This document shows positions 1 to 64,000 of a stretch of 64,000 bases of DNA, in pieces (position 1 is the stretch's first letter; each line of letters begins with the position of its first letter). Under the pieces are notes generated by a model. It saw nothing but the letters and a program-made list of their open reading frames with translations. It ran no database searches and was not told the DNA's origin. A program made the translations under genes and the position numbers. This DNA comes from Achromobacter sp. Marseille-Q4962. Its GTDB lineage: Bacteria; Pseudomonadota; Gammaproteobacteria; Burkholderiales; Burkholderiaceae_B. The stretch spans positions 1 through 64,000 of the forward strand of contig NZ_CALSFU010000019.1 of NCBI RefSeq assembly GCF_943737005.1. The letters run 5' to 3'.

Positions 1-129
1 GAATGCGGAGGCGGCAGGGCGGGCATGGAGCGGGCAGGCGAACGGTGAATCGGGGCAGGAATCCGTCCAGGCATGCTAGGCGGGCCGGGCGTGCCCGTCT
101 AACGTCAATCGGGCAAGTATCATCGAAAA

Positions 130-945
130 ATGGACATAGCCCCGGACACGGACCCGGCCGCGCCCGCGGATCCCGACCTCTTTTCCTACGAAGCCTCGCC
201 CCGGCCGGTGGCGGCGCTGGCCGTGGACTATCCGGACGGCCACCGCGTGCGGCGGCACCGCCACCGGCGCGCCCAACTTCTCTATGCGATTTCGGGAGTG
301 CTGGTGGTGGATACGGCGGCCGGCATCTGGGTGGCGCCGCCCACGCGCGGCGTCTGGGTGCCGGCCTGGACGCCCCATGGCATCCGCGTGAGCGGGGCGG
401 CGCGCGTGCGCGCCGTTTTCGTCGAGGCCGGCGCGGCCGGACGCCTGCCCGCGCAATGCTGCGTGCTGTCCGTTACGCCGCTGCTGCGCGAACTGATCGT
501 GGCCGCCTCGGCCGTGCCGGCGGACTGGCGGCTCGGCACGCGCGACGGGCGGCTGATGCTGCTGCTGCTGGACGAGCTGCGCCAGGAACCGGCCCTGCCG
601 CTGCACCTGCCCCAGCCCGCCGAGCCCAGGCTGGCCCGCATTTGCCGGGCGCTGGCGCGCCATCCCGGCGAGCCGGCCGGCGCGGCGGACTGGGCCCGGC
701 GCCTGGGCGTGGATCCCAAGACCGTGCACCGCCTGTTCCTGCGCCACACGGGCATGACTTTCGGCCGCTGGCGTCAGCAGGCGCGGCTGCTGGCGGCCAT
801 GGAGCGGCTGGCGCGCGGCGAGCGCGTGCTGGACGTGGCGCTGGAGCTGGGCTACGAGAGCCCGAGCGCCTTTGCCGCCATGTTCCGCAAGGCCACCGGC
901 GAGACGCCCAGCGCCTACGCCGCGCGGGGCGGCGCGGCCGCCTGA
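130..945 (+). CDS. AraC-family transcriptional regulator with cupin sensor domain
   Basis: 271-residue DNA-binding regulator. Residues about 25-110 look like the AraC-type cupin sensor (HRHRRAQLLYAISG, then VWVPAWTPHGI), as in NimR/YdiP-like regulators. Residues about 165-265 form the double helix-turn-helix, including DVALELGYESPSAFAAMFRK and the closing GETPSAY. The ATG at 130 was chosen because the cupin follows closely. The gene sits upstream of ilvD on the same strand, 114 bp away, with no sign of a functional link. These regulators often control a neighbouring MFS exporter, but none is adjacent here, so the target is unknown. Family assignment is firm; the ligand is not inferable. Confidence 0.85.
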   Translation: MDIAPDTDPAAPADPDLFSYEASPRPVAALAVDYPDGHRVRRHRHRRAQLLYAISGVLVVDTAAGIWVAPPTRGVWVPAWTPHGIRVSGAARVRAVFVEAGAAGRLPAQCCVLSVTPLLRELIVAASAVPADWRLGTRDGRLMLLLLDELRQEPALPLHLPQPAEPRLARICRALARHPGEPAGAADWARRLGVDPKTVHRLFLRHTGMTFGRWRQQARLLAAMERLARGERVLDVALELGYESPSAFAAMFRKATGETPSAYAARGGAAA

Positions 946-1059
946 ATGGGCGCGAGGCCGTCCGAAAGCCGGCGGGGCCGGGCCCCGGCCGACTGGCCCG
1001 GCCGGAACCGGCGTATGATTTAGCGTTTTGCCGCCTACGCCAACAGTCTGAGACAAATC

Positions 1060-2922
1060 ATGCCGCAATACCGCTCCCGCACATCGACCCATGGCCGCAA
1101 CATGGCCGGCGCCCGCGCGCTCTGGCGCGCCACCGGAATGAAAGACGGCGACTTCGGCAAGCCGATCATCGCGGTAGTGAACTCCTTCACGCAATTCGTG
1201 CCGGGCCACGTGCACCTGCGCGACCTTGGCGCCCTGGTCGCCAAGGAGATCGAGGCCGCCGGCGGCGTGGCCAAGGAATTCAACACCATCGCCGTGGACG
1301 ACGGCATCGCCATGGGGCATGGCGGCATGCTGTATTCGCTGCCTTCGCGCGAACTCATCGCCGACTCGGTGGAATACATGGTCAACGCGCACTGCGCCGA
1401 CGCCATGGTCTGTATCTCCAACTGCGACAAGATCACCCCGGGCATGCTGATGGCCGCCATGCGCCTGAACATTCCGGCGGTGTTCGTGTCGGGCGGCCCC
1501 ATGGAGGCCGGCAAGGTCAAGTCGCCCGCCGACGGCAAGGTCATCGCCAAGATCGACCTGATCGACGCCATGATCCAGGCGGCCAACCCCAACGTCTCGG
1601 ACGAGGAGGTCGCCGAGGTCGAGCGCAGCGCCTGTCCCACTTGCGGCTCGTGCTCGGGCATGTTCACGGCCAACTCCATGAACTGCCTTACCGAGGCCAT
1701 CGGCCTGTCGCTGCCGGGCAACGGCACCATCGTGGCCACGCACGCCTGGCGCCGCGGGCTGTTCGAGCAGGCCGGCCGCCTCGTGGTGGACCTGTGCCGC
1801 CGCTACTACCAGGAAGAAGACGCCTCGGTGCTGCCGCGCAGCATCGCCACCAAGAGCGCCTTCGAAAACGCCATGACGCTGGACGTGGCCATGGGCGGCT
1901 CCACCAATACCGTGCTGCACCTGCTGGCGGCGGCCCAGGAAGCGGGCGTGGACTTCACCATGGCCGACATCGACCGCATCTCGCGCCGCGTGCCCTGCCT
2001 GTGCAAGGCCGCGCCCGCCACGGACAAGTACCACATCGAAGACGTGCACCGCGCCGGCGGCATCCTGGGCATCCTGGGCGAGCTGGCGCGCGCCGACCTG
2101 CTCGACCTGTCCTGCGGCAACGTGCACAGCGGCACCCTGGGCGAGGCCATCCGCAAATGGGACGTGAAGGGCGGCGCGGGCGAAGAGGCGCAGACGTTCT
2201 ATCGCGCCGCGCCCGGCGGCATCCCCACCACCGAGGCCTTCAGCCAGGACGCCACCTTCCTCACGCTGGACACGGACCGCGCCGGCGGCTGCATCCGCGA
2301 CAAGGCGCACGCCTATTCGCAGGACGGCGGCCTGGCCGTGCTGTACGGCAACCTCGCCGAGAAGGGCTGCATCGTCAAGACGGCCGGCGTGGACGAATCG
2401 CAATGGGTGTTCACGGGCCGCGCGCGCGTGTTCGAAAGCCAGGATGACGCGGTCGAAGGCATTCTGGGCGACAAGGTCGCGCCGGGCGACGTGGTGGTGA
2501 TCCGCTACGAAGGCCCCAAGGGCGGCCCCGGCATGCAGGAAATGCTCTACCCCACGTCCTACCTGAAGTCCAAGGGCCTGGGCAAGGTCTGCGCCCTCTT
2601 CACCGACGGCCGCTTTTCGGGCGGCTCTTCGGGCCTGGTCATCGGCCACGCCTCGCCGGAAGCCGCCGAAGGCGGCGCCATCGGCCTGGTCGAGGATGGC
2701 GACGTGATCGAGATCGACATCCCGCAGCGCAAGATCCACCTCGCCGTTTCCGCCGACGAACTGGCGCGCCGCCGCGACGCCATGAATGCGCGCGACGATG
2801 CCTGGCAGCCCGTGGGCCGCCAGCGCGTCGTCTCGCAGGCCCTGCAGGCTTACGCCGCCCTGGCCACCTCGGCCGACCGCGGCGCGGTGCGCGATCTTTC
2901 TCAGCTCAAGCAGAAGCGTTGA
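1060..2922 (+). CDS. ilvD: Dihydroxy-acid dehydratase
   Basis: Catalyses dehydration of 2,3-dihydroxy-isovalerate and 2,3-dihydroxy-3-methylvalerate, the third common step of valine and isoleucine synthesis, in the cytoplasm. Length 620 residues is normal for the long IlvD form. The iron-sulfur ligand region [12 protein letters not shown] (Cys at about 118 and 122) and the second cysteine cluster [11 protein letters not shown] (about 194-202) are intact, as is the C-terminal [11 protein letters not shown] signature. The ATG at 1060 begins the family's usual [21 protein letters not shown]-terminus. It is monocistronic as far as the window shows, and a strong hairpin lies just after it. Very confident. 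Confidence 0.98.
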
Positions 2923-2978
2923 GCCGGGGCGGGTGTCCCCGCCCGGGCTGGTTCGCATTTCTTTCCGTTTTTCCCTGC

Positions 2979-3009
2979 CCGACGGGCCGCGCAATGCGCG
3001 GCCCGTCGG
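2979..3009. terminator. Bidirectional hairpin between ilvD and LysR gene
   Basis: Perfect 14-bp inverted repeat, arms 2979-2992 and 2996-3009, loop AAT, GC-rich. It lies exactly between the convergent ends of ilvD and the LysR gene, whose stop codon begins at 3010. A clear T-tract is missing on either strand, so it may act as a Rho-assisted or bidirectional barrier rather than a classical intrinsic terminator. A second, shorter inverted repeat (GGGCGGG/CCCGCCC) precedes it near 2930-2950. Confidence 0.6.
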
Positions 3010-3957
3010 CTATCGGTTTCCGGCCGCTTTGCGCAGCGCGGCGGCGGCCTGGCGGGCCGCCTGCACCAGCGCGTCCAGCGCCGCATTGCCCGGGCCGGCG
3101 CGATACACCAGCGTGAGCGGCGCCGCCAGGCGCTGGTCGCGCCGCAGGCGGAAATAGGCCACGTTGCCGCTTTCCTTGTCGCGCATGGAGGCGGGCACGA
3201 CAGACACGCCCGCGCCCGCGGCCACGAGATTCAGGTTGGTCATCATGCGCTCGACCTCGGCCCCGATGCGCGGCGCGAAGCCCAGCCGGCCGCAGAGGGC
3301 GAGCAGGTCGCCGTACATGCCCGGCGCGCCCGGCCGGCGCACCAGGAGGAATGTCTCGTCGCGCAGCGCCTCCAGCGGCAGCGACGGCAGCCGCGCGAGC
3401 GGCGCGCCCGGCCGGGCGCGCCGGGCCAGCGGATGGTCCTGCGGCAGCGCCAGCACCATTTCCTCTTCCAGCAGCGTCTCCACGCTGAGCCCCTCGGGTT
3501 CGGCCACCAGGCGGCGCAGCAGGCCCGCGTCCAGGTGCCCCGCCTTCACGCCCTCCATGATTTCGGCCGCATTGTGTTCGCGCACCTGCACGCGGATGCC
3601 CGGGCGGTCCTGGCGCAGCCTCCGCAGCAGGGCCGGGGCCAGCCCATGGGCCGAGGCGGAGCTGGTGAATGCGACGGAAAGCTCGCCTTCTTCTCCGGCG
3701 CCCACGCGCCGCATGCGTGCGAGCAGGCCGTCGGCGTCGCCCAGCAGCCGGCGCGCGTCTTCGGCCAGCAGGCGTCCGGCCGCGGTGAGCGACACGCCGC
3801 GCGGCAGGCGGTGGAACAGCGTGCAGCCCAGTTCGGCCTCGAGCGCGCGGATCTGCTGCGACAGGGGCGGCTGCTGGATGCCCAGCGCCTCGGCCGCGCG
3901 CGTGATGTGGCCGGCGTCGGCCACGGCCAGGAAGTACCGCAGATGGCGCAGGTCCAT
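3010..3957 (-). CDS. LysR-family transcriptional regulator
   Basis: LysR-type regulator of 315 residues. The N-terminal winged helix (MDLRHLRYFLAVADAGHITRAAEAL, then PPLSQQIRALEAELGCTLFHR, quoted in parts) resembles the BenM/CatM/CatR branch, and the C-terminal half is the substrate-binding fold. The frame stays open to 3993, but the ATG at 3957 is preferred: the family begins MDLRHLRYF, and the upstream stretch overlaps an AT-rich inverted repeat that looks like the operator. It is divergent from the lyase gene at 4071 with a 113-bp intergenic region, the classic LysR arrangement, so it probably controls that gene. Confidence 0.9.
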   Translation of the reverse strand: MDLRHLRYFLAVADAGHITRAAEALGIQQPPLSQQIRALEAELGCTLFHRLPRGVSLTAAGRLLAEDARRLLGDADGLLARMRRVGAGEEGELSVAFTSSASAHGLAPALLRRLRQDRPGIRVQVREHNAAEIMEGVKAGHLDAGLLRRLVAEPEGLSVETLLEEEMVLALPQDHPLARRARPGAPLARLPSLPLEALRDETFLLVRRPGAPGMYGDLLALCGRLGFAPRIGAEVERMMTNLNLVAAGAGVSVVPASMRDKESGNVAYFRLRRDQRLAAPLTLVYRAGPGNAALDALVQAARQAAAALRKAAGNR

Positions 3958-3965
3958 GGGATATG

Positions 3966-4001
3966 TAAAAAATATGGTTCTTCGATTTTCCATATATTTT
4001 A
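3966..4001. promoter_or_regulatory. Probable LysR operator in divergent promoter
   Basis: Inverted repeat with 12-nt arms TAAAAAATATGG (3966-3977) and CCATATATTTTA (3990-4001), matching at 11 of 12 positions, with a 12-nt spacer. It is strongly AT-rich in a GC-rich genome. Its place between the divergent LysR and lyase genes suggests the regulator's recognition site. The assignment is inferred from position and symmetry. Confidence 0.5.
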
Positions 4002-4070
4002 CGTTGGTAGGGGAAGTGTCTAAGCTGCTTTTTCCAGAGCCGCAAACGCGGCCGCCTCAAGGAGACAGAG

Positions 4071-5582
4071 ATGATTCAGGCAATTCCCCGACCGCCGCGC
4101 CTGGCTTTGCTGGGCCTGGCGCTGTATGCCGCCGCGTCCGCCGCGGCGCCCGCGGACACCGCCAGGCGCGACGACTTCTACTGGCTGGGCGAGTTCAACA
4201 AGGCTTCCACGGTGATGACCGTGGAGCAGGGCATCATGCCGCGCGACCTGGGCGTGAAGACCGCCCGCGCCGTGGCCGAGGTCATCGCTCAGGGCGACAA
4301 GCCCGGCGGCAAGCGCCCGCAGGACTATCTCAAGCTGGAGCCGCTCATTATCGCCATCGCCGGGCCCGACGCCACCCGCATGCACTCTGGCCGCAGCCGC
4401 CAGGACATCCTGGCGACCACGCGCCGCGTCATGCTGCGCGACCGCATGCTCGACCTGTACGACGCTCTGAACGAGGCGCGCGGCAAGATCGACGCCATGG
4501 CCGCGAAGTACGCGGACACCATCGTGCCGGCCTACACCAATGGCGTGCAGGCCCAGCCCATTACCTACGGCCATTACCTGCTGGGCTACAGCGCCGTGCT
4601 GCGGCGCGACGCGGCGCGGCTGCGCGAAGCCTACGCGCGCCTGAACCTGAGCCCCATGGGCTCGGCGGCGCTGGGCACCTCCAGTTTCCCGGTGGACCGC
4701 AAGCGCCTGGCCGACCTGCTGGGTTTCGACGGCGTGGCCGAGAACTCGTACGACGCCAACCAGCTCGCGCAGATCGACGTGGGCGCGGAGGCGGCCGGCC
4801 TGGTCAACACCATGGCGCTGACCGTGGGCGCTTTCGTGCAGGATGTGCACACGCAATACCACCAGACGCGCCCCTGGCTCATGCTGCAGGAGGGCAAGCT
4901 GACGGGCACCAGCAGCATCATGCCGCAGAAGCGCAACCCGTATGCGCTCAACACGCTGCGCCTGCAGGCCAGCCAGGCTATCGGCGACGCGATGACCGCG
5001 CTGGTGGTGGCGCACAACGTCACGCCCGGCATGCCGGACTACAAGCGCGCGCAGGCGCAGGAGGCCGTGGATTCCGCCACCGAGATGTACCGGCGTCTGA
5101 GCGCCATGCTGGACGGGCTGGTGCTCAACTCCGGGCGCGCGCTGGAGGAGGTCAACGCCGAATACTCCACCACCACCGAGCTGGCGGACGTGCTGCAGCG
5201 CGACGCCGATGTGCCGTTTCGCATCGGCCACCATTTCGCCTCCGACCTCGTAACCTATGGCCGGCAGAACGGGCTGAAGCCGGCCGAGCTGCCGTTTGCC
5301 GAGGTGCAGCGCATCTATACGGAGGCGGCCCGCAGCTTCGGCATCGAGAACGCCAGGCTGCCGCTGACCGAGGCGGCATTCCGCAAGGCGCTCACGGCCG
5401 AGAACATGGTGGCTTCCAGCAAGGGCCTGGGCGGTCCGCAGCCGGCGGAAGTGGCGCGCATGCTGAAGGAGGCGCAGTCCAGCCTGGAGGCCGACCGCAA
5501 ATGGTCGCAGGACGCGCGCGGCCGCCTGCAGGCCGCGCAGCAGCGGCTGGATGCCGCCTTCGGCAAGCTGGCCGGATCCTGA
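4071..5582 (+). CDS. Exported argininosuccinate-lyase-like protein (fumarase/aspartase superfamily)
   Basis: 503 residues. The superfamily signature is clear: GTSSIMPQKRNPYALN near residues 280-295, HSGRSRQD near 104-111 and SPMGSAALGTSSFPVDR in mid-protein. Two features set it apart from biosynthetic ArgH. First, the N-terminus (MIQAIPRPPRLALLGLALYA, then alanine-rich SAAAPAD) looks like a cleavable signal peptide, so the protein is probably periplasmic. Second, the segment that carries the catalytic histidine in ArgH (THLQ) reads TNGV here, and HTGRSRND has become HSGRSRQD. A lyase or related activity on an external C4-linked substrate is possible, but the reaction is unknown. AAGGAG lies upstream of the ATG. 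Probably regulated by the divergent LysR gene. Confidence 0.8.
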   Translation: MIQAIPRPPRLALLGLALYAAASAAAPADTARRDDFYWLGEFNKASTVMTVEQGIMPRDLGVKTARAVAEVIAQGDKPGGKRPQDYLKLEPLIIAIAGPDATRMHSGRSRQDILATTRRVMLRDRMLDLYDALNEARGKIDAMAAKYADTIVPAYTNGVQAQPITYGHYLLGYSAVLRRDAARLREAYARLNLSPMGSAALGTSSFPVDRKRLADLLGFDGVAENSYDANQLAQIDVGAEAAGLVNTMALTVGAFVQDVHTQYHQTRPWLMLQEGKLTGTSSIMPQKRNPYALNTLRLQASQAIGDAMTALVVAHNVTPGMPDYKRAQAQEAVDSATEMYRRLSAMLDGLVLNSGRALEEVNAEYSTTTELADVLQRDADVPFRIGHHFASDLVTYGRQNGLKPAELPFAEVQRIYTEAARSFGIENARLPLTEAAFRKALTAENMVASSKGLGGPQPAEVARMLKEAQSSLEADRKWSQDARGRLQAAQQRLDAAFGKLAGS

Positions 5583-5619
5583 GCCCGCGGCTCAGTTCCA
5601 GGCCGGGAGGCGCCACCCG

Positions 5620-5765
5620 CCGGCCGTTGGGCCCGGCGGCGCTCGCAGCGCAGGGGCCTGATGAGCGCCATCGCGTTGTCCTGCCGCTCCAGCCAGCGCA
5701 GGGCCGCCTGCGCCGGCGTCCTGCACCTTGCCGTCGGCCATGCCGTAACAGGCCGTCACCGTCAT
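5620..5765 (-). pseudogene. Remnant of an aldo/keto reductase
   Basis: Two short peptides in different frames resemble the C-terminal half of an aldo/keto reductase: ACYGMADGKVQDAG (frame starting at 5765), then after a frame change AAQAALRWLERQDNAMALIR (frame of 5671). Intact reductases have a similar YYAMADGKV...D segment followed by AQVALRWLVQQ. The intervening residues and both gene ends are missing. It sits directly downstream of the decayed MFS gene on the same strand, which suggests a former two-gene operon. Recognition is by eye from short matches, so confidence is moderate. Confidence 0.4.
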
Positions 5766-5784
5766 GCATGGGGAGCGGCGCGGG

Positions 5785-6086
5785 CTATGCGCAGGCCGCG
5801 GCCGCGCGGGCGGGCCGCCGGTCGAGCTTCCAGCTCGCCAGCGCGACCGCCAGGCCGGTGAACATCAGCGCGATGGCAGCGTCTTGCGCGGCAGCCGGGT
5901 GGTGAGGATGGCCACGGGCGGCGCGCCCAGCGTGACGCCCAGGGCGTAGCCGGTAACGAGCAGGCCGGCGCCCGACAGCGAGATGCCCGGGTCGGCGTCC
6001 ACCTCGGGCAGCAGGCCCATGATGACGAACTCGGTGGTGCCGATGCCAAAGGCGCCGACGGCGGGCGCCCACAAGGCGACAGGCAT
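5785..6086 (-). pseudogene. MFS transporter with large internal deletion (AraJ/YdhP type)
   Basis: The start codon at 6086 opens a good MFS N-terminus (GAFGIGTTEFVIMGLLPEV, then GISLSGAGLLVTGYALGV and GAPPVAILTTRLPRKTL), covering the first two or so membrane helices. After about 70 residues the frame hits a stop. In another frame the sequence jumps straight to a typical MFS C-terminus (ALMFTGLAVALASWKLDRR) ending at 5785. About 300 central residues are gone and the junction is out of frame, so it cannot encode a transporter. It is divergent from the LysR gene at 6272, its probable former regulator. Confidence 0.75.
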
Positions 6087-6271
6087 GTGAACCTCCGGAA
6101 ACGGAACGGGAAGGAGGCGGGCCAGCCCGGGCGGGGTAGGCCCATGGCGGGCGGGTCTGTCCGCGCGGCGGGACGGCCAGGCGCGGGCCCGCAAGCCAGG
6201 ACTCGCATTCTGCGCCGGCTGATTCGTGAGAAAAACAGCTATAAAGAAAAAATGCTTATGACTTGGACTCA

Positions 6272-7156
6272 ATGATGGCCTTGAATTCCGACGCGCTGCG
6301 GCTGTTCCTGGCGGTGGTGGACGGCGGCAGCATGAGCGCCGCCGCCGAAATGCTGGGCCAGACCGCTTCGGGCGTGAGCCGCGGCCTGTCGCGGCTGGAG
6401 GAGCAGCTAGGCGTGACCCTGCTGTCGCGCACCACCCGGCGCATGGAGCTGACGGAGGAGGGCAGCCAGTTTCTGCAAAAGGCGCGCCGCATTGTGGAGT
6501 CGCTGGAAGAAGCGGAGGAATGCATGCGCATCATCCACCAGCAGCCCGCCGGACGCCTGCGCGTGGACGCGTCGGCGCCGGTGATGCTGCATTGCGTGGT
6601 GCCGCACGTGCGGGAATTCCGCGAGCGCTATCCGGCCATCCTGCTGGAACTCACCAGCAACGACCGCATCGTGGATCTGCTGGAGCACCGCACCGACGTG
6701 GCCCTGCGCGCCGGCCCGCTCACCGATTCCTCCCTGCACGCCCGTCCGCTGCGCCCCTCGCCCCGCTTCCTGCTCGCCAGCCCCCGCTACCTGGCCGGGC
6801 GCGGCGAACCCCGGCGGGTGGAAGACCTGGCCGGCCATGAACTGCTGGGCTTCACCCAGCCCGAAACCCTGAACGTCTGGCCGCTCAGGCACGAGGGCGG
6901 CTCGAGCTACCCCATCACGCCCACCCTGGCCACGTCTTCCGGCGAAACCCAGCGCCTGCTCGCCCTGGAGGGCGTGGGCCTGGCCTGCCTGTCCGAATTC
7001 ATGGTGCGTCACGATCTGGCCCAGGGCCGGCTCGTGAAAGTCATGGAACACGCCTACACCGACTATCTCCAGCCCATGCACGCCGTGTACTACCGCAACA
7101 CCCCGCTGGCCCGGCGCATCGCCTGCTTCCTGGATTTCCTGGCCGAACGGCTATAG
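6272..7156 (+). CDS. LysR-family transcriptional regulator
   Basis: 294 residues, LysR type. The N-terminal winged helix reads ALRLFLAVVDGGSMSAAAEM and then SGVSRGLSRLEEQLGVTLLSRTTRR. The C-terminal domain is of the DmlR/YhjC-like branch (VDASAPVMLHCVVP, RTDVALRAGPLTDSSL). The tandem ATGs at 6272 and 6275 are the natural starts; a TTG at 6263 would add three residues. AT-rich sequence with TATAAA lies just upstream. The divergent MFS/aldo-keto reductase genes it likely controlled are wrecked, so this may be an orphan regulator, intact in sequence. Confidence 0.88.
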   Translation: MMALNSDALRLFLAVVDGGSMSAAAEMLGQTASGVSRGLSRLEEQLGVTLLSRTTRRMELTEEGSQFLQKARRIVESLEEAEECMRIIHQQPAGRLRVDASAPVMLHCVVPHVREFRERYPAILLELTSNDRIVDLLEHRTDVALRAGPLTDSSLHARPLRPSPRFLLASPRYLAGRGEPRRVEDLAGHELLGFTQPETLNVWPLRHEGGSSYPITPTLATSSGETQRLLALEGVGLACLSEFMVRHDLAQGRLVKVMEHAYTDYLQPMHAVYYRNTPLARRIACFLDFLAERL

Positions 7157-7235
7157 CCCCGCCGCGCCGACGCGCGCCACTTGCTCCGCGAAAAGCGAAC
7201 ATTCCAACCCGAGCCGTCCCCAGGCCAGGCACCGG

Positions 7236-7263
7236 GGATCCGGCTCCGCCGGTCCGCCAGCGC
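7236..7263. repeat. Dispersed intergenic repeat, copy A
   Basis: A 28-nt segment beginning GGATCCGGCT and ending GTCCGCCAGCGC matches 27964-27991 at 25 of 28 positions, all differences being transitions. It folds as a short hairpin (GGATCCGGC / GCCGGTCC) and lies between the ends of the LysR gene and glpK. It is part of a larger GC-rich hairpin repeat family seen more fully near 16.5 and 28 kb. Confidence 0.6.
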
Positions 7264-7289
7264 AGCCCCTGGACGGGCCCCTTGGGCGG

Positions 7290-7299
7290 CCCCCCCCCC
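7290..7299. repeat. Homopolymer tract of ten C
   Basis: Uninterrupted C10 on the plus strand (G10 on the glpK sense strand), 12 nt beyond the glpK stop codon. Such tracts are prone to slippage, but here it lies outside any coding frame and I see no promoter spacing it would alter. Confidence 0.9.
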
Positions 7300-7311
7300 T
7301 GGGCGGGCCTG

Positions 7312-8818
<1,507 letters not shown>

Positions 8819-8847
<29 letters not shown>

Positions 8848-10273
8848 TCAGGTGTGCCCCGGCCAGCGGCTCGAGGCGTCTAAAGGAGAAGACCGATGCT
8901 GCGCACAGCACGCCTATGACGATGAATCCGGCAACCACGTCGCCCACGGCAAGCCTGTCGGCGCCGCGCAAGGCCATGCTGATGTTCAGCGTAACCGCGG
9001 CCACCCCCACGCCCAGGCTGATGCCGAGCTGTTGCGCCATGGCGGCGAAGCTGCTGGCGCGGCTCATCATGGCCGGGGGGATGTCGGCATAGGTTAGCGT
9101 ATTTACCCCCGTGAATTGCAGCGACCGGAAAAAGCCTCCCACCAAAAGAATGAGGATCATCAACCATACCGGCGTCTGCGGCGTGAAGCCGGCGCACAGG
9201 ACGATGAAGCTGCCGGTAAGCACCGCGTTCACGGTCAGCACGCGCCGGAACCCGAAGCGGCGCACGATGGGCGTAGCGACGAATTTCATGAGCAGGGCGC
9301 CGGCCGCGCTGGCGAAAGTGATCAGGCCGGCCGAGAACGGCGTGAGCCCGAAGCCCACCTGCAGCAGCATGGCCAGCAGGAAGGGCGTGGCGCCCACCGC
9401 GAAGCGGCACAGGTTGCCCCCCAGGGTGGCGATGGCGAAAGTGGGCACCCGCATCAGGGACAGGTCGATGATGGGGCGGTCGCTGCGGCGGGCGTGGCGC
9501 GCATACAGCAGACCGCAGGCCGCGCCCAGCGCGATCAGGCCGAGCAGCAGGGGCAGCGGCATCACGTCGCGGCCGATGGCCTCGAAGCCGCTCACCAGGG
9601 AGGCCAGGCAGATGGCGCTCAGCAGAAAGCCGGGCCAGTCCAGCGGCGGGGTGCCTTCCTCGCGGATCTCGGCCACGCAGCGCATCACCAGCGCGATGCC
9701 CAGCACGCCGATGGGAATATTGATGAGGAAGATCCAGTGCCACGACATATAGGTGACCATGAACCCGCCCAGCGGCGGGCCGATCACGGGGCCGAGCAGC
9801 GCCGGGATGGACAGGAAAGACATGGCCTTGAGCAGGTCTTCCTTGGGCACCGTGCGCAGCAGGATGATGCGGCCCACCGGCACCATCATGGCGCCCGCCA
9901 TGCCCTGCACGATGCGGGCCAGCACCAGCTGCACCAGGTCTTGCGAGAGCGCGCAGGCCACCGACGACAGGGTGAAAAGGCCGATGGCGGCCACGAAGAC
10001 GCGGCGGGCGCCGTAGCGGTCGGCCGCCCAGCCGCTCACCGGCACGAACACGGCCACCGACAGCAGGTAAGAGGTAATGGCCACGTTCAGGCGCACCGGC
10101 GTGGACCCCAGCGCGCGCGCCATGGCGGGCAGCGCGGTGGCCACCACCGTGGCGTCCAGCATCTGCATGAAAAGCGCGCAGCCCACGATGAATGGAATCA
10201 TCCGTGCCGCGCGCGCCGCGTCCGGGGGAGAGGACTGGCCGGGACGGGGGGCTGCTGCGGATTCTGCGGGCAT
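8819..10273 (-). CDS. DHA2-family (EmrB/QacA-type) MFS drug efflux transporter
   Basis: Inner-membrane proton antiporter, 484 residues from the ATG at 10273, with about 14 hydrophobic segments. The DHA2 hallmark [18 protein letters not shown] occupies the first helix, and motif A ([14 protein letters not shown]) follows helix 2. The frame is open further upstream, but those residues would run into the divergent gene's promoter, and [12 protein letters not shown] gives a normal cytoplasmic leader. It overlaps glpK by 29 bp. Substrate unknown; multidrug export is the family inference. The divergent DUF3460 gene begins 114 bp away. Confidence 0.88.
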
Positions 10274-10387
10274 GGGCGGAAGCGGTGCGGGAACGATCTG
10301 AGAGGGGCGCCTGACGATTGTAACGCCCGGGGAAGGGGCCCGCGTGCAGTAAACTCCCCCCATCTGAAACCCGCTGAAATTGGTGTC

Positions 10388-10576
10388 ATGGCAAACAACT
10401 ACCAATCCGAGATCACCCAGTTCCTCAACGAGTACAAGAAGTCCCACCCGGGCACCGAAGAGCGCCAGCGCGAAGGCCGCGCCCGCCTCTGGGACAAGCC
10501 CCAGGACCAGGAGCTGCTGGAGGGTTTCCGCGCCGCCCGCGTGCCGCAGAAGCCCTATGTGTATCAGGCCGACTGA
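10388..10576 (+). CDS. DUF3460 family small protein
   Basis: 62-residue soluble, charged protein (MANNYQSEITQFLNEYKKSH, then TEERQREGRARLWDK and PQKPYVYQAD). This is the short DUF3460 family of beta-proteobacteria, commonly found directly before scpA, as here (15-bp gap). Function unknown. The repeated charged/amphipathic character suggests a helical protein. Co-transcription with scpA and panC is likely. Confidence 0.85.
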   Translation: MANNYQSEITQFLNEYKKSHPGTEERQREGRARLWDKPQDQELLEGFRAARVPQKPYVYQAD

Positions 10577-10591
10577 TACGCGCCGGCCGCC

Positions 10592-12369
<1,778 letters not shown>

Positions 12370-12401
12370 CGCGCCCTGGCCTGCGGCGGCGGATGCCGCC
12401 C

Positions 12402-12425
12402 GGGCGCCCCGCCGGCGGGGCGCCC
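12402..12425. terminator. Perfect 24-nt palindrome after panC
   Basis: GGGCGCCCCGCC followed immediately by its exact reverse complement. This is a 12-bp zero-loop stem, all G/C, 32 bp beyond the panC stop. It has no T-tract but is the likely end point or processing barrier of the scpA-panC transcript. Confidence 0.5.
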
Positions 12426-12504
12426 CCTGGCAGAATTGCCAGCTTACGCGGAAAGACCGGGCCCGGCAGACTGCCTGCAATCGTTCATTGCAAAAGGGCC
12501 TCCC

Positions 12505-13071
12505 ATGCAGCCGCGTCCCGACCTTTCCGAATTCCTTGCCCGGCTCACGCCGCGCGAACGGCAGATTGCCGCCTACGTCGCCGCCGGCAGTCCCAACAAG
12601 GTCATCGCCATCGATCTGGGCATTTCGCTGCGCACGGCGGAAGCCCATCGCGCCCGCATCTTCGCCAAGCTGCAGGTGCGCAACGCCATGCAACTGGCCT
12701 GCCGCCTGTGCGCGCATGCCCGCATGCTGGAGCCGCCCGGCCCCGCGCAGCCCGACGCCACGCAGCCCGATGTTATGCGGTTCGGTGTCGCGCCGCCCGC
12801 AAATCCGTCCTCGCTTTCCGCCATGCGCCTGCACGAACCCGTGGCGCGGGGCTATGCCGCCCGAGGCTGCAGCCGTCCGGGCGCAGCCACGTCCACGGAC
12901 GCGGCTGAATCCCATGGCGATGGGGCGCCCGCGCCTGGCCGGGCCCGCTCCGCGGACGGCAAAAACGCCAGGACGAATATCGAGGCCGGCGCGGAGGCGA
13001 ATCCGAGGGCCGGCGCGCGTGCGCCGCAGCGCGCGGCGCCATGGCGCACGTTGCCGCGCTCACGCCCCTGA
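12505..13071 (+). CDS. LuxR-type helix-turn-helix protein with disordered tail
   Basis: 188 residues from the ATG at 12505. Residues about 8-68 are a LuxR/FixJ DNA-binding domain (LTPRERQIAAYVAAGSPNKV, then LGISLRTAEAHRARIFAKL). Unusually this domain is N-terminal and there is no receiver or ligand domain. The remaining roughly 110 residues are a low-complexity, Ala/Pro/Arg-rich tail that looks disordered. It resembles the stand-alone C-terminal domains of FixJ-like response regulators. The start was chosen because the HTH begins almost at once; an upstream ATG at 12436 gives an implausible leader. Target unknown. Confidence 0.7.
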   Translation: MQPRPDLSEFLARLTPRERQIAAYVAAGSPNKVIAIDLGISLRTAEAHRARIFAKLQVRNAMQLACRLCAHARMLEPPGPAQPDATQPDVMRFGVAPPANPSSLSAMRLHEPVARGYAARGCSRPGAATSTDAAESHGDGAPAPGRARSADGKNARTNIEAGAEANPRAGARAPQRAAPWRTLPRSRP

Positions 13072-13138
13072 TTGCGGCCGTGGGGCAGACCATGGGTCGG
13101 GCCGCGGTTCGGGCCGCGGGCCAGGGCATGAGGCCGGG

Positions 13139-13162
13139 CGCTGCGCCGCGATCGGCGCAGCG
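13139..13162. terminator. Hairpin between convergent genes
   Basis: Perfect 10-bp stem CGCTGCGCCG / CGGCGCAGCG with loop CGAT, in the 137-bp gap between the LuxR-type gene and the 3' end of the lipoprotein gene. It is suitably placed to serve both convergent transcripts, though it lacks a T-tract. Confidence 0.4.
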
Positions 13163-13208
13163 GCTGCGGCCGACGCCTTTCAGCACGGCCCACGCCCGCG
13201 TGGCGGGT

Positions 13209-13964
13209 TCAGGGGCACTTGAGCGCGGGCGCCTTCGCCAGCTCGTCGATGGGGTCCAGGTCGGGCTGGCGGGTCAGGGTGTAGTTCAGGTTGGGCACCT
13301 GGCCGGCCACCGAGCGCACGCGCAGCACGTTGTTCTGCGACACGACGAACTCGGCGCGGGGGTTGCCCTGGCCGTCCATGAGAATGACGCGCGGCGGGTG
13401 TTCGGCGGTGGCGTCCCAGCAGCCTTGCTCGGCCAGGGGCGGCCCCTTCTTCGGGTCGTTGTCCAGGTAGGCCACGCGGCCGCGCCAGCGGCCGTTGGGC
13501 GCCAGCGTCAGCGTGACCCGCTGCGCCGTGCATTGCATGGCTGGCGAGAAACACGGCAGGGTGCCCATGTAGGTCTGCGGCTGGGGCACCAGCGCCTGGG
13601 CCGCCGCATTGACGCTGGGCGCCGGCGCGGGCGCCGGCTCGGTTTCGTTAGCGCCTTGTGGCACGGCCGTGCCGTCTTCGGTGGTTGGCGCGCCCGCCGC
13701 GGCGGCGGCGTTCTGCTGCTGCCTGTTGGGGGCGGGCGGCTTCAGGGCGATCTGCACCTGCGAGGGCGCGCGGATCACGCTGCGGTAGTTGGCGCCCGAA
13801 CCCTGGGCTTGCGCATCGGTCACGGTGCTTTCGACCGGCGGGTCATAATAGCCCTCGGTCTTTTGCTGGGCGCAGCCTGTCATGCCCAGCGCCGCGCCCA
13901 CCAGCAGCAGTCCGGTAATGCCTGGTTTGCGGGGGCGGGTAAGGTATTCTGCGCGCGCGGTCAT
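13209..13964 (-). CDS. NlpE-like outer-membrane lipoprotein
   Basis: 251 residues with a lipoprotein signal: a basic start, hydrophobic GITGLLLVGAALGM and the lipobox TGC, giving acylated Cys31. An Ala/Pro/Gln-rich linker of about 90 residues follows. The C-terminal 110 residues resemble the NlpE N-terminal barrel (TYMGTLPCFSPAMQCTAQRV, then TLTLAPNGRWRGRVAYL, with AEFVVSQNNVLRV near the end). NlpE senses envelope and copper stress. The copper-type CXXC is replaced here by cysteines six residues apart, so the role may differ. Divergent from the prepilin peptidase gene. Confidence 0.75.
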   Translation of the reverse strand: MTARAEYLTRPRKPGITGLLLVGAALGMTGCAQQKTEGYYDPPVESTVTDAQAQGSGANYRSVIRAPSQVQIALKPPAPNRQQQNAAAAAGAPTTEDGTAVPQGANETEPAPAPAPSVNAAAQALVPQPQTYMGTLPCFSPAMQCTAQRVTLTLAPNGRWRGRVAYLDNDPKKGPPLAEQGCWDATAEHPPRVILMDGQGNPRAEFVVSQNNVLRVRSVAGQVPNLNYTLTRQPDLDPIDELAKAPALKCP

Positions 13965-13991
13965 GGCAGCTTGTCCGGTGAGTTGAGTCTG

Positions 13992-14027
13992 TCTCCGATT
14001 TTACGCATTTATGCGAAGATTCGGAGA
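13992..14027. promoter_or_regulatory. 36-nt near-perfect palindrome in divergent promoter region
   Basis: Outer arms TCTCCGA (13992-13998) and TCGGAGA (14021-14027) and inner arms CGCAT/ATGCG around a TT centre are perfectly symmetrical. Within the two 5-nt internal segments several bases also pair. It lies 28 bp upstream of the lipoprotein start and 144 bp before the prepilin peptidase gene. Position suggests an operator or 5'-leader hairpin for the lipoprotein gene; the binding factor is unknown. Confidence 0.45.
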
Positions 14028-14170
14028 GATTTCCCCGTTGCAATCGAGGTCCGCGGGCTTACGCCATTCTCCTGTATGCACAATTTACGACACGCGCCGG
14101 CGGGAGGTCCCGCCGTTGCGCGCAACGGCTCGAAGCGGGCGCGCGCGGCGGCCCGCGCGGCGTGGGCGCA

Positions 14171-15016
14171 ATGACGCTCTGGCACGAAGCCGCCGTCCCG
14201 CTTGCCTGGTTTGTCGCGGCCGCCGCGCTGCTCGGCCTGGCAGTGGGCAACGGCCTTGCCGTCCTGAGCCGCCGGCTGCCGCGCGCCATGGAGCGCGAGT
14301 GGCAGGCCCAGATCGACGAGGCGGCGGGAGGCGCGGCGCGCGCCGCCGCTGCGCGCTGCGCGCCGCCCGCGCCTTGCCCGCAATGTGAATCCTGGAGGCC
14401 CTGGGGCGCGCGCCTGCCCCTGGCGAGCTGGCGCCGCCGTGAAGACTGCCCGGGCTGCGGCGCGCGCGCAGGCTGGCGTTATCCTGTGCTGGAAACGCTG
14501 TCCTGCCTGCTGTTCGCCGCCTGCGCGTGGCGCTTCGGCCCGGCGCCCATCGCGCTGTGCGCCATGGCGCTGGTGGCGGCGCTGCTGCTGCTGGCCTGGA
14601 TCGATATCGAAACCTCGCTGCTGCCCGACGCGCTGACGCTGCCGCTGCTCTGGGGCGGACTGCTGGTCAACCTCGACGGCGGGTTCACCTCGCTGCGCAT
14701 GGCGGTGCTGGGCGCGGCCGCGGGCTATGGGTTCCTGTGGCTGGTGTTCCATGTCTTTCGCCTGTGCACGGGCCGCGAAGGCATGGGATTCGGCGATTTC
14801 AAGCTGCTGGCCGCGCTGGGCGCCTGGTTCGGCCTGGAGGCACTGCCGCTGCTGCTTCTGGTGGCGTCGCTGGCGGGGGTGCTGGGAGGCGGCGCGCTGG
14901 CGCTGCAAGGCCGCGCGGCGCGCGGGCAGGCCCTGCCGTTCGGGCCGTATCTGGCGCTGGCGGGGCTGGCGGTGCTGTTCCTGGGCGGCGAGCCCGGCCT
15001 GTGGCGCATTCTCTGA
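14171..15016 (+). CDS. pilD: Prepilin peptidase / leader peptidase
   Basis: Polytopic inner-membrane aspartic protease that cleaves and N-methylates type IV prepilins and pseudopilins. 281 residues from the ATG at 14171. The cytoplasmic zinc-type loop has two CXXC pairs (CPQC and CPGC). The catalytic aspartates lie in [13 protein letters not shown] and GFGDFK. About seven hydrophobic segments follow. A GTG at 14162 is an alternative start. It precedes coaE and zapD, the usual beta-proteobacterial order. The pilus genes pilB and pilC are not in the window. Confidence 0.93.
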
Positions 15017-15032
15017 CGTAGCGGGAGGACAC

Positions 15033-15650
15033 ATGTACAAGATCGGCCTGACGGGCGGCATCGGATCGGGCAAGACGCGCGTGGCGGACATGCTCGGCGA
15101 ATGGGGCGCATCCATCGTGGATACCGACGAGATCGCGCGCGCGCTGACCCTGCCGGGCGGCGCGGCCATGCCCGCCCTGGCGCGCGAGTTCGGCCCCGGC
15201 GCGGTGGCTGCCGACGGCTCGCTCGACCGGGCCTGGATGCGCGAGCGCGCATTCGCCGATCCGCAGGCGCGGCAACGGCTCGAAGGCATTCTGCATCCGC
15301 TCATCGGCCACGAAACCGAGCGCCAGGCGCAGGCCGCGCGCGGCGCGTACCTGGTGTTCGTCGTGCCGCTGCTGGTGGAGTCGCTGCCGCGCTGGAGGCC
15401 GCGGCTGGACCGCATCTGCGTGGTCGATTGCGACCCCGACACGCAGGTGGCGAGGGTGCGGGCCCGCAGCGGGCTGACGGAGGCTGCCATCCGGCGTATC
15501 ATGGCGGCACAGGCTGCGCGGGCAAGCCGGCTGGAAGCCGCCGACGACATCATCGTCAACGATGGCGCCACCACGCCGGAGCAATTGCGCGCGCAGGCAA
15601 AAGACCTGCATGACCGCTGGTTGACACTGGCGAGCGCCACGGGCCGGTGA
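15033..15650 (+). CDS. coaE: Dephospho-CoA kinase
   Basis: Last step of coenzyme A synthesis: phosphorylates the 3'-hydroxyl of dephospho-CoA. 205 residues. The P-loop [17 protein letters not shown] starts at residue 5. DTDEIAR follows at about 32, and the family segments FVVPLLVE and [16 protein letters not shown] are present. The ATG at 15033 follows the stop of pilD by 16 bp, with GGGAGG upstream. It belongs to the pilD-coaE-zapD operon. Confidence 0.96.
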
Positions 15651-15725
15651 ACCGCGGGTTCGGCCGGGCTCTCATCTCGACCTCCGGCTGCCGGCCGATT
15701 CACTACTGACGGGCCTGTATCAAGC

Positions 15726-16478
15726 GTGATTGTTTTCGAATACCCCTTCAATGAGCGCATCCGTGCGTATCTGCGGCTGGAATACCTGTTCGACAGGCTG
15801 TTCTTCTTTGCGCGCGAGGGAGATTCCAGACAGCACCAGGTCGCGGTCGCCTCGCTTTTCGATCTGCTCGACGCCTGCGAGCGCACCGACGTGAAAAGCG
15901 CGCTGCTGCAGGACCTGGAGCGCCAGCGTCTGGCGCTGGTCGGGCTGCGCGAGCACCCCGGCGTGGCGCAGGACGCGCTCGAAAGCATGCTGCGCGAAAT
16001 GGAAAAAGTCAGCGCCGCGCTGGCCGCGCCCGGCAAGACGGGCCAGTCGCTGCGTGAAAACGAATGGCTGACCAGCCTGCGGGGGCGGCTCACCGTGCCC
16101 GGCGCCGCCACCCAGGTCGACATGCCTTCTTACTATGCCTGGCAGCACAAATCCGAGGCCGCGCGCTGCGCCGACCTGCAGAACTGGATCGCTCCCTTCA
16201 TTCCCCTGTACGACGGCCTGACGCTGGCCCTGCGGCTGCTGCGCGAATCCGGCCGCAAGACGGACGTGGTGGCCGAGGCGGGCGCATACCAGCAGATGCT
16301 GGGCGGCAAGCAGTACCAGCTCCTGCGCGTCTGGGTCGACCGCGCCACCGGCGCCTTTCCCGAGATCAGCGCCAACAAGTACATGGTCTGGATACGCTTT
16401 TCCACCCAGGACGGCGAGTTCAAGCCCCAGCAGGTCGCGCGCGACATTCCATTCCAGATGACGCTTTGCGCGGTGTGA
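15726..16478 (+). CDS. zapD: Cell division protein ZapD
   Basis: Cytoplasmic FtsZ-bundling factor that stabilises the Z ring. 250 residues, the usual length for the DUF1342/ZapD family. Recognised from IVFEYPFNERIRAYLRLE at the N-terminus, SLRENEWLTSLRGR, and YYAWQHKSEAARCADLQNW. The start is GTG at 15726; no in-frame ATG precedes the conserved N-terminus. The small gyrase inhibitor gene yacG, which often follows zapD, is absent; an intergenic repeat and the efflux operon come next. Confidence 0.93.
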   Translation: MIVFEYPFNERIRAYLRLEYLFDRLFFFAREGDSRQHQVAVASLFDLLDACERTDVKSALLQDLERQRLALVGLREHPGVAQDALESMLREMEKVSAALAAPGKTGQSLRENEWLTSLRGRLTVPGAATQVDMPSYYAWQHKSEAARCADLQNWIAPFIPLYDGLTLALRLLRESGRKTDVVAEAGAYQQMLGGKQYQLLRVWVDRATGAFPEISANKYMVWIRFSTQDGEFKPQQVARDIPFQMTLCAV

Positions 16479-16794
16479 ATGGGGCCCGCCCCGTAGCGCC
16501 TTCGGTGCTTCCCCCCACCCCCCGAGGGCGGCGCCGGTTCTTGTGGACGGGATGCGCAATTGCGGGAAGACACTGGCGCTCTGCGGAGTTCCGGGTCGGT
16601 CATTCTTGAGGGAGCCGGTCGGCAGCGGGCATGCGCGGGTCGGCGGATAGAGTGTCCCCAATTTTCTTGTGTTTTCAGCCGCTTGCGGGGGCGGATTCCT
16701 GTTGCGGGGTATTTCAGCGACGGAGCGCGGCGGGGCAATTCAGGATCGGGTAGTAGACAATACGGCTTTCTCCGACCGAGCCCATACGCAAGCG
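16479..16794. other. 316-bp intergenic region between zapD and the efflux operon
   Basis: The left part (about 16483-16540) is a copy of the dispersed GC-rich hairpin repeat. The rest shows no convincing gene in any frame. A less GC-rich stretch near 16650-16790 (ATTTTCTTGTGTTTTCAG; TAGTAGACAATACGG) probably holds the promoter of the RND operon, but no good -35/-10 pair stands out. Confidence 0.5.
16483..16540. repeat. Dispersed intergenic repeat, copy B (inverted orientation)
   Basis: Sequence CCCCGTAGCGCCTTCGGTGC, followed by a run of pyrimidines and GAGGGCGGCGCCGG, aligns well with the reverse complement of the element at 27960-28038. The hairpin core AGCGCC / GGTGCT and the C-rich flank are shared. 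It lies immediately after the zapD stop. Confidence 0.55.
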
Positions 16795-18195
16795 ATGTCC
16801 GATAGCCGTTCTGTTGACACCCCTTCCCGCCGTTGGAGCCGAGGCCGCATCGTCGGCCTGCTCGTGGTCCTGCTCGTCGTGGCCGGCATTGCCTGGCTGG
16901 TGCTGCGGCCTTCGTCCCGCTCCGGGGGGCAGGGATTCGGGCCGCGGGGCGGCATGGCGGGCATGCCCAGCATGGCGGTGCCGGTGCGGGTGGCCAGCGC
17001 CGTCACCCAGGACATCGACATCTACCTGAAGTCGCTGGGCACGGTGACGGCCTACAACACCGTGACGGTGCGCAGCCGGGTGAGCGGCGAGCTGGTCGAG
17101 GTGGCTTTCCAGGAAGGCCAGAAGGTGAAGGCGGGCGACCTGCTGGCCCAGGTGGACCCGCGCGCGTTCCAGGTGGCGCTGGCGCAGGCGCAGGGGCAGC
17201 AGATGCAGAACCTGGCCCAGCTCGAGAACGCGCGCCGCGACCTGCAGCGCTACCAGACCCTCTACAAGCAGGACTCCATTGCGCGGCAGCAGGTCGATAC
17301 CCAGGCCGCGCTGGTCCGCCAGTACGAAGGCTCGGTCAAGAGCGACCAGGCCAACGTGGACAATGCCAAGCTTCAGCTCGAGTACGCGCGCATTACCGCG
17401 CCCATCAGCGGGCGGCTGGGCCTGCGCCAGGTCGACAAGGGCAACCTGGTGTCGAGCGCCGACACCAACGGGCTGGTGGTCATTACCCAGACCCAGCCGA
17501 TCTCGGTGGTGTTCACGCTGCCCGAGACGCAGCTGCCCGAAGTGCGCGAGCAGCTTGCGGCCGGCCGCAAGCTGGCGGTGGACGCCTACGACCGCGCCGA
17601 CACGCACCGTATCGCCACCGGCACGCTGGAAACCCTGGACAACCAGATCGACGTCACCACCGGCACGCTCAAGCTCAAGGCGCGTTTCGACAACGAAGAC
17701 GATGCGCTGTTTCCCAACCAGTTCGTCAACGCCCGCCTGCACGTGACCACGCGCAAGAACGCCACCGCCATCCCCGTGGCCGCCGTGCAGCAGGGCTCGG
17801 CCGGCTCGTATGTGTTCCTGGTCCAGGAAGACAACACCGTGCAGGTGCGCCAGGTGAAGCTGGGGCCGATCAACGGCGGCATGGTGGCCGTGAACGAGGG
17901 GCTGAAGCCGGGCGACCGCGTGGTGACCGAGGGCACCGACCGCCTGCGCGCGGGGGCCAAGGTCGAGGTGGTGACCAGTTCCGACGTGATCCCGTCGTCC
18001 TCCGACCAGAACCTGGGCGCCGGGGCGCCGGCGGGCACCACGCCGGCCACGCGGCCGCGCTCGCGCCATGGGGCGGGCGAACGGCCCCAGGGCGGCCAGG
18101 GAGGCGCCGGCCCGGGCGGCAACGCGCCGGCCAGCGGCAATGCACCGGCCGCCGGCAACGCGCCGGCCAACACCAACGCGCCCGCTTCCAGGTAA
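16795..18195 (+). CDS. mdtA: RND efflux periplasmic adaptor (MdtA type)
   Basis: Membrane-fusion protein linking the RND pumps to the outer-membrane channel. 466 residues. A single N-terminal helix (IVGLLVVLLVVAGIAWLVL, residues about 22-40) anchors it. Then come the barrel-sandwich/lipoyl segment (VRSRVSGELVEVAFQEGQKV) with an alpha-hairpin, the beta-barrel, and a Gly/Ala/Asn-Ala-Pro-rich C-terminal tail of about 60 residues that looks disordered. The ATG at 16795 was chosen because the frame upstream is unlike the family. The next gene starts 6 bp downstream. First gene of a four-gene efflux operon. Confidence 0.92.
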   Translation: MSDSRSVDTPSRRWSRGRIVGLLVVLLVVAGIAWLVLRPSSRSGGQGFGPRGGMAGMPSMAVPVRVASAVTQDIDIYLKSLGTVTAYNTVTVRSRVSGELVEVAFQEGQKVKAGDLLAQVDPRAFQVALAQAQGQQMQNLAQLENARRDLQRYQTLYKQDSIARQQVDTQAALVRQYEGSVKSDQANVDNAKLQLEYARITAPISGRLGLRQVDKGNLVSSADTNGLVVITQTQPISVVFTLPETQLPEVREQLAAGRKLAVDAYDRADTHRIATGTLETLDNQIDVTTGTLKLKARFDNEDDALFPNQFVNARLHVTTRKNATAIPVAAVQQGSAGSYVFLVQEDNTVQVRQVKLGPINGGMVAVNEGLKPGDRVVTEGTDRLRAGAKVEVVTSSDVIPSSSDQNLGAGAPAGTTPATRPRSRHGAGERPQGGQGGAGPGGNAPASGNAPAAGNAPANTNAPASR

Positions 18196-18201
18196 GCCGC
18201 C

Positions 18202-21200
18202 GTGAGTCCGTCGCGCCTGTTCATCCTGCGGCCGGTGGCCACCACGCTTTCCATGGTGGCCATCCTGATCGCGGGGTTCATCGCCTACCGCCTGTTGCCC
18301 GTGTCGGCGCTGCCGGAGGTGGACTACCCCACCATCCAGGTCGTCACCTTGTACCCGGGCGCCAGCCCGGACGTGATGACCTCGCTGGTCACTTCGCCCC
18401 TGGAGCGGCAGTTCGGGCAGATGCCCGGCCTGAACCAGATGTCGTCGACCAGCTCGGGCGGCGCGTCGGTCATCACCCTGCAGTTCAACCTCTCGCTGTC
18501 GCTGGACGTGGCCGAACAGCAGGTGCAGGCGGCCATCAATGCGGCGTCCAACCTGCTGCCCGGCGATCTGCCGGTGCCGCCCACGTACAACAAGGTGAAC
18601 CCGGCCGACGCGGCGGTGCTGACGCTGGCCGTGACCTCGCCCACCATGCCGCTGCCCCAGGTGCGCGACCTGGTGGATACGCGCGCGGCACAGAAGCTGT
18701 CGCAGATTCCCGGCGTGGGGCTGGTGAGCGTGGCGGGCGGCCAGCGTCCCGCCGTGCGCGTGCAGGTGAATCCGCAGGCGCTGGCCGCCAACGGGCTGTC
18801 GCTGTCCGACCTGCGCACCGCCGTGGTGGGCGCCAACGTCAATCAGCCCAAGGGCAATCTGGACGGGCCGCTGCGTTCCACCACCATCAACGCCAACGAC
18901 CAGCTCAAGACGCCCACCGACTACAACGATCTCATCATCGCGTACAAGAACAATGCGCCGCTGCGCCTGTCGGACGTGGCGCGCGCCGTGGAAGGCGCGG
19001 AGGACGTGCGCCAGGCGGCATGGGTGGGCGACAAGCCGGCCATCCTGCTCAACATCCAGCGCCAGCCCGGCGCCAACGTGATCGAGGTGGTGGACCGCGT
19101 GCGGGCGCTGCTGCCGCAGCTGCGGGCCGCGCTGCCGGCCACGCTCGACCTCACCGTGGTGTCCGACCGCACCCAGACCATCCGCGACTCGGTGGACGAC
19201 GTGCAGTTCGAGATGCTGCTGGCCATCGCGCTGGTGGTGATGGTGACCTTCGTCTTCCTGCGCAGCCTGACGGCCACGCTGATTCCCAGCGTGGTGGTGC
19301 CGCTGTCGCTGGTGGGCACCTTCGGCATCATGTACCTGGCGGGGTTCTCCATCAACAACCTCACCCTCATGGCGCTCACCATCGCCACGGGCTTCGTGGT
19401 GGACGACGCCATCGTGATGATCGAGAACATCGCGCGCCACATCGAAGAGGGCGAGACGCCATTGCAGGCCGCGCTCAAGGGCGCTTCGCAGATCGGGTTC
19501 ACGCTGATCTCGCTCACCTTCTCGCTGATCGCGGTGCTGATCCCGCTGCTCTTCATGCAGGAAGTGGTGGGCCGGCTGTTCCGCGAGTTCGCCGTCACCC
19601 TGGCCGTGGCCATCCTGATCTCGCTGGTGGTGTCGCTGTCGCTCACGCCGATGATGTGCGCGCGGCTGCTGCGCGCCGAGTCGGAGCAGAAGCACGGGCG
19701 CTTCCACCAGATGACGGGGGCCTTCATCGACCGCGTCATCGCGGGCTACGACCGCATGCTGCAGGTCGTGCTGCGCCACCAGCCGCTGACCCTGCTGGTG
19801 GCGCTGGCCACGTTCGCCCTGACCGTGCTGCTGTACATCCTCATTCCCAAGGGGTTCTTCCCGCAGCAGGACACCGGCCTCATCCAGGCCATTACCCAGG
19901 CGCCGCAGTCGATCTCGTTTACCGCGATGTCCGAGCGGCAGCGCGAGGCGGCGCGCCTGGTGCTGGAAGACCCGGACGTCGAGGCGGTGTCGTCGTTCAT
20001 CGGCGTGGACGGCAGCAACCCCACGCTGAGCGCGGGCCGCATGCAGATCGCGCTCAAGCCACAGGCCGAGCGGCAGGGCAACCTTGCGGAAGTCATGGAG
20101 CGCCTGCGCCAGTCGCTCTCGCGCCAGAACGGCCTCACGGTGTACATGCAGCCGGTGCAGGATCTCACCATCGAAGACCGCGTCAGCCGCACGCAGTACC
20201 AGATGACGCTTTCCAACCCCGACCTGTCGGTGCTGAGCCTGTGGACGCCCAGGCTGGTGGAGCGCCTGAGCCAGCTGCCCGGCCTGAAGGACGTGACCGA
20301 CGACCTCCAGGACGAGGGCCTGCAGACCTGGGTGGAAATAGACCGGGACGCCGCCTCGCGCCTGGGCATCACCGCCTCCGTGATCGACGAGGCGCTGTAC
20401 AACGCCTTCGGCCAGCGCCTCATCAGCACCATCTTCACCCAGTCCAACCAGTACCGCGTGGTGCTGGAAGTGCAGCCGCAGTTCCAGATGACGCCCTCCG
20501 CGCTGGGCCAGCTGCACGTGCCCACTTCCTCGGGCGGACAGGTGCCGCTGTCGTCGGTGGCGCGCATCACCGAGGGCAAGACCGTGCTGGCCGTGAACCG
20601 GCTGGACCAGTTCCCCATGGTGACGGTGTCGTTCAACCTGGCGCCCGGCGCCTCGCTGTCGGACGCGGTGGAGGCCATCAAGGCGGCCGAGACGGAAATC
20701 GGCCTGCCCGCCAGCGTGGAGACGCGCTTCCAGGGCGCGGCGCTGGCGTTTCAGAATTCGCTGTCCAGCACGCTGCTGCTGATCCTGGCCGCCGTCGTCA
20801 CCATGTACATCGTGCTGGGCGTGCTGTACGAAAGCTACATCCACCCCATCACCATTCTCTCGACGCTGCCCTCGGCCGGCGTGGGCGCGCTCCTGGCGCT
20901 GCTCATCAGCGGCACCGAGCTCGACATGATCGGCATCATTGGCATCATCCTGCTGATCGGCATCGTGAAGAAGAACGCCATCATGATGATCGACTTCGCG
21001 CTGGACGCCGAGCGCAAGCGCGGCCTGCCGCCGCGCGAAGCCATCCACGAGGCTGCGCTGCTGCGCTTTCGCCCGATTCTCATGACCACGCTGGCCGCCC
21101 TGTTCGGCGCGCTGCCGCTGATGCTGTCCACCGGCACCGGCGCGGAGCTGCGCCAGCCCCTGGGCCTGGTGATGGTGGGCGGCCTGCTGGTGTCGCAGGT

Positions 21201-21300
21201 GCTCACGCTCTTCACCACGCCGGTCATCTACCTGATGTTCGACCGCTTCGCGCGGCGTAGCGGCGCGGCGGCGGCCGGTCGCGCCGGAGAGGTTTCATGA
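18202..21300 (+). CDS. mdtB: RND multidrug efflux permease (MdtB type)
   Basis: Inner-membrane proton-driven pump subunit, 1032 residues, typical RND length. It starts at GTG 18202 ([19 protein letters not shown]) and has the usual 12-helix, two large periplasmic loop architecture. Landmarks: [25 protein letters not shown] in helix 4 with the proton-relay aspartates, and [15 protein letters not shown] near the end. Pairing with a second permease gene, rather than a homotrimer alone, matches the MdtBC heteromultimer. Its end overlaps the next start by 4 bp. Substrates cannot be read from the sequence. Confidence 0.94.
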
Positions 21301-24300
21301 TCCTGTCGGCGCCGTTCATCGCCCGGCCGGTCGCGACCACGCTGCTGAGCCTGGCGGTCGTGCTGGCCGGCATGCTGGCGTTTTTCCTGCTGCCGGTCGC
21401 GCCCTTGCCGCAGGTGGACATCCCCACGATCTCGGTGTCGGCCAGCCTGCCGGGCGCCAGCCCGGAAACCATGGCGTCCAGCGTGGCCACGCCGCTGGAG
21501 CGCTCGCTGGGCAGCATCGCGGGCGTGACGGAAATGACGTCGAGCAGCTCGCAGGGGTCCACCCGCATCACCCTGCAGTTCGACCTGAGCCGCGACATCG
21601 ACGGCGCGGCCCGCGACGTGCAGGCCGCCATCAACGCGGCTCGCTCGCTGCTGCCGACCAGCCTGCGCAGCAATCCGACCTACCACAAGGCCAATCCGTC
21701 GGATGCGCCCATCATGACGCTGGCCATGACCTCCGACACGCTGTCGCTGGGCCAGCTTTACGACGTGGCCTCGACCATCGTGGCGCAGAAGCTGTCGCAG
21801 GTGGACGGCGTAGGCGAGGTGACGGTGGGCGGCAGCTCGCTGCCCGCCGTGCGCGTCACCGTGCTGCCGGGGGCGCTGGCCAACCGCGGCGTCTCGCTCG
21901 ACGAAGTGCGTACAGCGCTGTCCAACGCCAACGCCAACCGGCCCAAGGGCGTGCTGGAGAACGACCGCTACCACTGGCAGATCATGGCCAGCGACCAGCT
22001 CAGCCGCGCCGAGCAGTACCGGCCGCTCATCGTGGCCTGGCGCGACGGCGCGCCGGTGCGGCTGTCGGACGTGGCCAAGGTCGAGGACTCGGTCGAAGAC
22101 CTGTATCAGACCGGCTTCTACAACGACCGCAAGGCCATTCTCATGATCGTGCGCCGGCAGGCCGACGCCAATATCATCGAAACCGTGGACGCGGTGCGCG
22201 CGCAGTTGCCCACGCTGCTGGCGCTGATGCCGGCCGACGTGACGCTCAGCGTGGCGCAGGACCGCACGCCCAGCATCCGCGCCTCGCTGCACGAGGCCGA
22301 ACTGACGCTGGTGATCGCCGTGGGCCTGGTGGTGCTGGTGGTGCTGCTGTTCCTGCGGCGCTGGCGCGCCGCGCTGATTCCCAGCATCGCGGTGCCGGTG
22401 TCGCTGATCGGCACGTTCTGCATCATGTACCTGTGCGGCTTCACGCTGAACACCATTTCGCTGATGGCGCTCATCGTGGCCACGGGCTTCGTGGTGGACG
22501 ACGCCATCGTGGTGCTCGAGAACATCATGCGCCACGTGGAGAACGGCATGTCGCCCATGCGGGCGGCGCTGCGGGGCTCGCGCGAAGTGGGCTTCACCGT
22601 GCTTTCCATGAGCCTGTCGCTGGTGGCGGTGTTCATCCCCATCCTGCTGATGGGCGGGGTGGTGGGGCGCCTGTTCCGGGAGTTCGCGGTCACGCTGTCG
22701 GCGGCCATCATGGTGTCGCTCGTGGTGTCGCTCACCCTCACGCCCATGATGTGCGCGCGCCTGCTGCGCCCCGAGCCGGAACAGCACCGGCCGCCCGGCC
22801 CGCTGGCGCGCTGGGCCGAGCGCGGCTTCGCCGCCATGCAGGACGGCTACCGGCGCAGCCTGGCCTGGGCGCTGGCGCACGGCCGCCTGATGATGCTCTC
22901 GCTGGCCTGCGCCATCGGGCTCAATGTCTACCTGTACGCCGTGGTGCCCAAGGGGTTCTTTCCGCAGCAGGACACGGGCCAGATCCTGGGCTTCTTCCGG
23001 GTGGACCAGGGCACCTCGTTCCAGGCCACCGTGCCCAAGCTCGACGCGCTGCGCCAGGTTGTGCTGGCCGACCCCGCCGTGCAGAGCATGACCGGCTATG
23101 CCGGCGGGCGCGGCGGCAGCAACAGCAGCTTCATGCAGATTCAGCTCAAGCCGCTGGAGGAGCGCAAGGTGTCGGCCGACGTGGTCATCAACCGCCTGCG
23201 CGGCCGGCTGCAGAACATGCCGGGCGCGCGCATGTTCCTGGTGTCGCAGCAGGACATCCGCATCGGCGGGCGCCAGAGCCAGGGTTCGTACTCCTACACG
23301 CTCATGTCGGGCGACCTGCAGCTCCTGCGCGCCTGGATGCCCAAGGTGCAGCAGGCCATGGCGCGGCTGCCCGAGATCACGGACGTGGACACCGACGTGG
23401 AAGACAAGGGCCGCGAGATCAACCTCGTCATCGACCGCGAAGCGGCCACCCGGCTGGGCGTGAGCATGGCCACCATCTCGGCCGTGCTGAACAACTCGTT
23501 CAGCCAGCGGCAGGTTTCGGTGATGTACGGGCCGCTCAACCAGTACCACGTGGTGATGGGCGTGGAGCCGCGCTTTGCGCAGGACATCGATTCGCTCAAG
23601 CAGGTCGAGGTGATCACCTCGGAGGGCGCGCGCGTGCCGCTGTCCGCCTTCACGCGCTTCGAGTACGCCAACGCGCCGCTGAGCGTGCAGCACCAGGGGC
23701 TGTTCGTGGCCGATACGGTGTCCTTCAGCCTGGCGCCCGGCGTGTCGCTGGGCCAGGCCACGGCCGCCATCGACGCCGCCGTGGCGCGCCTGGGCCTGCC
23801 ATCCGACCAGATCCAGGCCGGCTTCCAGGGCACGGCCGCCGCCCTGCAGCAGACGCTGTCGCAGCAGCCCTGGCTGATCCTGGCCGCGCTGGTCACCATG
23901 TACATCGTGCTGGGCATTCTGTATGAGAGTTTCGTGCATCCGCTCACGATTCTCTCCACGCTGCCTTCGGCGGGCCTGGGGGCGCTGCTGGCGCTGCAGG
24001 TGCTGCGCTACGATTTCACGCTGATCGCGCTGATCGGGGTGTTCCTGCTCATCGGCATCGTCAAGAAGAACGCCATCATGATGGTGGATTTTGCGCTGGA
24101 GGCCGAGCGCGGGCAGGGCATGGCGCCGCGCGAGGCCATCTTCCAGGCCTGCCTGACGCGCTTCCGTCCCATCATGATGACCACCATGGCCGCCATCTTC
24201 GGCGCGCTGCCCCTGGTGCTGGCCACCGGGGCGGGCGTGGAGATGCGCCAGCCGCTGGGCATTACCATTGTGGGCGGCCTGGTGCTCAGCCAGATCCTCA

Positions 24301-24410
24301 CGCTTTACACCACGCCGGTGGTTTATCTCTACCTGGACCGTTTCCGCCTGTGGGCCGCGCGCGGGCGCGCCCGCCAGGACGGCGCGGCCGCAACACCAGA
24401 ACAACCATGA
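21297..24410 (+). CDS. mdtC: RND multidrug efflux permease (MdtC type)
   Basis: Second pump subunit, 1037 residues, paralogous to the upstream gene. It overlaps that gene by ATGA and the outer-membrane gene by another ATGA, which suggests translational coupling. The helix-4 motif [17 protein letters not shown] carries the paired aspartates of the proton relay. The C-terminal landmark [19 protein letters not shown] is present. Expected to form a heterotrimer with MdtB. The BaeSR-type two-component regulator that controls mdt genes in enterobacteria is not in the window. Confidence 0.94.
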
Positions 24411-25990
24411 TCGACCACGCCAAGCCGCAACCTCGAACTCCTTCCGTCCGGGCCGCTTCGGCCGGCGCTGCCCGGACCGCGCTGACGCGGGCCGTCCTGG
24501 CCGCGGCGCTGTGCGCGGCGCTGGGCGCCTGCGCCGTGGGGCCGGACTACCAGCGGCCCGTGCTGGACGTGGGCGCCGCCTACAAGGAGGGTCAGGACGC
24601 GGTGCCGGGCTGGAAGCGCGCCGAGCCGCGCGACCAGGCCGAGCGCGGCCAGTGGTGGCGGGTGTACGACGACCCGGTGCTCGACAGCCTGGTGGACCGG
24701 CTCAACGCCTCGAACCAGACCATCGCGCAGGCCGAAGCCAACTACCGCGAGGCCATCGCCCTGGTGCGCAACGCGCGCGCCGGATTCTTCCCCACGGTGG
24801 GCGCGTCGGCGGGCGTGACCCGCTCCGGCAGCGGCGGAGGGCAGAGCGGCTCCTCGTCGGTGTCGGGCAGCCAGGTGTCCAACCAGTACACCCTGGCCGG
24901 CAGCGTGAGCTGGGAGCTGGATGTCTGGGGCAAGGTGCGGCGCTCGGTGGAGGCATCCCAGGCCAGCGCCTCGGCCAGCCTGGCGGACCTTGCCGCCACG
25001 CGCCTGAGCGCTCAGGCGGCGCTGGTGACGGCCTATCTGCAGTTGCGCGTGCTCGACGAACAGAAGCGCCTGCTCGAAGACACGGTGGCCGCTTACGAGC
25101 GTTCGCTGCAGCTCACGCAGAACCGCTACGCGGCCGGGGTGGCCGGCCTGTCGGACGTGGCCGTGGCGCGCACCCAGCTCGAAAGCACCCGCGCGCAGTC
25201 GCTGGACCTGGACTGGCAGCGCGGCCAGTACGAGCACGCCATCGCGGTGCTGATGGGGCAGGCGCCTTCGCGTTTTTCGCTGGCGGCCAGGCCGTTTACG
25301 CTGCAATTGCCCGAGATTCCGCTCAGCCTGCCGTCGGAACTGCTGGAGCGGCGGCCCGACGTGGCGGCGGCCGAGCGGCGCGCCGCGGCGGCCAACGCGC
25401 AGATCGGCGTGGCGCAGTCGGCCTGGTTTCCCAGCCTGACGCTGTCGGCCGACGGCGGCTTTCGCAACGGGCAGTTCGCCGAGCTGCTGACCGCGCCGGC
25501 GCGCTTCTGGTCGCTCGGCCCGGCGCTGGCGATGACGATCTTCGACGGCGGCGCGCGCCAGTCGCAGATCGAGCAGGCGCGGGCGGCCTACGACGCGCAG
25601 GCCGCCGCCTACCGGCAGGCCGCGCTCACCGGCCTGCGCGAGGTGGAAGACTATCTCATCCAGCTGCGCGTGCTGGCCGATGAGCAGACGGTGCAGCGCC
25701 GCGCGCTGGAGGCGGCGCGCGAATCGCTGCGCCTGATCCAGAACCAGTATCAGGCCGGCATGGTGGACTACCTGAGCGTGGCCACCGTGGAGGCGGCCGC
25801 GCTGAGCAGCGAGCGCAACGCGCTCAGCCTGCTGAGCAACCGGCTGGTGGCCAGCGTGAATCTCATCGTGGCCCTGGGCGGCGGCTGGGAGGGGCTGGAA
25901 GCTGCGGCCTCCGCGGCGTCGGCCGCCCCGCCCGCCGCTTCCGCCGCGCCGGCGGACGCGGCCCCGCCGCCCGCTTCGCCCGCCGGTTGA
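24407..25990 (+). CDS. Outer-membrane efflux lipoprotein (NodT/OprM family)
   Basis: Outer-membrane channel partner of the RND pump, 527 residues. The signal ends in a lipobox ([18 protein letters not shown]), so the mature protein begins at an acylated cysteine. The two OEP repeats are visible as long amphipathic regions, with [18 protein letters not shown] and [19 protein letters not shown] as landmarks. The last 35 residues are Ala/Pro-rich. The ATG at 24407 overlaps the stop of the upstream permease. Completes a self-sufficient tripartite efflux operon. Confidence 0.93.
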
Positions 25991-26011
25991 GGGCGGACGC
26001 GCCGCGGCGGC

Positions 26012-26785
26012 CTACCTGGTGGTGTAGCCGCCGTTGATGAGCAGGGTCTGCCCGGTGATCCACCAGCCTTCGGACACCAGGAAACGGATGAAGGGCGCCA
26101 CGTCCTCGATGTCCGTGAGGCCGGTGCGAGAAAAGGCCGACAGCGCCGCCGCGGTCTTGTGATACGCCACGGCGTCCGCGCCTTCGGCCGGATAGAAGAA
26201 GGGTGTGTCCATCGGGCCCGGCCCGACCGCCGTGACCGAAATGCCGCGCGCGCCGAATTCCTTGGCGGCCGCGCGGGTGTAGTGCTCCACCGGCGCCTTG
26301 GTGCCGGCGTAGGCGGCATAGCAGGGCGTGAACGCGCCCAGCAGCGAAGTCACCAGGGTGCAGATCTTGCCGTTGTCGCGCAGCCGGCGCCCGGCTTCCT
26401 GCAGGAAAAAGAACGCCGTCTTGGCGTTCACGTCGGACATCTCGTCGTACTCGGCCTCGGTGACTTCGGCAATGGGCTTCTTCAGCACCTTGCCCACCGT
26501 ATTGATGGCGATGTCGAACTGGCCCAGCGCGGCCTGCGCCTCGTCGTACAGCCGCGTCATCGCGGCGGCCGAACGCAGGTCGCCCTGGAAGGCGGCCGCC
26601 TGCGCGCCGGCCTTTTGCACTGCGGCCACCGTGGCCTCGGCGTCCGCGCGGGCGGCATCGCTGTTGTAGTGGATGGCGATGGCGCGCGCGCCGTGCGCGG
26701 CCAGGTCGCGGGCGATGAGGCCGCCCAGGTTTTTCGCGCCGCCCGCAATGAGGACGGTCTTGCCTTGAATGCTGTGGTCTGCCAT
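26012..26785 (-). CDS. Short-chain dehydrogenase/reductase
   Basis: 257-residue SDR-family NAD(P)-dependent oxidoreductase. The nucleotide-binding glycine motif is atypical (IAGGAKNLGGLIARDLAAHG rather than TGXXXGIG), and the catalytic YxxxK appears as YAGTKAPVEHYTRAAAKEFG. The active-site serine region is TSLLGAFTPCYAAY. The C-terminus WITGQTLLINGGYTTR is typical of the family. Divergent from the LysR gene at 26928, which probably controls it. Substrate unknown. Confidence 0.85.
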   Translation of the reverse strand: MADHSIQGKTVLIAGGAKNLGGLIARDLAAHGARAIAIHYNSDAARADAEATVAAVQKAGAQAAAFQGDLRSAAAMTRLYDEAQAALGQFDIAINTVGKVLKKPIAEVTEAEYDEMSDVNAKTAFFFLQEAGRRLRDNGKICTLVTSLLGAFTPCYAAYAGTKAPVEHYTRAAAKEFGARGISVTAVGPGPMDTPFFYPAEGADAVAYHKTAAALSAFSRTGLTDIEDVAPFIRFLVSEGWWITGQTLLINGGYTTR

Positions 26786-26858
26786 GTCGGGCTCCGCTTC
26801 GGTTCAGGAGAGAGGCGGGCCGCCTTGCGCGGTGCCCGCATGGCTTCGATGATATATT

Positions 26859-26890
26859 CCAGAAAAATGGCATAAATCATGTATTTCTGG
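26859..26890. promoter_or_regulatory. Inverted repeat in SDR/LysR divergent promoter
   Basis: Perfect 7-nt arms CCAGAAA (26859-26865) and TTTCTGG (26884-26890) in a distinctly AT-rich 140-bp intergenic region. A related ATACAGAAAT follows at about 26899. Placement suggests a LysR operator governing both genes. Confidence 0.45.
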
Positions 26891-26927
26891 TTGCTCTATA
26901 CAGAAATTACGAACAAAACAGCCCGCT

Positions 26928-27830
26928 GTGGACCGCATCGATCTTTTTCGCGTCTTCGCCCGCGTGGTGGAGTGCGCCAATTTCACGCGCGCCGCCGACA
27001 CGCTCGGCCTGCCGCGTTCGACGGTTTCCGCCGCCGTGCAGGAGCTGGAAGGCCGGGTGGGCGCGCGCCTGCTCAACCGCACGACGCGCCAGGTCGCGCC
27101 CACGCGCGAAGGAGAGCTGTTCTACGAACGCTGCCTGCGGCTGGTGGCCGACATGGAAGAAACCGAAAGCCTGTTCCGCCGCGACGCGGGCCCGGCGGGC
27201 CTGCTCAGGGTGGACGTGCCCGGCCGCATCGGCAGGCTCATCGTGGCGCCGGCCCTGCCGGACTTTCTCGAACGCCATCCCAGGCTGCAACTGGCCCTGG
27301 GCATGAGCGACCGCCCCGTGGACCTGGTGGGCGAGGGCGTGGACTGCGCGCTGCGCGTGGGCCGGCTGGGCGACTCCGGCCTGTATGCGCGGCCGCTGGG
27401 CGAACTCGCGCTCATCAACGTGGCCAGCCCCGCCTATCTGGCGCGGCACGGCGTGCCGGCGCACCCGGCCGAGCTGGACGCGCACTGGGCGGTGCACTAT
27501 GCGCCGCCGGCAAGCGGGCGGCCCGCGCCCTGGGAATGGATGGAAGACGGCGCGTTGCGCACCCGGCCGCTGCCCGGCCGCGTCATCGTGGACAACGCCG
27601 AAGCCTACATCGCCTGCTGTCTGGCGGGCCTGGGCCTGATCCAGATCCCGGCCTACGACGTGCGCGACGCGCTGCGCGCCGGCGACCTGGTGGAAGTCAT
27701 GCCCGCCCACCGCGCCGCGCCCATGCCCATGACCCTGCTCTACACCCACCGCCACCCGCCCTCGCGCCGCGTGCAGGTATTCGCCGGCTGGCTGGAAGAA
27801 CTGATGGCCGGCGCCTGCGCGCCCGAGTAA
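26928..27830 (+). CDS. LysR-family transcriptional regulator
   Basis: 300 residues, LysR type of the large DmlR-like branch. The HTH reads VFARVVECANFTRAADTLGL then STVSAAVQELEGRVGARLL, and the effector domain begins LRVDVPGRIGRLIVAP. The start is GTG at 26928 because MDRIDLFRVF is the family N-terminus; no suitable ATG is nearby. Divergent from the SDR gene, with an inverted repeat between them. Confidence 0.88.
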   Translation: MDRIDLFRVFARVVECANFTRAADTLGLPRSTVSAAVQELEGRVGARLLNRTTRQVAPTREGELFYERCLRLVADMEETESLFRRDAGPAGLLRVDVPGRIGRLIVAPALPDFLERHPRLQLALGMSDRPVDLVGEGVDCALRVGRLGDSGLYARPLGELALINVASPAYLARHGVPAHPAELDAHWAVHYAPPASGRPAPWEWMEDGALRTRPLPGRVIVDNAEAYIACCLAGLGLIQIPAYDVRDALRAGDLVEVMPAHRAAPMPMTLLYTHRHPPSRRVQVFAGWLEELMAGACAPE

Positions 27831-27958
27831 CCGCCACGCCGCCTCAGCAGCGGCCGGCTCCTTGCCCCTTTTTCAGAAGAACCCCGTCCCAACGACCGGG
27901 GAGAATGCAGCGCCCCACCGCAAATCCCCCGTCACCGAACAACGGCGCCTTTCCCACC

Positions 27959-28038
27959 AGCGCGGATCCGGCTTTGCCGGTCCGCCGGCGCGCCCCCTTT
28001 GAGGGGGAAGCGCCGCAGGCGCTTCGGGGGTGGGCTCC
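27959..28038. repeat. Dispersed intergenic repeat, copy C (longest)
   Basis: Three adjacent hairpins: GCGGATCCGGC / GCCGGTCCGC, then CCCCC / GGGGG around TTTGA, then AAGCGCC-GCA-GGCGCTT. The first is shared with 7236-7263, the others with the reverse complement of 16483-16540. The AGCGCC / GGCGCT core recurs in the hairpin at 63512-63562. It sits just after the 3' end of the mutT-like gene. Confidence 0.6.
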
Positions 28039-28039
28039 C

Positions 28040-28999
28040 CTAAACCCCCCGTATCCCCGCAATCCCATGCCCGCCATGGCGTAGCGCCTGGGACAGGGTG
28101 GCGGCCGACTGGCCGCCCAGCGCGAAAACGGGAAGGCCCGCATCGCGGATGCCGGCCTCGAACCCCTCCCAGCCCAAGGTGGGAGCGCCGGGATGCGAGG
28201 CGGTGTCGAGCACGGGGCCGAGCACGGCGAAGTCCGCGTCCAGGTCGCGGGCGTGCAGGACCTCGGCGTTGTCATGCGCGGACACGCCCACCAGCGCGCC
28301 ATCGGGCAGGGCGGGGCGGGCGGAGAGCCCGGCCGCGTCGGCCGCGCGCAGGTGCACGCCGTCGGCTTCGCGCCACCAGGCGGCGGGGTGCGCGCTGTTG
28401 ACCAGCACCCGCGCGCCCTGCGCCTTGCAGCGCCTGAGCACTTGCTGGAGCAATTCATGCAGCGAAGTGGCGGCCGGGCCGTCCGGCCATGCGGGCTCGC
28501 GGAACTGGAAGAGCCTCACGCCGCGCGCCAGGGCGGCGTCCAGCCGGCCCAGGTAGGCCGCCGCGCCCGCGCGCGAGCCGGCCGAGCTGATGCTGTAGGC
28601 GGTGGGCAATTGCAGCCAGCGCAGCGGCGGCAGGGCGGCGGGCAGCAGGTCGCCGACCTCGGCCGCGCGCGCGGGGTCCACCCATTCGAGGCGCTGGTTC
28701 TCCAGGCCCTTGGGTTCGCCTTCCCAGCCCGTGACGTGGCAGAAAGCCAGGCGCACCGTGGTGTGCGGGTAGGCATGCACGTAGGTGACCCAGCGCCGCG
28801 ACTGCGTCACGCGGATGCCGATTTCTTCCTGCAGCTCGCGCGCCAGCGCCTCCAGCACCGTTTCGCCGGGCTCGAGCTTGCCGCCCGGCAGCTCCCACCA
28901 GCCGGCCCAGGGCTTGCCCTCGGGGCGCTGGCCCAGCAGCAGCTTGCCGTCGCTGCGCAGGATCAGGCCGGCGGCTACGTCGACGATCTTCTCAGACAT
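28040..28999 (-). CDS. mutT: MutT-type Nudix hydrolase fused to a TenI/thiamine-phosphate-synthase-like domain
   Basis: 319 residues. Residues 1-130 are a MutT 8-oxo-dGTP diphosphatase, with the Nudix box GGKLEPGETVLEALARELQE plus EIGI intact and DVAAGLILRSDGKLLLGQRP at the start. Residues about 145-319 are a TenI/ThiE-like barrel (RGVRLFQFREPAW, ARVLVNSAHP, VGVSAHDNAEVLHARDLDAD, VFALGG). This fusion is common in beta- and gamma-proteobacteria. The second domain's role is not established. It overlaps the upstream ATPase gene by 8 bp and is the last gene of argJ-ATPase-mutT. Confidence 0.92.
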   Translation of the reverse strand: MSEKIVDVAAGLILRSDGKLLLGQRPEGKPWAGWWELPGGKLEPGETVLEALARELQEEIGIRVTQSRRWVTYVHAYPHTTVRLAFCHVTGWEGEPKGLENQRLEWVDPARAAEVGDLLPAALPPLRWLQLPTAYSISSAGSRAGAAAYLGRLDAALARGVRLFQFREPAWPDGPAATSLHELLQQVLRRCKAQGARVLVNSAHPAAWWREADGVHLRAADAAGLSARPALPDGALVGVSAHDNAEVLHARDLDADFAVLGPVLDTASHPGAPTLGWEGFEAGIRDAGLPVFALGGQSAATLSQALRHGGHGIAGIRGV

Positions 29000-29858
29000 G
29001 GCGGGCCGCCCAGTCGCGCGCGAATTGGTAGGCCACGCGGCCCGAGCGCGAGCCGCGCTCCAGCGTCCATTGCAGGGCTTCGGTGCGCGAGGCCTCCACG
29101 TGCTCCTCGGGGCAGCCCAGCTCGCGCAGCCAGTGGTAGACGATGTCCAGGTAGTCGTCCTGCTTGAAGGGATAGAACGACAGCCAGAGCCCGAAGCGCT
29201 CGGACAGGGAAATCTTTTCCTCGACGGTTTCGCCGGGGTGGATCTCGCCGTCGGCCTGGTGCCTGGCCTGCAGGTTCTCGCTCATGTATTCGGGCATGAG
29301 GTGGCGGCGATTGGAGGTGGCGTAGATGAGCACGTTGTCGCCCGAGGCGGCCACCGAGCCGTCCAGCACCGATTTCAGCGCCTTGTAGCCGGCTTCGCCT
29401 TCCTCGAAGGACAGGTCGTCGCAGAACACGATGAAGCGCTCGGGGCGGGAGGCGACCAGCTCGACGATGTCGGCCAGGTCGCCCAGGTCGGATTTGTCCA
29501 CTTCGATCAGGCGCAGCCCGCGCCCGGCGTAGGCTGCCAGCATGGCCTTGACCAGCGAGCTCTTGCCGGTGCCGCGGGCTCCGGTCATGAGCACGTTGTT
29601 GGCGGGCTTCTTCTCGATGAACTGCTGCGTGTTGCGGTCGATGATGGATTTCTGCCGCTCGATGTGCTGCAGGTCGTCGAGCTCGATGCGCGCGACGTGG
29701 CGCACGGCGTCCAGCCAGCCGCGCGAGCCGCGCTTGCGCCAGCGGAAGGCGTGGGCGGTCCAGTCGATGTCGGGGGGAGCCGGCGGCAGCCAGGCTTCCA
29801 GTTGGGCCAGCACGCGTTCGGCGCGCTGCAGGAGCGAGGAATAGTCGGTTGCGGTCAC
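28992..29858 (-). CDS. DUF815 AAA-type ATPase
   Basis: P-loop ATPase of about 288 residues. Walker A is GARGTGKSSLVKAML and Walker B is FIVFCDDLSFEEGE. A sensor-like segment NVLIYATSNRRHLMPEY follows. The family is widespread, cytoplasmic and of unknown function. I place the start at GTG 29858, which has GGAAG five bases upstream; TTG at 29870 would add four residues. It lies between argJ and mutT, a conserved arrangement in this group. Confidence 0.85.
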   Translation of the reverse strand: MTATDYSSLLQRAERVLAQLEAWLPPAPPDIDWTAHAFRWRKRGSRGWLDAVRHVARIELDDLQHIERQKSIIDRNTQQFIEKKPANNVLMTGARGTGKSSLVKAMLAAYAGRGLRLIEVDKSDLGDLADIVELVASRPERFIVFCDDLSFEEGEAGYKALKSVLDGSVAASGDNVLIYATSNRRHLMPEYMSENLQARHQADGEIHPGETVEEKISLSERFGLWLSFYPFKQDDYLDIVYHWLRELGCPEEHVEASRTEALQWTLERGSRSGRVAYQFARDWAARHV

Positions 29859-29903
29859 GGTGTCTTCCAATGGAGCGGCGGCGGCGGGCCGCCGCCGGCG
29901 CGG

Positions 29904-31130
29904 TCAGGAGCGGTAGTCGGCGTTGATGGACACGTAGTCGTGCGAGAAGTCGCAGGTGTAGACGGTGTCGCTGGCCTGGCCGCGGCCCAGCGCGATGCGC
30001 ACCCGGATCTCGGGCTGCTTCATGACGCGCTGGCCGTCGGCTTCCTGGTAGTCGGGGTTGCGGCCGCCGTCCTTGGCCACCAGCACGTCGTCCAGCCACA
30101 GCCGGATGCGCGAGACGTCCAGGTCGTCGATGCCGGCGTAGCCGATGGCGGCCAGGATGCGGCCCAGGTTGGGGTCGGAGGCGTAGAAGGCGGTCTTGAC
30201 GAGCGGCGAATGCGCCACGGCGTAGGCCACCTTGAGGGCCTCCTCGACGTTGCCGGCCTCCTCGACGCGGATGGTCATGAACTTGGTGGCGCCTTCGGCG
30301 TCGCGCACGATCTTCTGAGCCAGTTCCAGCGCGGCGGCGGCCAGCGCCTCGCGCACCTCGGCATAGCCGGGGTCGGTTTCGGCGTCGATGTTCAGGCCCG
30401 ACTTGCCCGTGGCGATGAGAATGAAGGAGTCGTTGGTGGAGGTGTCGCCGTCCACCGTGATGCGGTTGAACGAGGCGTCGGCGATCTCGCCGGCCATCTT
30501 GCGCAGCAGCGGCTGGGCGATGCCGGCGTCGGTGGCCAGAAAGCTCAGCATGGTGGCCATGTTGGGGCGGATCATGCCCGCGCCCTTGCTGATGCCGGTA
30601 AAGGTGACGGTCTTGCCGCCGATGGCCGCCTTGCGCGAGGCGATCTTGGGCAGGGTGTCGGTGGTCATGATGCCGTGGGCCGCGGCGAACCAGTGGTCGG
30701 GGCCCAGGTCGGCGATGGCGGCGGGCAGGCCGGCCACCAGGCGGTCCAGCGGCAGCGGTTCGAGGATGACGCCGGTGGAGAAGGGCAGCACCTGATCGGC
30801 CGGCACGCCCAGCAGCCTGCCCAGCTCGGCGCAGGTGTCCTGCGCCTTTTTCAGGCCCTCGGCGCCGGTGCCGGCGTTGGCGTTGCCGGTGTTGATGACC
30901 AGCGCGCGGATCGGGCCGTTCTTGGCCAGATGGGCCTGGCAGACCTGCACCGGCGCGGCGCAGAAGCGGTTGCGCGTGAACACGCCCGCCACGCTGGCGC
31001 CTTCGGCCAGGCGGAAGACGGTCAGGTCGCGCCGGTTGGCCTTGCGGATGCCCGCCTCGGCTACGCCGATTTCGACGCCGGCGACTGGAAAGATTTCGGA
31101 CTCGGAGGGGATCTGCAGGTTAACGGCCAT
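29904..31130 (-). CDS. argJ: Bifunctional glutamate N-acetyltransferase / amino-acid acetyltransferase
   Basis: Transfers acetyl from N-acetylornithine to glutamate, and can use acetyl-CoA, in arginine synthesis. 408 residues. The autoproteolytic site lies in [15 protein letters not shown], where cleavage before Thr yields the alpha and beta chains and makes that Thr the nucleophile. The C-terminal segments [13 protein letters not shown] and [18 protein letters not shown] are conserved. First gene of the argJ-ATPase-mutT operon. Confidence 0.97.
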
Positions 31131-31241
31131 GACTTCGTCTCATGAATGAGCAGGACGGATACGCCGCCGGACCAGGGGCGGCGCGCGGGGGAAAGCTTCG
31201 TATTATCCCACCGCCGGGCGCGGGGGGCCGGCGGCGGCGGG

Positions 31242-32282
31242 TCAGGGCGCGAGCCGCACCGTGGCCACGTCCAGCACGCCGGCCTCGCGGTTGGTGAGCA
31301 CCGCCCGCAGCGTGCCGTCGGGCGACTGCAGCACCGACTTCCCGGCCGCCACGTCGCCGCCGCCCGCCTGGCGCGCGGCGCGTCCGCGCGACGGCGAGAA
31401 AAGCAGGTCGCCGGCCTGCGCGCCGGCCAGGCCGGGCGCGGCCGACAGCACCCGGGTGCCGGTGGGATAGGTGAGGTCGCCCAGCGTGGTTTCGCGGGCC
31501 AGCAGGCCCTCGAAGCGGGTTCTGCGGCGGCTGGCGTCGAGTTCGAGGTCGACCTTCAGCAGCGGCATGCCGCCGATGTCCAGCGCTTCGCTGCCCTCGG
31601 TGCGCAGCAGCCAGCGCGGCGCGCCCGAGGCGGGGTCGGGCGCGCCGCCGATGGCGTCGTCGCGCAGCTTCAGCCAGGCGCCGGCGGGCACGGGCTGCCC
31701 GTCCAGGGTGTTGCCGATGGCCAGGTGGCAGCTTTCGAAGCGCGGCTCGCCGCCGCGCATCACGAATTCGACGCGATGGCCGTGCGCGCAGAGCCAGCCC
31801 TCCTGGGCCTGGTCGCGCTCGATCTCGGCCGACAGCATCTCGGGCCGCTTGCCGCTGGGCGGGTAATGGAAGAGGCGGGTGGCTTCCAGCCCGCCGATGC
31901 GCGCGGGCTGGCCGGCGGGAAAGGCGGCGAGGTCGAAAGAGGAGAGGTCGCCCGGCCGGGCCAGCCGCAGCGTGCTGCCGGCCGGCATGTCCACGCCGGC
32001 CAGGCGGGTGGCCTGCGCGAGCTGGGCGCTGCGCCCGGCGTCGGCTTCGGCGTCGCGTTGCGCCGCGAGCCACAGGCTGAATTGCTGATAGGGAAAGACC
32101 AGGCCCACCAGGGCCAGCAGCGCCATGAGCAGCCCGCCGGCGCGGCGGTGCCCGCCCAGCCAGAGCCGGGCGCTGCGGCTGGTGGCCAGCACGGCCAGCC
32201 AGGTCAGCAGCGTGCTGAGGCAGGCCAGGGAGGCCGCCATCAGTACGTAGAAATTGCCGCCAGGAAGTGAAACCGGGATCAT
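31242..32282 (-). CDS. Uncharacterised membrane-anchored protein
   Basis: 346 residues from the ATG at 32282. Two hydrophobic helices near the N-terminus (VLMAASLACLSTLLTWLAVL and GGLLMALLALVGLVFPYQQF) are followed by a large, probably extracytoplasmic domain of about 270 residues rich in beta-type sequence. Several segments resemble short repeats (GGLEATRLFHYP, GDLTYPTGTRVL). I do not recognise a family. It lies between argJ and the MarR gene, all on the minus strand, with its own spacing; membership of the argJ operon is uncertain. Confidence 0.7.
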   Translation of the reverse strand: MIPVSLPGGNFYVLMAASLACLSTLLTWLAVLATSRSARLWLGGHRRAGGLLMALLALVGLVFPYQQFSLWLAAQRDAEADAGRSAQLAQATRLAGVDMPAGSTLRLARPGDLSSFDLAAFPAGQPARIGGLEATRLFHYPPSGKRPEMLSAEIERDQAQEGWLCAHGHRVEFVMRGGEPRFESCHLAIGNTLDGQPVPAGAWLKLRDDAIGGAPDPASGAPRWLLRTEGSEALDIGGMPLLKVDLELDASRRRTRFEGLLARETTLGDLTYPTGTRVLSAAPGLAGAQAGDLLFSPSRGRAARQAGGGDVAAGKSVLQSPDGTLRAVLTNREAGVLDVATVRLAP

Positions 32283-32320
32283 GGCGGCAATTATGCGCCA
32301 AACCCCAGGAGGCGCGGCGC

Positions 32321-32815
32321 TCAGGAGCGTGACGATTCGGAGCGCGTGGCCACCACCTGCAGCTTCAGCTCGCCCAGCGCCTGGTAGAGCGCGTTGCGGC
32401 TGGCCTCGGGCATGTCGCCCAGCATGCCTTTCACCCAGGACTCGTGGGCGCGCGCCATGCGGGCGAAGATCTTCTTGCCCTGCGGCGTGAGCTTGATGAG
32501 CGAGCTGCGGCGGTCGGACTCGACCTTGGTGCGCACCACCAGCCCTTCTTTCTCGAGCTGGTCGGTGATGCCCGTGATGTTGCCGTTGGTGACCATCATG
32601 TGGCGCGACAGCTCGCCCATCTTCATGCCCTTGGGCGCGCGCTGCAGTTGCGCCATGAGGTCGAAGCGCGGCAGCGTGGTGTCGAACTCGTTGCGCAGCC
32701 GGCTGCGGATCTCGCTTTCGATGAGATTGCAGCAGGTGAGCATGCGCAGCCACAGCCGCAGCGCATGATGATCGTCGGGCGCTGCGCGGGATTCGAGATC
32801 GGGAGCGTCAATCAT
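32321..32815 (-). CDS. MarR-family transcriptional regulator (putative aromatic-acid regulator)
   Basis: 164 residues from the ATG at 32815. The winged helix reads RFDLMAQLQRAPKGMKMGEL and then MMVTNGNITGITDQLEKEG, with the wing VESDRRSSLIKLTPQG. This resembles MarR proteins beside aryl-CoA catabolic genes. The frame runs upstream to 32908, but MIDAPDLESR gives a normal start. Divergent from a livKHMGF-type importer. An operator-like sequence in the shared intergenic region recurs at the promoter of the aryl-CoA operon at 59.4 kb, so this may be the regulator of both. Confidence 0.88.
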   Translation of the reverse strand: MIDAPDLESRAAPDDHHALRLWLRMLTCCNLIESEIRSRLRNEFDTTLPRFDLMAQLQRAPKGMKMGELSRHMMVTNGNITGITDQLEKEGLVVRTKVESDRRSSLIKLTPQGKKIFARMARAHESWVKGMLGDMPEASRNALYQALGELKLQVVATRSESSRS

Positions 32816-33167
32816 GGCGTGGGTCCGTACCGTGGGAGCGGAAGGGCGCGCGCGGATCGCGAAGCTTGAGCGCGGGCGGGATGTCGGGTACTGTCCGACC
32901 AGCGCCATGGCGCAAGGCGGAGACAGCGAAGGCGAAAAGGGTAACCATGACGGTAGTTTATTGGTAAAAACCCTAGACTTGTTTTGCCTGATACTTTAAA
33001 CCTAAACTATGCTGCGCGCCACTTTTCCCCATGCCGCAATGCGGGAGCGGTGTTGCAGGCGCCGGTCTTGCCAGGGTCTTGCAGGCCCCGCCGGGCCGGC
33101 AGAAGTCTTTCGAACCGCAATTTACAAGAACACCCCTCTGCGCGGCTCGCGCACGGAGAAAACCACC
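32816..33167. promoter_or_regulatory. 352-bp divergent control region, MarR gene / ABC importer
   Basis: Contains an AT-rich core at about 32950-33012. A plausible plus-strand promoter is TTGTTT (32979-32984), 18-bp spacer, TAAACT (33003-33008). The -10 overlaps the element TTTAAACCTAAACTAT at 32995-33010, whose last ten bases recur exactly at 59390-59399. Repression at this element would block the importer promoter. No coding frame here is credible. Confidence 0.55.
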
Positions 33168-34331
33168 ATGCGTTTCATCACTTCCTTCCTCGCCGCCGCC
33201 GCGCTGGTTCCGGCCCTCGCGCAGGCGGACGCCATCAAGGTCGGCATCGCCAACGACATCTCCGGCCCCTTCTCGGCGCTGGGCGCCGAGGCCCGCGACG
33301 GTTTCAACCTCGCCATCAAGCAGCTGGGCGGCAAGCTGGGCGGCCAGCCCGCCGAATTCCTGCAGACCGACATGGGCGGCAACCCCGACCAGGCCCGCCA
33401 GCTCGTCACCCGCTACATCCAGCGCGAGAAGATCGATTTCTTCACGGGCCCCATCGGCTCCAACGTGGCGCTGGCCGTGGGCCCGGCGCTGTTCGCGGCC
33501 AAGGTGCCGTACCTGTCCAACAATCCCGGCCCCAGCCAGCTCGCCGGCGCGCAGTGCAACCCCTACTGGTTCGGCACGTCGTACCAGAACGACGCCTTTC
33601 ACGAGGCGGCGGGCAAGGTGGCGGCCGACCGCGGCTACAAGAAGATGTTCATCATGGCGCCGGACTACCCGGCGGGCAAGGATGCCCTCACGGGCTTCAA
33701 GCGCGGCTACAAGACGCCGCCGGCCGACGAGGTGTACACCAAGCTCGGGCAGATCGACTACGCGGCCGAGCTGGCGCAGATCCGCGCCGCCAAGCCCGAT
33801 GCGGTCTACATCTTCCTGCCCGGCGGCATGGGCATCAATTTCGTCAAGCAGTTCGTGTCGGCCGGCCTGTCGCAGAGCATCAAGCTCATCGGCCCGGGCT
33901 TCTCGGCCGACGAGGACGTCATCCAGGCGGTGGGCGAGCCCATGCTGGGCATGTACAACACGGCGCAGTGGGCGCACGACCTGGACGTGCCGCAGAACAA
34001 GGCTTTCGTCGCGGCCTTCCGCAAGGAATACAACGGCCGCTATCCGTCGGTGTACGCCGCCCAGGCTTATGACGTCATCATGGCCATGGATGCGGCCGTC
34101 AAGCAGGCCGGCGGCAAGGCCGCCGACCGCCAGGCCATCGTGAAGGCGCTCGAAAAGGCCGACTACCCCTCGGTGCGCGGCAGCTTCACCTACGGCAAGA
34201 ACCACTATCCCATCCAGGCCTACTACCTGCGCGTGGTCGACAAGGACGCCGACGGTCGCATCACCAACAAGCTGGTGGGCAAGGTGTTCGACCAGTACCA
34301 GGACGTCTACGTGGGCGACTGCAAGCTCTGA
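33168..34331 (+). CDS. Branched-chain/aromatic-acid ABC transporter substrate-binding protein
   Basis: Periplasmic binding protein of the LivJ/LivK class, 387 residues. The signal peptide (MRFITSFLAAAALVPALAQA) cleaves before DAIKVGIANDISGPFSALG, the classic start of the mature lobe. Both lobes are complete. Close relatives bind amino acids, amides or aromatic acids. The neighbouring MarR gene and the shared operator with an aryl-CoA operon favour an aromatic acid, an inference only. First gene of a five-gene importer operon; a hairpin separates it from the permease genes. Confidence 0.9.
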   Translation: MRFITSFLAAAALVPALAQADAIKVGIANDISGPFSALGAEARDGFNLAIKQLGGKLGGQPAEFLQTDMGGNPDQARQLVTRYIQREKIDFFTGPIGSNVALAVGPALFAAKVPYLSNNPGPSQLAGAQCNPYWFGTSYQNDAFHEAAGKVAADRGYKKMFIMAPDYPAGKDALTGFKRGYKTPPADEVYTKLGQIDYAAELAQIRAAKPDAVYIFLPGGMGINFVKQFVSAGLSQSIKLIGPGFSADEDVIQAVGEPMLGMYNTAQWAHDLDVPQNKAFVAAFRKEYNGRYPSVYAAQAYDVIMAMDAAVKQAGGKAADRQAIVKALEKADYPSVRGSFTYGKNHYPIQAYYLRVVDKDADGRITNKLVGKVFDQYQDVYVGDCKL

Positions 34332-34391
34332 CCGGGCGCCGCCGGCGGGCTCGCGCCCGCCTGCTTCCGCGCGGACCAGGCATCGAAGGCA

Positions 34392-34414
34392 CGCGGGCCG
34401 CAAACAGGCCCGCG
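34392..34414 (+). other. Intercistronic hairpin after the binding-protein gene
   Basis: CGCGGGCC / GGCCCGCG stem of 8 bp with a 7-nt loop (GCAAACA). A second stem, GGCGGGC-TCGC-GCCCGCC, lies just after the stop of the binding-protein gene near 34343-34361. Such hairpins often protect the upstream message and allow the binding protein to be made in excess of the permease. Confidence 0.4.
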
Positions 34415-34429
34415 GCAAGGGGAAGCTTC

Positions 34430-35350
34430 ATGACGTTCACGCTCATCCTCGAGCAACTGCTGAACGGTCTGCAATTCGGATTGATGCTGTTTTTGATCGC
34501 GGCCGGCCTCACCCTGGTGTTCGGCATCATGGACATCATGAATCTGGCGCACGGCTCGCTCTACATGGCGGGTGCCTACGTCGCGGCCGAAACCATGCAG
34601 CGCACGGGTTCTTTCACCGCCGCGGTGCTGGTGGCCGCGCTGGCCACCGGCGCGGTGGGCCTGGCGCTGGAGCTGGCGCTCGTGCGGCGGCTGGCGCTGC
34701 GCGACCACCTGGCGCAGGTGCTGGGAACCTACGCCGTCATTCTCATCGCCAACGACCTGGTCAAGATGATCTGGGGGCCGGCCCCCGTCATGCTCAACAT
34801 GCCCGCCGCCCTGTCGGGGCCGGTGCGGCTGTTGCCCGACCTGTTGTACCCGGCCTATCGCCTGATGATCATCGTGTTCGGGGTGCTCGCGGCGGCGGGA
34901 TTGTACTGGTTCGTGACGCGCACCCGGGCCGGCGTGCTGGTGCGGGCGGGCGCCTCCAACCGGCAGATGGCCACGCTCATGGGCGTGCGCGTGCCCCTGC
35001 TGTTCCTGGGCGTGTTCGTGCTGGGCGCCATGCTGGCCGCCGTGGCGGGCGCGCTGCTGGGGCCGCTGACCTCGGTGCAGATCGGCATGGGCGAGGAAAT
35101 CCTCATCCTCGTGCTGGTATGCATTGTGATCGGCGGCATCGGGTCGATCCGCGGCGCGTTCGTGGGGGCGTTGCTGGTGGGCATGGTGGACACGGCGGGC
35201 CGGGCCTTCCTGCCCATGCTGCTGCGCCAGGTGTTTTCTCCCGCGGTGGCCTCCAGCGTCGGCCCGACGCTGGCCGCCATCGCGATCTACGTATTGATGG
35301 CGGTCGTGCTGGTGTTCCGGCCTTCCGGCCTGTTTCCGGCGCGCGGCTGA
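34430..35350 (+). CDS. ABC transporter permease (LivH type)
   Basis: 306-residue inner-membrane permease with about eight hydrophobic segments. The LivH signature LTLVFGIMDIMNLAHGSLYM lies at residues about 24-43, and the coupling region GMGEEILILVLVCIVIGGIGSIRG near 220-245. It pairs with the LivM-type permease 2 bp downstream. Start ATG 34430 with AAGGGGAAG upstream. Confidence 0.93.
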   Translation: MTFTLILEQLLNGLQFGLMLFLIAAGLTLVFGIMDIMNLAHGSLYMAGAYVAAETMQRTGSFTAAVLVAALATGAVGLALELALVRRLALRDHLAQVLGTYAVILIANDLVKMIWGPAPVMLNMPAALSGPVRLLPDLLYPAYRLMIIVFGVLAAAGLYWFVTRTRAGVLVRAGASNRQMATLMGVRVPLLFLGVFVLGAMLAAVAGALLGPLTSVQIGMGEEILILVLVCIVIGGIGSIRGAFVGALLVGMVDTAGRAFLPMLLRQVFSPAVASSVGPTLAAIAIYVLMAVVLVFRPSGLFPARG

Positions 35351-35352
35351 CC

Positions 35353-36318
35353 ATGAGCAGAACCACAGTCTGGTCCCTGGCCCTGCTGGCGCTGCTGGCG
35401 GCGTTTCCGTTGGTCGCGCCCATGCTCGGTCTGGATTTCTACGTTTCCTTCGTGCGGCGCGTGCTGATCTACGCGCTGGCCGCCACCAGCCTGAACCTCA
35501 TCCTGGGCTATGGCGGCATGGTGGCGCTGGGCCACGCCGCCTTCGTGGGCGCCGGCGCCTACGCGGTGGGCATCCTGGGCACCCTGGGGGTGGATTCGGC
35601 GCTGGTGAGCTGGCCGGCGGCGGTGGCGCTGGCCGCGCTGCTGGCCTTCGTCACCGGGGCCGTCTCGCTGCGCACGCGGGGCGTGTACTTCATCATGATT
35701 ACGCTGGCGTTCGCGCAGATGCTGTTCTACATATTCATTTCGCTGCGCCAGTACGGCGGCGAAGACGGCCTGAACCTGCCCGGCTATTCCACGCTGCCGG
35801 GGCTGGACCTGGCCAATGACGTGTCCTTCTACTATCTCGTGCTGGCGATTTTCGCGCTGGCCATGTGGGCCTTCGGCCACGTGACGGCCTCGCGCTTCGG
35901 CATGGCGCTGCAGGGCGTGCGCGAAAACGAGTCGCGCATGGAGTCCATGGGCTATCCCGTTTACCGCATCAAGCTCACCGCCTTCACGATCAGCGGCGCG
36001 GCGGCCGGCCTGGCGGGCGCGCTGCTGGCCAACCATAACCTTTTCATCTCGCCCAGCATCATGCACTGGACGCAGTCGGCCAACCTGCTGATCATGGTGC
36101 TGGTGGGCGGCATCGGCCTGCGCTACGGCGGCGTGGCGGGGGCGGTGGTCATGCTCGTGCTGGAGGAAGCCCTGAGGCTCTGGACCGAATACTGGCATCT
36201 GCCGCTGGGCATTCTGCTGCTGTGCGTGCTGTTCGGCGCGCCGCGCGGGCTGGCCGGGCTGTTCGGCCCGCTGTTCGCCGGGCGCGCGGCGCCGCGATCC
36301 GGAAAGGCGGGCCCATGA
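35353..36318 (+). CDS. ABC transporter permease (LivM type)
   Basis: 321-residue inner-membrane permease. Landmarks: ALAATSLNLILGYGGMVALG near the start, GVRENESRMESMGYPVYRIK in the cytoplasmic coupling loop, and ILLLCVLFGAPRGLAG at the C-terminus. The ATG at 35353 lies just after the LivH stop, and its 3' end overlaps the LivG-type start by ATGA. Heterodimeric partner of the LivH-type protein. Confidence 0.93.
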   Translation: MSRTTVWSLALLALLAAFPLVAPMLGLDFYVSFVRRVLIYALAATSLNLILGYGGMVALGHAAFVGAGAYAVGILGTLGVDSALVSWPAAVALAALLAFVTGAVSLRTRGVYFIMITLAFAQMLFYIFISLRQYGGEDGLNLPGYSTLPGLDLANDVSFYYLVLAIFALAMWAFGHVTASRFGMALQGVRENESRMESMGYPVYRIKLTAFTISGAAAGLAGALLANHNLFISPSIMHWTQSANLLIMVLVGGIGLRYGGVAGAVVMLVLEEALRLWTEYWHLPLGILLLCVLFGAPRGLAGLFGPLFAGRAAPRSGKAGP

Positions 36319-37103
36319 ACGCCGCCGTTTCCTCCGCGCCCGCCCTGCAGGCCAGCGGCCTGGTGCGCCGCTTCGGCGCGCTGGTGGCCACCGACCATGT
36401 CTCGCTCACGCTGAACCCGGGCGAGATCCATGCGCTCATCGGCCCCAACGGCGCGGGCAAGTCCACGCTCATCCACCTGCTGTCGGGCACCCTGGCGGCC
36501 GACGAGGGCCGGCTGATGCTGGGCGGGCGGGACATCACCGCTCTGAACGCCCACCAGCGGGTGGCGGCGGGCCTGTCGCGTTCGTTCCAGATCACCCATA
36601 TCTTCAAGCAGTCCAGCGTGCTGGACAACCTGGCGCTGGCGGTGCAGGCGCATTCGGGCAGCAGCTTCCGCTTCTGGAGGCCGCGCGCGGCCGACACCGC
36701 GCTGTACGACCAGGCGCGCGAGCTGGCGCGCGAATGCGCCATCGACCCGGCCCTGCTGGGCAGGCCGGCGGGCACCCTGCCGCACGGCGAGCAGCGCAAG
36801 GTGGAGTTCGCGCTGGCGCAGGCGGCCCGGCCCAGCGTGCTGCTGCTGGACGAGCCCATGGCGGGCATGGGGCCGGACGAAACCCTGCGCCTGACCGAAC
36901 TCATCGAAACCCAGCGCGGCCAGGCCGCCATGCTGCTGGTGGAACACGATATGCAGGCCGTGTTCCGGCTCGCCGACCGGATCTCGGTGCTGGTGTACGG
37001 GCGCGTCATCGCGACCGGCACGCCGGACGAGATCCGCGCCAATCCCGAAGTGCGGCAGGCCTACCTGGGCGATGACGAAACCGACGCCAAGGAGACCGCC
37101 TGA
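36315..37103 (+). CDS. ABC transporter ATP-binding protein (LivG type)
   Basis: 262-residue nucleotide-binding subunit. Walker A GPNGAGKSTLIHL, a signature region of the LivG type (GTLPHGEQRKVEFALAQAA) and Walker B VLLLDEPMAGMGPDE are present. The LivG insert between helices is also visible. It overlaps both neighbours (ATGA with LivM, TGATG with LivF), indicating tight translational coupling. Confidence 0.94.
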   Translation: MNAAVSSAPALQASGLVRRFGALVATDHVSLTLNPGEIHALIGPNGAGKSTLIHLLSGTLAADEGRLMLGGRDITALNAHQRVAAGLSRSFQITHIFKQSSVLDNLALAVQAHSGSSFRFWRPRAADTALYDQARELARECAIDPALLGRPAGTLPHGEQRKVEFALAQAARPSVLLLDEPMAGMGPDETLRLTELIETQRGQAAMLLVEHDMQAVFRLADRISVLVYGRVIATGTPDEIRANPEVRQAYLGDDETDAKETA

Positions 37104-37807
37104 TGCTGGCCATTGAATCGGTGCAAAGCGGCTACGGCGCCAGCCAGGTGCTGTTCGGCGTGAGCCTGGAGATCGGCGCCGGGCAGGTGGTGACGCTGCT
37201 GGGGCGCAACGGCATGGGCAAGACCACGCTGCTGCGCACGCTGTTCGGCCAGTTGCCGCTGCGCGGCGGCAGGATGCGCTTTGCCGGCCAGGACATCGGC
37301 GGCTGGAGCCCGGACCGCATCGCGCGCCTGGGCATGGCCATCGTGCCCGAGGGGCGGCAGTGCTTTCCCAACCTCACGGTGCGCGAACACCTGACGGCGT
37401 TCGCCGACCGCCGCAACCCCGACATCGGGCGGCCCTGGACGCCCGAACGCGTATTCGAGCTTTTTCCCCGCCTGGCCGAGCGCGCCCGCAACATGGGCAA
37501 CCAGTTGTCGGGCGGAGAACAGCAGATGCTCGCCATCGGCCGGGCGCTGGTCACCAACCCGAGATTGCTGATCCTGGACGAGGCCACCGAGGGCCTGGCG
37601 CCGCGCATCCGGGAAGAAATATGGAACTGCCTGGCGCGCCTGCGCGAGGCGGGACAAACCATTCTTGTCATCGACAAATATGTGGAAAGATTGCTCCGGC
37701 TGGCCGACCGGCACGTCATCCTGGAGCGCGGCAAGGTGGTGTGGGCGGGCGATTCGGCCGCCCTGGACGCCGACCGGGGCTTGTGGGAACGGTATCTGGG
37801 GGTGTAG
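37103..37807 (+). CDS. ABC transporter ATP-binding protein (LivF type)
   Basis: 234-residue nucleotide-binding subunit. Walker A LLGRNGMGKTTLLRTL, signature LSGGEQQMLAIGRAL and Walker B LLILDEATEGLAP are intact. Last gene of the importer operon, starting at the A of the upstream TGA. A 386-bp spacer with several GC-rich hairpins follows. Confidence 0.95.
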   Translation: MLAIESVQSGYGASQVLFGVSLEIGAGQVVTLLGRNGMGKTTLLRTLFGQLPLRGGRMRFAGQDIGGWSPDRIARLGMAIVPEGRQCFPNLTVREHLTAFADRRNPDIGRPWTPERVFELFPRLAERARNMGNQLSGGEQQMLAIGRALVTNPRLLILDEATEGLAPRIREEIWNCLARLREAGQTILVIDKYVERLLRLADRHVILERGKVVWAGDSAALDADRGLWERYLGV

Positions 37808-38193
37808 CGGGAAAGCCGCAGAATGCGCGCCCGTCCGGACCGCACGGAGAAACAAAGAGAAATAAATTGAAATATATGTTGCGTCTTCGCAATGAAAGCG
37901 GGCCGTCCGCGGGGCGCTCGTATACACCTGTTTCAATTCCCTTGACTGTTCTCTACACTTAGCGCGCCGGACGTGCCGCGCGGGCGCGCCGGCACTCCGT
38001 GCCTTGCCTGGCACGCGGCGGGCGGTGCGCGTGGGCGCACGGCAGGCGGCCGGTCCAGACCGGCCCCCGCGCCCGGCCGGTCCAGCGTGCCTGTGCAAGG
38101 CTGCGCGCGCGCCCTGATTTGATTTATGCAGCCGGTCCGTACCCGGTTTTCGGGACGGGCCGATGTCTTGATTGGCGGTTGGGAAGACTTCGC
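37808..38193. promoter_or_regulatory. 386-bp region between importer and siaA
   Basis: Begins with an AT-rich segment (AAATAAATTGAAATATATG, about 37858-37876). A candidate promoter near 37930-37960 reads TTCAAT, a 16-bp spacer, TACACT. Then come GC-rich hairpins, for example GGCCGGT-CCAG-ACCGGCC near 38048-38065. It probably holds the importer's 3' end and the sia promoter. No plausible gene is seen; the frame open upstream of siaA lacks signal-like or conserved sequence. Confidence 0.45.
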
Positions 38194-40179
38194 ATGGCGA
38201 AATGGGGTTTGCGCAGGAAATCGTTGCTGGCGTTATTGCTGGCGTGCCTGGTCGCGCTGGCGCCGGCCGTGATCATCGGCTGGCAAGTGCTCGACGGCGT
38301 GCGCGAGCACTTCGGGCGCGCATTTGCCGACAACTTCACTCAACTCAACCGGCAGCGCATCCTGGCGCCGATTTCGCGCGAGCTGGCGCTGTCGCAGCGC
38401 CTGGCCGACAGCGAAGTCACGCGGCGCTGGCTGCGCAACGAGAGCGACCCGGCCGCCCGCGAGCTCTTTTTCGTCGAAGCCGACGGCTACCGGCGCGATC
38501 TGCTGAGCCACGCCTATTTCATCGCCAGCGCCGCCACCGGCAACTATTACTTCAACGACGACCAGCCCCTGTCCGAGGCGCCGCGCTATACGCTCAGCCC
38601 CACGGCGCCGGACGATGGCTGGTTCTACAACACCATCAAGTCGTCCGCGCCGTACAACATCAACGTCAATCCCGATCTCAAGCTCAAGACCACGCGGGTC
38701 TGGATCAACGTGCAGGTCCGCGACCGCGGCAAGGTGCTGGGGCTGACGGGCGGCGGCCTGGACGTGGGCGGGTTCCTGCGCGAGTTCGTCAATAGCGGCC
38801 AGCCGGGAGTAACGCCCGTCATCGTCGACGAAAACGGCGCGATCCAGGCGTATTCCGACGCGTCCCTCATTGCCTACAATTCGGGCGCGGGCGGCGCGAG
38901 CGACGCCAACACCGTGTTCCGGCTGGTGGACGACGGGCCGGGGCGCGACGCGCTGCGCTCGGCCATGCGGGCGGCGAAGGCCGATCCGCAGTCGGTGCAG
39001 AGCGGCTGGGCGGACGTCAAGGGCGTGAAGCAGCTCGTTTCCGTGGCCTATATGCCGGAATTGCACTGGCACGTGCTGACGCTGGTGGACCTGGGGGCGG
39101 CGCGCGTGCTGGACACGCGCTGGCTGTGGCCCGCCGCCGCCGGGCTGGTGCTGCTGTTCGCGGCGCTGCTGCTGTGTTTCGGCTATGCGGTCGAACGCCT
39201 CATGCTGCGGCCGCTGCGCCGCCTGCAGCAATCGGCCCGGGCCATCGCCAACGGCAGCTACGACGTGCGCCTGCCGCCGGGCGGGCAGGACGAGATCGGC
39301 GATCTGAGCCGCGCCTTCGGCATCATGGCCGACAAGGTGCGCCAGCACACGGCCGAGCTCGAAACCAAGGTGCGCGAACGCACCTCCGAGCTCGAGAGCG
39401 CCAACCGCGCCATGGCGGCCGCGCACAAGAAGATCGGCGATTCCATTGACTATGCCAGCCTGATCCAGCGCGCCATCCTGCCCGACCGCCAGTTGACGCA
39501 GTCGCTGGGCGCGCACCATTTCGTGCTGTGGAAGCCGCGCGACGTGGTGGGCGGCGATTTCTACGTGTTCCATTCCGACGGCGCCAATTGCCTGCTGGGC
39601 ATCATGGACTGCGCCGGCCACGGCGTGCCGGGCGCGCTCATGACCATGCTGGCGCGCGCGGCCATCGACCTGGCGGTTTCCGAGGCCGGGCCGCGCGATC
39701 CGGCCGGCGTGCTGGCCCGCACCGACAACGCCATCCGCGCCATGCTCGCCGACGCGCAGCTGCCGCGCGCGCTGGCGACGAATACCGATGCGGGGCTGGT
39801 ATATATTGACCGCCAGGCCGGCAGGCTGCTGTACGCAGGGGCGAAGATCAGCCTGTACGCAAGCAATGGCCACGACCTGCGCGAAATCCCCGGCGGCAGG
39901 CGCGCGTTGGGCGACAAGCGGGCCGGCGAGTACCGGAATATCGAACTGCCCATGGAGCCGGGCTGGACCTATTACCTGGCGACCGACGGCTTCCTGGACC
40001 AGGCGGGCGGCGAGCATGGCTTCGGCTTCGGCAACACGCGGTTCGCCGAAATGCTCAAACGGCATGCCGGGCGGCCGTTAACCGAGCAGGCGGCCGCGTT
40101 CACGCAGGCGCTGGCCGAGTACCAGGGCGGCCAGCCCCAGCGCGACGACATTACCCTGCTGTCTTTCCGATTCGAATAA
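38194..40179 (+). CDS. siaA: SiaA-type membrane sensor PP2C phosphatase
   Basis: 661 residues. A membrane helix (SLLALLLACLVALAPAVIIG) is followed by a periplasmic dCache-like sensor of about 280 residues, a second helix (WPAAAGLVLLFAALLLCFGY) and a HAMP domain. A coiled coil and a SpoIIE/PP2C phosphatase domain follow. Metal-binding motifs are present: VVGGDFY, DCAGHGVPGALMTM, TDGFLDQ and QRDDITLL. In Pseudomonas aeruginosa SiaA dephosphorylates SiaC in response to an external cue. The ATG at 38194 (MAKWGLRRK) fits the short cytoplasmic leader. Heads siaABCD. Confidence 0.9.
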   Translation: MAKWGLRRKSLLALLLACLVALAPAVIIGWQVLDGVREHFGRAFADNFTQLNRQRILAPISRELALSQRLADSEVTRRWLRNESDPAARELFFVEADGYRRDLLSHAYFIASAATGNYYFNDDQPLSEAPRYTLSPTAPDDGWFYNTIKSSAPYNINVNPDLKLKTTRVWINVQVRDRGKVLGLTGGGLDVGGFLREFVNSGQPGVTPVIVDENGAIQAYSDASLIAYNSGAGGASDANTVFRLVDDGPGRDALRSAMRAAKADPQSVQSGWADVKGVKQLVSVAYMPELHWHVLTLVDLGAARVLDTRWLWPAAAGLVLLFAALLLCFGYAVERLMLRPLRRLQQSARAIANGSYDVRLPPGGQDEIGDLSRAFGIMADKVRQHTAELETKVRERTSELESANRAMAAAHKKIGDSIDYASLIQRAILPDRQLTQSLGAHHFVLWKPRDVVGGDFYVFHSDGANCLLGIMDCAGHGVPGALMTMLARAAIDLAVSEAGPRDPAGVLARTDNAIRAMLADAQLPRALATNTDAGLVYIDRQAGRLLYAGAKISLYASNGHDLREIPGGRRALGDKRAGEYRNIELPMEPGWTYYLATDGFLDQAGGEHGFGFGNTRFAEMLKRHAGRPLTEQAAAFTQALAEYQGGQPQRDDITLLSFRFE

Positions 40180-40203
40180 ACGTTATCAAGGCGGTAACCC
40201 CCC

Positions 40204-40743
40204 ATGAATGCCTCCGATCTCTACGCATTGGGCGAACGGTTCACCCAGAGCCGCACCCTGCTGTGCTTCAACGGGCCGATTTCCCGCAGCCTGATCGAGG
40301 AGATCGGCAACGCGCTGAAGAACTACCTGACCGCCGAGCACGTGCGCCCGGCCGAGGCCATGGACGTGTTCTCGGTCTACATCGAGATGATCCAGAACAT
40401 CCGCCAGTACGCGGCCCTGCGCGGCCAGGTCGACGCCGCCGCCACGGTGGTGATCGGCCGCAACGAGGACAGCCGCTACGTGGTGTCGGCCGGCAACCTG
40501 GTGCGCCTCGAGGACGGGCACCAGCTCGTGGCGCGCATCCGCGAGCTGGCCGCGCTCGACAAGCCCGCCCTGAAGGCGGAATACAAGGCCCAGTTGCACA
40601 AGCCCCGGGCGCAGGGCGTGGCCTCGGGCGCGGGCCTGGGCCTGATCGACATCCAGCGGCGCGCCGGCGCGCCGCTGGAGGCCAGCCTGAAGCCGGTCGA
40701 GGCGCAGGGCCTGGCCTTCTTCAGCCTGAGCGCGGTCATCTGA
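40204..40743 (+). CDS. siaB: SiaB-type protein kinase
   Basis: 179 residues, the small SiaB family with a degenerate histidine-kinase-like ATPase fold: IEMIQNIRQYAAL carries the N-box-like asparagine and SGAGLGLIDIQRRAG a G-box. In P. aeruginosa SiaB phosphorylates SiaC on a threonine, opposing SiaA. Starts 24 bp after siaA. A GC-rich hairpin region of about 117 bp separates it from siaC. Confidence 0.87.
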   Translation: MNASDLYALGERFTQSRTLLCFNGPISRSLIEEIGNALKNYLTAEHVRPAEAMDVFSVYIEMIQNIRQYAALRGQVDAAATVVIGRNEDSRYVVSAGNLVRLEDGHQLVARIRELAALDKPALKAEYKAQLHKPRAQGVASGAGLGLIDIQRRAGAPLEASLKPVEAQGLAFFSLSAVI

Positions 40744-40860
40744 ATGGCGATGGCGCGCATGTCACCGTTTCCTGAATCAGCAAACCCGCAACGGCCCCTG
40801 GCGGCCGCGGGCGGCGGCGCGCGCGCCGTGCCGCCCGCGCGGGCGTTATCGGAGTCATTG

Positions 40861-41238
40861 ATGAACGACCTGAACATACCGGGCACCCAGTCCACGCCCG
40901 CCATTTCGACCGACGCCGCGACCGGCGTGCTGGCGATGCGCGGCGATTCCTATCCCGAAAATTCCTTCGAGCTGTTCGGCCCCGTGATCGAGTGGGTGGA
41001 ATCGTACCTGGCGACGTCCGCGGCGCCGCTGCGCCTGGAGCTGGAACTGCTCTACCTGAACACCAGCAGCATCAAGTCCATGATGGATATCTTCGACCTG
41101 CTGGAAGCCGCCCACGGCAAGGGCCGCGAGGTGGGCGTGATCTGGTACTACGACATGCGCAACGAACGCGTGGGCGAGCTGGCCGAGGAGTTCAAGGAAG
41201 ACTGCACCTTCCCCTTCTCGGTCGTCGGGCGGCAATGA
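40861..41238 (+). CDS. siaC: SiaC-type phosphorylatable partner-switch protein
   Basis: 125 residues, DUF1987/SiaC family. The phosphoacceptor threonine known from P. aeruginosa SiaC (Thr68) is conserved at exactly residue 68 in LELLYLNTSSIKSMMDIFDL. Unphosphorylated SiaC binds and activates the diguanylate cyclase SiaD. The ATG at 40861 has GGAG seven bases upstream. It overlaps siaD by ATGA, fitting 1:1 synthesis of the partners. Confidence 0.92.
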   Translation: MNDLNIPGTQSTPAISTDAATGVLAMRGDSYPENSFELFGPVIEWVESYLATSAAPLRLELELLYLNTSSIKSMMDIFDLLEAAHGKGREVGVIWYYDMRNERVGELAEEFKEDCTFPFSVVGRQ

Positions 41239-42032
41239 AAACCGGCTCCTCCGAACTGGACCAGCGCATCGCGGCGCTGCTCGCCGATCCGGCGCATTTC
41301 GGCCATCCGCTGCGCGATGCGCTGGAATCGCTGTGGCGGCACAACGCCGAGCAGATGACGCGCATCGAGCGCGTGACCCAGCTTTCGGACGCCTTCCAGA
41401 GCATGGCCCACGAGCGCGAGCTGGGCCTGTGCGAACGCTTCGACCGGCAGCTGCGCCGGCTCGCGCGCATTGCGCGCATCTCCGATCACTACCAGAGCAT
41501 GATGCGCGACCTCAACGCCGCGCTGCAGGAAACATCCAGCCGCGATCCGCTGACCGGCCTGTATAACCGCCGTGCGCTCATGGATATGATCAAGCAGGAA
41601 GTCACGCGGGCGGGCCGCAGCGGCCAGTCTTTCGTGGTCGCCATGCTGGACGTGGACCATTTCAAGTCCGTGAACGATCGCTACGGCCACGAGTCGGGCG
41701 ACCGTGTCCTGGTGGAGCTGGCCGGCGTGCTGGGCGCCAGCCTGCGCGAGTACGACCTGTGCGGGCGATGGGGCGGCGAAGAGTTCCTGGTGCTGCTGCC
41801 CAACACTCCGCCCGAGGCCGCGCAGGGCGTCATGGACCGCCTGGTGGCGGCCGTGCGCGGCCTGGCGGTCGAGGTGAACGGCGACGTGCTGCGGCTGACC
41901 GTCAGCATCGGCATGGCGTCGCACCAGCTCGGGGAAACCTTTTCGGAAACGCTCAGCCGGGCGGATCAGGCGCTCTACCTGGCCAAGCAGGACGGGCGCG
42001 ACCGCGTCGCGCTCGGGTTTCCCCGGCCCTGA
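41235..42032 (+). CDS. siaD: SiaD-type diguanylate cyclase
   Basis: 265 residues. An N-terminal helical region of about 95 residues (QMTRIERVTQLSDAFQSMAH), the SiaC-binding part in relatives, precedes a GGDEF domain: DPLTGLYNRRAL, LDVDHFKSVNDRYGHESGD and active-site WGGEEF. An inhibitory-site RxxD (REYD) lies five residues before GGEEF, so product inhibition is likely. Makes c-di-GMP from two GTP. Its stop abuts the start of a PAS/GGDEF/EAL gene. Confidence 0.92.
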   Translation: MKTGSSELDQRIAALLADPAHFGHPLRDALESLWRHNAEQMTRIERVTQLSDAFQSMAHERELGLCERFDRQLRRLARIARISDHYQSMMRDLNAALQETSSRDPLTGLYNRRALMDMIKQEVTRAGRSGQSFVVAMLDVDHFKSVNDRYGHESGDRVLVELAGVLGASLREYDLCGRWGGEEFLVLLPNTPPEAAQGVMDRLVAAVRGLAVEVNGDVLRLTVSIGMASHQLGETFSETLSRADQALYLAKQDGRDRVALGFPRP

Positions 42033-44648
42033 ATGAAACCGGAACCGCAGTCTTCCGGCATGGAGCCCTGTATGCTTGATTCTCATCTCGGCGTTTCGAG
42101 CGCGTCCCCGCCAGGGGATATGTGGCATGTGGGCAATTATCTGGCGTCGATGGACCGGGCACTGCTGCTGTTCGACTTCGACCCCGCCGGTCACGTGTTG
42201 CACGCGAACGCCAATTTCCTCGCCGCGGTGGGCTATTCCCGCGACGAAATCACCGCCATGCGCCACGACATGCTGTGCGACAGCATGGACGAGGGGCAGG
42301 GCTGCGCCAGCAGCGAGCAGGTCTGGGCGCGGCTGCGCCGCGGCGGCCATTTTTCGGGCACCTGCCGCTATCGCCGCGCCGACGGCGAATTCCTCTGGAT
42401 CGAGGCCACCTATCTGCCCATCGCCGATGCCGCCGGCGAAGTGCGGCGCATCACCGTCATCTCGCGCAAGTCCATCGCCGATGCCGAGCGCCTGGAAGAA
42501 ATCCGCCTGCTGATGCTGGGCATCAACGAAACCGGCAACGCGGTGGCCGTGTCCGGCGCCGACGGCCGCATCGTGTACGTGAATGACGGCTTCCAGCGCA
42601 TGCTGGGGTTTTCGCGCGCGGATGCGCTGGACCAGGAACTGGGCGAGCTGCTGGCCGGCGGCCGGCCGGACGGCGGCACCCGCGAAGAGCTGGACCGCCG
42701 CATCGCCTGCCGCGACGGTTTCCACAAGGACGTGCTGGTCTACGACCGCGGGGGCAAGCCTCTGTGGGTCTCGGTCATGGCCAACTCCGTGTTCGACGAG
42801 CGCGGCACGCTGGTCAACATCGTGGACGTGCTCACCGACATCACGCCCACCAAGGTGCACGAAGTGCTGCAGCGCCGCGTGCTGCAGGCCATGGTGAACG
42901 AAGCCTCCGTGACCGAGGTGATGAACATGGTCTGCCGCGAGGTGGAGCGGCTGGCGCCCGAAGTGCTGGCCACCGTGCTGCGCGTGGACGAAAGCGGGCG
43001 GCTGCGGACGCTGGCCTCGCCCTCCATGCCCGCGGCCTACGCCGAGGCGCTGGACGGCCTGCCCATCGGCCCGCAGGCCGGCTCCTGCGGCACGGCGGCC
43101 TTCCTGGGCCGGCCCGTCATCGTGCCCGACATCGCCACCGACCCGCTGTGGCGCGACTACCGGCACCTGCCGCTGCCCGCGGACATCAAGGCCTGCTGGT
43201 CCTCGCCCATCAAGTCCAGCGACGGGCGCGTTATCGGCACCTTCGGCTTCTATTTCCGCGAACGCCGCCTGCCCGACGACTTCCATCATCGCCTGGTGGA
43301 TGTCTGCGTCTATCTATGCGCGCTGGCGCTGGAGCGCGAAGAGGCCCGCGCCCGCATCCGGCAGCTCGCCTTCTACGACGAGCTCACCGGCCTGCCCAAC
43401 CGCAACCTGCTGCTGGCCCAGGCCGAGCAGGCCATCGCGCGGGCCGAGCCCGACCGCAAGCGCGTGGCCGTGCTGTTCCTGGACCTGGACCGCTTCAAGC
43501 AGGTCAACGACACGCTGGGCCACCCCATCGGCGACGCCCTGCTGCGCGAAGTGGCCCTGCGCCTGCGCAAACTGGCGCGCGCCACCGACATCGTGGGCCG
43601 CCTCTCGGGCGACGAATTCGTCATGCTCATGCCGGATTTCGAGCACGGCCGGCTGACCGCCGCCGCCGAGCACATCCTCGTGGCGCTGGCCCAGCCGCTG
43701 GGCGTCGGCGGCATCACGCTCAACCCCTCGGTGAGCATCGGCATCAGCGTCTTTCCGGAAAACGGGCGCGACATGGACACGCTGCTGCGCCACGCCGACA
43801 TGGCCATGTACCAGGCCAAGACGGCGGGCCGCAACCGCATTTCCTTTTTCAGCGCCGAGATGAACCGCCAGGCGCAGGAACGGCTGGCGCTGGAGGCCGC
43901 CCTGCGCGACGCGCTGGAAGCCAAGGCGCTGCGCCTGCACTACCAGCCGCAGGTGGGCCTGAAGAACGGCAGCCTGTACGGCGTGGAGGCGCTGGCCCGC
44001 TGGCGCCACCCCACGCTGGGCGACATCTCCCCGGCGCGCTTCGTGCCGCTGGCGGAGGAGTGCGGCCTGATCGGCGACCTGGCCCACTGGGCGCTGCGGG
44101 AAGCCTGCTCCCAGCTCGCGGCGTGGCGCGGCCGGGGTCTGCGCGTGCCGTCGGTGTCGGTCAACCTGTCGGCCACCAACTTCCACAACCTCAACCTGCC
44201 CCGCCTGATCGCGGACAATCTCGCCGAATTCGGCCTGGCCCCGGGCGATCTCATGCTCGAGATCACCGAAGGCGTGGTGCTGGACGCCACCGCCGGCACG
44301 CTGCGCACCATCGCGGAGCTGCACCGGCTGGGCGTGCGCCTGTCCATGGACGATTTCGGCACCGGCTATTCCAGCCTGGGCCACCTGCGCCGGCTCATCG
44401 TGGACGAGCTCAAACTCGACCGCAGCTTCGTGCAGGGGCTGGAGAGCGACGACGCGGCGCGCGCGCTCACCAGCGCCGTCATCCGCATCGGCGAAAGCCT
44501 CAGCCTGCCGGTGGTGGCCGAAGGGGTGGAAAACGAGGAGCAGCGCCGTTTTCTCATCGAGCAGGGCTGCGCCGCGGGACAGGGCTTCCTGTTCTCGCCG
44601 CCGCTGCCGGCCGAAGAGCTGGAAGCCTGGCTGCGCGAGCGGGGGTAG
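42033..44648 (+). CDS. PAS-PAS-GAF-GGDEF-EAL c-di-GMP enzyme
   Basis: 871 residues, apparently soluble. Domains: PAS at about 35-140 and 165-280, GAF at about 285-430, GGDEF at about 440-600 (active site SGDEF, with RATD five residues before it as an inhibitory site), and EAL at about 610-870. EAL residues look complete: GVEALARWRHP, SVNLSATN, LEITEG, MDDFGTGYSSLG, ELKLDRSF and AEGVENEEQ, so phosphodiesterase activity is likely. The ATG at 42033 abuts the siaD stop; ATGs at 42060 and 42072 are alternatives. Its place suggests it terminates or tunes the Sia signal. Confidence 0.9.
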   Translation: MKPEPQSSGMEPCMLDSHLGVSSASPPGDMWHVGNYLASMDRALLLFDFDPAGHVLHANANFLAAVGYSRDEITAMRHDMLCDSMDEGQGCASSEQVWARLRRGGHFSGTCRYRRADGEFLWIEATYLPIADAAGEVRRITVISRKSIADAERLEEIRLLMLGINETGNAVAVSGADGRIVYVNDGFQRMLGFSRADALDQELGELLAGGRPDGGTREELDRRIACRDGFHKDVLVYDRGGKPLWVSVMANSVFDERGTLVNIVDVLTDITPTKVHEVLQRRVLQAMVNEASVTEVMNMVCREVERLAPEVLATVLRVDESGRLRTLASPSMPAAYAEALDGLPIGPQAGSCGTAAFLGRPVIVPDIATDPLWRDYRHLPLPADIKACWSSPIKSSDGRVIGTFGFYFRERRLPDDFHHRLVDVCVYLCALALEREEARARIRQLAFYDELTGLPNRNLLLAQAEQAIARAEPDRKRVAVLFLDLDRFKQVNDTLGHPIGDALLREVALRLRKLARATDIVGRLSGDEFVMLMPDFEHGRLTAAAEHILVALAQPLGVGGITLNPSVSIGISVFPENGRDMDTLLRHADMAMYQAKTAGRNRISFFSAEMNRQAQERLALEAALRDALEAKALRLHYQPQVGLKNGSLYGVEALARWRHPTLGDISPARFVPLAEECGLIGDLAHWALREACSQLAAWRGRGLRVPSVSVNLSATNFHNLNLPRLIADNLAEFGLAPGDLMLEITEGVVLDATAGTLRTIAELHRLGVRLSMDDFGTGYSSLGHLRRLIVDELKLDRSFVQGLESDDAARALTSAVIRIGESLSLPVVAEGVENEEQRRFLIEQGCAAGQGFLFSPPLPAEELEAWLRERG

Positions 44649-44653
44649 GCATC

Positions 44654-44681
44654 CGCCTTCCGGGCGCGCGCCCGGAAGGCG
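44654..44681. terminator. Perfect 28-nt palindrome after the sia operon
   Basis: CGCCTTCCGGGCGC followed directly by its exact reverse complement, five bases after the stop of the PAS/GGDEF/EAL gene. Two copies of the self-complementary GCGGCGCCGC follow at about 44692-44723. Likely transcription barrier between the sia operon and bpsR; no T-tract. Confidence 0.55.
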
Positions 44682-44737
44682 CGCCGGGCGGGCGCGGCGC
44701 CGCTGCACAGCGCGGCGCCGCCGGGCCTCGTACACTG

Positions 44738-44747
44738 CGCAAACATC
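44738..44747. promoter_or_regulatory. Candidate BpsR operator upstream of bpsR
   Basis: CGCAAACATC, 45 bp before the bpsR start codon. It is the exact reverse complement of GATGTTTGCG at 51665-51674 in the nic control region. Shared occurrence at the regulator's own promoter and its presumed target suggests an autoregulatory operator. Inferred from the match alone. Confidence 0.4.
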
Positions 44748-44792
44748 CATTGAGAAAAATCACAGTGTCCATTGCATCGCTCGGATAGGCTC

Positions 44793-45260
44793 ATGCGAAA
44801 TACGAAAGGCAAGTCCGCCTCCAACGAAGACGACTATTTGTTCTCCGACCAGATCGGCCACCTGCTCCGGCGCGCCTACCAGCGGCATACCGCGCTTTTC
44901 CAGCAGTACATTCCCGACTCCCAGCTCACCGCGGCGCAGTTCGTGGTGCTCTGCTCCGTGCGCGACAACGAGGGAAGTTCCCTGGCCGACATCGTCAAGG
45001 CCACGGTGATAGACCAGGCCACCATACGCGGCGTAGTGGACCGGCTCAAGCAGCGCAAGCTGGTCCAGGTCGATCACGATCCGTTCGACCGCCGCAAGCT
45101 GGTCGTCAACCTCACGCCCGTCGGGCGCGGGCTGGTGGAGCAGATGGAGCCGTTCGCCAAGCAGATCACGGAAAGCACTTATGGCAAGCTCAATCCGGCC
45201 GAGCGCGTGGCGCTCGATTTCCTCTTGAAGAAGATGCTGGAGAGCGACGAGACGGAATGA
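44793..45260 (+). CDS. bpsR: MarR-family regulator of nicotinate catabolism (BpsR/NicR)
   Basis: 155 residues. The winged helix reads LTAAQFVVLCSVRDNEGSSL then TVIDQATIRGVVDRLKQRKL, with the wing DHDPFDRRKLVVNLTPVG. It matches NicR/BpsR-type MarR repressors, which release DNA on binding 6-hydroxynicotinate; in Bordetella BpsR also affects the Bps polysaccharide. Its position at the edge of a full nic locus supports the call. Start ATG 44793; TTG at 44772 is possible but less good. Convergent with the permease gene across a strong terminator. Confidence 0.85.
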   Translation: MRNTKGKSASNEDDYLFSDQIGHLLRRAYQRHTALFQQYIPDSQLTAAQFVVLCSVRDNEGSSLADIVKATVIDQATIRGVVDRLKQRKLVQVDHDPFDRRKLVVNLTPVGRGLVEQMEPFAKQITESTYGKLNPAERVALDFLLKKMLESDETE

Positions 45261-45271
45261 GCGGCCGGTGG

Positions 45272-45303
45272 GCCGGGAGCCGCGCCCGGGGGCGCGGCTC
45301 CCG
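45272..45303. terminator. Bidirectional terminator, bpsR / permease gene
   Basis: Perfect 14-bp stem CCGGGAGCCGCGCC / GGCGCGGCTCCCGG with loop CGGG, centred in the 57-bp gap between the convergent 3' ends of bpsR and the MFS gene. No T-tract on either side. Confidence 0.6.
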
Positions 45304-45317
45304 GTTGCCGGCGCCGT

Positions 45318-46634
45318 TCAGTCCAGCGCGCGGTTGCGCGATTCCACGTCCACGGCCCAGATCGAAAGCGCGCCCGCCGCCAGCATGCTCGACAGCACGA
45401 CCAGCGCCAGCGTGAAGTGGCTGCTCATGATGGGCGCGATGATCGCCGGCGCGAAGAGCCCGCCGAAACGGGCGACCGCGCCGGCCATGCCCATGCCGCT
45501 GGCGCGCAGGTCGGTCGGGTAGACCTCGGGCGTGAAGGCATACAGGGCTCCCCAGGTGCCCAGCAGCGAAAAGCTCATCAGCAGGGTGGAGCCGACCACC
45601 ACCACGGGCGAAGTGCCCAGGCTGTAGAGCATGCAGCCTGCGGCGCTCAGCAGCAGAAAGCCGATGAGCGTGGGCTTGCGGCCCCAGCGCTCGACCCCGT
45701 AGGCCGACAGGGCGAAGCCGGGCAGCTGCACGAGAGCGAGCACGACCAGGAATTCCTGCCCGCGCATGAACGCGAAGCCCGCGCTGCTGAGCTTGATGGG
45801 CAGGTAGACGAAGACCCCGTAGTAGGCGATGGAGATCAGCGCCCAGGCCAGGAAGAGCGAAACGCTGCGGCGCCGGTAGCCGGAGGAGAACAGCGCCGAC
45901 AGGGGCTTGCGCTCCAGCAGTTCGGGCTTGATTTCAGGGATCTCGGGAGAACGGCCGTTGACGCGGGCCACCCGTTCCAGCACCTTGCGCGCCTGGCCCG
46001 GCCGGCCGCTGCGGTTCAGGTACATGGGCGATTCGGGAATGTAGAAGCGCAGCGCCACGCCGATGAGGGCAGGCAGCCCGGTCACGAAGAAAATCATGCG
46101 CCAGGCATCGTCTCCCCGCGACGCGGCAGCCAGCGCCAGCACGGCCAGGCAGATGGTGCCCACCGCCCAGAACGATTCCAGCAGCACCAGCCAGCGGCCG
46201 CGGCGGTCGCTGGGCAGGAACTCGGCCATCATCGTGTAGTCCACCGGCAGCGTGCCGCCCACGCCGATCCCCGTCAGGAAGCGCAGCAGCAGGAGCCAGC
46301 CGAATTCGGGCGCGAAAGCCGAGGCCACCCCGGCGCAGGCGTCGACGATGACGGCCATCATGAGCACCGGACGGCGGCCGATGCGGTCGGCCAGGCGGCC
46401 GAATACGAAGGCGCCGATCAGCATGCCCACGAAGAAGGACGTGCCCGTCTGCAGCGCCTGGGGCACCGTGATGCCGAAGGTCTTGGCGATCGTCGGTGCG
46501 CTGAAGCCGATGGACAGCACCTGCATCGCGTCGGCCAGCCACACCAGGCCGAAAATCACGAAGAGCCGGTACTGGAATTTGCCGACGCCCGCCGCCTGGA
46601 TGCCCTGTTCCACTGAAATGAATGAAGCTGACAT
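45318..46634 (-). CDS. MFS permease, probable nicotinate/aromatic acid transporter
   Basis: 438 residues, about 12 membrane helices, aromatic-acid:H+ symporter-like. It has the sugar-porter-like motif FGRLADRIGRRPVL after helix 2, a repeat of it (YGVERWGRKPTLIG) in the second half, and ESPMYLNRSGRPGQA in the central loop. The gene lies 131 bp downstream of the nicB-like gene on the same strand, with AAGGAAA before its ATG, so it may be read with nicCAB or from its own promoter. Uptake of nicotinate (NicT role) is inferred from context. Confidence 0.82.
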   Translation of the reverse strand: MSASFISVEQGIQAAGVGKFQYRLFVIFGLVWLADAMQVLSIGFSAPTIAKTFGITVPQALQTGTSFFVGMLIGAFVFGRLADRIGRRPVLMMAVIVDACAGVASAFAPEFGWLLLLRFLTGIGVGGTLPVDYTMMAEFLPSDRRGRWLVLLESFWAVGTICLAVLALAAASRGDDAWRMIFFVTGLPALIGVALRFYIPESPMYLNRSGRPGQARKVLERVARVNGRSPEIPEIKPELLERKPLSALFSSGYRRRSVSLFLAWALISIAYYGVFVYLPIKLSSAGFAFMRGQEFLVVLALVQLPGFALSAYGVERWGRKPTLIGFLLLSAAGCMLYSLGTSPVVVVGSTLLMSFSLLGTWGALYAFTPEVYPTDLRASGMGMAGAVARFGGLFAPAIIAPIMSSHFTLALVVLSSMLAAGALSIWAVDVESRNRALD

Positions 46635-46735
46635 GTGTAGATTTCCTTTTTGTCATCACCGCAATTGCCGATTCCGCGCGTTTCCGGGCATGCAAGCCGC
46701 GCGCCGGGCCGGGGGGAACGGCTCATGGGTGGCTC

Positions 46736-46755
46736 ACAGGGGCCGTTGCCCCTGT
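46736..46755 (+). terminator. Small hairpin with T-tract between nicB-like gene and permease
   Basis: ACAGGGGC-CGTT-GCCCCTGT followed on the plus strand by TTT. As an intrinsic terminator it faces rightward, against the nic genes, so it could stop antisense transcription running into the nicB-like gene. On the minus strand it is merely a hairpin without U-tract. Confidence 0.35.
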
Positions 46756-46765
46756 TTTCCCCTTG

Positions 46766-49726
46766 CTACTCTTGCTGCGCATGCGCGCGCAGCCTGCTGA
46801 TCGTCGTCGTGTCAACTGTCCAGGCTTCTTCCTCCGGCGCAAACCGTCCGCGCAAATAGTCGATCAAATCCGCAATCTGCCTGTCGTCCAGGCTGTGCCC
46901 GAACCCAGGCATGTATCCCAGCTCGTCGTTCGCGGGAGCCTGGATGCCGTTCAGGATCACGTGGACCAGGTTGTCGGGCGTTGCGGCGTGCAGGTTGGTA
47001 TTGAGCCCGAGCGGGGGCTTCACGCCAAACAGCGTCGGCCCGCTGCCGGCCTCGTGACAGGCAGCGCAGGCGTTCCGGTAGATGCGTTCGCCGTTCGCGC
47101 GCCTGCCCGCGATGGACAGGCCCGCGTCCGGCGCCGAGGCGGGCGGCGCGGCGGAGGGCGCCACGGCCGCCGCCGGTTTCGGCAGGTCCATCAGATAGGC
47201 GACGATGGCGAGCACGTCGCTCTCGGGCAGCTCGGCCAGGCCGTGGATCACCGGAGCCATGGGGCCGGCCGCCACGCCGTGGCGGGGCGAGTAGCCGGTG
47301 CGCAGGTACTGGTAGAGCTCGTCCCGGCTCCAGGGCAGCTTGCCCGAGGCGAGCCGGTCCAGCGCGGGCGCGGTCCAGCCCTCGGCCAGGCCACCGGCGA
47401 GATAGTGCGGGCCGCGTTTTTCCGCGCCCAGGGCATTGCGCGGCGAATGGCAGGCCGCGCAGTGGCCGGCGCCTTCCACCAGATAGGCGCCGCGGTTCCA
47501 TTCGGCGCTGCGCGCGGGGTCGGGCGAGAACGGTCCGGCGCTGTGGAACAACAGGTTCCAGCCGGCCAGGAGGGGGCGCAGGCCGAATGGAAAAGCCAGC
47601 CGCGTTTCGGGTGGACTGGACGTCACGGCCGGCTGCGACATCAGGTAGCCGTACAGGGCCTGCAGGTCCGCGTCGCTGAGCTTGGCGAAGGCCGTATACG
47701 GAAACGCGGGATAGAGCCGGCGTCCGTCGCGGTGGATGCCCTGGCGCATGGCGCGCTCGAAGGCGCCATAGGACCAGCGGCCGATACCGGTTTCGTTGTC
47801 GGGGGTGATGTTGGTGGAGTAGATCGTGCCGAATGGCGTTTCCAGCGCGAGGCCGCCGGCGTTGGCCGCGCCGCCCGGCGCGGTGTGGCAGGCCACGCAG
47901 TCGCCGGCCGCGGCCACCAGGCGTCCGCGTTCGATTGCCTGCGGCGAGTACAGGGAAACGTCGGGGCCGGCCGTGGGCGGCATGGCCGGCCTGAGCGGCC
48001 AGATCATGGCGGCCATGCCGGCGACGCCCGCGGCCCCGGCGGCCAGCCAGCCCCAGGCGCGCCGCAGCGGGTTGCGCGCGCGTGCGCGGCCGCTTGCGGC
48101 GCATGCCCGCCGGAGCTGTTCCGCGTCGAACGGCGCCTGCCGCAGGCGCACGCCGGTTGCGTCCTGGATGGCGTTGGCGATGGCGGCGGCGGCCGGCAGC
48201 GTGAGGACGCCGTCGCTGGCCAGCATGCCGTGCGCCAGCGCCCCGTCTCCGGCCGGCGCGCGCTCGCGCAGGTCCCCGGGCCCTTCCCGCGCGGCCAGCA
48301 CGGTCGAGCGCGCCTTGGCGGCCGGCGCGGTCAGGCCGGCCCAGTCGTCGAAGGCCGGCGGACCAGCCAGCAGGCGGCGCGCGCCGGCCAGCAGTTCGGG
48401 CGCCTGATGCACGATTTCACGGACGAAGGGCGCGCTCTGCGCGGCGCGCAGGTGCTGGCTGTCGTGGCCGGCGACGACGCGCGTGACTTCGATATGCCCG
48501 GTCTGGGGCTGCACGGCGACTTCGGCCACCCAAGCGCTCCACACCGTGCGGCAGTCGCCGTTTTCGTCCACGCATTGCGCCTGTGCCGCGGCGAATCCGC
48601 TGCCCCGCAGGAGGCCGCCGGCGCGCGGCGCGTTGCCGGCGTCGCCGGAGGCGAACGCGCGAGCCTGCTCGGCCACCTGCCGGGCGAGATCGCGGCCCCG
48701 GCCTTCGGGAAGATGCCGCAGCCGCCACGCCAGGGGATCGACACCCCGGGCAAGCGCCTGCTCGTACCAGAGGCTTTCCTGGGCGAACACCTGCGCGGCG
48801 TTCAGATCCTGCACCCCGGCATGCGGCGCAGCGCAGGGCCGCGCCGCCGGCTGCACAGCAAAATCGGCATGCACGGTGGGGTGCAGGCACGCATTCGTCT
48901 GCCGGGGCCGGCTCAGCAGGCGCGCCAGGCTCGGACGCACCGCCCAGGGCGTATCCGACCGCAGCGCCAGCGGCGGAGCTCCGTGCCCGGCGCCGTCCGG
49001 CCGCGCCGCGTCGCCGGAAGGGGGCGCCGCGGCGCGCAGCACCGGCGCTTCGGGCGGCCGCAGCACGAGCTCGCCGGCCGGCCCGGACCGGCAGGCCACG
49101 CAGACGGGCCGGCCCACGGCCTGCGACAGCAGGGCGGCATCGGCCACGGCATCCAGCAGGTCGAGCGGATGCGCGAACATGGGCCCGTCGCCGGGCAGGC
49201 CGCGGTCCGGCCCGGCGTCTTGCCAACTGTCCAGGCTGATTGCGGTTTCGGGCTGCCGCAGCAAGGCGGCCAGCTCGCGCCGCGCCATGCGCCGCGCATC
49301 CGGCGGGCAGGGCGGCAGCCACACGCGGGTCTGGCCCGGCAGGCTCCACGCGGCCACCCTGACGCCGGCCGCCGCCGGAGACGGCGCCATGCGCCAGGTG
49401 TAGGCGGCTGCGCCCGCCGCGCCGCCGCAGGCCGCGGCCGCCCGATGGCCGGCGGGCGATTGCCACACGGGGGCCAGGCTGTCTGCCGCCTGCCTGGCAT
49501 ACAGCGGGCTTACCGCGACCACGCCCACGAAATGGCCGCGCCGCACGGCCGCCACGACGCCGGCCATGGACCGCGCCTCGGCCAGGCGGACGCTGGCCAG
49601 TTCGCTGCCGCGATAGCGCTGGCCGTCCCAGCCCGCTTCCGGCGGGCGCAGCGCCAGGCCGTGCAGCACGTCGCCCGGAAGCGCCTCGGGCAGGCCCGCT
49701 CCGGCGGAACGCAGGGCCCCGTTCAT
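46766..49726 (-). CDS. nicB: NicB-like tri-haem cytochrome with degenerate molybdopterin-domain half
   Basis: 986 residues. Residues 1 to about 540 align with the hammerhead and second molybdopterin domain of xanthine-dehydrogenase-type subunits (starting near DVLHGLALRPPEAG), but the first Moco domain (VxLGTG) and the GRR/GRN motif are absent. Where an active enzyme has GE..., this reads ASDGVLTLPAAAAIANA, so the catalytic Glu position is Gly. A membrane helix (about 555-580) precedes three cytochrome c modules: CVACH at 610, CAACH at 756, CAACH at 887. Likely the membrane electron-transfer partner of nicotinate hydroxylase. Overlaps nicA by ATGA. Confidence 0.85.
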   Translation of the reverse strand: MNGALRSAGAGLPEALPGDVLHGLALRPPEAGWDGQRYRGSELASVRLAEARSMAGVVAAVRRGHFVGVVAVSPLYARQAADSLAPVWQSPAGHRAAAACGGAAGAAAYTWRMAPSPAAAGVRVAAWSLPGQTRVWLPPCPPDARRMARRELAALLRQPETAISLDSWQDAGPDRGLPGDGPMFAHPLDLLDAVADAALLSQAVGRPVCVACRSGPAGELVLRPPEAPVLRAAAPPSGDAARPDGAGHGAPPLALRSDTPWAVRPSLARLLSRPRQTNACLHPTVHADFAVQPAARPCAAPHAGVQDLNAAQVFAQESLWYEQALARGVDPLAWRLRHLPEGRGRDLARQVAEQARAFASGDAGNAPRAGGLLRGSGFAAAQAQCVDENGDCRTVWSAWVAEVAVQPQTGHIEVTRVVAGHDSQHLRAAQSAPFVREIVHQAPELLAGARRLLAGPPAFDDWAGLTAPAAKARSTVLAAREGPGDLRERAPAGDGALAHGMLASDGVLTLPAAAAIANAIQDATGVRLRQAPFDAEQLRRACAASGRARARNPLRRAWGWLAAGAAGVAGMAAMIWPLRPAMPPTAGPDVSLYSPQAIERGRLVAAAGDCVACHTAPGGAANAGGLALETPFGTIYSTNITPDNETGIGRWSYGAFERAMRQGIHRDGRRLYPAFPYTAFAKLSDADLQALYGYLMSQPAVTSSPPETRLAFPFGLRPLLAGWNLLFHSAGPFSPDPARSAEWNRGAYLVEGAGHCAACHSPRNALGAEKRGPHYLAGGLAEGWTAPALDRLASGKLPWSRDELYQYLRTGYSPRHGVAAGPMAPVIHGLAELPESDVLAIVAYLMDLPKPAAAVAPSAAPPASAPDAGLSIAGRRANGERIYRNACAACHEAGSGPTLFGVKPPLGLNTNLHAATPDNLVHVILNGIQAPANDELGYMPGFGHSLDDRQIADLIDYLRGRFAPEEEAWTVDTTTISRLRAHAQQE

Positions 49727-50238
49727 GGCAGTCGTCCTTGCGCGGCGCCGGCGCGCAACCGCGCCGCGCGGCGCGCCGCCTGCATGATTTCCACGTGCGT
49801 GCCGCAACGGCACAGGTTGTGCTGCAGTTCGTTGCGCAGTTCCTGGTCCGAGGGGTGGGGGTTGCGGCGCAGCAGGGCTTCCACCGTCATGATCATGCCG
49901 TTGAGACAGTAGCCGCACTGCGCCGCCTGGCAGTCGATGAAGGCTTGCTGCACGGGACCGGGCCGCTGCCGCGTGCCCAGGCCCTCCAGCGTGGTCACGC
50001 GGCGGCCCTGCGCGGCCTTGACGGGAATCACGCACGACCGCGCCGCCACGCCGTCGATCAGCACGGTGCAGGCGCCGCACTCCCCCAGCCCGCAGCCGTA
50101 TTTGGGGCTGTTGAGCGCCAGGTCGTTGCGCAGCACATAGAGCAGGGCCGTCCCGGGGGCGACGGCCGCTTCGCGGCGGCATCCGTTGACGTGCAGGCTG
50201 ACCGGGCTGTCCGGGCTGGGGCGGGTCGGGCTTTCCAT
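49723..50238 (-). CDS. nicA: Nicotinate dehydrogenase iron-sulfur subunit
   Basis: 171 residues with two [2Fe-2S] clusters. The plant-type N-terminal cluster ligands are Cys49, 54, 57 (CGLGECGAC) and Cys69; the C-terminal helical cluster ligands are Cys108, 111 (CGYC) and Cys143, 145 (CRC). It passes electrons from the molybdenum centre during hydroxylation of nicotinate to 6-hydroxynicotinate. Length matches isoquinoline-oxidoreductase-type small subunits. 45 bp after nicC, and coupled to the NicB-like gene by a 4-bp overlap. Confidence 0.93.
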   Translation of the reverse strand: MESPTRPSPDSPVSLHVNGCRREAAVAPGTALLYVLRNDLALNSPKYGCGLGECGACTVLIDGVAARSCVIPVKAAQGRRVTTLEGLGTRQRPGPVQQAFIDCQAAQCGYCLNGMIMTVEALLRRNPHPSDQELRNELQHNLCRCGTHVEIMQAARRAARLRAGAAQGRLP

Positions 50239-50283
50239 GCTGTGCGTGGCCTGTGGCGGAGGTTCGACGGGACCTAGAAAATA

Positions 50284-51759
<1,476 letters not shown>

Positions 51760-52530
51760 ATGACCAAGACTTTCCGGATCGGCCAGATCGTTCCCAGCTC
51801 CAACACCACCATGGAGACTGAAGTGCCGGCGATGCTGCAGGCCCATTCGCTGCTGCGCCCCAACGACCGCTTCACCTTCCATTCCAGCCGCATGCGGATG
51901 AAGAAGGTGCGCAAGGAAGAGCTCGCGGCCATGGACGCTGAAAGCGACCGCTGCGCACTGGAACTCAGCGACGCGCGCGTCGACGTGCTGGGCTACGCCT
52001 GCCTGGTGGCCATCATGGCCATGGGACGCGGCTACCACCGCGTGTCCCAGCAGCGCCTGACCGAACGCACGGCCGCCAACGGCGCGTCCGCGCCTGTCAT
52101 CACCAGCGCGGGCGCGCTGGTCGAGGCGCTCAAGGTCATGGGGGCGAAGAAGATCGCGCTGGTGGCGCCCTACATGATTCCGCTGACCGAACTGGTCATG
52201 GACTACATCGCCGCCGAGGGCTTCGAGATCGTCGACTGGCGCGCGCTGGAGATTCCCGACAACCTCGAGGTAGGCCGTCACGACCCGGCCAGGCTGCCCG
52301 GCATCGTGTCCGGCATGAACTACGCCGACGCCGACGTAATCGTGCTCTCGGCCTGCGTGCAGATGCCGTCGCTGCCGGCCGTTGCCCAGGTGGAAGCCGA
52401 GACGGGCAAGCCCGTGCTCACCGCGTCCATTGCCACCACCTACGCCATCCTCAGGGAGCTGGGCCTGGACCCGGTGGTTCCCGGCGCCGGCGCGCTGCTG
52501 TCGGGCGCCTATCCCCATCAACGGGCGTGA
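51760..52530 (+). CDS. nicE: Maleate isomerase
   Basis: Cofactor-free cis-trans isomerase converting maleate to fumarate, the last step of the pathway. 256 residues, Asp/Glu racemase superfamily. The two catalytic cysteines are in place: Cys81 in GYACLVAIMAMG and Cys199 in VIVLSACVQMPSL. The N-terminus FRIGQIVPSSNTTMETEVPA is characteristic. First gene of the rightward nic operon, 315 bp from divergent nicC. Confidence 0.95.
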   Translation: MTKTFRIGQIVPSSNTTMETEVPAMLQAHSLLRPNDRFTFHSSRMRMKKVRKEELAAMDAESDRCALELSDARVDVLGYACLVAIMAMGRGYHRVSQQRLTERTAANGASAPVITSAGALVEALKVMGAKKIALVAPYMIPLTELVMDYIAAEGFEIVDWRALEIPDNLEVGRHDPARLPGIVSGMNYADADVIVLSACVQMPSLPAVAQVEAETGKPVLTASIATTYAILRELGLDPVVPGAGALLSGAYPHQRA

Positions 52531-52573
52531 GCGGCCGGCACGGTCCGCCGCCCCGACTTTCCAGGAACGCAAA

Positions 52574-53410
52574 ATGAGCCTTGCATCCAGCACTTATCTT
52601 TATGGCGGCCATGTGCACGCCAACGGCATACGCCAGCATTACCTGCGCTACGGCGGCGCCGGGGGGCGGCGCGCCGGGCGCGATGCGCTCATCGTCATCC
52701 CCGGCATTACCAGCCCGGCCGTGACCTGGGGCTTCGTGGCCGAACGCCTGGGCCGCCAGTTCGACACCTATGTACTGGACGTGCGCGGGCGCGGCCTGTC
52801 GTCTTCCGGGCCGGACCTGGATTACGGCCTCGACGCGCAGGCGGCCGACGTCACCGCGTTCGCCGGGGCGCTGAGGCTGGCGCGCTATGCGCTGCTCGGC
52901 CATTCCATGGGCGGCCGCATCGCGGTGCGCGCCGCGGCCGGCCGGCCGCAAGGGCTGGCGCGCCTCGTCCTCGTCGATCCCCCGGTCTCGGGCCCGGGCC
53001 GCCGGCCGTATCCGGCCAAGCTGTCCTGGTACGTGGATTCCATCCGCCAGGCCACGCGCGGCATGAACGCGGAAGACATGCGGGCATTCTGCCCGACCTG
53101 GACCGAGGAGCAGCGGCAGCTGCGCGCGCAATGGCTGCATACGTGCCACGAGCCGGCCATCGTCCGGAGCTTCGAGGACTTCGGCCGCGACGACATCCAT
53201 GCCGACCTGCCGCGCATCGCCGTGCCGCAACTGCTGGTCACCGCCGGGCGCGGCGGCGTGGTGGGCGACGAAGACGCGGCGGAGTGGCAGGCCCTGGCTC
53301 CGCAGACCCTGCACGTGCGCGTGCCGGACGCCGGCCACATGATTCCCTGGGACAACGAGGCGGGGTTCTACGCCGCGCTGGGCGACTTCCTGGGTTGCCG
53401 GGTGGACTGA
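52574..53410 (+). CDS. nicD: N-formylmaleamate deformylase
   Basis: Alpha/beta-hydrolase that removes formate from N-formylmaleamate, giving maleamate. 278 residues. The nucleophile elbow is ALLGHSMGGRIAVR; the His is in DAGHMIPWDNEAGF; the oxyanion region is IVIPGITSPAVTW. The ATG at 52574 follows AGGAACG. Lies between nicE and nicX, the usual context for this enzyme. Confidence 0.92.
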   Translation: MSLASSTYLYGGHVHANGIRQHYLRYGGAGGRRAGRDALIVIPGITSPAVTWGFVAERLGRQFDTYVLDVRGRGLSSSGPDLDYGLDAQAADVTAFAGALRLARYALLGHSMGGRIAVRAAAGRPQGLARLVLVDPPVSGPGRRPYPAKLSWYVDSIRQATRGMNAEDMRAFCPTWTEEQRQLRAQWLHTCHEPAIVRSFEDFGRDDIHADLPRIAVPQLLVTAGRGGVVGDEDAAEWQALAPQTLHVRVPDAGHMIPWDNEAGFYAALGDFLGCRVD

Positions 53411-53462
53411 CGGCCCGTCGATTCCCCTTTTCGATTTCTCTTGCCGCTCCAAGGAACACGCC

Positions 53463-54536
53463 ATGTCCGTCAGCGATACCGATCTGATCCGCGCCTGGAA
53501 GCAGGTGCTCTCGCTTTCCAGGCTGGAGGCCGGCCAGGTGGTCACCGTGCTTACCGGCGCCGACACGCATCCGCAGACGCTGCGCTGCGCCCTTGCCGCG
53601 GCCGGCGCCATGGGCGCGCGCGTCAACCGGCTCGACCTGCCGCCCGTCAATGCCGAGAAGTCGCTGAGCCGCGACGCGCTGGCCTATCTGGGTGCCACCC
53701 CGCTCACCGGTAACCCGGCGGCCATTGCCGCGCTCAAGGCGAGCGATCTGGTGCTCGACCTCATGACCCTGCTGTTCTCGCCCGAGCAGCACGAGATCCT
53801 GCAGACGGGCGCCAAGATCCTGCTGGCCATCGAGCCGCCGGAAGTCCTGTGCCGCCTGGTGCCCACCGAGGCGGACCGCGACCGCGTGCGGGCCGCGTCC
53901 AGGCTGATCGAAGACGCCCGCGAGATGCGCATCACCTCGGCGGCCGGCACCGACCTGCGCTGCCGGCTAGGCAGTTTCCCGGCGATCTGCGAGTACGGTT
54001 TCGTGGACGAGCCCGGCCGCTGGGACCACTGGCCCAGCGGTTTCGTGCTGACCTGGCCCGACGAAGGAGAAAGCAACGGGCGCGTGGTGCTGGACCGCGG
54101 CGACATCCTGCTGCCCCTGAAAGACTACGTGACCGAGCCCATCGAACTCACCGTGGAAAAGGGATACGTCACCCGCATCGCGGGCGGGCTGCAGGCGGAC
54201 ATCCTGCGCGAATACATGGCCTCGTATGAAGACCCCGAGGCCTATGCGGTGTCGCACATAGGCTGGGGCCTGCAGCCGCGCGCCCACTGGTCCATGCTGG
54301 CCCACTACGACAAGGAAGCCCACATCGGCATGGACGCCCGCGCCTTCGAGGGCAATTTCCTCTGGTCCATGGGGCCGAACAACGAAGCCGGAGGCAGCCG
54401 GACCACCGCCTGCCACATCGACATTCCCATGCGCAACTGCAGCGTCGCCCTCGACGGCCGGCCGGCCGTCATCGAAGGCGTGGTGCAGGACGAGCCCGGC
54501 CTGGCCCGCGCCGCGCGCCGCAAGGAGGCCGTATGA
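53463..54536 (+). CDS. nicX: 2,5-dihydroxypyridine 5,6-dioxygenase
   Basis: Iron-dependent extradiol-type ring-cleaving dioxygenase that turns 2,5-dihydroxypyridine into N-formylmaleamate. 357 residues, with an M29-aminopeptidase-like fold unlike catechol dioxygenases. Recognised from LIRAWKQVLSLSRLEAGQVV, the metal-region landmarks VEKGYVTRIAGGLQAD, YAVSHIGWGLQPRAHW and the C-terminal HIDIPMRNCSVALDGRP. Coupled to nicF by ATGA. Confidence 0.94.
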   Translation: MSVSDTDLIRAWKQVLSLSRLEAGQVVTVLTGADTHPQTLRCALAAAGAMGARVNRLDLPPVNAEKSLSRDALAYLGATPLTGNPAAIAALKASDLVLDLMTLLFSPEQHEILQTGAKILLAIEPPEVLCRLVPTEADRDRVRAASRLIEDAREMRITSAAGTDLRCRLGSFPAICEYGFVDEPGRWDHWPSGFVLTWPDEGESNGRVVLDRGDILLPLKDYVTEPIELTVEKGYVTRIAGGLQADILREYMASYEDPEAYAVSHIGWGLQPRAHWSMLAHYDKEAHIGMDARAFEGNFLWSMGPNNEAGGSRTTACHIDIPMRNCSVALDGRPAVIEGVVQDEPGLARAARRKEAV

Positions 54537-55240
54537 ACACGGCAATGGAGGCCGCAATGAACACCGCAACCGATAGCGCCGGCGGCCGGCAGGCCGTCCC
54601 GGCCGCCGGCGTGGCGGGCGACATCTCGGCCTACGCCCGCCAGGGCTTCGGCACGCCGCTGCCGCTCAAGCCTCCCTTCGGGTTGCTCATTATCGATTTC
54701 GTCAACGGCTTTGCCGACCCCGAGGTATTCGGCGGCGGCAATATCGCCCGGGCCATCGACCGCACGCGCCTCCTGCTGGCCCATGCGCGCGCGCGGGCGT
54801 GGCCGGTGGCGCACAGCCGTATCGTCTTCTCGGACGACGACGCCGACGGCAATATCTTCTGCCTGAAGGTGCCCGGCATGCTGACCCTCAAGGAGCACAG
54901 CCACAACAGCGCCATCGTGGCCGAGCTGGCGCCGGTGCCCGGCGAGTATGTCGTGCGCAAGAACACGCCGTCGGCGTTCTTCGGCACCATGCTGGCGCCC
55001 TGGCTGGCCCAGCGCGGCGTCCAGACCCTGCTGGTCGCCGGCTGCGTGACCAGCGGCTGCGTGCGCGCCAGCGTGGTGGACGCCATGCAGTCGGGTTTCC
55101 GGCCCCTGGTCGTGTCCGACTGCTGCGGCGACCGCGCCCTGGGCCCCCACGAGGCCAACCTTTTCGACATGGCGCAGAAGTACGCCGCCGTCATGCCGCT
55201 GGAACAGGCCATCGCCGACACCGGCGCGCTGGCGCCCTGA
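54533..55240 (+). CDS. nicF: Maleamate amidohydrolase
   Basis: Isochorismatase-family amidase that hydrolyses maleamate to maleate and ammonia. 235 residues. Catalytic triad: Asp55 (LLIIDFVNGF), Lys143 (VVRKNTPSAFFGT) and Cys176 (GCVTSGCVRASVVDAM). The ATG at 54533 overlaps the nicX stop; in-frame ATGs at 54545 and 54557 are alternatives, since the first 25 residues are not conserved-looking. Confidence 0.94.
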   Translation: MNTAMEAAMNTATDSAGGRQAVPAAGVAGDISAYARQGFGTPLPLKPPFGLLIIDFVNGFADPEVFGGGNIARAIDRTRLLLAHARARAWPVAHSRIVFSDDDADGNIFCLKVPGMLTLKEHSHNSAIVAELAPVPGEYVVRKNTPSAFFGTMLAPWLAQRGVQTLLVAGCVTSGCVRASVVDAMQSGFRPLVVSDCCGDRALGPHEANLFDMAQKYAAVMPLEQAIADTGALAP

Positions 55241-55299
55241 GGGCCGCTCCCAGCCGGGAATGCCGGCATAATCGGCGTCTGTCCGGCAATCCTCGCCCC

Positions 55300-57585
55300 A
55301 TGAACCTGCCCCAGCCCCAAGCCCTGCACGATGCGCTGCTCGCCCATCCCGGCGCGCTGCTCGTCGTGCGCGAGCCTTCGGCTCCGCCGCGTCCGGCCCC
55401 GGGCCAGCCGGGCGCGGCGTCGGACTACGTGCAGGCTACGCCCGAGATTTTCGTGGCCGTGCTCGCCCACGACGTCCCGCCGGGCGGGCAGGGCGGATGG
55501 CGCGTCATGGCCTTCAACGGCCACGTGGACCTGGGCACGGGCATACGCACCGCCCTGGCGCAGATCGTGGCCGAAGAGCTGGACGTGCCGATGTCTCGGC
55601 TGGAAATGGTGCTCGGCCATACCGGCGCCGCGCCGAACCAGGGTCCGACCATCGCCAGCGCGAGCATCCAGATATCGGCGGTGCCGCTGCGCCGGGCCGC
55701 GGCCCAGGCGCGCGAGCATCTGCTGATGCTCGCGGCCCGGCAATGGGGCGTCGCGCCGCAGGCGCTGTGCGCGCGCGACGGGGCGGTGCGGTTCGCCCAC
55801 GGCGACGACCCGCGCCGGCTCGACTACGGCCGGCTGGTCCGGGGGCGGCATGTCCGGCTGGCCCTGGCCCCGTCCGAACAGGAAGTCCGGCTCAAGCCCG
55901 CGCGCGACTACACCATCGTGGGGCGCGGCGTCGCGCGCGTGGACATTCCGGCCAAGGCCGCCGGCGAACTCGCCTTCGTGCACGACGTGCGCTTGCCGGG
56001 GATGCGCCACGGCCGCGTCATCCGGCCGCCGCATCCCGGGCGCGACGCGGGCGATTTCATCGGCCGCTGCCTGATCGGCGTCGACCGCCAGTCGGTGGCC
56101 CACCTGCCGGGCCGCGTGCAGGTGGTGGTGCGGGGCGACTTCGTCGGCGTGGTGGCCGACCGCGAGGAGCAGGCGGTTGCGGCCATGCGCGCGCTCAAGC
56201 TGCGGTGGAAACCGGTGCCGCCCGCGCCGGACCTGCGGGACCTGGCCGCCGCTATCCGCGCCAACCCCGCGAGCCGCCGGCTGCTGCTCGAGGAAGGAGA
56301 CGTGGAGGCCGCCTGCGGCCGCGGCGCCGCCCGCGTCCGGCGCAGCTATGTGTGGCCGTACCAGATGCACGCTTCCATCGGCCCGTCGTGCGCGGTGGCC
56401 GAATTCCGCGACGGCCGGCTGACGGTCTGGTCCGGCAGCCAGAACCCGCACATGCTGCGCATCGACCTGGACCGCCTGCTGAAACTGGGCGAAGACCGGA
56501 TCGACATCGTGCGCATGGAAGCCTCGGGCTGTTATGGCCGCAATTGCGCCGACGATGTCTGCGCGGACGCCGCCCTGCTGTCCATGGCCGTGGGCGGGCC
56601 GGTTCGGGTGCAGCTCACGCGCGAGCAGGAACACCAGTGGGAGCCCAAGGGCACGGGCCAGCTGATGGACGTGGAAGCCGCCATTGGCGCGGACGGCGGC
56701 CTGCTGGCCTACGACTTCGCCGTGCGCTATCCGTCCAACGACGCGCCGCTCCTGGCGCTGTTGCTGACCGGCAGCATTCCCGCCAGCCCGCGCACGCTCG
56801 AAATGGGCGACCGCACCGCCGTGCCGCCGTACCGCTGCCCGAACCGGCGCATCGTGTGCCACGACATGGCGCCGCTGGTGCGCTCCTCGTGGCTGCGCGG
56901 CGTCTCGGCCCTGCCCAATTCCTTTGCCCACGATTGCATGATCGACGAGCTGGCGCACGCGGCGCTCGCCGATCCGGTGGACTACCGCCTGCGCCACCTG
57001 GACGACAGGCGCGCCATCGAACTCATCGAGGCCACGGCCGCGCGCGCCGGCTGGCGCCGCCACGCGGCCGGCAGCCGGGGCCGGCCCGCGCCGGACGGCC
57101 TGCTGCATGGCCGGGGCATGGCCTACGCGCGCTACGTGCACAGCAAGTTTCCCGGTTTCGGAGCGGCCTGGGCCGCCTGGGTGGTGGACCTGTGCGTGCA
57201 CCCGGACAGCGGCCGCATCGACGTCCGGCGCGTGGTCGTCGGCCAGGACACCGGCATGGTGGTCAATCCCGATGGCGTGCGCCACCAGATCCACGGTAAC
57301 GTCAACCAGACGCTGAGCCGCTGCCTGGTCGAGCGGGTCGATTTCGACGAGGCGGGCGTGGCGAGCCGCGAATGGGGCGGCTACCCCATCCTGGGCTTCA
57401 GGGACCTGCCGCCCATCGACGTTCTGCTGATGCCGCGCCAGGACGAGCCGCCCCTGGGCGCGGGCGAATCCGCTTCCGTTCCCGGCCCGGCTGCGATCGC
57501 CAACGCGCTGTTCGACGCCACCGGCCGGCGGTTCTGCCAAGCGCCGTTCACTCCCGAGGCCGTGCGGGCCGCGCTCGCCGCATGA
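55300..57585 (+). CDS. Molybdopterin hydroxylase large subunit (second NicB-type protein)
   Basis: 761 residues, IorB/NicB type, without haem sites or signal peptide. The first Moco domain shows GHVDLGTGIRTALAQIVAEE and HTGAAPNQGPTIASASIQ. The hammerhead begins AGELAFVHDVRLPGMRHG. The second domain has the GCYGRN cofactor motif near residue 412 and the catalytic base Glu723 in PLGAGESASVPGPAAIANAL. It therefore carries the motifs missing from the NicB-like protein at 46766-49726. Probably the catalytic subunit of nicotinate hydroxylase with NicA; a different N-heterocycle is the alternative. Followed 7 bp later by xdhC. Confidence 0.88.
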   Translation: MNLPQPQALHDALLAHPGALLVVREPSAPPRPAPGQPGAASDYVQATPEIFVAVLAHDVPPGGQGGWRVMAFNGHVDLGTGIRTALAQIVAEELDVPMSRLEMVLGHTGAAPNQGPTIASASIQISAVPLRRAAAQAREHLLMLAARQWGVAPQALCARDGAVRFAHGDDPRRLDYGRLVRGRHVRLALAPSEQEVRLKPARDYTIVGRGVARVDIPAKAAGELAFVHDVRLPGMRHGRVIRPPHPGRDAGDFIGRCLIGVDRQSVAHLPGRVQVVVRGDFVGVVADREEQAVAAMRALKLRWKPVPPAPDLRDLAAAIRANPASRRLLLEEGDVEAACGRGAARVRRSYVWPYQMHASIGPSCAVAEFRDGRLTVWSGSQNPHMLRIDLDRLLKLGEDRIDIVRMEASGCYGRNCADDVCADAALLSMAVGGPVRVQLTREQEHQWEPKGTGQLMDVEAAIGADGGLLAYDFAVRYPSNDAPLLALLLTGSIPASPRTLEMGDRTAVPPYRCPNRRIVCHDMAPLVRSSWLRGVSALPNSFAHDCMIDELAHAALADPVDYRLRHLDDRRAIELIEATAARAGWRRHAAGSRGRPAPDGLLHGRGMAYARYVHSKFPGFGAAWAAWVVDLCVHPDSGRIDVRRVVVGQDTGMVVNPDGVRHQIHGNVNQTLSRCLVERVDFDEAGVASREWGGYPILGFRDLPPIDVLLMPRQDEPPLGAGESASVPGPAAIANALFDATGRRFCQAPFTPEAVRAALAA

Positions 57586-57592
57586 GGCGTCC

Positions 57593-58642
57593 ATGACCGA
57601 CATCGATACCCTGGTTCTGCGCAAGGCCGTCGAATGGCAGCACGCCGGCATGCCCGTATGGTTCGTCACCGTGGCCCGCACCTGGGGCTCGTCGCCCCGG
57701 CCGCCGGGCTCCGTCATGGCCCTGAACGCGCGGGGCGAGGCCGAGGGCTCGGTTTCCGGCGGCTGCATCGAAGACGACCTGGCCCGCCGGGCGCGCGAGA
57801 ACGCCCTGAATGCCGGCCCTGGCGCTCGTCCCGAGGTGCTGCGCTACGGCGTGCTTGCCGACGAGGCCCGCCGCTTCGGCCTGCCTTGCGGCGGAACCAT
57901 GGAACTGGTGGTGGAGCGGGCGGCGCCTCACAGCGGGCTGCCGGCATTGCTGCAAGCCTGCCTGCAACGGCGTTGCGTGGAGCGCCGCCTCGATCTGCAA
58001 TCCGGGCGGGCCGTGCTGCGCGACGGCCCGCCCGGCGGCGCGCCCCGGCTGACGGCATCCGCGTTTACGGCCTGTTTCGGCCCCCGGGCGCGGATGATCG
58101 TAATCGGCGCGGGCGACACGTCGCGCTACCTGTGCCGGATCGCGCTGACCCTGGGCTTCGAAATCGTGGTCTGCGATCCGCGCGACGCGCAGCAGGCGCC
58201 CTGGCAGGAAGAGGGCATCGCGTTCACGCGTGAAATGCCCGACGACCTGATCCTCAGGCTCGGGCCCGACAGGCGCACGGCCGTCGTGGCGCTGACCCAC
58301 GATCCCAAGCTGGACGACCTCGCGCTGATCGATGCCCTGCAATCGGATGCGTTCTATGTCGGGGCCATCGGTTCGCGCCGGAACACCCGGCTGCGCCGGG
58401 CGCGGCTGCGCGAGCATTTCGGCCTGACGGATGCGATGCTCGCGAGACTGCGCGGCCCGGCCGGCATTTTCATCGGCAGCAAGACGCCGGCCGAGATCGC
58501 CCTGTCCATCATGGCGGAAGTGGTTGCCGCCAAGAATGGCGTCCGCGATGACGTTCTGGAAACGGTGGCCGAAGGCAAGGCGCGGCTCGCCCACGGCGAG
58601 GACGCCGTCCCGGCCCTGGAAGACGGTTCTTGCCGCTACTAG
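57593..58642 (+). CDS. xdhC: XdhC/CoxI-family molybdenum cofactor maturation protein
   Basis: 349 residues. The N-terminal XdhC/CoxI domain (VTVARTWGSSPRPPGSVMAL, then GSVSGGCIEDDLARRA) and a C-terminal Rossmann domain (MIVIGAGDTSRYLCRIALTL, then VALTHDPKLDDLALIDALQS, YVGAIGSRRNTRLRRARLRE) are complete. XdhC proteins bind sulfurated molybdenum cofactor and load it into xanthine-dehydrogenase-type enzymes. Its place directly behind the Moco subunit gene indicates a dedicated chaperone. Confidence 0.93.
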   Translation: MTDIDTLVLRKAVEWQHAGMPVWFVTVARTWGSSPRPPGSVMALNARGEAEGSVSGGCIEDDLARRARENALNAGPGARPEVLRYGVLADEARRFGLPCGGTMELVVERAAPHSGLPALLQACLQRRCVERRLDLQSGRAVLRDGPPGGAPRLTASAFTACFGPRARMIVIGAGDTSRYLCRIALTLGFEIVVCDPRDAQQAPWQEEGIAFTREMPDDLILRLGPDRRTAVVALTHDPKLDDLALIDALQSDAFYVGAIGSRRNTRLRRARLREHFGLTDAMLARLRGPAGIFIGSKTPAEIALSIMAEVVAAKNGVRDDVLETVAEGKARLAHGEDAVPALEDGSCRY

Positions 58643-58661
58643 CGTCCGGCGCGCACGCATC

Positions 58662-59312
58662 ATGGATACGCACACCCCCATCGCCGCCGTCATTCTGGCC
58701 GCGGGCCAGGGCTCGCGGCTGGGCGGCCGGCCCAAACCCGCGCTGCGGATCGACGGCGCGAGCCTGCTGGAAAGGCTGGCGTCGGCCCTGCGCGGCTCGG
58801 GGGTGGGCGCCATCGGCGCGGTGATCGGCCCTTATGCGTCCACGCTGCTTCCCCTGGCCGGGCGCTGCGGGGTCCGGGCGCTGCGGCACCCGCATGACGC
58901 GCCCACGCTCGTCGATTCGCAGCGGCTGGCGCTGGCCGCGCACGCGCGGATGCACCCTGCCCACGATCTGCTGGTGGTCCTGGGCGACCTGCCGCTGCTG
59001 GATGCCGGCGCGGTGCGGGCCCTGGTGCGCGGCTGGCGGGCCAGGCCGCCGGAAGTCGAACTCATGCAGCCCGTCGTGGCGGGCGTGCGCGGGCATCCGG
59101 TGCTGATGTCGTCGCACTGCGCGGCGTCGGCGCACCGGCTGCCGCCGGGCTGCGGCATCCGGAAGTGGATGGCGCTGCATCCCGGCAGCGTGGCGCCGTT
59201 CCATAGCGACGAGCCGGCCTACGTGACGGACCTGGACACCCCGGAGGACGTGCGGGCCCTGCGCCGGATGCTGGCGCCCGCGTCCGTGGAATGGGCGCGG
59301 GCCCCGCGCTGA
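58662..59312 (+). CDS. MobA/MocA-like nucleotidyltransferase
   Basis: 216 residues. The nucleotidyltransferase signature AAVILAAGQGSRLGGRPKPA is at residues 8-27, with LVVLGDLPLLDAGAV as the metal-binding segment and GHPVLMSS. It resembles MocA, which makes the cytosine-dinucleotide form of molybdenum cofactor used by xanthine-dehydrogenase-type hydroxylases. Starts 19 bp after xdhC and is the last gene of the rightward nic operon. CTP use is inferred from family and context. Confidence 0.85.
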   Translation: MDTHTPIAAVILAAGQGSRLGGRPKPALRIDGASLLERLASALRGSGVGAIGAVIGPYASTLLPLAGRCGVRALRHPHDAPTLVDSQRLALAAHARMHPAHDLLVVLGDLPLLDAGAVRALVRGWRARPPEVELMQPVVAGVRGHPVLMSSHCAASAHRLPPGCGIRKWMALHPGSVAPFHSDEPAYVTDLDTPEDVRALRRMLAPASVEWARAPR

Positions 59313-59355
59313 TTTCCGTCCCTATTTAATTTCCGACCCATCTCGGTTTCCCCAT

Positions 59356-59399
59356 TTGCGGCGGATCAACTTCGGGTATATATTTCAAGCCTAAACTAT
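59356..59399 (+). promoter_or_regulatory. Promoter and operator-like element of the aryl-CoA operon
   Basis: TTGCGG (59356-59361), 17-bp spacer, TATATT (59379-59384) forms a good promoter. TTTCAAGCCTAAACTAT (59383-59399) sits on and just after the -10. It matches 14 of 17 positions of the element at 32994-33010, with the last ten bases identical. A second CCTAAA follows at about 59405. Placement fits a MarR repressor blocking initiation. Confidence 0.55.
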
Positions 59400-59470
59400 C
59401 CAGACCTAAAATCTGCGGCGTCCGGCACCAGCCCGGCAGGGTAGCCGCCTACCACGGAGCGCATACGGCG

Positions 59471-61822
59471 ATGAAGATAGTCTGCATAGGCGGCGGCCCC
59501 GCCGGTCTGTATTTCGGCCTGCTGATGAAGCTGCGGGATCCGGCCAACGAAGTCACCGTGATCGAACGCAACCGGCCCTACGATACCTTCGGCTGGGGGG
59601 TGGTGTTCTCGGACGCCACCATGTCCAACCTCAGCGAGGCCGATCCGGTGTCGGCCCGCACCATCGGCGAGGCGTTCAACCGCTGGGACGACATCGACAT
59701 CCATTTCAAGGGACGCACCTTGCGCAGCGGCGGCCATGGCTTCATCGGCATCGGCCGCAAGAAACTGCTGAATATTCTGCAGGCCCGCTGCGAAGACGTG
59801 GGCGTGAAGCTGGTGTTCGAGGAGTTCGTGCAGGACGACCAGGCGGTGGCCCGCCAGTACGACGCCGATCTCGTCATCGCTTCCGATGGCATCAACAGCC
59901 AGATCCGCACGCGCTACGCCGACACCTACCATCCCGACATCGACCAGCGCCGCTGCCGCTTCGTCTGGCTGGGCACCACCAAGACCTTCGACGCCTTCAC
60001 CTTCGCTTTCGTGCAGACCGAGCACGGCTGGTTCCAGGCCCATGCCTACCAGTTCGAGGAAGGGCTTTCCACTTTCATCGTGGAGACGCCCGAGGAAACC
60101 TGGAAAGCCGCCGGCATCGACCAGATGAGCCAGGAAGACGGCATCGCCTATTGCGAAAAGCTGTTCGCGCCCTGGCTGGACGGCCACCGCCTCATGAGCA
60201 ACGCGGCCCACCTGCGCGGCTCGGCCATCTGGATCCGCTTTCCGCGCGTCATCTGCAACACCTGGGTGCACTGGAACACGCTGGACACCGCGCGCGGCGA
60301 GCGGCGCGTGCCTGTGGTGCTCATGGGAGACGCCGCGCACACCGCCCATTTCTCGATCGGGTCCGGCACCAAGCTGGCCCTGGAAGACGCCATCGAGCTG
60401 GCGCGCTGCCTGAGCGGCGCGGAGGGTTCGGTCGAGGCCGGCCTGACGCGCTACGAGGAGGTGCGCAGCGTGGAGGTGCTGAAGATCCAGAACGCCGCGC
60501 GCAACTCCACCGAGTGGTTCGAGAACGTGGCGCGCTACGCCGGCCTGGAGCCGGAGCAGTTCGCCTATTCGCTGCTGACCCGTTCGCAGCGTATTTCGCA
60601 TGAGAACCTGCGCCTGCGCGACGCTGCCTGGCTGGAGGGTTACGAGCGCTGGCTGGCCGAACGCGCCGGCGCGCCGGCGCCCGCCGGCCAGCGGCCGCCG
60701 CTGCCCATGCTCACGCCCTTCCAGGCGCGCGGCGTGCGGCTGAAGAACCGCATCATGGTGTCGCCCATGGCCATGTATTCCTGCGAGAACGGCGTGCCCG
60801 GCGATTTCCACCTGGTGCACCTGGGCGCGCGCGCCATGGGCGGGGCCGGCCTGGTCATGGTGGAAATGACCTGCGTGACGCCGGAGGGCCGCATCACCCC
60901 GGGCTGCCCCGGCCTGTGGAACGACGACCAGGCGCGCGCTTTCAAGCGCATCGTGGATTTCGTGCACGCCAATTCCGATGCCCGCATCGGCATGCAGCTG
61001 GGCCATGCCGGCCGCAAGGGTTCCACGCAGCTCGGCTGGCAGAAGATCGACCATCCCCTGCCCGAAGGCAACTGGCCGCTGCTCTCGGCGTCGGCGCTGC
61101 CTTACATCGAGGGCGTATCGCAGGTGCCGCGCGCCATGACGCGGGCCGACATGGACCAGGTGCGCGACAGCTTCGTGGCCGCCGCCCGGCGCGCGGTGGA
61201 AGCCGGTTTCGACTGGCTCGAACTGCACTGCGCGCACGGCTACCTGCTGTCCAGCTTCATCTCGCCGCTGACCAACCGGCGCGAGGACGAGTACGGCGGC
61301 AGCCTGGACAACCGCCTGCGCTACCCGCTGGAGGTCTTTCGCGCCGTGCGCGAGGTGTGGCCGGCGGACAAGCCCATGTCGGTGCGCATCTCGGCGCACG
61401 ACTGGGTGGAGGGCGGCATCACGGCCGACGACGCGGTGGAGATCGCGCGCCGCTTCAGGGCGGCCGGAGCCGACCTGATCGACTGCTCTTCCGGCCAGGT
61501 GAGCAAGGCCGAGAAGCCGGTGTACGGCCGGATGTTCCAGACCCCCTTCGCCGACCGCGTGCGCAACGAGGCCGGCATCGCCACCATCGCGGTGGGCGCG
61601 ATTTTCGAGGCCGATCACGCCAACGGCATCATCGCCTCGGGCCGCGCCGACCTCTGCGCCCTGGCGCGCCCGCACCTGGCGGACGCGTCCTGGACGCTGC
61701 GCGAATCGGCGCGCGTGGGTTACCGTGAGGTGGGCTGGCCGAACCAGTACCTGGCGGGCAAGCGCCAGCTCGAAACCAACTTCGAACGCGCCGCGGCCAT
61801 GGCGCAACTGGACATCAAATGA
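59471..61822 (+). CDS. Bifunctional FAD monooxygenase / old-yellow-enzyme reductase (salicylyl-CoA 5-hydroxylase type)
   Basis: 783 residues, a fusion. Residues 1 to about 395 are an FAD monooxygenase ([39 protein letters not shown]). Residues about 410-783 are an OYE-type flavin reductase ([29 protein letters not shown]-like [32 protein letters not shown]). This architecture is known from 2-aminobenzoyl-CoA monooxygenase/reductase and salicylyl-CoA 5-hydroxylase. It hydroxylates, and possibly reduces, an aromatic CoA thioester. Overlaps the SDR gene by ATGA. The exact substrate cannot be read from sequence. Confidence 0.9.
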
Positions 61823-62610
61823 GCACGAATCAGCTTCCGCTGGCGGGACGCCACGCGCTGGTCACGGGCGGGGCGCGGGGCATCGGCCTGGCGTCGGCCC
61901 GCGCGCTGCTGCGCCGCGGCGCGCGCGTGACCCTGCTGGGCCGCGACGCGGCCGCGCTTGCCGCGGCGGCGGCCGACCTGGCCGCCGAAGGCGAGGTGCG
62001 CACGGCAAGCGCCGACATTGCCGACGAAGCCTCGGTGCGCGCCGCTTTCGCCCGGGCCGAGGCGGAGTCCGGCCCCGTGCTGGTGCTGGTGAACAACGCC
62101 GGGCAGGCGGTCAGCCAGCGCTTCGACCGCACCGACGCGGCGCTGTGGCAATCCATGCTGGCCGTGAACCTGACCGGCACCTACCATTGCATCCAGGCGG
62201 CGCTGCCCGGCATGCTGCGCGAGAAGTGGGGCCGCGTCATCAACGTGGCGAGCACGGCGGGCCTGACCGGCTATGCCTATGTAAGCGCCTACTGCGCGGC
62301 CAAGCACGGCGTCATCGGCCTCACGCGCGCGCTGGCGCTCGAGACGGCGCAGAAGGGCATTACCGTCAACGCGGTGTGCCCGGGCTACACCGACACCGAC
62401 ATCGTGCGCGGCGCCGTGGCCAACATCGTCGAAAAGACGGGGATGGCGCCGGAGGCGGCCCGCGCCAGACTGGCCGAGCGCAATCCGCAGGGCCGGCTGG
62501 TGCGGCCGGAGGAAGTGGCCGAGACGGTGGCCTGGCTGGCGCTGCCCGCGTCTTCCTCCGTCAACGGCCAGGCCATCGCCGTCGACGGCGGCGAAGTCAT
62601 GACCGGCTGA
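61819..62610 (+). CDS. SDR-family NAD(P) oxidoreductase
   Basis: 263 residues, classical short-chain dehydrogenase. Nucleotide motif [21 protein letters not shown] at [14 protein letters not shown], catalytic Ser in [12 protein letters not shown] and YxxxK in [14 protein letters not shown]. Resembles 3-hydroxyacyl-CoA dehydrogenases. Translationally coupled to the bifunctional monooxygenase, so it probably oxidises a hydroxyacyl-CoA intermediate of that pathway. Confidence 0.92.
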
Positions 62611-62648
62611 GCCGCACGCCCATTGAACGATTCACGAACGGAGACACC

Positions 62649-63506
62649 ATGAGCACGCAGTCCGAAGCACACACCATGAAGCACCACAAGCGGCCGATGG
62701 CCGGCTACGAGGCCCGGACCTTCCTGTGGCGGGTGTCGGCGGACGGCAAGGTGGCCACCATCACCCTGAACCGCCCCGAGCGCAAGAATCCGCTCACTTT
62801 CGATTCCTATGCCGAGCTGCGCGACCTGTTTCGCGCGCTGGTGTACGCCACCGACATCAAGGTGGTGGTGGTGACGGGCGCGGGCGGCAATTTCTGCTCC
62901 GGCGGCGACGTGCACGAGATCATAGGGCCGCTGACCCGCATGAGCATGCCCGAGCTGCTGGACTTCACGCGCATGACGGGCGACCTGGTCAAAGCCATGC
63001 GCGCCTGCCCGCAGCCCATCGTGGCGGCGGTGGACGGCGTGTGCGCGGGGGCGGGGGCCATGGTGGCGCTGGCCTCGGACCTGCGGCTGGGCACGCCGGC
63101 CGCGCGCACCGCTTTCCTGTTCACGCGCGTGGGCCTGGCGGGCGCGGACATGGGAGCCTGCACGCTGCTGCCGCGCATGATCGGGCAGGGCCGGGCCTCC
63201 GAGCTGCTGTACACCGGCCGCGCCATGACGGCGCAGGAAGGCGCCGACTGGGGCTTTTTCAACAGCCTGCACGAGCCGGGCGAGCTGCAGCAGGCCGCCC
63301 AGGCCCTGGCCGCCCAGCTGGCCGCCGGCCCCACGTTTGCGCACGGCGTTACCAAGAAGCTGCTGCACCAGGAATGGAATATGGGCGTGGACGAGGCCAT
63401 CGAGGCCGAAGCCGAGGCCCAGGCCATCTGCATGCAGACCCGCGATTTCCGCCGCGCCTACGAGGCTTTCGTGGCGAAGCGGAAGCCGGTGTTCGAAGGA
63501 GATTGA
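62649..63506 (+). CDS. Enoyl-CoA hydratase/isomerase family protein
   Basis: 285 residues, crotonase fold. [20 protein letters not shown] marks the N-terminal half. The oxyanion-hole segments are [15 protein letters not shown] and [19 protein letters not shown], and the usual active-site region is [20 protein letters not shown]. The position of a second acidic residue appears as Asp. Ring-opening or hydration of an aryl-CoA-derived intermediate is likely from context. A strong hairpin separates it from the acyl-CoA dehydrogenase gene. Confidence 0.92.
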
Positions 63507-63511
63507 TTGAG

Positions 63512-63562
63512 CCCGCCTCCCTCCAGCGGAGCGCCTGCGGCGCTCCGCTGGAGGGAGGCGGG
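63512..63562. repeat. Perfect 24-bp intra-operon hairpin, repeat-family core
   Basis: Arms 63512-63535 and 63539-63562 are exact reverse complements with a TGC loop, five bases after the enoyl-CoA hydratase stop. The central AGCGCC-TGC-GGCGCT is the inverse of the core of the repeat at 27959-28038. No T-tract follows (GTGCGTGC), so it may act as an mRNA-stabilising or polarity element rather than a terminator. Confidence 0.75.
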
Positions 63563-63692
63563 GTGCGTGCATGTGTGCAGGTGCGCGGAGGATTCGGGCG
63601 GCCCCTCCGGCTATGCTGGGTGGGCCCGGGGCCGGAGGCGCCGGCTTGCTGCGGGCGGAGCGAACGTACGGGATGCGATGGAGATGACTGAG

Positions 63693-64000
63693 ATGAGCGA
63701 CATGAGCTGGCTGGATTGGCCATTTTTCGAGGAGCGGCACCGGACGCTGGCGCGGGAGGTGGATGAGTGGTGCGGGACGGCGCTGGCCGGGGTGGACCAT
63801 CATGACGCGGACGCGGCGTGCCGCAAGCTGGTGAAGGCCATGGGCGAGGCGGGCTGGCTGCGCTACGCGGTGGCTGGCGGGCCCGGAGGGGGCTGGGGCG
63901 GCGCGCTGCCCGAGGTGGACTCGCGTTCGGTCTGCATCCTGCGCGAAACCTTCGCGCGGCACGAGGGCCTGGCCGATTTCGCCTTTGCCATGCAGGGCCT
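63693..64000 (+). CDS. Acyl-CoA dehydrogenase, N-terminal part (cut by window end)
   Basis: The frame from ATG 63693 is open to the window edge, about 102 residues. It reads SWLDWPFFEERHRTLAREVD, LVKAMGEAGWLRYAVAG and RSVCILRETFARHEGLADFA, which is the N-terminal helical domain of an acyl-CoA dehydrogenase. GGAG lies nine bases before this ATG; ATG 63684 and 63702 are alternatives. It probably continues the aryl-CoA operon beyond the hairpin. The catalytic base lies outside the window. Confidence 0.85.
   Translation, partial: MSDMSWLDWPFFEERHRTLAREVDEWCGTALAGVDHHDADAACRKLVKAMGEAGWLRYAVAGGPGGGWGGALPEVDSRSVCILRETFARHEGLADFAFAMQG

Follow-up and report, generated by a model that had tools for sequence, protein, structure and literature searches.

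Synthesis of c-di-GMP in response to an outside cue through SiaABCD is well defined, and the operon as portrayed in the accessible literature does not include a counterpart phosphodiesterase (PDE). Has such a counterpart been joined to the sia genes of Achromobacter sp. Marseille-Q4962? According to the accessible text of two studies of Pseudomonas aeruginosa, SiaA, by keeping SiaC unphosphorylated, lets SiaD produce c-di-GMP (PMC8457831, PMC7647112), and the published operon of that species is described, in the portions available, as siaABCD (PMC12834913, PMC7647112), whereas the locus studied here adds an EAL gene. We analyzed a 64,000-nucleotide stretch (the window) of contig C19 from this 4.89-Mb genome, in which siaA, siaB, siaC, siaD, and a fifth gene follow one another in that order on the plus strand (38194 to 44648; Table 1). 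On balance, we lean toward reading the locus as a five-gene sia operon in Achromobacter, in which an opposing cyclase/PDE pair resembling Escherichia coli DosC/DosP would be grafted onto the Sia switch. Cyclase/PDE pairs are already known as a kind; what is new is that one is combined with the Sia switch. Achromobacter offers a natural test of two ideas, namely, that a cyclase and a phosphodiesterase function as a local pair and that the heme control of DosC/DosP has a flavin counterpart, and relatives carrying sia alone, the PDE alone, both, or an EAL-only gene provide ready-made comparisons. No report of the fifth gene, or of Sia in Achromobacter, was found in the open literature, a search that most subscription papers lie outside.

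Table 1. Coordinates of the sia genes, the fifth gene with its domains, and flanking features (positions are those of the window)
Feature	Position	Strand	Description	Family match
liv-type ABC transporter (SBP, livH, livM, livG, livF)	33009..37807	+	Conserved neighbor, 5′ of siaA; genes named by resemblance	
siaA	38194..40179	+	HAMP and PP2C (SpoIIE) phosphatase, 661 aa	NF038263, 1087.5 bits (cutoff 700)
siaB	40204..40743	+	Kinase of SiaC, 179 aa	NF038264, 278.6 bits (cutoff 225)
siaC	40861..41238	+	Phosphoprotein, 125 aa	NF038265, 208.5 bits (cutoff 150)
siaD	41235..42032	+	Diguanylate cyclase, 265 aa, GGEEF	NF038266, 378.9 bits (cutoff 290)
GGAG	42062..42065	+	Likely ribosome-binding site for the Met14 start, read in the window	
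Fifth gene	42072..44648	+	PAS-PAS-GAF-GGDEF-EAL; frame opens at 42033, conserved start at 42072	
PAS1	42141..42482	+	Flavin-type by similarity; most variable folded domain	
PAS2	42495..42857	+	Matches PAS chains	PAS_9
GAF domain	42903..43334	+	Residues 291-434	GAF_2, 1.8e-18
GGDEF domain	43368..43838	+	SGDEF motif and RxxD site	PF00990, 1e-48
EAL domain	43896..44603	+	Motif residues complete	PF00563, 3.3e-72
Inverted repeat	44654..44681	+	Perfect, 14 bp, just 3′ of the fifth-gene stop; without a T run and absent from the terminator list	
Salicylyl-CoA 5-hydroxylase, bifunctional	59471..61822	+	Neighbor in relatives	NF006101, 1426.6 bits (cutoff 1078)

The sia genes and the junction after siaD

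The assignments of SiaA to SiaD rest on NCBIfam equivalog cutoffs, which all four products exceeded, and by these family cutoffs we class siaABCD of the window as a true sia operon, in agreement with the first-pass annotation, which had recognized the genes by domain order and by Thr68 of SiaC. Pfam HAMP and SpoIIE domains were found in SiaA, residues 383 to 661 of which align with structure 6k4e. Residue 68 of SiaC is Thr, within the sequence NTS, and the solved chain 6kko aligns with SiaC over residues 1 to 122, the LNTSS stretch being identical. SiaD aligns with the solved chain 7e6g over residues 6 to 259 and keeps both stalk motifs, SDAFQ and SDHYQ, which contact SiaC in the solved complex (PMC8457831, eLife, as far as its accessible text goes). 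The likeness to P. aeruginosa SiaABCD lies in these family scores, in Thr68, and in the two stalk motifs. The phosphorylation state of SiaC would depend on SiaA as phosphatase and SiaB as kinase, and its unphosphorylated form would, by orthology with P. aeruginosa, switch on the cyclase SiaD. Between siaB and siaC lie 117 nt (40744 to 40860) that include a GC-rich inverted repeat at 40806 to 40839; this gap measures approximately 20 to 75 nt in 19 of 20 loci compared and approximately 150 nt in locus L090.

The fifth gene had initially been taken to start at the base directly after the siaD stop. Its open reading frame does open there, at 42033, but a start at this position was rejected as not conserved among orthologs, and the conserved start lies 39 nt farther on. 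We aligned 42 orthologs (the window, 38 other Achromobacter, and three from a second genus; genomes G004, G005, G020, and G027 are absent from these residue counts). The first Met of the frame is kept as Met in 35 of the 42 rows and Met10 in 34, whereas Met14 is Met in every row; because the three second-genus rows are otherwise unlike at the N terminus, the solid count for Met14 covers the Achromobacter rows, 39 of 39. All 38 other Achromobacter loci have GGAG ahead of Met14. The likely start is the one at 42072, which would yield a product of 858 amino acids beginning 39 nt past siaD.

A gap of this length is too short to accommodate a complete promoter, and the siaD/fifth-gene junctions are short in the 39 Achromobacter loci read. 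The siaD/fifth-gene junction contained no terminator-like stem; stems of this kind were detected within siaD (at 41613) and near the beginning of the fifth gene (at 42331), in a region with 8 terminator-like sites versus 4.5 expected. A promoter may lie inside siaD. A sigma-70 scan of positions 37700 to 45300 returned none, even before siaA, and is uninformative because 0.7 would be expected by chance. The perfect repeat beyond the fifth gene is a possible transcript end. The tight spacing (a 4-nt overlap of the siaD start with the siaC stop, followed by the 39-nt gap), the stem-free junction, and the palindrome after the fifth gene argue for the opposing pair, in which the fifth protein would be produced from the same message as siaABCD.

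Domains and predicted activity of the fifth protein

Pfam recognized PAS_3, PAS_9, GAF_2, GGDEF, and EAL domains in the fifth product, bearing out the PAS/GAF sensors proposed at first reading. The closest named records to the gene come from Achromobacter piechaudii and A. mucicolens (89%). By sequence, the protein matches E. coli DosP in two stretches (66-310 and 387-868) and PA0575 (5m3c) over GGDEF-EAL. An AlphaFold model (mean pLDDT 83.5, pTM 0.45) aligned with DosP entries over 752 to 771 residues of chains 781 to 788 residues long (Z 28-33), with an rmsd of 18 to 24 because the domains are placed differently; the PAS-PAS-GGDEF-EAL architecture of DosP is matched over the whole length. 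The protein nevertheless differs from DosP in its score against the DosP equivalog NF008467 (631.3 bits over residues 114 to 869, under the cutoff of 857), in the recognized GAF domain, and in a glycine at the DosP His77 column, located by manual column count as chain residue 58 of 9clo, which corresponds to entry residue 77 provided that the chain begins at 20. We take His77 to be the heme ligand of DosP, and His77 mutants of its heme domain have reportedly been studied. By the curated cutoff, the fifth protein is classed as a DosP relative that falls outside DosP.

PAS1 alone matches 3ewk (E = 1.3e-13), the aerotaxis receptor 8dik (5.7e-9), and 2gj3 (2.2e-4), presumably the flavin binders MmoS, Aer, and NifL, and is closer to these three than to DosP. 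Given the glycine at the His77 column and these better matches, a DosP-like heme oxygen sensor was not taken as the default, and PAS1 is probably a flavin redox sensor instead. Mean identity over 38 congeners was 73.1% for PAS1, 91.8% for PAS2, 88.2% for GAF, 95.1% for GGDEF, and 94.3% for EAL; the variability of PAS1 is as one expects for a sensor input.

The earlier claim of an apparently complete EAL site stood up in the ortholog alignment: E652, N711, E743, E746, D773, D774, K794, E830, and Q850, whose catalytic roles we take to be known from EAL motifs, are invariant in 42 of 42 orthologs and likewise in a 21-sequence family alignment. Judged by these residues, the EAL site is complete, and the fifth protein probably destroys c-di-GMP, that is, it is a predicted phosphodiesterase. 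The GGDEF half admits another reading, in which the SGDEF domain makes c-di-GMP and the fifth gene, encoding a bifunctional enzyme or second cyclase, amplifies output. Consistent with this, the metal-site and RxxD residues (D484, D486, N492, D527, E528, F529, R516, and D519) are invariant in all 42 orthologs, and the 21-sequence family alignment has SGDEF as its consensus. The EAL residues, however, are equally invariant, and the motif itself varies: it reads SGDEF in 39 orthologs and SSDEF in the three from the second genus (G108, G210, and G235). In addition, a genome of another genus (G049) carries after siaD a 444-amino-acid EAL gene (L082:4510-5841) in which no GGDEF, PAS, or GAF domain was recognized and whose first 180 residues match no Pfam family. 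Because the EAL residues are invariant, the SGDEF/SSDEF motif varies, and this relative has EAL alone, the EAL domain seems to be what selection keeps. The pattern points to hydrolysis as the kept function, with room left for cyclase activity; the GGDEF domain most likely serves to control the EAL domain rather than to act as a main cyclase, and amplification by the fifth gene strikes us as quite improbable.

Trigger-enzyme behavior occurs in other EAL proteins, and the close linkage to one cyclase and the multidomain architecture would suit a fifth protein that uses its EAL site to sense local c-di-GMP and acts on SiaD or SiaC through direct contact, catalysis then serving as a signal instead of the output. 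Such control would be very surprising in view of the missing SiaC-binding stalk motif: the best score in a motif scan of the fifth protein was 5.9 bits, reached by 22 of 500 shuffles, versus 51.3 bits in SiaD. We rejected the idea that SiaC acts on the PDE via the SiaD stalk motif, as no motif stood clearly above chance. In the opposing pair that we prefer, the fifth protein would be a soluble DosP-like phosphodiesterase that degrades c-di-GMP in the vicinity of the cyclase and is controlled by a cytoplasmic PAS/PAS/GAF sensor of its own; synthesis would be gated by an envelope or carbon signal and breakdown by the cytoplasmic state.

Distribution of the fifth gene

Within Achromobacter, siaC was present in 43 of 43 genomes, and the fifth gene adjoins siaC/siaD in 42 of them. 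In 41 of these 42 genomes, it is found approximately 1.17 to 1.20 kb past the point where the siaC match starts; the contig of G033 opens within siaC and goes on to carry the fifth gene. The draft genome G027 (78% complete, 590 contigs) has siaABCD and then only the first 47 residues of the fifth gene, beyond which the frame continues as unrelated sequence (L195:5068-5609); this break may be a misassembly or a real truncation. Recurrence in 42 of 43 genomes of the genus shows that siaD and the fifth gene are not adjacent by chance. An oddity of one strain, the objection foreseen in the first-pass annotation, was rejected on this genus-wide evidence.

A draw of 250 genomes from the family contained 63 with siaC above cutoff (29 Achromobacter and 34 others), and all 32 genomes in the draw that match the sensor half at 63% identity or more have the gene beside siaC. 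The region after siaD was read in all 34 non-Achromobacter genomes, over at least 4.2 kb each. An ortholog of the fifth gene follows siaD in three (G108, G210, and G235), the EAL-only gene in one (G049), and no EAL gene was present in the stretch read in the other 30. At the level of the order, SiaD was matched at E = 1e-60 or better in 18 of 300 genomes, and no EAL gene was seen at 15 further siaD loci read (14 genomes). At the level of the class, 5 of 369 genomes had a SiaD match of that quality, with no EAL gene at the three siaD loci read. The siaD loci of G431 and G783 were left out. The survey of Burkholderiales sia operons suggested earlier thus recovers the arrangement in Achromobacter and a few relatives, with 0 of 15 order-level and 0 of 3 class-level loci carrying it. 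A fifth gene as a general feature of sia operons was rejected, being missing from most non-Achromobacter siaD loci read. The linkage in 42 of 43 Achromobacter genomes and in the three second-genus genomes argues for the opposing pair.

History of the locus and known cyclase/PDE pairs

We placed the fifth gene among its relatives in an EAL tree that included 10 Achromobacter loci besides the window (L225, a short broken frame, was left out). The sampled PDEs that are linked to sia fall into a single 14-row clade (support 100/98), nested in a larger clade (98/89) with the PDEs of G050 and G089 and the EAL gene of G049. A single clade of all sia-linked EAL genes, including that of G049, was neither rejected nor demonstrated (AU p value of 0.378), with G049 on a long branch. 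In a concatenated Sia tree, made by a quick method with SH-aLRT support only (three Achromobacter loci besides the window were included, and G027 was labeled as having the fifth gene), the branch of G108, G210, and G235 lies outside a group that comprises Achromobacter, which has the PDE, and six genomes without it. For these 13 rows, one gain and one loss would suffice, and two gains are possible; PDE presence needs three changes once G049 is counted. PDEs of one clade, and a Sia tree compatible with gain followed by loss in a sister clade, argue for the opposing pair.

Synteny was compared between the window and 20 other loci. The slot bounded by SBP-livHMGF and the salicylyl-CoA 5-hydroxylase holds siaABCD and the PDE in G007 and G041, siaABCD alone in G077, G151, G184, G239, and G046, and the PDE alone in G050 and G089, two genomes of another genus in which a related PDE follows livF and siaABCD lies on another contig. 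Where the hydroxylase was absent from the stretch read, the order was liv-siaABCD-PDE (G108 and G235) or liv-siaABCD (G087). The sia genes stand without liv in G116, G138, G084, and G049, and G072 has only distant liv-like genes, downstream. This variable, liv/hydroxylase-framed slot occurs in several Alcaligenaceae. Approximately 15 kb of other genes separate the PDE from the hydroxylase in the window; the gap is 0.25 to 6 kb in 19 genomes of the genus that have the two genes on a single contig, each in the plus orientation, and the hydroxylase is far from the PDE in G005 and G017. The intervening stretch of the window (44793 to 59312) holds genes for a MarR regulator, an aromatic-acid-type MFS transporter, an FAD monooxygenase-like product, and XdhC-like products, and looks like a catabolic insertion at the slot.

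The three contents of the slot would fit a history in which the PDE, separately regulated, belongs to the liv/salicylyl-CoA hydroxylase slot and siaABCD came to lie ahead of it by insertion, with no functional coupling to SiaD; PDE genes that stand alone must, after all, be expressed without sia. On the other side, the 19 kb read in G049 contain siaABCD and, approximately 30 nt past siaD, an EAL gene, but no liv gene was found there, the junctions are short in 39 Achromobacter, and the gene sits beside siaD in all 42 genomes of the genus that have it. We regard this uncoupled history as doubtful, and the slot history is nonetheless the strongest argument against adjacency as obligatory coupling. 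Because sia without the PDE is common and related PDEs occur without sia (G050 and G089), neither part needs the other. The self-limiting circuit put forward in the first-pass annotation is a reasonable, although unproven, interpretation; the evidence speaks against an obligatory arrangement, with no EAL gene at that place in 30 of the 34 other siaC-bearing genomes of the family and the PDE apart from siaABCD in G050 and G089. A stronger version of coupling would make the fifth protein a dedicated Sia partner, ancestral to one branch of Alcaligenaceae, in a two-input on/off device in which synthesis is gated by an envelope or carbon signal via SiaA and breakdown by a flavin redox signal, tied to aromatic uptake and breakdown through the liv and salicylyl-CoA neighbors. 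We hold this version to be unlikely.

The opposing pair that we favor has precedents in kind. In E. coli, the cyclase DosC is coexpressed with DosP, a PAS-type EAL phosphodiesterase (PMC12805831, accessible portion). The locus of the window likewise combines a cyclase with a PAS-type EAL protein that aligns with DosP over nearly its full length, but the cyclase partner is SiaD and not a globin-coupled cyclase. The Komagataeibacter cdg operons contain PDE and cyclase genes in one operon (pdeA1-dgc1); they differ in that pdeA precedes dgc, the PAS domain of PDEA1 binds heme, and the Sia switch is not part of the description in the accessible text (PMC6559022). Together with the invariant EAL residues and the near full-length DosP match, these known DosC/DosP and Komagataeibacter pairings argue for an opposing pair in Achromobacter, and Komagataeibacter PDEs were found among the relatives of the fifth protein. 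Bordetella presumably belongs to the same bacterial family as the host of the window. Its BpeGReg and PdeF genes are also adjacent cyclase and PDE genes, but PdeF is an HD-GYP protein and BpeGReg a globin-coupled cyclase (PMC12805831, accessible portion).

Two further loci were seen among the relatives. In Pseudomonas delhiensis (L112:6527-15683), siaA is preceded, at a distance of approximately 4.5 kb and in the same orientation, by a PDE with 57% identity, and the interval contains two opposite-strand open reading frames and one on the same strand. In Pandoraea (L104:4434-9589), a GGDEF gene is followed in the same orientation by a DosP-like PDE gene, the two being separated by approximately 1.1 kb and a single open reading frame, possibly another cyclase/PDE neighborhood.
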